A stretch of DNA of 31,772 nucleotides from a virus. Where the stretch lies: IMG/VR virus record IMGVR_UViG_3300009502_000141, positions 1 to 31,772 of that record; one strand, 5' to 3'. Positions 1-31,772 of this stretch are shown here, piece after piece (position 1 is the first letter of the stretch; each line of letters starts with the position of its first letter). Below the pieces are notes generated by a model. The model was not told the origin of the DNA and did no database searches. It saw nothing but the letters and a program-made list of their open reading frames with translations. Both the position numbers and the translations under genes were made by a program.

Positions 1-1088
1 CTACAGGCTTTCAGGGTCAGACCGGCATTGTCGGAAACACTGGTGCTCTTGGAAACACTGGTGCCCTCGGAAATACAGGTTCACAAGGGGCTACAGGAGT
101 TCAGGGTCAGACGGGAGTCCAAGGTCAAACAGGTATTATCGGTAACACAGGCGCCCTTGGAAATACAGGCGCCCTTGGAAATACTGGATCTCAAGGGCAG
201 ACAGGTGTTGGAGCTCAAGGTGCAACGGGTCTACAGGGATCTCAGGGGCAAACAGGTTCTCAAGGGCAGACAGGCCTAGGGGCTCAAGGTGCAACGGGTC
301 TACAGGGATCTCAGGGGCAAACAGGTTCTCAAGGGCAGACAGGCCTAGGGGCTCAAGGAGATATTGGAGCTACAGGACTGCAGGGAGCTACAGGTCAAGG
401 CCCTCAAGGAGTCACGGGTTTACAGGGTCGCACAGGACTTGCTGGTTCTACGGGGCCATCAGCGGGCCCTCAAGGAGTCACGGGTTTACAGGGTCGAACA
501 GGTCTTCAGGGTGTAACTGGCTTGATAGGTTTGACTGGGGCAGGCCCACAGGGAGCTACAGGTTTGACAGGCCGTACAGGTCTTGCAGGCGCCACAGGTC
601 CTTCGGCAGGTCCTCAGGGAGTCACTGGTTTAAGAGGTGTGACCGGCTTTCAGGGAATTACGGGAGTTCAGGGCCAAACAGGGCAGGGTTCTACAGGAGT
701 TCCTGGCGCTACTGGCCCGGCAAATGGCCCTCAGGGTGTGACGGGTGTTCAGGGTGCCACAGGTGTTTTAGGGTATAGAGTTTATTCAACCACGTCTACG
801 ACGACTCTTACACCAGACATGAATAGTTACGACCGCTATGCCTTGACATTACAGGCGTCGGATTGTACAATAGCAAATCCTACTGGATCGCCTTACGATT
901 TTCAGCAGTTTATTATAAGGATAGATGCAGACACTACTACGCGTAATTTAAGCTGGGAAAGTATGTATACGTCGGGCGGTGTAAGTATGCCCACATCAGT
1001 TCCGGCAAGTCATGTAACACATACAGGGTTTATATACTCAGCCAATGATTCGACGTATTTCTGTGTGGCTAGTATAGTTCAGCCCTAA
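1..1088 (+). CDS. Collagen-like phage tail fibre or appendage protein, 5' partial
   Basis: The reading frame whose codons begin at base 3 is open from the window edge to the stop at 1086-1088, so the true start lies upstream. About the first 255 codons are Gly-X-Y repeats, strongly biased to Gly-X-Thr and Gly-X-Gln ([15 protein letters not shown] types). The repeats are interrupted by single-residue breaks (GLGAQG, GQGPQG) and four-residue breaks (GPSAGPQ). After about base 775 the repeat gives way to a beta-rich C-terminal domain of roughly 100 residues ([11 protein letters not shown], then [14 protein letters not shown]). That ending resembles the C-terminal heads of many phage and prophage fibre proteins, which mark the distal trimerised tip. 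Known for the family: such repeats form a triple-helical stalk. Inferred: a host-contact fibre. The Thr-rich Y positions could be glycosylated. The TTG at 522 is not a real start. Confidence 0.85.
213..350 (+). repeat. Perfect tandem duplication of 69 bp inside the collagen-like region
   Basis: Bases 213-281 and 282-350 are identical over 69 bp (23 codons), and a third partial copy starts at 351. The unit length is not a multiple of nine bases because each copy carries one Gly-X-Gly interruption (GLGAQG). A looser 66-bp repeat follows: a shared segment begins at 399 and again at 465. This is the pattern expected for length variation by slippage or recombination in a fibre stalk. Confidence 0.95.
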
Positions 1089-1106
1089 AATACGGATAGG
1101 AATTAT

Positions 1107-1322
1107 ATGAGTCTCCTCGTAGAAGAAACTTTTGAATATCCCTCGCCTGGGCCGAAATTAAATAGCCAGAATGGGGGTTATGGGTGGAGTGGCGCTTGGT
1201 CAGCTTGGAATATAAATTCAAGCAATCCAGTAATTGATGCAACAAACTGGAGCTACACAGATGTAGATAACAACGATTACTTAGGAAATGATTCACCAGT
1301 TTTTACATTTAAAATGAAATGA
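1107..1322 (+). CDS. Small appendage protein with LamG-like N-terminal motif
   Basis: A 71-residue product whose start is preceded by a TAGGA ribosome-binding-like sequence. The N-terminus contains ETFEYP followed by LNSQNGGYGWSGAW. From memory, this pattern (a 'FDY..G..L.GQNGG.GWSGAW' signature) opens LamG or concanavalin-A-like domains in secreted bacterial proteins. Only the first part of such a fold fits in 71 residues, so this is a very short domain, a truncation, or one half of a protein whose remainder lies elsewhere; the product of 2038-2487 has the look of a LamG C-terminal half. It lies in the fibre cluster with short spacings, so a virion role is inferred. It ends in a run of Lys and Met codons just before the stop. 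Confidence 0.6.
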   Translation: MSLLVEETFEYPSPGPKLNSQNGGYGWSGAWSAWNINSSNPVIDATNWSYTDVDNNDYLGNDSPVFTFKMK

Positions 1323-1331
1323 AATTTAGTT

Positions 1332-2030
1332 ATGGCTGCTCCTACATGGCAAGCTACTGGAGCTGTGGCTGCCGCCTCTGGAGGTATAGCACCTAATTGG
1401 CCAGCTCATCAAACAGGTGATATTGGTTTGTTGCTCGTGTGCCAGGGTACGGTAAGCCCCGGGATATTAACAACAGCAAACGGTTTCTCTCTTATAACAC
1501 TGACGTCGACTGCGGGGCAATCAACGGGTGCCGCATGGTGGTGTAGAGCAACATCCGGCTCAATGTCTGCTCCAGCTGTTGCGGACTCTGGTGACGGGAA
1601 TGCCGGCTGTATTATAACTTTCAGGGGGTGTGTCGGGTCTGGGGTGCCTTGGGATCTTTATAACACAGCCAACCAGACGTCTACTTCTTCGGCATCAATT
1701 AATTCTATATCAACTACGCTTAGTGACCTTCTTCTTGTCACACAGACTATAGCATCCCATCCAGTGAATGATACCACGCCACTTATTGGGACAAATGCCG
1801 TTACTAACTCAGCATGTACAAACGTAACTGTCCAATTAGACTCAGCAAGTGGCCTTAATAATAACGGAGACTGTTTAGCCATTATTACCTCTAATCCAAT
1901 TAATATAGGAACCACCGGTCCGACAACATGGGCGTTAAATATTTCTGCCCGTGCTTTAGGGCATATTATGATAGCTTTAAAATCACCAACATCTGCAATA
2001 ACTTCAGGAAACTTTTTTCAATTTTTTTGA
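1332..2030 (+). CDS. Phage virion structural protein, beta-rich appendage family
   Basis: A 232-residue protein rich in Ser, Thr, Ala and Gly, with no charged coiled coils and no signal peptide. The core pattern (GDIGLLLVCQG, then WWCRATSG, then DSGDGNAGCIITFRGCVGSG, then PWD) matches a recurrent family of phage appendage proteins that I know from tail-fibre loci, where the segment usually reads like 'KRATGSE...DSGDH..GRI.AFRGC..SGNPWD'. The family has no assigned biochemical activity and is expected to be a beta-sandwich. It is nine bases downstream of the previous gene and eight bases upstream of the next, so the three are probably co-transcribed with the collagen-like fibre. A role in the tail tip or head decoration is inferred from neighbours only. 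Confidence 0.7.
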   Translation: MAAPTWQATGAVAAASGGIAPNWPAHQTGDIGLLLVCQGTVSPGILTTANGFSLITLTSTAGQSTGAAWWCRATSGSMSAPAVADSGDGNAGCIITFRGCVGSGVPWDLYNTANQTSTSSASINSISTTLSDLLLVTQTIASHPVNDTTPLIGTNAVTNSACTNVTVQLDSASGLNNNGDCLAIITSNPINIGTTGPTTWALNISARALGHIMIALKSPTSAITSGNFFQFF

Positions 2031-2037
2031 GGCCCTA

Positions 2038-2487
2038 ATGCACCCTTTTGCTATTTCTTCCAGGACGCCTTCTTATCAGTATTCTGTGTCTGTGCCTGCG
2101 CTGCCTACTCTTTCTTCTGCCTCCTTGATTGTGGAAGGGCAATCTCAGATTTTTAAACAGGGTACATACCCTAAAATAGATAGTGCTGGTTATTCTGAAG
2201 AATCTTATGCCATTACCATTTTTATGTGCTTTGAAGATAAATGGGTAAAAATGTGTGATAAAGACAATAATTGGCTTTTGTGGTCTATTATTGCCCCTAA
2301 TACCTGGGACAGCCTTTATAACTGGAAGATGACTTTTGATGGTGTCACGACATTGATGTTTTACATAGATGACGTCTTACAGCCTTTTGATTCCATGTCG
2401 CCTAATCCACTGGTATTCAATGGCTTTTCAGAGGGAGTTAATATTGTTACAGATATTGGCTTTATAAGCTTTAAAGAATTGGTTTAA
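2038..2487 (+). CDS. Appendage protein, LamG/concanavalin-like C-terminal character
   Basis: A 149-residue protein of unknown family. Its C-terminal part contains WKMTFDGVTTLMFYIDDV, the type of beta-hairpin seen in LamG-like laminin-G/concanavalin folds ('G..VW.FYIDG....'). It is Ser/Pro rich at the N-terminus and has no signal peptide. It closes the fibre cluster; the next gene starts after an intergenic stretch that holds a promoter-like element. The domain character complements the N-terminal LamG motif of the 1107-1322 gene, but the two are separated by the 1332-2030 gene. A virion surface role is inferred from position. Confidence 0.6.
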   Translation: MHPFAISSRTPSYQYSVSVPALPTLSSASLIVEGQSQIFKQGTYPKIDSAGYSEESYAITIFMCFEDKWVKMCDKDNNWLLWSIIAPNTWDSLYNWKMTFDGVTTLMFYIDDVLQPFDSMSPNPLVFNGFSEGVNIVTDIGFISFKELV

Positions 2488-2494
2488 CCTGCCT

Positions 2495-2509
2495 GTAATT
2501 ATCTATTAA
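2495..2509 (+). promoter_or_regulatory. Degenerate copy of the TAATAATCTCTTAAT element
   Basis: The sequence TAATTATCTATTAAT differs at two of fifteen positions from the element found exactly at 6980, 7317 and 10845. It lies between the fibre cluster and the head module, about 60 bases before the gene starting at 2571, where a promoter would be expected. Function is inferred. Confidence 0.35.
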
Positions 2510-2570
2510 TCGTTTCTACTTAATAGTAGTGCCATATCCACATACCATATCCAAGAAGGAGATTTTTCCT

Positions 2571-2741
2571 ATGAATCCCGATTTGCAGAGAGAACTGTTT
2601 GCTTTCGACGAAAAAATTGCTTTAGCCAAACTTGAGGAATCTAAGGCTGCGGAAAGAACAAAGGAACTGGAATATCAGAAAGCTCGTTTCATGCTCGAGG
2701 CTTTCGTATCCAGCCTTAAACAGCACCAACAACAGAAGTAA
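2571..2741 (+). CDS. Small coiled-coil protein
   Basis: A 56-residue product. I chose the ATG at 2571 because AGAAGGAGA lies eight bases upstream; the in-frame GTG at 2529 has no such signal. Almost the whole chain is predicted helix, rich in Glu, Lys, Ala and Leu with heptad-like spacing, and ends in a Gln/His-rich tail. I recognise no family. It opens the run of small genes that leads to the portal, so it may be an assembly or virion component. Confidence 0.75.
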   Translation: MNPDLQRELFAFDEKIALAKLEESKAAERTKELEYQKARFMLEAFVSSLKQHQQQK

Positions 2742-2747
2742 CTTCTT

Positions 2748-3053
2748 ATGCCTGAATGCCTTAATGACTCAGAGGGCCTTTTCCCGCACTATTACGACCC
2801 GCGATATGATCAGGCCCTAAACCCTTTTGAACCTGGGTCTCTTCCAGACGTAGATGACTATTTACAGAGTATCTGTTTAGAGATCATCGGTAAGAGACTG
2901 AGCCCTGAAAAGTTTGGGGATTTAAAGGTTCAGTTGGAGAAAAAAGGGTATCTCCATAGGAATTTAGGGGATCCTGTCATTCGGGAGGAGACTTTAAAAT
3001 ATCTAAAAAGCCTTAAAATGGCTGGAAGGATTGTAAGAGCATGTCAGATCTAA
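2748..3053 (+). CDS. Conserved-looking hypothetical protein of the head module
   Basis: A 101-residue, mostly helical, soluble protein (LPDVDDYLQSICLEIIGKRL near the N-terminal third). It starts six bases after the previous stop without a strong ribosome-binding site, suggesting coupling, and overlaps the next gene by 13 bases. No signal peptide, membrane segment or known motif is visible. Small helical proteins just upstream of the portal in large phages can be terminase-linked or assembly proteins, but nothing here decides that. Confidence 0.75.
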   Translation: MPECLNDSEGLFPHYYDPRYDQALNPFEPGSLPDVDDYLQSICLEIIGKRLSPEKFGDLKVQLEKKGYLHRNLGDPVIREETLKYLKSLKMAGRIVRACQI

Positions 3054-3409
3054 ATAAAATGGTTGATGAAGTACAGAAAGAGGGTAAAGAGTTAGATAAG
3101 CGACTTAAAGGCCTTCTGGTAAAATATGAGGATCTTTTTAATAACGGTAATAGGGAATTAATACAGGAGAGAGCTGCATCAGGAACCATGAACGGTCTTG
3201 ATGATTTTTATCGGTTTATTCAGCTTATAAGAAGAAATAGGGACGTCGTGGGGTCTCTTGTGAGGGGCTTAAATAATTTGAGGCCACTATCAGGTTATAA
3301 GGTAATTATGGAAGACGTGCCTGAGATTAAGCCCAAGAAAAAAGCAAAGACTCAAACCGTGCGAGTTCCCGTACCGGAAACGGTCGAAGTAGGAGAAATA
3401 AATGGCTAA
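3041..3409 (+). CDS. Hypothetical helical protein directly upstream of portal
   Basis: A 122-residue product with an N-terminal coiled-coil-like segment (about residues 5-35), a central helical part containing YRFIQLIRRNRDVVGSLVRGL, and a Lys/Pro-rich C-terminal tail with KPKKKAKTQ. It overlaps the portal start by eight bases, consistent with translational coupling. The family is not recognised. Position alone suggests a portal- or terminase-associated protein. Confidence 0.75.
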   Translation: MSDLNKMVDEVQKEGKELDKRLKGLLVKYEDLFNNGNRELIQERAASGTMNGLDDFYRFIQLIRRNRDVVGSLVRGLNNLRPLSGYKVIMEDVPEIKPKKKAKTQTVRVPVPETVEVGEING

Positions 3410-6400
3410 GAGAACCAGAGTTGTCACGTCAAATATTCCTGTGATCCCAAGTACCGGCAATTCGAAGATGCCGAAGCTAACCGAAAATGAAATAAAGGCG
3501 CGTCGGTATGCCACAACTACGACTATGGGTGGCATGAGTTTTAATAATAATTTCAGCAATTTCAGTTCTCGTATGGCCGATACAGTCGACAGTCAGTCTG
3601 CTCAGTTCTATTCGCCGCAATTAAGCACGGACTTTCTTGAAAAACCGCAGAATGTAAGAGAGCGTAGGGCTTTCTATCGCTTTTTCTATAATTCAAATGA
3701 AATTGTTGGAAGAGCCGTAGACATTCATTCAACTCTGCCTTTATCAAAACTTAGGCTTGTTCCTCCTAAGGGTAAAAACAAGCATCAAAATGAGTATGTT
3801 TTTAAGTTTTTCCAGGATATGTGTGATGAAATGAAGCTGTTCAAGGTTCTTCTTGAAACGGCCCACGAATTTCATTTAATAGGAAACTGCTTAAGCAAGG
3901 ATGCTGAAGTAAGAACTATAAAAGGCTATAAAAAAGCACAGGATATTATTGAGGGCGATTTAGTCCTTACTGATAAGGGCCGTTTTAGGAGAGTCTTAAA
4001 AGCCTTTTATCGCCCTTCTGAGGATATTCTTAGAATAAAATGTTGGAAAGATTTTCGAGAACTTCCAGTAACGGACGAGCATCCTATCGAGATTGTGAGA
4101 GACGGCAAGTTTATTTTTGAGAAGGCCGGCAACCTTAGTCTGAGCGACTATATTAGAGTTACCTATCCGACGGAAGTCTTAGACCGGGATTATATTGCTT
4201 TTCAATACCCAGAGCACTATAAAAAAGTCGAGGGTGGATATGAGTATTTCTTTGATATAGTTCATCATAAAAAAGAGAGCAGTTATGAGGCAAAGAAGAG
4301 AGTGATAGACTGGCTTGTATCTCTTCAAGAGCCTGTTATAAAGACTAGGAAACAGATTGCTCAGGATTTAAACGTACCATTATCGACTTTTCATGGCATT
4401 ATATCTACGCTGGATCAAGAGTCCGACATGAAAATCCATGAGAGACTTGGAGCTTCAGGCTTTCAGAAGGGCTCGCAGGTTAAGTGGTATCCTATTAAGG
4501 ATATTAAGGTAGATACCTCCTACGATATTAAAATGAGGCGCTTTCTTAAGGCAGTTGATGGCATCAATATAGATAATGATTTTGCTTATCTTGCCGGATT
4601 TTGGGTAGGGGATGGTACCTTGTCCCGTGATGCTAGCAGAGTTACATGGGGAAGAGGCCTGTGGCAGATAGGTGCTAAGGAGACCTGCCATGAAAATTTA
4701 GATAAAATAAGAAATATTCTCATCAAGTTCTTTGGTGAGGATGCTATAACAGAGTGGACATCAGAGGGCATGACGTATTTGAAAGTCATCTCCAATCCAG
4801 GTTTTATTGAATGGTGGTCTAAGAATTTTGGTGAAACAACTTTCGGTAAGAATAATAAAACAGTACCGGAATGGTTTATAGATCTGCCACAAGAGAAACT
4901 GCAGCATTTTTTAGCAGGTTTAATAGACTCTGATGGCTGTATTTCCGTGTCGGGAGAAAAGAAGCATACAGTAGTTGTTGTGGCTATGTGTTCCCGTAAA
5001 ATAATGGACCCTATTAGAGATATCTGCCTTAAGTGCGGCATAGTAGTTAATTACACTGAGGGAGCAGAAAGAGATGTTATTCTTCCTCAAGGTGGGTCAG
5101 ACAGATCTGAGAAAATTTATTCTATAACAGCTTCTGATGAAGAATCTTGTTACTCATTTGCAGAATACTCTATAAAAAAGATTCCTGAGGGCGCCCATTT
5201 TGCCTCTATGCAGCGCTATTATATAAAAGATGATAAGGGACTGGCTTTTAAAGTTAGGAGTATTGATACAGAGACCTATGAAGATATGGTGTATAATTTT
5301 GAAGTAGAAGAGGACCATACCTATCAGGTTGCTGGTTTCAGTACGCATAACTGCTTCATTTTTGCAGAAGAGAGTGAGTGGCAGGAAGAGTATGACCCTC
5401 AGGAATACGCAAAAAAGCAGAGTGAGGCAGAACAAAAGAAAGAGTATTTAAAGCAGAAATTTGATATAACGGATAATGATCCTTTATACAAAGGGTGGAA
5501 AAAGCTACTTATTCTACCGCCAGACCAGGTTAGAGTGAGAAAACTGCCTCTCACAGATGATGTGGCCATTGAATATCTTCCTGACCCCGAAACTCGTAAG
5601 TTTCTTACTTCCGACATCCCTATTGACCCTACAAGCCCGACAAAAAAGGTTAAAAATTACGTTTCAAAAGAGCTTCAAGAGAAAATAAGGATGAGTGGGG
5701 TTATCCCCTTGGATACCGACCCTTATACAGGGTCTCATGTCCATCATCTTGCCCGTAAAAAGTCTCAGTATGAGCCTCTTGGTGTATCTGTTATTGAGAG
5801 ATGTATCAATACCCTCGTCCTCATGGATAAATTGAGACAGGCTCAGACATCTATTGCTTCTCGCCATATGACCCCTATGCGTGTCGTGTGGTCAGACGGG
5901 TTGAATCCTACAGACGTGGATAATCTCAGAGAACAGGTTGACATGGCGCTTGTGGACCCCGATTTTTCCATCATAGCCAACTATGAAATTCATTGGGAAG
6001 AAATGGGTTCCAGCGGCCGCCTTCTGGACATAACTGGCGAGAGTGAAGATTCCATGAATAAGCTCTTTGCCGGGTTAGGTGTTACTCGAGAGATTCTGAC
6101 TGGTGAAGGCACATATTCTGGGAGTAAGATCTCTCTGGAAATCATGAATACCGAGTACCTGTTATTCAGGGAAATCATGCAGGATTACGTAGAAAACTAT
6201 TTGTTTAAGCCTGTGGCCAAGAAAAAGGGCTTCATAGAATACGATGAGTATGGAAATGAAGTACTTCTTTACCCCAGGTTGAGCTTCACACGGCTGGCTA
6301 TTAGGGATAATGAACAGTTTTTTGATGCAGCCTTTCAGTTGTATCAGAAGGGGTCTATTTCCATTGACCTTATTCTTGATATTCTTAACATTGACCCTGA

Positions 6401-6707
6401 GTCGACCAAGCTTAAGATTGAGAAAGATCTGTTCACGGTTAATGATAGCCTTTTCAATGAAGTCATGCGGAATATTTATACCAATGTGGCGGCGCCCCTG
6501 GTTGAGAAGACCGATCTTGTGCAGAAGATGGCTGAATATCTGAAGTTAGAGATGACAGCTGAGGAGACGCCTCCTGCGGAAGGTGCTTCCAGATTTAGTT
6601 CGGAGAATAAGATGACAGCGGAACAAAGGGTGAAGTTGGCCAAGATTCTTAAGTATTTCCAGGATAATCCTCAGGCTATGGATAAAATGATCAGTGGGGC
6701 TAAGTAA
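3402..6707 (+). CDS. Portal protein precursor containing an intein
   Basis: The 1101-residue reading frame encodes a portal interrupted by a 488-residue intein, leaving a mature portal of about 613 residues. The N-extein (1-162) contains NSNEIVGRAVDIHSTLPLSK and ends HEFHLIGN. The C-extein opens CFIFAEESEW and includes KKLLILPPDQVRV, the stem-like QYEPLGVSVIERC segment and EILTGEGTYSGSKISLE, all typical of large myovirus-type portals. The portal is the dodecameric DNA gate at one capsid vertex; it nucleates head assembly and docks terminase. The C-terminal 40 residues are charged and helical. The stop overlaps the next start (TAATG). The extein junction sits in the conserved LIGN-CFIF core, so splicing should be essential for a working portal. 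Confidence 0.9.
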   Translation: MAKRTRVVTSNIPVIPSTGNSKMPKLTENEIKARRYATTTTMGGMSFNNNFSNFSSRMADTVDSQSAQFYSPQLSTDFLEKPQNVRERRAFYRFFYNSNEIVGRAVDIHSTLPLSKLRLVPPKGKNKHQNEYVFKFFQDMCDEMKLFKVLLETAHEFHLIGNCLSKDAEVRTIKGYKKAQDIIEGDLVLTDKGRFRRVLKAFYRPSEDILRIKCWKDFRELPVTDEHPIEIVRDGKFIFEKAGNLSLSDYIRVTYPTEVLDRDYIAFQYPEHYKKVEGGYEYFFDIVHHKKESSYEAKKRVIDWLVSLQEPVIKTRKQIAQDLNVPLSTFHGIISTLDQESDMKIHERLGASGFQKGSQVKWYPIKDIKVDTSYDIKMRRFLKAVDGINIDNDFAYLAGFWVGDGTLSRDASRVTWGRGLWQIGAKETCHENLDKIRNILIKFFGEDAITEWTSEGMTYLKVISNPGFIEWWSKNFGETTFGKNNKTVPEWFIDLPQEKLQHFLAGLIDSDGCISVSGEKKHTVVVVAMCSRKIMDPIRDICLKCGIVVNYTEGAERDVILPQGGSDRSEKIYSITASDEESCYSFAEYSIKKIPEGAHFASMQRYYIKDDKGLAFKVRSIDTETYEDMVYNFEVEEDHTYQVAGFSTHNCFIFAEESEWQEEYDPQEYAKKQSEAEQKKEYLKQKFDITDNDPLYKGWKKLLILPPDQVRVRKLPLTDDVAIEYLPDPETRKFLTSDIPIDPTSPTKKVKNYVSKELQEKIRMSGVIPLDTDPYTGSHVHHLARKKSQYEPLGVSVIERCINTLVLMDKLRQAQTSIASRHMTPMRVVWSDGLNPTDVDNLREQVDMALVDPDFSIIANYEIHWEEMGSSGRLLDITGESEDSMNKLFAGLGVTREILTGEGTYSGSKISLEIMNTEYLLFREIMQDYVENYLFKPVAKKKGFIEYDEYGNEVLLYPRLSFTRLAIRDNEQFFDAAFQLYQKGSISIDLILDILNIDPESTKLKIEKDLFTVNDSLFNEVMRNIYTNVAAPLVEKTDLVQKMAEYLKLEMTAEETPPAEGASRFSSENKMTAEQRVKLAKILKYFQDNPQAMDKMISGAK
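3888..5351 (+). other. Intein in portal with LAGLIDADG homing endonuclease and an HTH-like insert
   Basis: Residues 163-650 of the precursor form a complete intein. Block A starts at Cys163 (CLSKDAEVRTIKG) and block B holds TDEHPIE. Two LAGLIDADG-type helices are visible, LAGFWVGDG near residue 397 and LAGLIDSDG near residue 504. Block F ends DHTYQVAGFSTHN, and the +1 residue is Cys651. All splicing residues (Cys1, the block-B His, terminal His-Asn, Cys+1) are present, so it is predicted to be active. Between block B and the first LAGLIDADG helix lies a segment (about 300-345) containing RKQIAQDLNVPLSTFHGIIS, which reads as a helix-turn-helix and could help DNA recognition. Confidence 0.93.
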
Positions 6708-6982
6708 TGCGTACATCAATCCCCGATATTATTAGAGAGATGGTAGAGGCTTCTACAGGAGAAGTCGTAAAGAAGTTTAAGGCGGCGCCTCTTATAAAGC
6801 CCCCAAGGCGTAAACCCTCGCTTAAAAATAAGAGTGAGCGGGATGATTACATGAAAAATTACATGCAGGATTATCGGGGCGAAAAAGGTAAGGACTATCA
6901 GAAGACTCCGGATGCTATTAAAGAATTAAGGCGGAAACAAAAAGAGAGTTTGAAGAAGACGCTTAAATTAAAGGATTCATAA
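6707..6982 (+). CDS. Small basic protein, hypothetical
   Basis: A 91-residue, very Lys/Arg-rich protein (KPPRRKPSLKNKSERDDYMK) with its ATG overlapping the portal stop by one base, so translation is likely coupled to portal. It is predicted helical and soluble. The strong positive charge suggests nucleic-acid or acidic-protein contact, for example an internal head or assembly factor, but I recognise no family. Its stop codon is the first triplet of the repeated TAATAATCTCTTAAT element. Confidence 0.75.
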   Translation: MRTSIPDIIREMVEASTGEVVKKFKAAPLIKPPRRKPSLKNKSERDDYMKNYMQDYRGEKGKDYQKTPDAIKELRRKQKESLKKTLKLKDS

Positions 6983-6994
6983 TAATCTCTTAAT
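6980..6994 (+). promoter_or_regulatory. TAATAATCTCTTAAT element, copy 1
   Basis: This is an exact 15-base match to copies at 7317 and 10845. It begins with the stop codon of the preceding gene and lies about 30 bases upstream of the AAGGAG and ATG of the 7023 gene. A second TCTTAAT follows within 20 bases. Three exact copies, all in short intergenic gaps of the head module and all on the + strand, suggest a phage promoter; this is inferred. Confidence 0.5.
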
Positions 6995-7022
6995 CCGCCT
7001 TCTTAATCGAAGGAGATTTATT

Positions 7023-7319
7023 ATGCCGAAGAAAAAAGGCCTTGGGGTATCTGTTGAGAAAGCTCTTGGAGTAATGGATACTCTTGTTGAGGGTTTAAAG
7101 GAGTTTGCTCACAGTAAGCTGAAAGATGGCCTTGTGGCTAATAAAATTTCTGATGAGAAGCTGCATAAGGACGTGACGGAAGCGAGCAGTGACGCCTTTG
7201 CCCTTATGCAGAAGATTAAGGATTTAAGAATTAAAATTGATAATGCAAAGCCGGATAAAGTTAATACTCGCTTTGCTAATCAGGTTGTAAAAAACTTCCT
7301 TGAAGGACAGATTCGATAA
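7023..7319 (+). CDS. Hypothetical helical protein of the head module
   Basis: A 98-residue, Lys-rich, largely helical protein (residues about 10-80) with no membrane segment. The ATG at 7023 is preceded by GAAGGAG, a strong ribosome-binding site. It is flanked on both sides by the repeated intergenic element, so it may form its own transcription unit, perhaps because a high copy number is needed. No family is recognised. Confidence 0.75.
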   Translation: MPKKKGLGVSVEKALGVMDTLVEGLKEFAHSKLKDGLVANKISDEKLHKDVTEASSDAFALMQKIKDLRIKIDNAKPDKVNTRFANQVVKNFLEGQIR

Positions 7320-7335
7320 TAATCTCTTAATACAT
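7317..7335 (+). promoter_or_regulatory. TAATAATCTCTTAATACAT element, copy 2
   Basis: This 19-base copy is identical to the one at 10845, and both are followed nine bases later by a TTTGCAA or ATTGCAA box. It starts in the stop codon of the previous gene and lies about 37 bases before the ATG at 7372. The identical spacing of the two boxes in two unrelated gaps argues for a functional site such as a phage promoter. Function is inferred. Confidence 0.55.
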
Positions 7336-7371
7336 CGTAAAATTGCAACATCAGCAATTGAAGGTACTTAT

Positions 7372-7917
7372 ATGAAAGTCATAGTTTTAGTTCCAAATGT
7401 AGTAAGAAACTATGTAAATAGCTTCCCTGAGACTACTCAGAACGCCTATAAGTATTTCAATTATGATAACAGGGTCGTAGATGAGCGGGCTGATAAAAGA
7501 TTTGATAACAAAGCTCCTTACAGGGGGCCGGAAGATCTCATAAATAGCGACTATGATACCGTTGTGACGTATGCCAGGACACTTGTTAATCCTATCCTGG
7601 CAAAATACAGCCCGAATGTGGCCTGTGAGGATGCTCTTCACATGGCTATAAAGTCGTTTGACCGTGGCATTTATGACGGTAAGATCAACGCAAGCAAGTT
7701 TCAGGTTTTATTGGATACCTTAAAGCAGCCTCAAAAGATGGCCGCTAAGAAGGAAAAGGAAGCTCCTAAAAAAGCCCCTTTAAAGACCATTAGAATCAAG
7801 GTTGATCCTAAGGCCGTACCGATGGATACAAGTGTCAGACGGCATCGTATGGAAACAAGAAGTGCTCCAGGCGGCACAAGAGTAGTAAAACAAAAAGGTC
7901 GTTATACAGTAATCTAA
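7372..7917 (+). CDS. Hypothetical head-module protein with basic C-terminal tail
   Basis: A 181-residue product. I chose the ATG at 7372 because GAAGG precedes it and because an earlier GTG start at 7300 would overlap the previous gene and run through the promoter-like element. Residues 1-120 look globular (MKVIVLVPNVVRNYVNSF; YSPNVACEDALHMAIKSFDR). Residues 125-181 form a Lys/Ala/Pro- and Arg-rich tail ending GGTRVVKQKGRYTVI. No family is recognised. The basic tail may contact DNA or the acidic protein encoded further downstream. Confidence 0.75.
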   Translation: MKVIVLVPNVVRNYVNSFPETTQNAYKYFNYDNRVVDERADKRFDNKAPYRGPEDLINSDYDTVVTYARTLVNPILAKYSPNVACEDALHMAIKSFDRGIYDGKINASKFQVLLDTLKQPQKMAAKKEKEAPKKAPLKTIRIKVDPKAVPMDTSVRRHRMETRSAPGGTRVVKQKGRYTVI

Positions 7918-7952
7918 TACGAAATTTTCAAACTTCATTAAGGAGGTTTTTA

Positions 7953-8264
7953 ATGGCTCTTCAGAATGCAAAGCAGTACACAGAAAGACTGGACAAAGTG
8001 GCGGCTGAGGTTGAAGCTTCTTCTCCCGAGCTCGCTCTTCAGCTTGACATGGTTTCAGATGTCATTGAAGGAAAGCGCGATGCATCAACCCTCAAGTTTG
8101 ATGCGGATGAAGCGAAATACATGGCTGGCCGTTTCAATAACAACGTCCGTAATCGTGAAGCCGATGAACCTTATATGGACGATTACAACAAGAGCAATTT
8201 TGAGCAGGTTATTACGGTTCGTCGTAACCCGACGCCCGTTAAGCTTGCTTATCAGAAGCTCTAA
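7953..8264 (+). CDS. Small hypothetical protein, well-expressed head-module gene
   Basis: A 103-residue soluble, acidic and mostly helical protein (SSPELALQLDMVSDVIEGKR) with a strong AAGGAGG upstream of its ATG. It ends with the basic segment ITVRRNPTPVKLAYQKL. Codon choice is cleaner and more GC-rich than in the flanking genes, as in the major capsid gene, hinting at high expression. A rho-independent terminator follows directly. It may be a minor virion or assembly protein; no family is recognised. Confidence 0.75.
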   Translation: MALQNAKQYTERLDKVAAEVEASSPELALQLDMVSDVIEGKRDASTLKFDADEAKYMAGRFNNNVRNREADEPYMDDYNKSNFEQVITVRRNPTPVKLAYQKL

Positions 8265-8283
8265 GAGTTCCTTTATTAAGGTA

Positions 8284-8318
8284 AGGAACCCGGGAACTCT
8301 ACCTGGGTTCCTTTTTTT
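8284..8318 (+). terminator. Rho-independent terminator
   Basis: An 11-bp stem (left arm AGGAACCCGGG, right arm CCTGGGTTCCT, one G-T wobble) closes a seven-base loop AACTCTA and is followed by a run of T. It ends the transcript that includes the 7953 gene. Confidence 0.85.
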
Positions 8319-8337
8319 CTAAGAAAGGAGCTTTTAA

Positions 8338-8895
8338 ATGCCCGCTCTGTACCCTTCAGCAGTGGCCCCGGAAAACTTTCCTGTAGGCTGCTGTGTCCGC
8401 AAATTCGTTACTGACATAAATGTCACTCCTTACACAGGAATTGTGACACAGGTTACACCCACGACTTATAAGGTGTGGGTTCAGTGGCCTGTAGGTAATG
8501 CTACCCCTGAAGATCCTGAGACTCTGGTAAAGGTGAATCCGGCTATTTTTGGCATGCCTTCCGTCTGCTGTGACTCAGGTTACAGCTCCTATGAGAAGAC
8601 CAAGTCTGAAAAGACAAATGGTAAATTCCCGCACAGGATTACCCCGAGCCGTGATTTGACCAAGCCTATGCCTTTTGTTATTACCGCAAAGGATAAAATG
8701 GGCATTCGCATAGCACATACCTTTGCTACGAATGTCGTTGGTAAACTGGTTAAGGATATCTGTGCATGCAAAAAAGAGGGTTTATCGGATCTTAGGGCTT
8801 ACGATAAGATTTTTCATAAATACGGAAATTATTGTTCTGATCATATAATCAGGTCTTCTGTCCAAAAGGTTTACAACCCTTCTGAAAAGGAATAA
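8338..8895 (+). CDS. Hypothetical protein with SH3-like beta-barrel segment
   Basis: A 185-residue protein with a good AAAGGAG upstream. Residues about 30-70 (YTGIVTQVTPTTYKVWVQWP, then GNATPEDPETLVKV) read like the SH3-like barrel often annotated in phage head proteins ('G.VT.V....V.V.WP.G....P..L..V'). The C-terminal half is basic and helical, with FATNVVGKLVKDIC. Several Cys residues (CC at 18-19 and again near 77, CAC near 141) could bind metal but do not form a standard zinc finger. It starts just after the terminator and continues into the next two genes with 2-base gaps. Confidence 0.7.
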   Translation: MPALYPSAVAPENFPVGCCVRKFVTDINVTPYTGIVTQVTPTTYKVWVQWPVGNATPEDPETLVKVNPAIFGMPSVCCDSGYSSYEKTKSEKTNGKFPHRITPSRDLTKPMPFVITAKDKMGIRIAHTFATNVVGKLVKDICACKKEGLSDLRAYDKIFHKYGNYCSDHIIRSSVQKVYNPSEKE

Positions 8896-8897
8896 GT

Positions 8898-9185
8898 ATG
8901 TTTCTTCTCAAATACAAAATTGGCGATGACGTCTTTTACCGTATTACCAATACGAAACAGCCTTCTGTGAAAAGTGTCGCCTTTGAGGGCCCTCTTGCCG
9001 TTGTTCAGACAAAGAGAATCAATAACGCCTTAGCCATGATTGAGAAGGCCCTGCATCAGAAGGAAGAAAAAGAAGAGAAAGAAGTTGAGGAAGGCCAGAA
9101 TCTTCCTGAAGTAAAAAAAGAAGAAGAGAAGGAAGCCAAGAAGAAAATGGCCTATTCGGTAATCCATAATTTTATCAAGGCATAA
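8898..9185 (+). CDS. Small charged protein, hypothetical
   Basis: A 95-residue protein with an N-terminal globular part (LLKYKIGDDVFYRI, again SH3-like) and a C-terminal third of alternating Glu and Lys that should form a single charged helix. It is two bases after the previous gene and two bases before the protease gene, so it belongs to the same transcript. The first part resembles short barrel domains like that in the preceding product, suggesting the two may interact. No firm family assignment. Confidence 0.7.
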   Translation: MFLLKYKIGDDVFYRITNTKQPSVKSVAFEGPLAVVQTKRINNALAMIEKALHQKEEKEEKEVEEGQNLPEVKKEEEKEAKKKMAYSVIHNFIKA

Positions 9186-9187
9186 TC

Positions 9188-10822
9188 ATGGCGATGATGC
9201 GCTACGGCTCCGCTACAGTAGTTGAGCCACATGTTACTTCAGAGCAATGGCAGAAATCCGTCTGCTGCGGGCATAAAGGTAAATGTGCCTGTGGTACAAA
9301 TAGCTGCAGAACAAAAGTTGCTCGTACCGTTATTGCTAAGTATTCCCCTGAGAAATATCTTCTTAGTCATTGCAGTATTATTGCCGCTGTGGATGTTGAT
9401 GAAGCCCCAACATCTAAGAGTGCTTACAAAGATTACTTAATTAAGCCTGAATACTCCAAGTTCGTTAATAATAATGGGGATGCTTGGACTAAAACTCTTT
9501 TGGCCAATGCATACAGAACCTTTATCGGCGCCGATAATTTCTTAGAACATGTTCAGATCAAAGAATTATCCAAAGGTAAAGTTATTGATGCCGCTTTGAG
9601 GGAAGTCCCTGTAGGTAAGACAAAAGAAGGTAAGGATCTTACTACATTTTATGTTGATATCCTGGTAGCTACTGATCGTAAGCATAAAGACCTTGTAGCA
9701 AAGATTGAAAGTAAACAGATGCAGTCCTTGAGTATGGGTTGCAAAATTGCTTTCAGTATTTGCTCTAAATGTGGCAATAAGGCTGTTGATGAAACACAGT
9801 CCTGTGAGCATGTCCGTTATGAGAAGAATAATACTTTTTATGATGATAACGGCGTTCAGAGAAAAGTTGCTGAATTATGCGGTCATATAAATGATAAAGA
9901 GAGCGTCACGTTTATGGACGCTTCCTGGGTTGCAAATCCCGCTTTTACTGGGGCGGTTGTTCGGAATGTGATTACTCCTCCTGAAGATGTTCTGGCAAAG
10001 ATAAAGAAAGCGGAAAAGAAAGAAGCCTACACATATAATGCCTCTGATTTTCTTAAGGCAGCAAAATTAGCCGCAGATCCTAAAGAAGAAACTCCTGAGA
10101 ATCCGTGGGCTGGTGATGTTCCTAAAGAAGATGCCCCTGCTGCTGCGGAAGCTCCTGCTGAAGGTGGGACTCCTGAAGGTGAGGTTCCTGCAGAAGCGCC
10201 TGCGGATGAAGCGACTCCTGCAGATCCTGCAAGTACTCCTGAGGAAGCCGCTCCTGAAGAAGCCCTTCCTGAAGAGCCTGGTAGGGACGACTTAAAGCAG
10301 TGGAAGATAAAAATTAAGCAGAAACTTCTAAAACAGATTGGCGACGAGATTTCTTCGGAGTTATCTGGTGAAGATGAAGAGGGGCCTATTGGTCCGGATA
10401 GTCTTGATGAGAGTTTGATTCAACCGACAGCTTCCACGGCTCTTAAGCAGATGTGGTCGATGAAAAACAGCTGGGATAAATACCTTAAAAAGACTGCTGG
10501 TCATTTAGATGAGAAGAGTTATTCTAAGTTGAAGTTTGGGACTTACATGATTCTGACCGGTAATGATATGAGTGCTCTTAAAGACTACGGTTATAACCGT
10601 AGAGATTTTCTAGCGGTTTTATCTAGCCTTGACGGATGCTTTAAAAACCCTCTTCCGCTAGATGTTAAAAAAGCTGTGGCTTCTCTGAGTGGCACTAAGG
10701 GTATGACTCTTGATAAACTCTCCTTTGCAATTCAGAAATTGTCAGGGAGAAAATTATCCAATGAAGAGATCAATAAATCAGTAGTTTGGTTGAAGCTTAT
10801 GGATAGCTACGGGGAAGCCTAA
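9188..10822 (+). CDS. Prohead (head maturation) protease with Cys clusters and long Pro/Ala/Glu linker
   Basis: A 544-residue protein. Residues about 95-265 match the herpes/HK97/T4-type prohead serine protease pattern: FLEHVQ around His121, QSLSMGCK around Ser182 (the 'LSIGF'-type nucleophile) and FMDASWVANPAFTGAVV, equivalent to the 'SLV..PAN..A' strand. The enzyme digests scaffold inside the prohead and usually itself. Unusual here are an N-terminal Cys cluster (CCGHKGKCACGTNSC) and two Cys/His sets in the protease core (CSKCGN, then CEH and CGH), which suggest bound zinc. Residues about 300-365 are a Pro/Ala/Glu linker, and the rest is a helical domain that may act as internal scaffold. 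Gene order protease, acidic protein, decoration, capsid supports the call. Confidence 0.75.
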   Translation: MAMMRYGSATVVEPHVTSEQWQKSVCCGHKGKCACGTNSCRTKVARTVIAKYSPEKYLLSHCSIIAAVDVDEAPTSKSAYKDYLIKPEYSKFVNNNGDAWTKTLLANAYRTFIGADNFLEHVQIKELSKGKVIDAALREVPVGKTKEGKDLTTFYVDILVATDRKHKDLVAKIESKQMQSLSMGCKIAFSICSKCGNKAVDETQSCEHVRYEKNNTFYDDNGVQRKVAELCGHINDKESVTFMDASWVANPAFTGAVVRNVITPPEDVLAKIKKAEKKEAYTYNASDFLKAAKLAADPKEETPENPWAGDVPKEDAPAAAEAPAEGGTPEGEVPAEAPADEATPADPASTPEEAAPEEALPEEPGRDDLKQWKIKIKQKLLKQIGDEISSELSGEDEEGPIGPDSLDESLIQPTASTALKQMWSMKNSWDKYLKKTAGHLDEKSYSKLKFGTYMILTGNDMSALKDYGYNRRDFLAVLSSLDGCFKNPLPLDVKKAVASLSGTKGMTLDKLSFAIQKLSGRKLSNEEINKSVVWLKLMDSYGEA

Positions 10823-10844
10823 ACATAGTCATTTGAAGTATTTG

Positions 10845-10863
10845 TAATAATCTCTTAATACAT
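10845..10863 (+). promoter_or_regulatory. TAATAATCTCTTAATACAT element, copy 3
   Basis: Identical over 19 bases to the copy at 7317, with the same nine-base gap to a TTTGCAA box. It lies in the 106-base gap between the protease gene and the acidic-protein gene, on the + strand; CCTTAATAGGAGG follows just before the start codon. Probable phage promoter, inferred. Confidence 0.55.
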
Positions 10864-10928
10864 GAATAATTTGCAATAAAAATAAGATCTGTAAAATCCG
10901 AACAAATTTCCTTAATAGGAGGCTTCAC

Positions 10929-11876
10929 ATGCGTCAGAGACTAAGTTGGGATGCGAAGAAGGTTGCTGAGATCAGCAAGAAAGCTGATCCGTACACCATG
11001 AATCAGGAACATACAAACAACCCCGTTGAAAAGTATCACACTGGTGATCCTTCAACATGGGCCGAAGACCAGGACACACGTAAGCCGTGGGAAGGTGAAG
11101 GCCGTAATGAAGTTGGTCTTCCTTCTGAGTCCGCTGGACCGGCTCCGATGGCTGCTCCTGCACCTGCAGCGGCACCTGCTCCTGCACCTGAAGGCGAAGA
11201 AGCTCCTGAGCAGCAGGCTGTTATGGCCGCTCGCAAGCTCGAAGCAAAAGCTCTTCAGTGTATCACTGTCGCACAGAGAATGCTTCCTGGTGCAACCGAT
11301 CATCTCGTCGAAGCCCAGGCTACCGATCTTATGTATCTCCCGGAGCGCTGCATCCTTGCAACTCTTCAGCGTCAGGCTGAACTTGCTGAGGAACTTGCGA
11401 AGAAGGACGATGAAGACGAGGATGAAGATGAGGCAACTGCCACAGCTTCTGCATGCAAAGACGAGGACGAGGATGAGGACGAAGATGAAGCCACTGCAAC
11501 TGCAGCGGATCAGAACGCCCCGAACCCTCAGGCCGCCCCTGCTCCTGCAAAAGAGGACGACGAAGACGATGAGGACGAGGATGAAGTGACCGCTGCGGAA
11601 GAGAAGAAAGAGGAAAAGACGGAAGAAGAGGCAGCATCTGCCCCTGTCGCTCCTGAAGCACCGAAGACAGCGAAGAAGAAGAAAGACGACGATGATGACG
11701 ATGACGACGATTGTTGCACCGCCAGCACCGATCTTCTTGACCAGATTTTCGCACAGACCACCCCGAAAATGGGTGCGAAGAAACTTAGCGGGATTGTGAA
11801 GCAGGCTTCAACGGGTTCAAATTCCCTTGACGGTCTGTGGAATTGTCCTCCGGACGTTTCTGAAGCTTTTAAGTAA
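10929..11876 (+). CDS. Very acidic, low-complexity scaffold-like protein
   Basis: A 315-residue protein starting after AGGAGG. Residues about 1-60 are ordinary; about 67-90 is Ala/Pro rich. A helical segment (EAKALQCITVAQRMLPGATD to LQRQAELAEELAKK, about 100-155) is followed by three Asp/Glu tracts (DEDEDEDE types) separated by Ala/Thr/Pro spacers and one Lys run leading into nine Asp. The last 45 residues return to a normal composition (KKLSGIVKQAS, NSLDGLWNCPPDV). Position between protease and capsid genes suggests a scaffolding or internal head protein that the protease removes. The acidic runs could mimic DNA or exclude it until packaging. This is inferred from composition and context; no family is recognised. 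Confidence 0.7.
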   Translation: MRQRLSWDAKKVAEISKKADPYTMNQEHTNNPVEKYHTGDPSTWAEDQDTRKPWEGEGRNEVGLPSESAGPAPMAAPAPAAAPAPAPEGEEAPEQQAVMAARKLEAKALQCITVAQRMLPGATDHLVEAQATDLMYLPERCILATLQRQAELAEELAKKDDEDEDEDEATATASACKDEDEDEDEDEATATAADQNAPNPQAAPAPAKEDDEDDEDEDEVTAAEEKKEEKTEEEAASAPVAPEAPKTAKKKKDDDDDDDDDCCTASTDLLDQIFAQTTPKMGAKKLSGIVKQASTGSNSLDGLWNCPPDVSEAFK

Positions 11877-11885
11877 GATAAAAAT

Positions 11886-11915
11886 TCAGGGATCTCCTGT
11901 ATGGGGGATCCCTGA
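11886..11915 (+). terminator. Strong hairpin between acidic-protein and decoration genes
   Basis: A 12-bp stem (TCAGGGATCTCC pairing with GGGGATCCCTGA, one wobble) encloses a six-base loop. No T run follows, so it may be a weak terminator, an RNA processing site or an mRNA stabiliser. A degenerate TTATTCCCTTAATA element follows immediately at about 11919-11932, which could restart transcription for the capsid genes. Confidence 0.55.
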
Positions 11916-11956
11916 TAGTTATTCCCTTAATATCCGAAAGAGGAGGTGAAAACACT

Positions 11957-12556
11957 ATGGATTCCAATCTTCCAGTTCCAAACAACCACTGTGAAGTACT
12001 GTATCGCCAGACGTTCAATACCTACGGGTCTATTGAAACAACGTACTCGCTGACACAGGACAATCGCGTGGGCAACGCTCAAAGGACTGGTAACACACGT
12101 CTGAACGCTAGTACCAATAAAGGTATTCTGGCGGGCAGTGTGGTTTGTGCGGCCGGTGAAGGTCTTATCGGTCCTGCAATCGCAGCATTGGGAAGCGACA
12201 GTACTGTTACGTCCGATAAGGTCGTCGGTATTGCTGTCAACGATGCAGTGGGTAATCCGTATGAGTCAAGCTCTGCGGTTGCGTCGAATAAGGTCGTCTA
12301 TGCACACGGTTCAGGCACTGTGTTCAAAACCGACATTTATGAGACCATCACGTATGGAGGAGGAGCACTTACGTATGCTTACGGCGATAAGCTGTATGCG
12401 TCGCGTAACGGTCTTCTCACAAACAGTACAGGTCTGACCACAGCCAACCAGGCAGCCGCTGCTGCAGGTACAGCTGCGAACATGACCATCGTAGGAATTG
12501 TCCTACAGAAACCAACAACAACCGATCCGTTTATGGTTGTTCAACTTAGAGTGTGA
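11957..12556 (+). CDS. Capsid decoration or head-fibre-like protein
   Basis: A 199-residue, Ala/Gly/Thr/Val-rich beta protein with no signal peptide, preceded by AGGAGGTG. It contains repeated beta-strand segments such as NKGILAGSVVCAAGEGLI, DKVVGIAVND and NKVVYAHGSGTVF, the pattern of phage capsid-decorating and parallel-beta 'DUF2190'-like proteins. Decoration proteins bind the outside of the expanded shell and stabilise it. The gene sits 14 bases upstream of the major capsid gene and shares its clean codon use, fitting a stoichiometric capsid component. The exact family cannot be fixed without a search. Confidence 0.65.
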   Translation: MDSNLPVPNNHCEVLYRQTFNTYGSIETTYSLTQDNRVGNAQRTGNTRLNASTNKGILAGSVVCAAGEGLIGPAIAALGSDSTVTSDKVVGIAVNDAVGNPYESSSAVASNKVVYAHGSGTVFKTDIYETITYGGGALTYAYGDKLYASRNGLLTNSTGLTTANQAAAAAGTAANMTIVGIVLQKPTTTDPFMVVQLRV

Positions 12557-12570
12557 GGAGGTGAGTCTCA

Positions 12571-13446
12571 ATGCCCGATGTAATTAGCAATGAAGTAAAA
12601 CAGCAGATTATCGCTGAGTTCATGAAGACCGCTGGCGGTCGTGCTAAGTTGGCTGCGTCGATGACCCAGCCTCTACGTCTCAGGAGAGACTACACCTCTG
12701 TCGGTCGCAAGACCTTCTTGGTGGAACAGCTCCCGGACGGCGCACTTCCGATCTACGATAAAGACGCGAATGTGACAGCGTACGTCGTTGGCGAAGAGGG
12801 TCAGAATATTCTGGCCATTCAGAAGCCTCGCCGTGTCATTTTCCCGCTTTTCGAGATTTCAAGCAACCCTGAGATTCCGTTGACACAGGTCAAGGAACGC
12901 CGGTTCGACCTCATCGAACGTAGCCAGGACCTTGCAAAAGCTGAAATTCAGGCTGAAGAAGACAATCGCGTCTTCGCAGTTCTGGATGCAGTTGCTGCAA
13001 ATGGTTTTGACAACATCGGTGCGACGAATGCAGACGTCCTTGCTGGTGCCCCGGTAACTCCGTCAGATCTCGCAGATGCCTTTGCGGAAATCGAACGTCA
13101 TGACCTTCGCGTTGCAAGAGTTTTTGTGAACGCGACTGACTATACCGATATCCGTAAATGGGGACGCGATGTTCTTGACATCGAGACTCAGGCAACCCTT
13201 CTTAAGACTGGTTTGATGGCCACCCTTTGGGGTGCTCAGATAATCGTCTCTCGTAGGGTCCCGGTTGGATACATCTATGTCTGTGCAGAACCTGAATTTT
13301 TTGGGCGGATTCCTGTCCGCACAGAATTAACAGTTCTTTCTGCCGATGACCCCCGTAACCGTACCATTGGATTCTCGGTGTTTGAGAATTTGGGTATTGG
13401 TTGCCATAACCCCCTGGGTTTGGTGAGGGTTCAGATCACCCGGTAA
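12571..13446 (+). CDS. Major capsid protein, HK97-like fold
   Basis: A 291-residue protein preceded by GAGGAGGTG. Features typical of HK97-fold capsid proteins are an N-terminal helix (AEFMKTAGGRAKLAASM), a DGALPIYDKD segment entering the E-loop region, FEISSNPEIPL, a long spine-helix-like stretch DLIERSQDLAKAEIQAEEDN, the P-domain/A-domain region with FVNATDYTDIRKWG and a C-terminal beta region (EFFGRIPVRTELTVLSADDP). There is no long N-terminal delta domain, so scaffolding is probably supplied separately by the acidic protein and the protease C-terminus. Codon choice is the most biased in the window, expected for the most abundant virion protein. A strong terminator follows. Confidence 0.9.
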   Translation: MPDVISNEVKQQIIAEFMKTAGGRAKLAASMTQPLRLRRDYTSVGRKTFLVEQLPDGALPIYDKDANVTAYVVGEEGQNILAIQKPRRVIFPLFEISSNPEIPLTQVKERRFDLIERSQDLAKAEIQAEEDNRVFAVLDAVAANGFDNIGATNADVLAGAPVTPSDLADAFAEIERHDLRVARVFVNATDYTDIRKWGRDVLDIETQATLLKTGLMATLWGAQIIVSRRVPVGYIYVCAEPEFFGRIPVRTELTVLSADDPRNRTIGFSVFENLGIGCHNPLGLVRVQITR

Positions 13447-13472
13447 ATAATCGCTGAAAAGTGATTAAAAAG

Positions 13473-13502
13473 GGCTCCTGGAGAAATCCAGGAGCCTTTT
13501 TT
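13473..13502 (+). terminator. Strong rho-independent terminator after the capsid gene
   Basis: A perfect 9-bp stem (GGCTCCTGG with CCAGGAGCC) and a six-base loop AGAAAT, followed by six T. An A run precedes it, so it could work in both directions. It closes the head module. Confidence 0.93.
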
Positions 13503-13834
13503 ATTGGTTTTTCTTATGATCCTAAAAAGCCTACCATGCCCTTTAGTTGTAATTAAATATTCGAATAGTACGATCCTAATAAATTAACCATTCACTTTAG
13601 TGAGTATCTTTTAATAAAAGCCATTGTATTATTTATGCGCCTGGAGTATAAAGAAGTATCTCTTGATGAGACTTCATGGGAAGACTTTTTATGTAAACTT
13701 ATGGGTCATCTGCAGAAAATACCGTCAGTGCAGACAAAAACTATGGTATGTAATTAAATCAACATGTTATAAGAAATTTAACCCTTAACTTTATTCCTGC
13801 CATAATCTTCAGTATTATCATATATATATCTTCC
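13503..13834 (+). other. AT-rich stretch without a convincing gene
   Basis: About 330 bases between the capsid terminator and the accessory genes. The only reading frame with an ATG of any length is 13635-13757 (40 codons; opens MRLEYKEVSLDETSW), which lacks a ribosome-binding site but has a plausible amphipathic sequence. GTAATTAAAT occurs twice (13540, 13750) and CTTTTAATAAAA lies near 13610. Promoters for the accessory block are likely here, but none can be fixed. Confidence 0.4.
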
Positions 13835-13918
13835 ATGAAATTTACTCGTAAAGAGGATTTATATATTTTCCTATGGCTTGCAATAGGTGCTCTGATAATT
13901 CTGATAAGTCATTGTTAG
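13835..13918 (+). CDS. Possible 27-residue single-pass membrane peptide
   Basis: ATG at 13835 opens a 27-codon frame: a basic N-terminus (MKFTRKEDLY) followed by a hydrophobic helix FLWLAIGALIILISHC, the shape of a tiny phage membrane peptide. It has no clear ribosome-binding site and overlaps the 13873-14007 frame, so at most one of the two, or both by overlap, is real. Confidence is low; the hydrophobic run is the only support. Confidence 0.3.
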   Translation: MKFTRKEDLYIFLWLAIGALIILISHC

Positions 13919-14007
13919 GTAAGCCAATTTCAAGGAAAGAGGCTTTGAAATTGGCTAAAAAGATATTAATAAGAGCGGAAAAGGCTCGGAAAAGAGTGAA
14001 GTACTGA
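13873..14007 (+). CDS. Small basic protein coupled to the next gene
   Basis: A 44-residue product starting MACNRCSD and continuing into a Lys/Arg-rich helix (KEALKLAKKILIRAEKARKR). Its TGA shares a base with the ATG at 14007, the arrangement used for translational coupling throughout this phage, which is the main support. An AAAGAGGA lies about 18 bases upstream, farther than usual. The CxxC near the N-terminus recalls the many small zinc-binding proteins nearby. Confidence 0.4.
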   Translation: MACNRCSDNSDKSLLGKPISRKEALKLAKKILIRAEKARKRVKY

Positions 14008-14324
14008 TGGGTTATGATGCCTATGATTGGTTTGATACAGAATACAGGCCTGCTTTATTAAAAGCCCTTAAAGAGAATGAGGCCCTTGATCTTGACGGCT
14101 TTTTTGATCTTTTTAAGAGGTTATTCTATAGTCCCCATGGCGGGGCAGAGGGCTTTAAAAAGAGGCTGTTCTGGCTTTTAATGGAAGAAGATGGTGAGAT
14201 TAGTGATCACGTTAAGAAATGTTTTGAGTATATATCTGATTTCAAGGAAATAATTTCTCTGGAATATAATAATAATGGTGATAAAATCAGATGTGACTTT
14301 AATGCCATAAAGGATGACGACTGA
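14007..14324 (+). CDS. Hypothetical acidic helical protein
   Basis: A 105-residue soluble protein (YRPALLKALKENEALDLDG; HGGAEGFKKRLFWLLMEEDG). No membrane segment or known motif. It overlaps the previous small gene by one base and ends two bases before the next start, so it lies in an operon of accessory genes. The function cannot be inferred. Confidence 0.7.
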   Translation: MGYDAYDWFDTEYRPALLKALKENEALDLDGFFDLFKRLFYSPHGGAEGFKKRLFWLLMEEDGEISDHVKKCFEYISDFKEIISLEYNNNGDKIRCDFNAIKDDD

Positions 14325-14326
14325 TC

Positions 14327-14773
14327 GTGTTAGATAAGTTCTTGTGTTATATAGAGCATGAGTATTTTCCTGGCAGATTAAGAGATTTCAAACGGGACGG
14401 CACTAATTTCATATGCCTGCGGTGTGGTGAGAGGCTTAAGAAATGGCCACCAGAAAGGTCTAAGATGCGTAAGTCCTTGTTGAAAAAAGAAGAGGAAAAG
14501 CCTATGGATAGGAAGGCTATTACTTCTTTTATCGAAAATTTCTACCCGGATTACATCGATAAGATCTTATTGGCCGATGGCTTTGATGCCGCTTTTATTG
14601 GTATAGGTAATTCTTATACTAAAGAACCTTGTGCTGTTTACGACCGTGGCAGATGTATTGAAATTCTGGAGCAGGATATGGATAATGACTCTGCAGAGGA
14701 ATTCTTTTCATTTAATACTGAAGGTGCCTACGTGGGGGAATTTACTCCTATTTTCATTGAAACGATAAGATGA
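14327..14773 (+). CDS. Fusion of a CxxC mini-protein and a conserved phage protein, with an internal start at 14504
   Basis: The frame opens with GTG at 14327, two bases after the previous stop. Residues 1-45 hold a CxxC element (FICLRCGERL); residues 46-59 are a Lys/Glu linker. From Met60 (ATG 14504) begins a second unit of 89 residues containing FDAAFIGIGNSYTKEPCAVY, YDRGRCIEILEQD and EEFFSFNTEGAYVGEFTPIF, a family I know from many phages ('AVYD..K.IEIL....EEA.EFFEFNV.GAYVGE.TPIF'), function unknown. The linker codons at 14491-14500 (AGAGGAAAAG) can act as ribosome-binding site for ATG 14504, so both a fused and a short product are possible. The same design recurs at 16092-16481. Confidence 0.75.
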   Translation: MLDKFLCYIEHEYFPGRLRDFKRDGTNFICLRCGERLKKWPPERSKMRKSLLKKEEEKPMDRKAITSFIENFYPDYIDKILLADGFDAAFIGIGNSYTKEPCAVYDRGRCIEILEQDMDNDSAEEFFSFNTEGAYVGEFTPIFIETIR

Positions 14774-14895
14774 CAGATTTTCTAGGCTGGAATATGGAAG
14801 TATTAAGTGCCTCAGACGAGTGTGGCGCCGAATTAATCCTATTTCTGAAGGGCCTTGTTTATGGGAGACTTTTTTTACATAAAGCAATGGGTTAA
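14770..14895 (+). CDS. Possible 41-residue protein, coupled by ATGA overlap
   Basis: The ATG at 14770 overlaps the stop of the previous gene by four bases (ATGA). The 41-residue product (MTDFLGWNMEVLSASDECG, then a hydrophobic LILFLKGLVYGRLFLHKAM) has no recognisable family. The stop lies five bases before the ATG chosen for the Lar-like gene. The tidy spacing supports translation, but there is no other evidence. Confidence 0.4.
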   Translation: MTDFLGWNMEVLSASDECGAELILFLKGLVYGRLFLHKAMG

Positions 14896-14899
14896 AAAA

Positions 14900-15142
14900 A
14901 TGCCGAATTATGACGAAATAATGTCTTCTAAGATTGATTATCATGGTAAATTGAGTGCCTTATCGTTATTGTGTGAGCCTTGCGCTCATTGTGGGGGTAA
15001 GCCTGATGTGTATCATCAGGATTATGTGGGGGATTACTATGCCGGGGATCAGTTTTCTATAGACTGCTCCATATGTTATATCGGAACGAATTATGATAAA
15101 TGGCCTGTGGTTTTAGCCAAATGGAATAAAAGGTATGATTAA
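14900..15142 (+). CDS. Lar-like restriction alleviation zinc-ribbon protein
   Basis: An 80-residue protein. CAHCGGKPDVYHQDYVGDYY, DCSICYIGTN and the C-terminal WPVVLAKWNKRYD follow the Lar/Ral pattern 'CPFCGG....V.C..C......EAI..WN.R', a zinc ribbon with a closing WNKR helix. Lar and Ral proteins of lambda-like phages relieve host type I restriction; most phage relatives are untested. The start is uncertain: ATG 14900 fits five bases after the preceding small frame, whereas ATG 14861 has an AAGGGC upstream and would add 13 residues. The gene overlaps the kinase start by eight bases. Confidence 0.7.
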   Translation: MPNYDEIMSSKIDYHGKLSALSLLCEPCAHCGGKPDVYHQDYVGDYYAGDQFSIDCSICYIGTNYDKWPVVLAKWNKRYD

Positions 15143-15722
15143 AGTAGGCATTACGGGGGTTCCCGGCGCTGGAAAAACGACTCTCTCGAGAGCCTTGGCC
15201 GCTTCATGTCGTAATCATGAAGGGCTCAGACAGGTTGAGCTTGTTCAGGAGTATGCACGACGGTACATCTCAAAACATGGTGACATTACCAGTATTTTTG
15301 AGCAGTACCGCATACTCGAAAAACAGACGGAATGGGAAGACTCAGTCTGCAACGATAAATTAGATATAATGATTACTGATTCGCCTATATTTCTCGGTTT
15401 TATTTATTGCTGTGAATTTCCGAAAAGGGATTCTAAAGAGATAATGTTTTTTAATGACGTTTTCAAGAAGATGGTTAAGCTGAATTGCCCTATACCGCGT
15501 TACGACTTGATTTTTCATTTATGCCCTACTTTAAAGCCTGTTGATGACGGCGTGCGGCCGTTGCAGCATTTTGAGGAATCCTGGAGGTCTAAGGCCGACT
15601 TAATGATCCGTGCTACTATGGAGATTTTTAAACCCGTGCAATTTATTGTGCTTGGTGATAAAGACCTTGATAATAGAGTATCCTGTTGCATTGATAAAAT
15701 CAAAAAACGGCGAGAATTATAG
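15135..15722 (+). CDS. NadR-like P-loop kinase / AAA_28 ATPase
   Basis: A 195-residue protein with a Walker A motif GVPGAGKTTLSR at residues 8-19, the segment QEYARRYISKHGD, and IMITDSPIFLGFIYC as Walker B-like strand. The EYARxYI motif and its spacing match the ribosylnicotinamide-kinase domain of NadR and related AAA_28 proteins. Phage members are sometimes annotated as deoxynucleoside or thymidylate kinases. Possible roles are nicotinamide riboside phosphorylation (NAD salvage during infection) or nucleotide phosphorylation. There is no NMN adenylyltransferase domain. The gene overlaps the Lar-like gene and precedes another zinc-ribbon gene. Confidence 0.75.
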   Translation: MIKVGITGVPGAGKTTLSRALAASCRNHEGLRQVELVQEYARRYISKHGDITSIFEQYRILEKQTEWEDSVCNDKLDIMITDSPIFLGFIYCCEFPKRDSKEIMFFNDVFKKMVKLNCPIPRYDLIFHLCPTLKPVDDGVRPLQHFEESWRSKADLMIRATMEIFKPVQFIVLGDKDLDNRVSCCIDKIKKRREL

Positions 15723-15832
15723 GCTTAGCGGCTTGATTCCACAAATGAAACGACACGATCACCCATTTGTGCCTGGTGCCCTGGTGAGCTGCCAGGTCGC
15801 TGTTGTTTTTCTTTTAGAAAGGATTTCTAAGA

Positions 15833-16063
15833 ATGAAGAAGGTCAAGGAGAGAAGGCATCATGAAAAACATCTGGGGCCTTGTGTGTGCGGTTGTAAGGA
15901 TGTTGTGGCTGACTATCAGGATTTTGGTGGCCGGGAAGTGGCGGTAGTTTATTGTTTGAGTCTAAAAAACTGCCCTTATATAATTCGAACGGAAAAGATG
16001 GAAACAGCTATAGCTATGTGGAACAGTGTCTATCGTTCAGATAGACGAAAAAAGAAGACATAA
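15833..16063 (+). CDS. Second Lar-like zinc-ribbon protein
   Basis: A 76-residue protein with basic N-terminus, then CVCGCKDVVADYQD, VVYCLSLKNCPYII and TAIAMWNSVYR: two Cys pairs and a closing 'A..MWN..R' helix, the Lar/Ral-type layout as in the product of 14900-15142, but with diverged spacing. AAAGGATT upstream of ATG 15833 supports the start. The preceding 110 bases contain only an unconvincing 39-codon frame (15745-15864) that overlaps this gene. Confidence 0.65.
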   Translation: MKKVKERRHHEKHLGPCVCGCKDVVADYQDFGGREVAVVYCLSLKNCPYIIRTEKMETAIAMWNSVYRSDRRKKKT

Positions 16064-16091
16064 ACCTTGTATAATAGGGCTAGGAGATAAA

Positions 16092-16481
16092 ATGGAATGT
16101 CCGCATAAAGACTGTGCGGCTAATGAGGATTGCACTATTCTTGATATCACGGGAAAAATCCCAAAGACTTTCAGCTCATGTAGTTACAGTAAAAAAATAA
16201 AGAAGGAGAAGGAAAAAGATATGGATAAAAAAGGGTTTACACTAATTGAAATCATTGTTGTGGTAGTGATCGTGCTCGCTCTCGGGGTTTTTATTTTTGG
16301 GCTGGTTAAAAGCGGGGGAGCCGTTGGAGGCCTATCTGGGCAGTCCTACGGTGGGGTATCTTACGGGTTGAATGGGCTTACCGAAACCCGCTGCATAGAG
16401 GGCTACAAGTTTATTGTGGGTGAGGGTGGCCAGGCCCGCCAGATAATGGATGCCGATGGGAAGGGTGTGCCTTGCAGATGA
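16092..16481 (+). CDS. Cys-rich mini-protein fused in frame to a pilin-like peptide
   Basis: ATG 16092 follows TAGGAGAT. The first 43 residues (MECPHKDCAANEDC, then PKTFSSCSYSKK) form a small Cys/His protein of a type common in phages. The frame then runs without stop through a Lys/Glu linker into MDKKGFTLIEIIVVVVIVLA at residue 44 and on to the end. The linker codons (AAGAAGGAGAAGG, near 16200) form a strong ribosome-binding site for ATG 16221. Either a fused protein is made, or this is two genes sharing a frame without an intervening stop, or both. An earlier GTG at 16026 is not supported by a ribosome-binding site. Confidence 0.6.
   Translation: MECPHKDCAANEDCTILDITGKIPKTFSSCSYSKKIKKEKEKDMDKKGFTLIEIIVVVVIVLALGVFIFGLVKSGGAVGGLSGQSYGGVSYGLNGLTETRCIEGYKFIVGEGGQARQIMDADGKGVPCR
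16221..16481 (+). CDS. Type IV pilin-like (prepilin signal) small membrane protein
   Basis: The internal ATG 16221 has AAGGAGAAGG upstream and gives an 86-residue product. It begins MDKKGFTLIEIIVVVVIVLA: a basic leader, Gly, Phe, then a hydrophobic helix with Glu at +5, the exact prepilin-peptidase site of type IV pilins and pseudopilins. After a Gly-rich segment, the C-terminus (TRCIEGYKFIVGEGGQARQI, DADGKGVPC) resembles a small domain I know from phage and bacterial membrane proteins, with two Cys that could pair. If processed by the host prepilin peptidase, it would be a pseudopilin mimic in the inner membrane. No other pilus genes are present in the window. Confidence 0.6.
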   Translation: MDKKGFTLIEIIVVVVIVLALGVFIFGLVKSGGAVGGLSGQSYGGVSYGLNGLTETRCIEGYKFIVGEGGQARQIMDADGKGVPCR

Positions 16482-16651
16482 TGTATAAATGGGTTGAAAT
16501 GTTGACCTGCCTCTTAGTTTTTGTATGCCTCTTTGTGCAGGTTATTCATAAGATGTCTGTAAAAGGAGAGGCTGATTTAGTCTACATAGTCGTTCTTATC
16601 CTTTTGTCGGAGCATATATCCGTCATAGCAGGGAGATGGAAGAAAAAATGA
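16478..16651 (+). CDS. Two-helix membrane protein, holin-like
   Basis: A 57-residue product whose ATG overlaps the previous stop (ATGATG, so 16481 is equally possible). It has two hydrophobic helices, MLTCLLVFVCLFVQVI and LVYIVVLILLSEHISVIAG, a short loop with both charges, and a basic C-terminus RWKKK. Size, two helices and basic tail are those of class II holins, which time lysis by forming lesions in the cytoplasmic membrane. No endolysin or spanin is visible nearby, so other membrane roles remain possible. It ends with an ATGA overlap into the next gene. Confidence 0.55.
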   Translation: MMYKWVEMLTCLLVFVCLFVQVIHKMSVKGEADLVYIVVLILLSEHISVIAGRWKKK

Positions 16652-16875
16652 CTAAGAAATTACCTCCGGACATCAAGGATTTAGGGATTCCTAACGTATG
16701 CTTTTCCTTAATTAATAAGAATGATGAGAGGGCAAAGGCGTACTCTAAGCAGAGAATTACTCGAGGTTTTGATGACTCTGAGACCTGGAGCTTGAGAGAC
16801 ACCATCGCTGATTTCATTTTTGCCAAGATTAAAAAGGTTTCGGAAGATTACCTGCGGTTACCCCAGCCAATTTGA
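16648..16875 (+). pseudogene. 5' part of a frameshifted conserved phage gene
   Basis: The frame from ATG 16648 (ATGA overlap with the previous gene, GGGAG 12 bases upstream) encodes 75 residues. Up to about residue 57 it reads like a protein family I know from phages: RGFDDSETWSLRDTIADFI, normally continued by 'LPRLKRF'. Here the T run at 16817-16821 has five T; with four T the frame would pass straight into the 16820-17050 frame, which begins LPRLKRFRKITCGYP. So the last 18 residues here are out of frame. Sequencing error in a homopolymer, true decay, or programmed +1 frameshifting could explain it. Function of the family is unknown. Confidence 0.7.
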
Positions 16876-17050
16876 AAAGCCCGAAGAGTGGTATGCTCTT
16901 TTGGATAAGATGATAAAGGCCTTCGAGTTGATAAAGGCTGAGGACCGAAGTGATGGCCTGACTAAAAAGGAGTATAAGGAGATTGATGTTGGCCTTAATC
17001 TTTTCAGTAAGTACTTCATGCATTTGGGTGGTAAAACATGCTTAACGTAA
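16820..17050 (+). pseudogene. 3' part of the same frameshifted gene
   Basis: This frame has no credible start of its own (the first codon, TTG 16820, lies inside the T run). It encodes PRLKRFRKITCGYPSQF, EEWYALLDKMIKAFELI and GLNLFSKYFMHLGG, the natural second half of the family begun at 16648; related proteins read 'PRLK.F.....GYP.....EEW..ILDKMI.AFE......GL.LF..YF..L'. The intact product would be about 133 residues. It overlaps the next start by 13 bases. Confidence 0.7.
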
Positions 17051-17205
17051 AAATCTCATTCGATAATTGGATTGCCTCGCCTCTGACTCCTGAGGAATTT
17101 ATCCGTAAGTATTACTTGACGGAGCGTGGAAAAATGGATTGTGTGGGTATGACGGTAAAACAGGAAGATGAATCTTTTATAGATGAAGGATCGAAAAATG
17201 TTTGA
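17038..17205 (+). CDS. Small hypothetical protein
   Basis: A 55-residue soluble product (LNVKISFDNWIASPLTPEEF; YLTERGKMDCVGMTVKQED) with no recognisable family. Its ATG overlaps the end of the previous gene by 13 bases. No strong ribosome-binding site is visible; coupling to the upstream gene is likely. The 130 bases that follow hold no gene I can support, apart from a 29-codon TTG frame at 17239-17328. Confidence 0.5.
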   Translation: MLNVKISFDNWIASPLTPEEFIRKYYLTERGKMDCVGMTVKQEDESFIDEGSKNV

Positions 17206-17336
17206 ATTAACTGGTAGTTTAAAACAATCAACTAAGTCTTGAGAAGTCGTTCTGGTGATGAAAGGTATAAAGACAGAGTATTAAATAGTTTAGATGGATA
17301 TTTAAATTGGGATACTTGTTCTTTTTAGAGGAAAAA

Positions 17337-18491
17337 ATGAAAAAAGTAATAACATCTGAAAAGATTCCTATTAAAATGTGGTTGGAAGACATCGAAGAGG
17401 GTGCTCTTAAACAGGCTCAGAATCTTGCTAATTTGCCTTTCGCTTTCAAGCATATTGCTTTAATGCCAGATAGCCACCAAGGTTACGGTATGCCTATAGG
17501 TGGTGTTATGGCCACAGAAGGGGTAATAGTACCCAATGCCGTCGGGGTGGATATTGGATGCGGAGTCTCTATTGTAAAAACAGGTTTAACAGAACTTCCT
17601 ATTGATGCCCGTAAAAATATCATGAGTAAAATTAGAGAATATATACCTTTGGGGTTTGATCATCATAAGGAGAATCAGGATTGGGAAGGCTTTAATCGAG
17701 CTCCTGATATAAAGATTATTCAACAGGAATTAAATTCAGCTCGGAAACAGTTACAATCCCTCGGGGGCGGAAATCATTTCCTGTCCATGGAACAGGGTTC
17801 TGATGGGTTTGTGTATCTTATGTTGCATTCTGGCTCAAGAAATTTTGGTTATAAAATAGCTGATGTTTATCATAAAAAAGCCCAGCAGTTATGTGAACGC
17901 TGGTTTTCAGACATTCCGGATAAGGATTTAGCTTTTTTACCTATGGAGACTGTTGAAGCTAAAGAATATTTTGAAGCTATGAAATACGCTTTAGAATTTG
18001 CGAAGCAAAATAGATTTCAGATGATGGAGGCCATGAAGAAGGCCGTGTTGTTTATTGCCCCTGAGGCTATTTTTGGTACCATATTAGATGTCCACCATAA
18101 TTATGCATCATGGGAAAATCATTATGGTCAGAATGTCATAGTTCATCGTAAAGGGGCAACTTCTGCTCGAGAAGGTCAGTTGGGAATTATTCCTGGTTCA
18201 CAAGGAACAAAGAGTTATATCGTTAAAGGAAAAGGTGATTCTGATTCTTTTAATTCATGTTCACATGGGGCTGGTCGTGCCATGGGACGAAAAGAGGCTG
18301 AGAGAACTCTTAATTTAGAAAATGAAATTAAGATACTTGAAGATCAAGGCATTATACATTCTATAAGGAGTCAAAAAAATTTGGATGAGGCTACCTCAGC
18401 TTATAAAGATATAAAAATAGTTATGGCTAATCAGGCAGATCTTGTTAATATTGAAATAGAATTGACTCCATTGGCTGTGATAAAAGGATAA
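17337..18491 (+). CDS. rtcB: RtcB-type RNA ligase (3'-phosphate / 5'-hydroxyl joining)
   Basis: A 384-residue protein; ATG 17337 is preceded by AGAGGAA, and an upstream in-frame TTG at 17307 is unlikely. RtcB joins RNA 3'-phosphate or 2',3'-cyclic phosphate ends to 5'-OH ends using GTP and Mn2+. All signature motifs are present: DSHQGYGMPIGG, GVDIGCG with metal-binding Cys75, GGGNHF, HSGSRNFG, VHHNYA, HRKGATSA, and SCSHGAGR with His310 as the guanylylated nucleophile. It is slightly shorter than the E. coli enzyme. No archease gene is visible. With the RlaP-type protein at 24577, it suggests repair of tRNA or other RNA cut by host defence nucleases; that role is inferred. Confidence 0.95.
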   Translation: MKKVITSEKIPIKMWLEDIEEGALKQAQNLANLPFAFKHIALMPDSHQGYGMPIGGVMATEGVIVPNAVGVDIGCGVSIVKTGLTELPIDARKNIMSKIREYIPLGFDHHKENQDWEGFNRAPDIKIIQQELNSARKQLQSLGGGNHFLSMEQGSDGFVYLMLHSGSRNFGYKIADVYHKKAQQLCERWFSDIPDKDLAFLPMETVEAKEYFEAMKYALEFAKQNRFQMMEAMKKAVLFIAPEAIFGTILDVHHNYASWENHYGQNVIVHRKGATSAREGQLGIIPGSQGTKSYIVKGKGDSDSFNSCSHGAGRAMGRKEAERTLNLENEIKILEDQGIIHSIRSQKNLDEATSAYKDIKIVMANQADLVNIEIELTPLAVIKG

Positions 18492-18550
18492 GAGAAGGTC
18501 AATAGGATCAAGCCGGTTTTGAATATGAAGGCTACGGAGCAGGAGGACTC

Positions 18551-18847
18551 ATGAACGACTCTAAGGAATGCCAAGCATGCATGGCGAGACCCGTCTGTTC
18601 TCGAGCTCTGCCCCCAGGAGATAGTGAATGCCTTACTTTTCATGAATTGAGACTACAGGCTGTTGTTGACTATTTATTCGAGTATGGGGTTATCAGGTCC
18701 AAGATTAAGGTGCCGACCAAGGCACCTACTCACGGCCCGTGTTGTACATGTCAGGCGTGTGGTTATCCTAATGATGAGTGTGTGTGCTATACGAATGAGA
18801 TTTTAGATAATCTGCTAAAAATGGCGGGGGAAGATGAAAAAGAATAA
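18551..18847 (+). CDS. Cys-rich small protein, probably zinc-binding
   Basis: A 98-residue protein preceded by GCAGGAGG. It contains CQACMARPVC near the N-terminus and a second cluster CCTCQACGYPNDECVC, plus an acidic C-terminus. Two separate Cys clusters suggest two zinc sites. No known family. It lies 59 bases after rtcB and overlaps the following Lar-like fragment by 14 bases, so it may be transcribed with rtcB. Confidence 0.7.
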   Translation: MNDSKECQACMARPVCSRALPPGDSECLTFHELRLQAVVDYLFEYGVIRSKIKVPTKAPTHGPCCTCQACGYPNDECVCYTNEILDNLLKMAGEDEKE

Positions 18848-18932
18848 GGCAAAGTCCTGCCCTTTTTGTGGAAATGATGATATTCTGCATGATACAGAAG
18901 TTATTCGCGGGAAGAAGTGGGGTTGCAAGTAG
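18834..18932 (+). pseudogene. N-terminal half of a Lar-like zinc-ribbon gene, truncated
   Basis: ATG 18834 opens a 32-codon frame: a basic start, SCPFCGNDDILHDTEVIRG, then KKWGCK and a stop. The first Cys pair (CPFCG) and the following hairpin are those of Lar/Ral-type proteins, but the second Cys pair and the WNKR helix are missing. The missing half exists at 22281-22508. Joining GG at 18921-18922 to the GG at 22302-22303 gives the in-frame sequence KKWG-FVECLNENC and a complete protein. The gene was therefore probably split by insertion of DNA carrying the IS607-type element. Confidence 0.6.
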
Positions 18933-18975
18933 TTGACTGAAATTCTGAACATATTTACCTAAATCTGGACATTCG

Positions 18976-18991
18976 TAATAATCTTTAAATA
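18976..18991 (+). promoter_or_regulatory. Degenerate copy of the TAATAATCTCTTAATA element
   Basis: TAATAATCTTTAAATA differs at two of sixteen positions from the head-module element and lies about 25 bases before the ribosome-binding site of the 19014 gene. Position and orientation fit a promoter; inferred. Confidence 0.4.
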
Positions 18992-19013
18992 TTTCTATAA
19001 GGAGTATACAGGC

Positions 19014-19190
19014 ATGGAGAAGAAACATATGGTAGTCAGGGTAACTAAAGAAGAGTTCGAACTGGATGATGGTAGGGTCTATCCACATATGGTAGAACTC
19101 GAAGAGGCTCCTACTGTGGAAGAATTCCAGAAAACTTATGATAAGGTGAGAGATCTATTTAAGGATATGCTGAATAATAATGAGGTTTGA
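19014..19190 (+). CDS. Small conserved phage protein
   Basis: A 58-residue acidic protein with a good TAAGGAG upstream. The sequence MVVRVTKEEFELDDGRVYPH followed by APTVEEFQKTYDKVRDLF matches a short protein pattern I recall from many phages ('EFELEDGRV.PHP..L...PTVEEFQ..YD'). Its function is unknown. It follows a promoter-like element and starts the run of small genes that ends at the IS607 element. Confidence 0.75.
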   Translation: MEKKHMVVRVTKEEFELDDGRVYPHMVELEEAPTVEEFQKTYDKVRDLFKDMLNNNEV

Positions 19191-19250
19191 AACAGTGACT
19201 AAATCTAAAGAAACCTATTGATTTTTTCCTGAACAAAGAAAAAAGTTGTA

Positions 19251-19484
19251 ATGACTAAAATTAAAACACTTATAACCGTCGCTAAAACCAAAACAGGAGA
19301 AAACACGCCTAAAATTCGTAAGAAAATAAATTTGATGTGCCCATATGATATGGAACTTCTCAATAGTAAATGGGCCTGTAAAAAATGTGGACGTAAGTAT
19401 AATATGGTTAATTCTCCCGTCATAACTGTAGATATCAAAAAAACAAAGGAGCCGTACCGTGATCAAATTCTTTCGTTGGTGTAA
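19251..19484 (+). CDS. Small zinc-ribbon protein
   Basis: A 77-residue basic protein. The middle holds MCPYDMELLNSKWACKKCGRK, a Cys/CxxC ribbon of the kind found in small phage or ribosomal-type zinc proteins. The N-terminal 25 residues are Lys/Thr rich. No clear ribosome-binding site precedes ATG 19251. It overlaps the next gene by 26 bases in another frame. Confidence 0.6.
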   Translation: MTKIKTLITVAKTKTGENTPKIRKKINLMCPYDMELLNSKWACKKCGRKYNMVNSPVITVDIKKTKEPYRDQILSLV

Positions 19485-19608
19485 AGAAAGATATTTGTGT
19501 CTATGTGGTTTTCATGGATTTCAGAATAAAGAAGATTGTTGTTGTGAGCAATGCTCATTCTGTGGGGGTCATTTTGAAGGATACCTTAAAATCAAGGAGT
19601 CAGCATGA
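19459..19608 (+). CDS. Small Cys-rich protein, GTG start
   Basis: A 49-residue product. The GTG at 19459 is chosen because AAAGGAG ends ten bases upstream and no ATG exists in the frame. The sequence has a dense Cys cluster (CLCGFHGF, then CCCEQCSFCGGHFEG), suggesting two zinc sites. Its stop overlaps the next ATG (ATGA), so translation is coupled. Family unknown. Confidence 0.65.
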   Translation: MIKFFRWCKERYLCLCGFHGFQNKEDCCCEQCSFCGGHFEGYLKIKESA

Positions 19609-19937
19609 AAACAGCCAATTTCGTAATTGACAACATGCCCTTAAACGCAAGCCCCGTCTATGATTGCAACGTGGACGCAAAGCCGTTAGTTTTCAAACCG
19701 GGTAATATGTACGGTAATTTGGTTGCGGGGAGAAAGAGAAATGACAAAAGAAGGTACACAGTCCCTCTTTATCCAATGACAAATAAAACTTTTATTCAAA
19801 TAAGTGCTTTCTTTATACGTAACGCTGCTACTAATGATTATTGGGACGGAGGGGTCGTCCTTTGCCTTCAGGGAAACAAAATAGGATTGGCCTTCCATAA
19901 TAGTGTCGTGAAGAAAAGGGAACACAATGAAGAGTAA
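19605..19937 (+). CDS. Hypothetical protein
   Basis: A 110-residue protein, soluble, with an N-terminal part containing IDNMPLNASPVYDCNVDAKP and a C-terminal half containing PMTNKTFIQISAFFIRNAA. An AAGGAG lies about 11 bases upstream of the ATG. I recognise no family. It overlaps the previous and next genes by four and eleven bases. Confidence 0.65.
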   Translation: MKTANFVIDNMPLNASPVYDCNVDAKPLVFKPGNMYGNLVAGRKRNDKRRYTVPLYPMTNKTFIQISAFFIRNAATNDYWDGGVVLCLQGNKIGLAFHNSVVKKREHNEE

Positions 19938-20097
19938 AGACCCCAATGATGTATGCTCCAGTGATCCCTGTGATTATTGCGTTCATAAAGGTAAAAGACA
20001 GTCTTGTAACCCGTGCTATGAGCATGCAGGTTTTCAAGGACTCCGTTTGAAAAAAATGCAGTCTGTTTCCAAGCAGGATGCCCCCAAAAATGGATAG
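19927..20097 (+). CDS. Small Cys-rich protein at the left edge of the IS607 element
   Basis: A 56-residue product starting after AAGGGA. CSSDPCDYCVHKG and CNPCYEHAGF give two Cys pairs, as in several short phage proteins. Its last 20 codons run into a perfect inverted repeat at 20031-20053 and then over the TnpA start, so the C-terminus may be element sequence rather than the original gene end. It may therefore be truncated by, or fused to, the transposon. Confidence 0.55.
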   Translation: MKSKDPNDVCSSDPCDYCVHKGKRQSCNPCYEHAGFQGLRLKKMQSVSKQDAPKNG

Positions 20098-20719
20098 GCT
20101 GATAAATATAAAAGAGGCATCCGAAATGCTTGGTGTGGATCAAAAAACTCTTAGACGATGGGAATCCGAGAATCAGATTATTTCGGCTAAGACTAAAGGA
20201 GGGCATCGTAGGTATCTTTTATCAGAAGTTCAAGCTCTCCAAGGTATAGATAAACCTGAAGAAGTGCTCAAATCAGTAGCTATCTACTGCCGAGTGTCTT
20301 CTAATGAGCAGAAACAAAAGGGCGACCTGGATAGACAAAAAGGGAGAATGCTTGACTACTGTATATCTAAAAAATATAACGTCGAGTACTCCTTTGATGA
20401 GGTAGGATCAGGGATGTCCGACAAGCGTACTAAACTACTTAGACTTATGGATCTTTGTATTGAAGGTAAAATATTCAAAGTGATAGTTGAACATAAAGAT
20501 CGTTTAGCTAGGTTTAATTTAAACTATCTCAGGAAGTTTTTTGATAGTCACGGAGTAGCCTTAGAGGTAGTAGAAGAGACATTACCTAAATCTTATGAAA
20601 ACGAGCTGGTAGAGGACATGCTATCTTTAATATCTTCATTCTCCTCTAAGATATATGGAAAGAGAAGTGCTGAAAACAGGCGTAAGAAGAAGGAAATGGC
20701 TGATGGAATCCTTAACTAA
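20078..20719 (+). CDS. tnpA: IS607-family transposase TnpA (serine recombinase)
   Basis: A 213-residue protein. Residues about 8-55 form a MerR-type winged helix (INIKEASEMLGVDQKTLRRW, ending KGGHRRYLLSE). Residues about 65-205 are a resolvase-type serine recombinase domain: VAIYCRVSSNEQ with the catalytic Ser at 74, and EHKDRLARF with the active-site Arg. The order DNA-binding then catalytic domain is the hallmark of IS607 TnpA. Such enzymes move a circular intermediate with little target specificity. ATG 20078 could be replaced by ATG 20090; no strong ribosome-binding site is present. It overlaps tnpB by 17 bases. Confidence 0.93.
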   Translation: MPPKMDRLINIKEASEMLGVDQKTLRRWESENQIISAKTKGGHRRYLLSEVQALQGIDKPEEVLKSVAIYCRVSSNEQKQKGDLDRQKGRMLDYCISKKYNVEYSFDEVGSGMSDKRTKLLRLMDLCIEGKIFKVIVEHKDRLARFNLNYLRKFFDSHGVALEVVEETLPKSYENELVEDMLSLISSFSSKIYGKRSAENRRKKKEMADGILN

Positions 20720-22268
20720 AACAGTAGAATTAAAAATAGAGGATACCTATATCTACCCAGTCCTGGATAATATGGGGAACTACTATAGCCATATAGAAAA
20801 AGTTTTATATAATTGCCTATTTGATAAAGAGATCACCAATGACCTCTGGAAAAACCTTAAGTCTCAATATATTGCTGAATACGAGATACCTGGAAGGCTC
20901 TTCAATGCAATCTATAATGAAGTAAAAGGTAAGATAGACGGAGCTAAAGAACTTCATCAGCAGGCTTTAAAAGACGCTGATGAACGAATAAAAGGGCTTA
21001 AGGATAAAATAAAGAAGCGTGAGAGAAAGATCAAGACTGATAATAAGCTGACTAAAGAAGTCAAAAATAAATTATGGCTCTCTATTTTTCAGTGGAAGCA
21101 GAAAATAGACTGCTTAGGGCAGTACATAAATTTTCATAAGCCTACTAAGATTCTGTTTGGTACCAAGGATTTCTATAAAAAGCAGTGGACTCTTGAGGAG
21201 TATAAAACTGATCATGAAAAATGGTTGAAAGAATGGAATAGGAGAAGAGACTACCATTTTAGTTTTATAGGTTCGAAAGATGAATCTAATGGGAACCAAC
21301 TATGTCAGTATTATAGGGAAGGCGAAAAAGAGTCCTTACAGGTCAGGCTCCCTGATGCTGTGGTAGAGGAGTGTGGTAAATATGTGACCATTCCTGTGAC
21401 TACAGATAAGCCCTATTACAATGACTTCCATTCAGCCGTGTCAAAAGGTACTGCCCTATCTTATAAATTTTTGAAGAAGGAAAACGGTTCCTGGTATGCT
21501 CATATTAGTTTTACCATGGAAAAAGAGATACAGAAAATAGGTACAGGATGCTTAGGGATAGATATAAACTTCGGTCTTATAGCTACTACTGAAGTAGACA
21601 GGTCTGGGAATTTTAAAGGGATGCAGAACTACCCCTGTGATCCCGAGTCTTTGACCTCTGAGCAGATGGAAGATCTTATATCTATCCAGTTGGACGAGAT
21701 CGTCAGTAATGCTAAACTTAAAGGCTATTGTATTTCTGCCGAGAATTTAGATCTGTCTAAGAAAAAACTTACTAAATATGACCCAGTTACTAACCGTAAA
21801 ATTCATATGATTGCCTACGATAAAATATGGAAATTATTAGTTTCTAAATGTTTCAAGGCAAGTGTTCAACTTATAGGAGTAAATCCGGCTTATACATCTT
21901 TTATAGGCCATTTTAAATATGAAAAAATGTACGGGCTTTCGCAGCACAACGCTGCAGCTATGTGCATAGCCCGTCGAGGTTTAGGACTTAAGGATAGGCT
22001 TCCTGCGTTTATTGCAAGTGTCCTCCAAAGTGGAGAAGAGAGTAAATGTAAGACTAAGAAAACTTCGTTGAAGAGTTCATGGTCTCACGTTTACAGGCAC
22101 AGGCACCATTGGGCGCATTGGGCTTATCTGAAGAAAAACCTTGAGAGATGTTCCTCTATTTTTAATAAAAATATAGAGGATCCCGGAGGCAGTTACGCTA
22201 CCTTTGAGGACAAACTAACGTCAAGGTTTAATCCTTCTTATTTGTCGTCCATAGGAAGGTCTGAATGA
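20703..22268 (+). CDS. tnpB: TnpB-like RNA-guided nuclease family protein, variant RuvC site
   Basis: A 521-residue protein. I prefer ATG 20703 (an AAGGAA lies ten bases upstream, and TnpB proteins start close to this TKTVELKIED segment) over ATG 20655. A coiled-coil region precedes the split RuvC nuclease. RuvC-I is CLGIDINFGLIA (Asp codon at 21561) and RuvC-II is ISAENLDLSKKK (Glu codon at 21741). RuvC-III reads LSQHNAAAMCIARRGLG (codons from 21939). The canonical Asp of 'DxNAAxNI' is missing, with Gln-His instead. No CxxC zinc ribbon lies between RuvC-II and III. The ending resembles IS605/IS607 'TnpB-related' proteins with 'GLSVHQAAALVIARRGLG'. Known TnpBs cut DNA guided by an RNA from the element end; whether this variant cuts is open. 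Confidence 0.85.
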   Translation: MESLTKTVELKIEDTYIYPVLDNMGNYYSHIEKVLYNCLFDKEITNDLWKNLKSQYIAEYEIPGRLFNAIYNEVKGKIDGAKELHQQALKDADERIKGLKDKIKKRERKIKTDNKLTKEVKNKLWLSIFQWKQKIDCLGQYINFHKPTKILFGTKDFYKKQWTLEEYKTDHEKWLKEWNRRRDYHFSFIGSKDESNGNQLCQYYREGEKESLQVRLPDAVVEECGKYVTIPVTTDKPYYNDFHSAVSKGTALSYKFLKKENGSWYAHISFTMEKEIQKIGTGCLGIDINFGLIATTEVDRSGNFKGMQNYPCDPESLTSEQMEDLISIQLDEIVSNAKLKGYCISAENLDLSKKKLTKYDPVTNRKIHMIAYDKIWKLLVSKCFKASVQLIGVNPAYTSFIGHFKYEKMYGLSQHNAAAMCIARRGLGLKDRLPAFIASVLQSGEESKCKTKKTSLKSSWSHVYRHRHHWAHWAYLKKNLERCSSIFNKNIEDPGGSYATFEDKLTSRFNPSYLSSIGRSE

Positions 22269-22303
22269 ATCAGAAATTGATTTGTCCAGGTTTTATCGAA
22301 CGG
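22150..22303 (+). ncRNA. Candidate omega-RNA scaffold at the right end of the element
   Basis: In TnpB systems the guide RNA scaffold overlaps the tnpB 3' end and finishes at the right element end. Here GGACAAA (22208-22214) can pair with TTTGTCC (22281-22287), enclosing a smaller hairpin CCTTC...GAAGG. If the right end is the GG at 22302-22303, the guide would begin TTTTGTAGAGTG. This is inferred from layout and short pairings only. Confidence 0.3.
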
Positions 22304-22508
22304 TTTTGTAGAGTGTTTGAATGAAAATTGCTGGGCAATAATGCATGGAACGACAGAGGCCCACGCTCTTAAAATGTGGAATAAAAGGAGCCCTTTTATT
22401 TCAGAGGACGCTGCAAAAAATTTTGTCAAAGATTATCTGGGGATAAGATCTCTTATTATCCCTAACGAATTGAGACGCGGTGGAAGAGCGGAGACCCGCA
22501 CCACGTAG
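22281..22508 (+). pseudogene. C-terminal half of a Lar-like zinc-ribbon gene, separated from its start
   Basis: The frame has no initiating ATG before its conserved part. It reads NGFVECLNENCWAIMHGTTE, then AHALKMWNKRSPF: the second Cys pair and closing WNKR helix of Lar/Ral-type proteins, without the first CxxCG pair. A tail to a stop at 22506-22508 follows (FISEDAAKNFVKDYLGIRSL). It starts right at the end of the IS607 element. The matching N-terminal half is at 18834-18932; joining the two at their GG dinucleotides keeps the frame. A TTG at 22317 could in principle restart translation. Confidence 0.6.
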
Positions 22509-22516
22509 TGTAGAGG

Positions 22517-22681
22517 GTGAGCACGGAATACGCCAAACTAGGGGCCATTGTCATGACGGTGGCTTCGAATTCACCGAAAATCCCTACCGGAAAAGGGTGT
22601 CTCATATGGCTTGTAAGGGCATGGGAGTCTGGTAATGTTTCCAATCTATACTCGGACCTTAGAAATCTGGTATGGATCTAA
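22517..22681 (+). CDS. Possible 54-residue protein
   Basis: GTG 22517 opens a frame reading STEYAKLGAIVMTVASNSPK, then PTGKGCLIWLVRAWESGN and SNLYSDLRNLVWI. The composition is protein-like and the frame lies in an otherwise unexplained gap. There is no good ribosome-binding site; ATG 22553 is an alternative start. A further 26-codon frame (22635-22715, opening MFPIYTRTLEIWYG) overlaps its end. Treat as weak. Confidence 0.3.
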   Translation: MSTEYAKLGAIVMTVASNSPKIPTGKGCLIWLVRAWESGNVSNLYSDLRNLVWI

Positions 22682-22717
22682 AAGCCCTTACGAGCTATTT
22701 AAAAAACAGGTTTGATA

Positions 22718-22906
22718 ATGGATCTTGTTCAGATAGTTCTTGACGAGTCAAAAAAGTACGCCCACAGGAAAGATCTGTTTCAACATTTTGCACAGAAATT
22801 AATACGGTACTCTAAAAGCCAGCTTGAGAAAGAAATTGCAGTATTCAAGTTGCGAAAAATTTTTAATATGGATGGTATAGATGAGACCTCAAAGCCTGCA
22901 GTTTAA
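22718..22906 (+). CDS. Small helical protein, hypothetical
   Basis: A 62-residue, charged, helical protein (MDLVQIVLDESKKYAHRKDL; KSQLEKEIAVFKLRKIF). ATG 22718 is preferred over TTG 22712; a CAGG lies just upstream. It overlaps the next gene by 26 bases. Family unknown. Confidence 0.55.
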   Translation: MDLVQIVLDESKKYAHRKDLFQHFAQKLIRYSKSQLEKEIAVFKLRKIFNMDGIDETSKPAV

Positions 22907-23420
22907 AAAGTTAGTTCACATTTTAAGGGGAGATGGTTATACCGTCAAGACAAGATTCTGCCCCCCGTGGAGTGATAAAAAGCTCCCTGGGTACTGGTTT
23001 GCTAATGTTACCGGCAAATCTATTAGAGGGGGTTTTTGTGAGCCCAGTGGCGGCGAATCCTACTGGTATCTGGACGGCCGTGTAGCCTTTGATCATGAGG
23101 GCTGTTTTGATAAGTGGTCGAAATGTCCCTATTCCCTGGAACTTCCGAATATAGGTCAGGAGTTTATGCATGTCCTTGAACGTATGGCCTATTTAAGGAC
23201 TAAAGAGGGTTTTGACAGGTCAAATTGCTTTGATTTACGTGAGAGGGATTATCCTTTCTCAACACATGTTTTGTGCCCTACATGTGATGGTATGAAGAAA
23301 GTCCCTGGTAAGAGAATAAAGATTATTAGGTTCAAAAATGACCCGCCGATGAGGTCTCTGGAGCGTATAATATGTGTGAGATGCAAAGGTAAGGGGAAGA
23401 TAAAGAGGGAGAAGAAATGA
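22881..23420 (+). CDS. Hypothetical protein with DnaJ-like CxxC zinc module
   Basis: A 179-residue protein. The first 130 residues are unfamiliar (GYTVKTRFCPPWSDKKLPGY; WYLDGRVAFDHEGCFDKWSK). The C-terminus contains CPTCDGMKKV and, 30 residues later, CVRCKGKGKI: two CxxCxG-type pairs like the zinc centre of DnaJ, here as a single site. It ends in Lys/Arg. It starts a tight run of overlapping genes that leads to the SPFH protein. Role unknown; the zinc module may bind protein or nucleic acid. Confidence 0.65.
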   Translation: MRPQSLQFKKLVHILRGDGYTVKTRFCPPWSDKKLPGYWFANVTGKSIRGGFCEPSGGESYWYLDGRVAFDHEGCFDKWSKCPYSLELPNIGQEFMHVLERMAYLRTKEGFDRSNCFDLRERDYPFSTHVLCPTCDGMKKVPGKRIKIIRFKNDPPMRSLERIICVRCKGKGKIKREKK

Positions 23421-23527
23421 AAAAAGGAATCGGAATCGCTATTGTTGTGGCTGTGGTTGTCGGGTTGGTGTGGCTGATCCGTGTAGGGAAATTGAAGGAG
23501 CTTTTTAATAAAGGAGAAGAAGAATGA
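23417..23527 (+). CDS. 36-residue single-pass membrane peptide
   Basis: ATG 23417, preceded by GGGAGAAG and overlapping the previous stop by four bases (ATGA), encodes a basic start, a helix GIAIVVAVVVGLVWLI and a charged tail GKLKELFNKGEEE. Its stop overlaps the next ATG in the same way. It is a typical tiny phage membrane protein, probably working with the next two membrane proteins of the cluster. Confidence 0.65.
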   Translation: MKKGIGIAIVVAVVVGLVWLIRVGKLKELFNKGEEE

Positions 23528-23727
23528 AAACAGGCTTGAAGATTTCCGGAGCAATTGCGGTAGTTCTGATGTTGCTGTATATTGCAGCGAAGGCCTTCAG
23601 CTTCGTAAGCATGCCCAGTGACTTTGCGGTTATCGCGGGCATTCTGCTTTTTCTGGTGCTCATTGTCGTTATCAGCATGATCTTTACATTCATCATCAAA
23701 AAATTGAACAAGGAGAGTAAGTCATGA
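23524..23727 (+). CDS. Small membrane protein with two transmembrane helices
   Basis: A 67-residue protein with AAAGGAG upstream. Two hydrophobic helices are visible, SGAIAVVLMLLYIAAKAF and FAVIAGILLFLVLIVVISMI, with a short loop and a basic C-terminal tail IIKKLNKESKS. A four-base ATGA overlap couples it to the SPFH gene. The size and topology would also fit a holin, but the neighbour suggests a partner of the SPFH protein. Confidence 0.7.
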   Translation: MKTGLKISGAIAVVLMLLYIAAKAFSFVSMPSDFAVIAGILLFLVLIVVISMIFTFIIKKLNKESKS

Positions 23728-24569
23728 AGAAGGTTATTCTTGCTGCTGTTGTTGCCTCGCTTTTCACCAGTTGCACTGTCATCGGCCCGGGCCATGTGGG
23801 CATTAAAGTGAATAATCTCGGGAGTGAGAGAGGCGTACAGAAGTATTCCATATGTACTGGTGTTGTCATGTTCATGCCTGGGATGAGTACGGTTTTCGAA
23901 TACCCTACATACGTTCAGACGGCCATATGGACACAGAGTAAGGATGAAGGCAGCTCTGTCAATGAAGAGATCACCTTCAACACTAAAGAAGGTACTTCCG
24001 TAAGTGGTGATATTTCATTGTCCTACCAACTTAAGTCTGACTCCGTTCCTGATTTTTATGTAAAATTCAGATCGGATAATCTCGATTTATTTACACACGG
24101 CTTTTTGAGAAATATTGCTCGGGATGCTTTTAATGAAGTTGCTTCAGGATACACTCTTGAAGAAGTTTATGGCTTGAAGAAAGAGACCATGCTTAAGGAT
24201 GTTAAAGAACGGATTAATAAACAGGTAAGCATGTATGGCGTGGACCTCATTCAGTTCGGTTTTGTCGGGTCACTTCGTATGGATCCGGGAATCATGGCTT
24301 CTTTGAATAAAAAGTTGCAGGCCATACAGGACGCCCTCACCTCAGAAAATCAGCTGAAGATGGCTGAAGCAGATGCAAGAAAAGTTGTGGCGGCAGCAAA
24401 GGGCCAGGCTGAGGCTAATGATCTTTTGGCTAAATCGGTTACGCCTAATCTGGTGCAGTGGAAGCAGCTAGATATCACACAGAAGGCTATTGAAAAATGG
24501 GATGGGAAGAGGCCTATGGTTGAGGGGTCAAGCAGCGGCCTGCTTCTTCAACTTCCGATAAATAAGTAA
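23724..24569 (+). CDS. SPFH/Band 7 (prohibitin-like) lipoprotein
   Basis: A 281-residue protein with AAGGAG upstream. The N-terminus MKKVILAAVVASLFTSC is a lipoprotein-type signal (lipobox-like LFTS-C, Cys17). An SPFH domain follows: GPGHVGIKVNNLGSERG, GVVMFMPGMSTVFEYPTYVQ, then EEITFNTKEGTSVSGDISLSYQ, RNIARDAFNEVASGYTLEEV and a coiled-coil tail EADARKVVAAAKGQAEAND. The pattern is the prohibitin/HflC/stomatin class, which forms large membrane rings. Phage versions are known, but roles are unsettled; suggestions include protecting phage membrane proteins from FtsH-type proteolysis and superinfection control. The lipid anchor instead of an N-terminal helix is a notable variation. Confidence 0.85.
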   Translation: MKKVILAAVVASLFTSCTVIGPGHVGIKVNNLGSERGVQKYSICTGVVMFMPGMSTVFEYPTYVQTAIWTQSKDEGSSVNEEITFNTKEGTSVSGDISLSYQLKSDSVPDFYVKFRSDNLDLFTHGFLRNIARDAFNEVASGYTLEEVYGLKKETMLKDVKERINKQVSMYGVDLIQFGFVGSLRMDPGIMASLNKKLQAIQDALTSENQLKMAEADARKVVAAAKGQAEANDLLAKSVTPNLVQWKQLDITQKAIEKWDGKRPMVEGSSSGLLLQLPINK

Positions 24570-24576
24570 GGATAAA

Positions 24577-26811
24577 ATGGAACTTTCATACGTAGAAAAG
24601 CACACCATTTTTGAGTGTGTCATTGGCAGTCAGGCTTATGGGATCAGCACCCCTGAGAGTGACGTGGATAAATCAGGGGTGATGATTCCTGGTAAAGAGT
24701 ACTTTTACGGCCTCAAGCGCTTTGAGCAGTTTCAGGGCTATGCCGGTGAGGACAAGACCGTCTACAACATAAAGAAGGCTATTGCCCTTATTGCCGAAAA
24801 CAATCCTAACATGCTTGACCTTATCTTCATACCGGAACGGTGTATACTAAAGATCACCCCGTACTGGCAGCGTGTTTTGGATAACGCACATTTATTTATC
24901 TCAAAGAAATGTAAGTTCACTTTCAGCGGCTATGCCATTTCCCAGCTCAACAGAATAAAAACTCATAGGGAGTATTTGAAAAACCCTCCTAAAGGTAAGC
25001 CTGAGAGGTCTGATTATGGACTGGGAGAAACCTGTCTGTTTGAGACGGCCCAGTTGAAGTCTCTTGTTCATATCGAGTCTTTGTATGACTTCATTCAGGA
25101 AGAGAATAAGGAGCCTTTCCTTAATCAGCTGGACTCCATTTACGGGGATCAGATTGTTCCTCTCTTTGCAAAATATTTGAGAGAGGATCGTCGGACGATT
25201 GCTCTTGAATTCCTCCAGGGGGCCTTACAGTCTCAGTTAAAGACCCTTATTTCCATGGGTCAGAATCATTACATCAAGGATGAATATGTTGACCAGGCCG
25301 AGCGGGAGCTCAAATATATCAATGCCCTTAGGAACTGGCAGAGATATGAGGAGTGGAAAAAACACCGGAATAAAAAACGGGCTCCCTTGGAAGAAAAATT
25401 CGGGTATGATTGCTATTCAGATGACACAGAGTTTTTAACTGATAGTGGCTGGAAAAAGTATGATTTTATATTTCGAAATGATAAACTAGCCACAATTAAG
25501 GTTGATAATTTACCCTACAGGTTTAACGCAACGAAAAGAAATTGTTATATAAAGCCTTTTGAGATGGAGTATCAGAATTTTTTAGAGAGATTTGAAGGGC
25601 TTTATTCTGGAGTCATGTATAATTTAATAGGTAATCATATAGATTCTTTAGTTACACCTAACCATAGACTGCTTTTTAGGTCAGTCGAAAAGAATACAGC
25701 AGTTGAGGGCCCTTGGGTTTTGGAAGAGGCTTCTTTGTTGCCTAATTCATTTGATTTTTTAAAGGTAATAAAATCTAAAAATAAATTATATGAAAACCCT
25801 ATTCAATTGAAGGACTTACCTATTAAAGATACGCAATTTATGGCTTTAATGGGGTGGTATCTTTCTGACGGGTGCATTTTAAAAAATGGCGCAAAAGTAA
25901 AGAGTATTCGTATCAGTCAGAAAAAAGGTGGAAGACTTCATTGGCACATGTCTCGTTTTTATAGTTCCGTAAAAAATAGAATGACATGTGGGTTATACAT
26001 TTATAATAGAAAGCCTAATGACCTTAGCCCCAAAGATATAGAAGAAGTTGTTTTAAATATAACCGATAAGATAATCAGAGAAAAAATATACCGAGAATGT
26101 GGGGATTTAAAAAATAAAAGAATTCCCCGATGGGTTTTTACATTGTCAAAAAGATTAAAAGAATTTTTATTCGACGCCCTGATTTTAGGTGATGGGACTG
26201 TTCGTAATACCTCCTTAAAATCGTTAATCTATTATACAACCTTAAAAGGTTTAGCGGATGATGTTCAAGAATTAGCGTTATCTTGTGGTTGGGAGACCTC
26301 TTTGTATGGCCCCTATAAACAGATAAAAGAGATAGGTAATAAAAAGAAGGAAATAGACATGTATCAGATACATGTGAATAAAAACGTGACTCAATTTCAT
26401 AGATTGTGTAGAAGTAAAAATATTAATAAGGTAGATGTTAAAGACTTAAGAATAGTCTGTTTTTCTGTACCAAACAGGACCCTAATAACAAGAAGAAATG
26501 GGCAGATATCTTTTCATGGCAACTCAAAGCATGCCGCGCACCTTATCCGCCTCTTGCGTATGGGAAAAGAAATTTTAATGACCGGCAAGGTTAATGTGGA
26601 TCGAACGGCTATTGATGCGGAAGAGTTAAAGGCTATCAGAAACGGTTCGATGTCTTATGATGAGATTGAACAGTATGCCAGCGACTCGGGTAAGGAGTTG
26701 GATAGCCTTTATGCAACTTCGACTCTTCAGAAGGCCCCTCAGATTGAAAAAATAGACGCTTTATGTGTGGATATATGCGATGAATATTTCAAAGCAGAAA
26801 AAAGTGCTTAA
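24577..26811 (+). CDS. RlaP-type nucleotidyltransferase containing an intein
   Basis: The 744-residue frame carries an intein, leaving a mature protein of about 373 residues. The N-extein contains the pol-beta signature IGSQAYGISTPESDVD, with Gly17-Ser18 and Asp29/Asp31 as metal ligands, then GVMIPGKEYFYGL and NPNMLDLIFIPER. The C-extein resumes SKHAAHLIRLLRMGKEIL and ends with a helical segment. This matches the RlaP family of nucleotidyltransferases, named for association with RNA ligases; the uninterrupted family motif is 'KFGYD-(T/S)KHA.HL.RLLRMG'. The reaction is not established but is expected to be nucleotide transfer to RNA in repair. With rtcB in the same window, an RNA-repair role is favoured. 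Confidence 0.85.
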   Translation: MELSYVEKHTIFECVIGSQAYGISTPESDVDKSGVMIPGKEYFYGLKRFEQFQGYAGEDKTVYNIKKAIALIAENNPNMLDLIFIPERCILKITPYWQRVLDNAHLFISKKCKFTFSGYAISQLNRIKTHREYLKNPPKGKPERSDYGLGETCLFETAQLKSLVHIESLYDFIQEENKEPFLNQLDSIYGDQIVPLFAKYLREDRRTIALEFLQGALQSQLKTLISMGQNHYIKDEYVDQAERELKYINALRNWQRYEEWKKHRNKKRAPLEEKFGYDCYSDDTEFLTDSGWKKYDFIFRNDKLATIKVDNLPYRFNATKRNCYIKPFEMEYQNFLERFEGLYSGVMYNLIGNHIDSLVTPNHRLLFRSVEKNTAVEGPWVLEEASLLPNSFDFLKVIKSKNKLYENPIQLKDLPIKDTQFMALMGWYLSDGCILKNGAKVKSIRISQKKGGRLHWHMSRFYSSVKNRMTCGLYIYNRKPNDLSPKDIEEVVLNITDKIIREKIYRECGDLKNKRIPRWVFTLSKRLKEFLFDALILGDGTVRNTSLKSLIYYTTLKGLADDVQELALSCGWETSLYGPYKQIKEIGNKKKEIDMYQIHVNKNVTQFHRLCRSKNINKVDVKDLRIVCFSVPNRTLITRRNGQISFHGNSKHAAHLIRLLRMGKEILMTGKVNVDRTAIDAEELKAIRNGSMSYDEIEQYASDSGKELDSLYATSTLQKAPQIEKIDALCVDICDEYFKAEKSA
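25411..26523 (+). other. Intein in the RlaP-type protein, with LAGLIDADG-like endonuclease
   Basis: Residues 279-649 of the precursor. Block A starts at Cys279 (CYSDDTEFLTDSGWKKYD). Block B is SLVTPNHRLLF with the Thr/His pair. Two LAGLIDADG-like helices are visible (FMALMGWYLSDGCI and KEFLFDALILGDGTV). Block F is VCFSVPNRTLITRRNGQISF, ending His-Gly-Asn, with Ser650 at +1. The penultimate position is Gly rather than His, a variant seen in other phage inteins. AT content is visibly higher than in the exteins, as expected for a recent arrival. Splicing is likely. Confidence 0.9.
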
Positions 26812-26830
26812 ACATATCCCTAAAGGCTGC

Positions 26831-28165
26831 ATGGCTACCAGAGCTCAGAGCCCAATTGAGGTATTGGCAGAGCCTACATCCGATATTTTTAAAGCCTTCA
26901 TATTGCTAATAGAGGTTTATTTCACCCACTTGGAGAAGCCTTTTTGGCTGGATATTCTTAAAGTCCGATACGGGTTAGATGGCTCTGAGCCCCGAACCTT
27001 GTCTGAAGTTGGTGAGAAATATAAAATAACCAGGGAACGAGTTCGACAAATTGTTTTTGTCATCATACATCAGCTAAAAAAGTTAATGGAAGGGAAATCT
27101 TTAAAAACTCCTCGGATTGTCTGTAAGACTAATAAGACTCTGTTCGAATTATTTGAGAAGAATATGGAAAACAGGAATTTCATAACTAAAGAAGATACCC
27201 TTCATATTTTGAAGAGTTATGCGACAACTAATAAGGAGAGCCTCGTGGTTTTTCTTATGGATGTTTATGGGTATCAATATGGTGAAATTGGGGGGTCTTT
27301 CTTTTTTTATAAAGCATCCAATATTTTTGAGATAAAGAAGAAGATTAAGTCTCTCAGGGCTTGTCTGTCTAAAAAAACCCAGTATACTCTTGAAGAGGAC
27401 ATTAAAAAAGAATTGGGTGCGCTTCCTGAAGACCTGGCATTTTATTTTAGCTTTATGCCTGATATGGAGAGTAAAAAGGACTCTAACGGGGTATGGTATC
27501 GTTTTCCTTTGAAAGATCTTTACAGTCTTGCTCATTGTGTATATCGCATTTTAGATGAAACAGGATACCCCATGCATCTTACGGAGCTGGGGGCTGCTTT
27601 ATCCAAGGCGGGTGTTTCGTATAGTGAGGATAGCCTGCACATTTTATGTAATTATAAAGGGCTTGGTATTGAGTCCATAGGTAGGACTGGTCGTTGGGTT
27701 TTGACTAAATGGAAAATGAATACCGCGACTATTCCGGAGCTGCTGGAGCAGACTTTTATGTCTGTAAACAGACCTTTGAGGCTTCAGCAGTTAGTTGCTA
27801 TGCTTAATAAGATCCGTGATATTACTCCAGGTGCTGTGTCCAGCAGCCTTTCTACATACAGGGATAAATTCATTCAGTATTCTGACGGTTCTTACGGAAT
27901 GAAGGATTGGAAATTAAAGAGGCCGGAGAAGATTAAAAGGGTACATGAGTATAAGCATCAGATGAAAAAGGACGACATTGTTGATACTGCAATAAGTATC
28001 ATTAAAAACAATGAGGGTAGAATGCTGTTGACTGACCTGATAGATAAATTAGGGGATTACAGTCGACCTACTATATACGCCTCTTTGAGCCAAAGATCCG
28101 ATTTGTTTTTTAAAGAGCGTTTCATGGGCAGGAGAAGCTGTTACATCAAACTGGTGGGAAAATGA
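26831..28165 (+). CDS. Sigma-70 region 4-like transcription factor with extra winged-helix repeats
   Basis: A 444-residue protein. ATG 26831 is chosen because AAAGG precedes it and it lies 19 bases after the previous stop; starts at 26765 or 26780 would overlap that gene. Residues 55-73 (RTLSEVGEKYKITRERVRQI) match the helix-turn-helix of sigma-70 region 4, which binds the -35 element. No region 2 is visible. The C-terminal part holds at least two HARE-HTH/RpoE-delta-like modules (SLAHCVYRILDETGYPMHLT; LLEQTFMSVNRPLRLQQLVA) and a final winged-helix-like IISIIKNNEGRMLLTDLIDK-type unit. It may direct host polymerase to phage promoters such as the TAATAATCTCTTAATACAT elements; this link is inferred. 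Confidence 0.75.
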   Translation: MATRAQSPIEVLAEPTSDIFKAFILLIEVYFTHLEKPFWLDILKVRYGLDGSEPRTLSEVGEKYKITRERVRQIVFVIIHQLKKLMEGKSLKTPRIVCKTNKTLFELFEKNMENRNFITKEDTLHILKSYATTNKESLVVFLMDVYGYQYGEIGGSFFFYKASNIFEIKKKIKSLRACLSKKTQYTLEEDIKKELGALPEDLAFYFSFMPDMESKKDSNGVWYRFPLKDLYSLAHCVYRILDETGYPMHLTELGAALSKAGVSYSEDSLHILCNYKGLGIESIGRTGRWVLTKWKMNTATIPELLEQTFMSVNRPLRLQQLVAMLNKIRDITPGAVSSSLSTYRDKFIQYSDGSYGMKDWKLKRPEKIKRVHEYKHQMKKDDIVDTAISIIKNNEGRMLLTDLIDKLGDYSRPTIYASLSQRSDLFFKERFMGRRSCYIKLVGK

Positions 28166-28887
28166 TTGATATTTTCATGACGAGTTTCTTCAGATATGAC
28201 TTTACCCTTGAATCTATCAATAAAATTAATGAGCGGACAGAGCCCGGGTCTTTTCAGATTCACGTATTTGATAACGGTAGTGACCTTAATACCCAAAAAA
28301 GTCTTTTCGAGTTATTGGCCAATAAAAAGATTGTGTCTCTTCATTTAGATTCCAGAAATACGGGCTGTCTTTATAACAAGCTTGTGTTTCATTCTATGGT
28401 AGAGACCTCAAGTAAGTATTACGTGGTTACTGACAATGACGTCTTTCCGCCTGCGCTTACCCCGTCCTGGTTGACTCAAATGACTGGAATAATGGATAGG
28501 CACATGGAGATAGCATTCCTTGCCCCTCAATTACCTCCTACGTGGCTTCAGGAGCCCTATAAGTCCTTAGAGGACGTTGTGTACTGCAAGGCAGTAGGGA
28601 ACACGTTTAAAATGGTTCGTAGGGCCCTTTTTCCTCCAGTACAGCAGCATCTTAATACCTTTGGGGATGATGGTCAAGTTTGTCAGCTGACGGCCGAAAG
28701 AGGCTGGAAGACGGCCTTTTGCAAGGACATCTTCTGTTGGCATGCCGGGCAGTGCGCTAATTGGGGATATAAACCAGAAGAAATTGCTCACGATCCTAGA
28801 AAAGCGGGCTATGGGGCACCTTTTATTTACAGTCCCGTAAACTCTCTGACTTATGAGCCCCCGAGTTCTCTTAAGCCGAATATATAG
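28162..28887 (+). CDS. GT-A fold glycosyltransferase (family 2-like)
   Basis: A 241-residue protein starting in an ATGA overlap. MIDIFMTSFFRYDFTLESIN, then HVFDNGSD, then YYVVTDNDVFPP form the N-terminal nucleotide-sugar fold with a DxD-like TDND motif that holds the metal. The middle includes FLAPQLPPTWLQE and NTFGDDGQVCQLTAERGWKT, typical acceptor-side elements of family 2-like enzymes. No membrane helices. Its sugar donor and acceptor are unknown. It is the last + strand gene and converges with sugar-related genes on the opposite strand, so a shared role in glycan synthesis is likely. Confidence 0.8.
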   Translation: MIDIFMTSFFRYDFTLESINKINERTEPGSFQIHVFDNGSDLNTQKSLFELLANKKIVSLHLDSRNTGCLYNKLVFHSMVETSSKYYVVTDNDVFPPALTPSWLTQMTGIMDRHMEIAFLAPQLPPTWLQEPYKSLEDVVYCKAVGNTFKMVRRALFPPVQQHLNTFGDDGQVCQLTAERGWKTAFCKDIFCWHAGQCANWGYKPEEIAHDPRKAGYGAPFIYSPVNSLTYEPPSSLKPNI

Positions 28888-29650
28888 ATATGTCGCTGGT
28901 CCATCCATGACCTATTGAGAAGGCCTCTATATATTTAAATCCCGCAGATTGAGCCACTTCTGTTAGATAGTCACGACTGAAATAATGTACGTGTTCCTGA
29001 ATTTTTTCTGATTTGATAATTTCTATTTCTTCTGAAGATGCAGTGAATCTTCCTGTCGGAACAGTTATTATTAAATATCCAGAATCTTTTAGCAGTGATT
29101 TAGCCTTTTTTAAGACGGTCAAAGGATCGATAACGTGCTCTAGAACTTCTGCAATAACAGCACAGTCATATTTTCTATCTGTAGTGAAATCTTCAATCAT
29201 GCTGTTTATGAAGTCTATCCCTGATATATTGAAATGACTTACGGCTCTTTGGCAGAGGTCGTAATAACAGGTAGCCAGTTCTACGCCAGTTCCTTTAGTT
29301 ATTACCCCTTTGAGTTTGCCGGCGAACAGTAAATAGCCCGCCCGTGATCCTATATCAAGTAGGTCTTTGACGTTGTATTTTTTCATTAGTTGTAAAACAG
29401 CTTCTAATCTAGGATCCAGATTAAAGCCGTTATGGTATTCAGGAGGGAACTCAAGTTTAAGGGGCTTCTGCCATAGATAGAGTTCTTTAAAAAGGTCTAT
29501 ATTGGTTATATGAGCTTTTCTACTTGCTATGAAAGCGGATAACTCTTTGTCGTCTGAGAAATTTTTCAGATCCCCTAGAGATATCCGAGTCCATTCCTCT
29601 GGTGATAGTTGTTTCACGTAAGCCTGACTAAAAAAATAAGGTGTTTTCAA
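28871..29650 (-). CDS. Class I SAM-dependent methyltransferase, 5' end apparently frameshifted
   Basis: A 259-codon frame whose only possible start here is TTG at 29650. Motif I LLDIGSRAGYLLFAGKL, CAVIAEVLEHVIDPLTVLKK and GYLIITVPTGRF identify a Methyltransf_11/23-type enzyme, and the C-terminus EHVHYFSRDYLTEVAQSAGF fits sugar or small-molecule O-methyltransferases. The N-terminal sequence before PYFFSQAYVKQLSPEEW continues in another frame upstream (see 29628-29761), with an A run of seven at 29630-29636 (T7 on this strand) at the switch. Full length would be about 297 residues. The 3' end overlaps the convergent glycosyltransferase gene by 17 bases, with no terminator visible. Confidence 0.75.
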   Translation of the reverse strand: MKTPYFFSQAYVKQLSPEEWTRISLGDLKNFSDDKELSAFIASRKAHITNIDLFKELYLWQKPLKLEFPPEYHNGFNLDPRLEAVLQLMKKYNVKDLLDIGSRAGYLLFAGKLKGVITKGTGVELATCYYDLCQRAVSHFNISGIDFINSMIEDFTTDRKYDCAVIAEVLEHVIDPLTVLKKAKSLLKDSGYLIITVPTGRFTASSEEIEIIKSEKIQEHVHYFSRDYLTEVAQSAGFKYIEAFSIGHGWTSDISIYSA

Positions 29651-29761
29651 AATAATGCTGATTAGTGCCCATATTCTTTAAATAGTCATAATACATGTGT
29701 ATGGGTTTTTCAGTTTTATTTATGGGTATAAAAGTAGTCCATAATTGAACCTGTCGTTCAT
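29628..29761 (-). pseudogene. Displaced 5' part of the methyltransferase gene
   Basis: On the minus strand, an AAAAGGAG ribosome-binding site (about 29767-29774) precedes ATG 29761, exactly where a coupled gene should begin, yet that frame stops after 13 codons. A neighbouring frame reads NERQVQLWTTFIPINKTEKP, then IHMYYDYLKNMGTNQHYFEN and TLFF, stopping after the T7 run. One inserted base near 29755 and one T fewer in the T7 run would join ATG 29761 to this segment and then to the methyltransferase. Two indels are needed, so sequence error or decay is probable. Confidence 0.6.
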
Positions 29762-29772
29762 TGGTGCTCCTT

Positions 29773-30342
29773 TTACATGGGTGTTATTATTAGGAAACCC
29801 TGATGTCTGAAATCCCTGGTAATATTGTGCGTGCCTTTAAAGTACTGCTCTATGAAACCTGTCCCTGACTTAGGCTTTCCAATATCGATGTCCCCTAGCT
29901 GGTAATTTCCATTTTCATAGAATCTCAGGTCATCAATAATCAGACTGTCTTTGCATCCTTTACGGTACTTTTCGATGATTTTTAATTCCCTGTCTAAGGG
30001 CATGTTTTCCTCATCGTACACATAATTACCGTAACCTTTACCAAATCCGAAATCTATGCCCGGGAAATGGGCATCCATCCAGAATAAAATACGGTCGGTT
30101 TCGCCAATTGTAGGGAGAATGGTATCAAGGACCTCTACGGAGTTACCGAGATGAAATGTAACCCGCAGATCTTTGATTTTGTCCATTGAATAATTCCTGA
30201 GTTCGGGAATTATTTCAATGGTATGAATTTTTTCAAAAGTGGACTGACAGGCGTGCTCGAGACCCGTTCCCTGTCCGGTACCCGTTTCGATAAAAACGTT
30301 ACAATTGAACCTTTTCAGGTCATGCTGATTTAGTTCACCCAT
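29773..30342 (-). CDS. Class I methyltransferase-fold protein
   Basis: A 189-residue protein whose start overlaps the end of the dehydratase gene by eight bases. NVFIETGTGQGTGLEHACQS is a class I SAM-binding motif I in the 'ETGTG.G' form, HTIEIIPELRNYSMDKIKD gives the acidic end of strand 2, and RILFWMDAHFPGIDFG plus SLIIDDLRFYENG follow as strands 4 and 5. The FkbM-like and related TylF-like groups look similar and act on sugars. The acceptor is unknown; the neighbours point to a deoxysugar. Confidence 0.65.
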   Translation of the reverse strand: MGELNQHDLKRFNCNVFIETGTGQGTGLEHACQSTFEKIHTIEIIPELRNYSMDKIKDLRVTFHLGNSVEVLDTILPTIGETDRILFWMDAHFPGIDFGFGKGYGNYVYDEENMPLDRELKIIEKYRKGCKDSLIIDDLRFYENGNYQLGDIDIGKPKSGTGFIEQYFKGTHNITRDFRHQGFLIITPM

Positions 30343-31321
30343 TTTTTATTTTGTACTCCCAGTAGTTGAAGAGGTCTATTAAGGTCTGTTCTATTTCTAT
30401 TTCGGGCTTCCATCCAGTTATAGACTGAAGAAGCGTCGTATCTCCGTGCTGATAGAAAATATCATGTTTTCTGTAGAGGTCCGGGTGAATTTTCTTCTCT
30501 GCTTTAACCTTGGCGATTTCAATTAACTTATCCGTGAAAAAGGCCATTTTTCTTGGGACTTCTCCGCAGATGTTAAAAGCCTTCCCGTTACTGTCTTTAC
30601 TCAGCATCAACAGATAATATGCTTTAACAACGTCTCGGACATCAAGCACCACTCTGGTTGTGTCCAGGTTGCCAATATCAAGGATATTGTCACTTTTGGC
30701 TCCAGATTTTATTAAAGCCAGACGGTATGCATCTGATGATATGGAGAAGTTTTTTCCTCTTCTCGGGCCCGTGTGCGAAAAAGACCTGGTGATGAATCCG
30801 TTAAGATACCCGTTTCTCATTCTTTCCTGCATATAGAGGTCAATTGCTGCCTTTGAAACACCGTAAGGGTTTGCGGGCTGTATGAAATCCTCTTCGGTTA
30901 TTTTTCTGCCGTCCATGCCGATGTTTCCATAGACCTCAGAAGTTGAGCAGAACATGAACTTACAGGTGTCTTTCTGAGTTTCAGTAATAGCGTTTATGAG
31001 GTTCGCCGATCCCTCAATATTTGTGGTAAAGGTTAATTCAGGGTCTTTGAAAGATGTGGGTGGGTGAGACTGGGCGCCAAGATGAAAGACCCCGTCAAAT
31101 TTATAGTTTTTGAAGACATTAACAACATTGTGATTGTTGGTGATGTCGCAGTTTAAGAAAGTGATTTTGTTGAAGACATTGACGTTTACGGTGTCTAAAA
31201 TATCCGTCTCCCGCCCGTTAGAGCATCTTATTGCTCCGAAGACTTCGTGCCCTTCCTTATCCAGGAGGTTGGCTAGATGGGGCCCTGCAAAACCGGTAAT
31301 GCCCGTGATTAAAAATCTCAT
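30335..31321 (-). CDS. GDP-mannose 4,6-dehydratase-like SDR enzyme
   Basis: A 328-residue extended short-chain dehydrogenase. The NADP-binding GITGFAGPHLANLL (Gly7, Gly10, Gly13) is followed by FLNCDITNNHNV, GVFHLGAQSHPPTSF, the active-site CSTSEVYG and NPYGVSKAA with the Tyr-X-X-X-Lys pair, and RSFSHTGPRRG, close to the 'R..NH.GPG.G' of GDP-mannose 4,6-dehydratase and the related GDP-4-keto-6-deoxymannose reductase. The product would be GDP-4-keto-6-deoxy-mannose (precursor of fucose, D-rhamnose or colitose) or GDP-D-rhamnose. AAGGAG precedes its start. It leads the minus-strand operon with two methyltransferases. Confidence 0.85.
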   Translation of the reverse strand: MRFLITGITGFAGPHLANLLDKEGHEVFGAIRCSNGRETDILDTVNVNVFNKITFLNCDITNNHNVVNVFKNYKFDGVFHLGAQSHPPTSFKDPELTFTTNIEGSANLINAITETQKDTCKFMFCSTSEVYGNIGMDGRKITEEDFIQPANPYGVSKAAIDLYMQERMRNGYLNGFITRSFSHTGPRRGKNFSISSDAYRLALIKSGAKSDNILDIGNLDTTRVVLDVRDVVKAYYLLMLSKDSNGKAFNICGEVPRKMAFFTDKLIEIAKVKAEKKIHPDLYRKHDIFYQHGDTTLLQSITGWKPEIEIEQTLIDLFNYWEYKIKNG

Positions 31322-31339
31322 GAAAAAACTCCTTGAGGG

Positions 31340-31772
31340 TTAGAGGCTATACAGATCGTTATCATACATATGGTATCTGACTTTTTGACTGTACTCGAAT
31401 AAAAAGCTTCTTATACTGGAAGATGTAAGATCACTGTTTTCCAGAAATTTTTTCGCCAGTAAATGACCTTTAGGAATAAGGGCGAAGGTGCTGAACATAT
31501 GCATCAATGCCTCTAATTTATCCTTGTAGGTCTCTTGTTCTTCTTTCGACATCCAGGCATCGGGATTATTTTTGGTTAAAGACTCCCCTACCCATTTTCT
31601 GGGAAAATCGAGAACAGATCTGATTCTGTAGCTGTCTTTAGGAATATCACTATTATTTCCTGTGTAATATCCATGTTTTTGACAGTACTTTTCTAATTTT
31701 GTTCCTCTGTAAGGGGCAAGTGTGGAGGCCCATGCAATGCTGGGTAGCCCTGTCTGCTCCCTGAGCAGGACA
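31340..31772 (-). CDS. Unidentified protein, 5' end outside the window
   Basis: The frame is open from the right window edge to the stop at 31340-31342, about 143 codons. The visible part reads REQTGLPSIAWASTLAPYRG, KYCQKHGYYTGNN, DFPRKWVGESLTKNNPDAW, then a helical EEQETYKDKLEALMHMFSTF and an end SQKVRYHMYDNDLYSL. An internal ATG at 31552 is probably not the start because the frame and its composition continue upstream. No motif is recognised. It lies 18 bases upstream of the dehydratase gene and should belong to the same sugar operon. Confidence 0.65.
   Translation of the reverse strand, partial: VLLREQTGLPSIAWASTLAPYRGTKLEKYCQKHGYYTGNNSDIPKDSYRIRSVLDFPRKWVGESLTKNNPDAWMSKEEQETYKDKLEALMHMFSTFALIPKGHLLAKKFLENSDLTSSSIRSFLFEYSQKVRYHMYDNDLYSL

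What the first reader, a model, noticed from the sequence alone, without database searches (positions are those of the whole stretch)
6980..10880. Repeated intergenic element TAATAATCTCTTAATACAT: a probable phage-specific promoter
Seen: exact 15-base copies at 6980, 7317 and 10845; the latter two match over 19 bases and share a nine-base gap to a TTGCAA box. Looser copies occur at 2495, 11919 and 18976. All are on the + strand, in short gaps, upstream of ribosome-binding sites. It is unlike sigma-70 consensus and only loosely recalls the T4 late TATAAATA box.
Basis: partly seen in the sequence, partly recalled or inferred. Interest (0 to 1): 0.72.

Follow-up and report, generated by a model that had tools for sequence, protein, structure and literature searches.

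The report
Genome-wide promoter of a huge phage
A 16-letter DNA signal, repeated in front of the shell and tail genes of an uncultured huge bacterial virus and its relatives, is almost certainly the switch that turns those genes on, most likely by directing the host's RNA polymerase with a virus-made specificity factor that remains to be identified by experiment.

Summary
The repeat is real and the promoter reading is well supported. The window is an IMG/VR fragment of a huge-phage lineage distantly related to Bacillus phage G. The element is one uninterrupted 16-bp block, TAATaATCTnTTAATA. Clean copies lie at 2496, 6980, 7317, 10845 and 18976; 11919 is not a convincing member. It lies upstream of the same genes in every usable relative (17/17, 7/7, 7/7) and is absent before neighbouring genes. 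A matrix built from the window and close relatives, applied to an unused 258-kb relative, finds 34 sites: 33 in the 6.7% of sequence between genes, 29 pointing into a start codon (median 46 bp away). Unseeded motif discovery recovers it. There is no -35 box. Structural genes carry it; the recombination and metabolism genes checked do not begin at one. No T4 gp55 and no phage RNA polymerase were found. The 258-kb relative encodes a sigma-70 factor, and a sigma-4-like two-HTH protein sits 20-23 kb upstream of the capsid gene across the lineage. Best reading: a late promoter used by host RNA polymerase with a phage specificity factor.

The parts
2496..2511 (+). promoter element, looser copy TAATTATCTATTAATC, 19.7 bits, 58 bp before the ATG at 2571
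6980..6995 (+). promoter element TAATAATCTCTTAATC before gene 7023-7319; its first TAA is the stop codon of gene 6707-6982
   Evidence: 7 of 7 orthologous upstream regions carry it
7317..7332 (+). promoter element TAATAATCTCTTAATA before gene 7372-7917; its first TAA is the stop codon of gene 7023-7319
   Evidence: found in all 7 orthologous upstream regions that lie in a gap
7343..7348 (+). TTGCAA downstream box; its TGCAA begins 12 nt after the last A of the element
   Evidence: TGCAW at offset 11-12 in relatives L006-L009, L012 and L017
10845..10860 (+). promoter element TAATAATCTCTTAATA before gene 10929-11876 and the capsid unit
   Evidence: 17 of 17 orthologous upstream regions carry it
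10871..10876 (+). TTGCAA downstream box, same spacing as at 7343
18976..18991 (+). promoter element TAATAATCTTTAAATA, 20.2 bits, before small gene 19014-19190; not in the matrix
10929..13446 (+). unit led by the 10845 element: acidic scaffold-like ORF 10929-11876, ORF 11957-12556, major capsid protein 12571-13446
   Evidence: capsid phrog_2522 E 9.4e-56; 'scaffold-like' is inferred from composition and position
13466..13503 (+). intrinsic terminator after the capsid gene, 17-pair stem with T tail

Best explanation
The element is the main phage-specific promoter, probably of the late class, of a huge-phage lineage related to Bacillus phage G. It is a single uninterrupted 16-bp block, TAATaATCTnTTAATA, with no -35 box, whose last six bases (TTAATA) would be opened as the -10 region. 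Transcription would start about 6-8 nt downstream and give leaders of roughly 40 nt before the RBS (inferred from other phages). The phage has no detectable RNA polymerase of its own, so the host core enzyme would be redirected by a phage specificity factor. Candidates are the phage sigma-70 factor seen in G019 and the conserved sigma-4-like two-HTH protein upstream of the capsid genes. Shown: the element, its conservation, and its genome-wide position and orientation. Partly shown: preference for structural genes. Inferred: use by host RNA polymerase, the factor that reads it, late timing, and the start site.
For: Exact repeats beyond chance. Orthologous placement 17/17, 7/7 and 7/7 in otherwise diverged gaps, with 0 before g3402, g6707, g8338, g8898, g9188 and the capsid gene. 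Held-out scans: G019 34 hits, 33 in gaps, 29 before same-strand starts against 4 before opposite-strand starts, and column-shuffled matrices give mean 3.2, max 10; G021 15 hits, 12 in gaps. Unseeded discovery ranks it first in G019 (about 47 of 128 upstream regions) and G021, with log-likelihood 207 and 101 against 61 and 51 for shuffled controls. Information is confined to positions 0-15 in G019, with nothing above 0.35 bits upstream. Distances to start codons: median 46 bp in G019, 44.5 in close relatives, 45 in G021. G019 genes led by it include tail sheath and tail-fibre-like genes, while UvsX-like, exonuclease, tRNA nucleotidyltransferase and NAD synthetase genes do not begin at one. No RNAP beta domain in ten records, including partial ones. 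G019 encodes a sigma with regions 2 and 4.
Against: No transcript data exist for any member. About half of the G019 sites lie in the left block, which is not structural, and one weak site (14.1 bits) precedes ribonucleotide reductase, so 'late only' is not proven. The sigma-70 of G019 was not found in other viral contigs at the sensitivity used, and the two-HTH protein also occurs in relatives that lack this exact consensus, so no factor is tied to the element.
Confidence: 0.78

Rival explanations
1. It is a promoter, but of the host's own sigma factor (housekeeping or alternative), so the phage supplies no specificity factor.
For: No phage factor has been linked to it, the host is unknown, and TTAATA is loosely -10-like.
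Against: No -35 element; sigma-70-type sites in the window are at chance level; a contiguous 16-bp consensus is unusual for a housekeeping sigma (general knowledge); a related genome, G032, uses a drifted version beside a quite different two-box class.
Confidence: 0.12
2. It is an operator for a phage DNA-binding regulator placed near otherwise unrecognised promoters, not the polymerase binding site itself.
For: Long, contiguous, strongly conserved block; conserved HTH proteins in the lineage.
Against: It is not palindromic, it has a fixed orientation toward the gene, and no second conserved promoter block accompanies it.
Confidence: 0.06
3. It acts at the RNA level, as a processing site, a terminator with tandem stop codons, or a translation enhancer.
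For: TAATAA supplies the stop codon of the upstream gene at 6980 and 7317; 10 of 33 G019 sites overlap an upstream stop codon.
Against: Nine of 33 G019 sites have a divergent upstream neighbour, so no transcript needs ending or processing there, and 23 do not overlap a stop codon. It sits well upstream of the RBS and has no hairpin.
Confidence: 0.03
4. Chance repeat or compositional artefact in AT-rich gaps.
For: An exact 19-mer hit exists in an unrelated contig, L004, so single hits can be chance.
Against: Column-shuffled matrices and dinucleotide shuffles do not reproduce the counts; orthologous conservation.
Confidence: 0.01

Closest known systems
T4 late promoters (TATAAATA; gp55/gp33/gp45 with host RNAP; PMC2988020, PMC3184105)
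   Same: single element with no -35 box; precedes structural genes; read by host RNAP core with phage factors; homing-endonuclease-like genes can also carry it
   Different: 16 bp instead of 8; different consensus; no gp55 (phrog_234) match in any of ten genomes or records
phiEco32 middle/late promoters (tAATGTAtA, read by phage sigma gp36; PMC8948821)
   Same: single AT-rich element upstream of structural genes; phage-encoded sigma with host RNAP; starts 6-8 bp downstream in phiEco32
   Different: different consensus and length; the G019 sigma is a fuller sigma-70 protein that keeps region 4
phage 7-11 late promoters (GTAAtg-16-aCTA; PMC8948821)
   Same: phage-sigma-dependent late promoters at the starts of structural units
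   Different: bipartite in 7-11; one block here
phiKZ/AR9 promoters of phage multisubunit RNA polymerases (PMC5312081, PMC7598289)
   Same: phage-specific promoters of giant phages
   Different: this lineage shows no RNAP beta domain

Membership tests
phage-specific promoter (general kind) | recurs genome-wide in gaps, oriented toward the downstream gene, at a consistent distance from the start codon | tested here: met
phage-specific promoter (general kind) | transcripts begin a few bases downstream | not testable with these tools
   no RNA data available
phage-specific promoter (general kind) | conserved at orthologous positions | tested here: met
   17/17, 7/7 and 7/7
T4-type late promoter | single -10-type element, no -35 | tested here: met
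T4-type late promoter | TATAAATA consensus | tested here: not met
   consensus is TAATaATCTnTTAATA
T4-type late promoter | gp55-family sigma encoded | tested here: not met
   phrog_234 search, 0 of 10 at E <= 1; some of the records are fragments
T4-type late promoter | sliding clamp and gp33 dependence | not tested
   -
host sigma-70 promoter | TTGACA/TATAAT boxes at 16-18 bp, in excess over chance | tested here: not met
   35 found, 37 expected
phiKZ/AR9-type promoter | phage-encoded multisubunit RNAP | tested here: not met
   PF00562, 0 of 10
phage-sigma-dependent promoter | phage encodes a sigma factor with region 2 | tested here: met
   in G019: PF04542 E 1.3e-17 and PF04545 E 1e-15; not in the window, which is a fragment
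phage-sigma-dependent promoter | that sigma recognises the element | not testable with these tools
   needs in vitro transcription

The most novel reading that the evidence does not exclude
The lineage reads a single 16-bp late promoter with a split specificity system unrelated in sequence to T4 gp55/gp33: a region-2 sigma opens TTAATA while a separate, conserved sigma-4-like two-HTH protein, encoded about 20 kb upstream of the capsid gene, clamps onto the polymerase flap or reads the upstream TAATAATCT half. That would be an independent evolution of a split late sigma.
Probability: 0.15. Interest if true: 0.78.

Novelty: new member of a known kind. Interest (0 to 1): 0.52.

Why it matters
No promoter of this huge-phage lineage turned up in the papers I could search. 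A sequence-defined promoter lets anyone predict transcription units and likely late genes in uncultured relatives, including many genes of unknown function, and it makes the question of which factor redirects the host polymerase directly testable. The drifted version in a related genome offers a natural series for studying how a promoter and its reader evolve together.

Tried and rejected
An exact 19-mer scan of IMG/VR gave only an unrelated, giant-virus-like contig, a chance hit. Phage G does not share the element: 51 matches against 54 for the reversed pattern, and the matrix finds 8 hits against 5.0 for shuffles; discovery there gives other signals. Tunturi_5 shows no pattern matches, and the partial LR745208 and G016 no matrix hits. 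The copy at 11919 was rejected. Host assignment failed: only two metagenome bins (an Altiarchaeales and an Actinomycetota bin) hold a relative of the capsid gene. A purine at a fixed start position could not be resolved. Searches with the G019 sigma and two-HTH protein in viral contigs gave almost only G019 itself.

Full report
OBSERVATION. The three exact copies and two looser ones are present as described. The 19-mer with up to three mismatches is found three times against none in 100 shuffles. The spacing to TTGCAA is 7 bases, not 9, and the copy at 11919 is not supported.

CONTEXT. The window is a whole IMG/VR record of 31,772 bases and a fragment. Its capsid protein is 77-94% identical to proteins of other contigs, some up to 529 kb long, 49% to Tunturiibacter phage Tunturi_5 and 39% to Bacillus phage G. 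The elements at 6980, 7317 and 10845 lie in the head-gene region: portal with intein-like features at 3402-6707, protease-like 9188-10822, and capsid 12571-13446. The 10845 element heads a unit that ends at a strong intrinsic terminator at 13466-13503.

CONSERVATION. I located orthologues of window genes in the closest relatives (L005-L024) and scored 130 bp upstream. The element is present in 17 of 17 regions before the 10929 orthologue, 7 of 7 before the 7023 orthologue and 7 of 9 before the 7300 orthologue (true start 7372 by homology). The two misses, L022 and L023, align at an internal start inside a longer gene, so no upstream gap was tested. Genes that have no gap in the window (3402, 6707, 8338, 8898, 9188, 12571) have none. 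The close-relative scores partly reflect the matrix having been built from those same sites; the next test does not have that problem.

GENOME-WIDE TEST. A matrix of 18 sites from the window and L006-L024 was applied to G019 (258 kb), G021 (135 kb) and G011 (46 kb), which contributed no sites. G019: 34 hits at 14 bits or more, 33 in gaps (6.7% of sequence; binomial P 6e-38, treating hits as independent), 29 before a same-strand start, 4 before an opposite-strand start, against a mean of 3.2 (max 10) with 100 column-shuffled matrices. G021: 15 hits, 12 in gaps. G011: 5 hits, 4 in gaps. Gene starts come from a simple caller of my own, so individual distances are approximate. Unseeded expectation-maximisation ranks the same motif first in G019 and G021.

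ANATOMY. In G019 all information lies in the 16 positions; nothing exceeds 0.35 bits in the 45 bases upstream, so there is no -35 box. The sequence before the start codon is typically about 45 nt. In the window's close relatives a TGCAA/TGCAT box lies 11-12 nt after the element, only before orthologues of genes 7372 and 10929, in all 12 instances found; it is absent from G019 and G021. The first TAA of the element often doubles as the stop codon of the upstream gene (10 of 33 in G019), but 9 of 33 have a divergent neighbour, which argues against a terminator or RNA-processing role.

WHICH GENES. In G019 the element precedes genes for tail sheath, collagen-like tail fibre and another tail-fibre-like protein, a virion-protein-like gene and HNH endonucleases, and occurs across the structural block. 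UvsX-like, exonuclease, tRNA nucleotidyltransferase and NAD synthetase genes do not begin at one. About half the sites lie in the left, largely minus-strand block, several before isolated plus-strand genes, and a weak site precedes ribonucleotide reductase; so 'late' is the most likely class, not a demonstrated one.

WHO READS IT. None of ten genomes or records has a T4 gp55-family match or an RNAP beta domain. G019 encodes a sigma-70 protein with regions 2 and 4. A second protein of about 200-260 aa, with a sigma-region-4 domain and a second conserved HTH-like block, is shared by at least eight relatives. In those I placed (G011, G016, G019, G025, G026, G032) it lies about 20-23 kb upstream of the capsid gene on the same strand (coordinates). 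Its AlphaFold model (mean pLDDT 77.5) places residues about 31-97 in the sigma-4 fold, best sigma row Z 10.8 with rmsd 1.6 over 61 residues; Foldseek E-values are not significant and the rest of the protein is barely tested. Neither protein has been linked to the element, and the two-HTH protein also occurs where this consensus is absent (G016), so if it acts there it acts on something else.

HOW FAR IT EXTENDS. G032 (289 kb) has a drifted form, RATARTCnnTYTATA, with 18 hits (14 in gaps) against 3 (1 in gaps) for the reversed pattern, as well as a separate, abundant two-box class. Upstream of the scaffold-like gene in many more distant relatives there is a TCTnTYTATA-like string next to the stop codon, but a genome-wide pattern count is low in most of those genomes, so shared use there is a lead only. 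Phage G shows no enrichment.

KNOWN RELATIVES. Single-element, -35-less phage promoters are known in T4 (TATAAATA) and phiEco32 (tAATGTAtA), each read by a phage sigma with host RNA polymerase (PMC2988020, PMC3184105, PMC8948821). This works like those; it is not a member of either, because consensus and, for T4, the gp55 family were tested and not met. [quoted passage not shown] this finding supplies such a promoter. I found no earlier description of this motif in the open-access papers searched, which is not proof that none exists.

VERDICT. Promoter: very likely. Phage-specific and used by a phage factor: likely. Late class: likely.

Noticed in passing
window 7343-7348 and 10871-10876; L006-L009, L012, L013, L016, L017: A TGCAA/TGCAT box at a fixed 11-12 nt after the promoter element, only before two genes and conserved while the flanks diverge; possibly a regulatory site in the first transcribed bases.
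   Followed up: partly
G032 (L141-L155): A second, more abundant motif pair, roughly GGTTGnnTTTTT and TTCCGTATA, before about 100 genes; likely another phage-specific promoter class.
   Followed up: no
L160 1030-1653; Bacillus phage G about 3.2-3.8 kb: A small protein with a sigma region 4 domain above the Pfam cut-off and a sigma-like N-terminal part, plus a region 2 match at 45.8 kb, although PMC7824862 states that its group 3 (phage G) lacks sigma factors.
   Followed up: partly
Bacillus phage G (L181-L200): A recurrent AAAAAnnGTTTACA string upstream of genes, found by motif discovery; perhaps a promoter class of phage G.
   Followed up: no
window 26765-28165 (+): 466-aa ORF with an N-terminal sigma-70 region 4 domain and a long C-terminal part of unknown function.
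   Followed up: partly
window 3402-6707 and 24577-26811: Portal and RlaP-like nucleotidyltransferase ORFs both carry LAGLIDADG domains, probably inteins.
   Followed up: no
window 20078-22268: Serine-recombinase-like ORF followed by a weakly transposase-like ORF, resembling an IS607-type element.
   Followed up: no
L085 4855-5799 (-): A sigma-70 factor in the 258-kb relative whose region 2.4 (WWIRQQVLEALANQSRIARIP) recalls Bacteroidota primary sigmas from memory; yet the gaps carry strong Shine-Dalgarno sequences.
   Followed up: no
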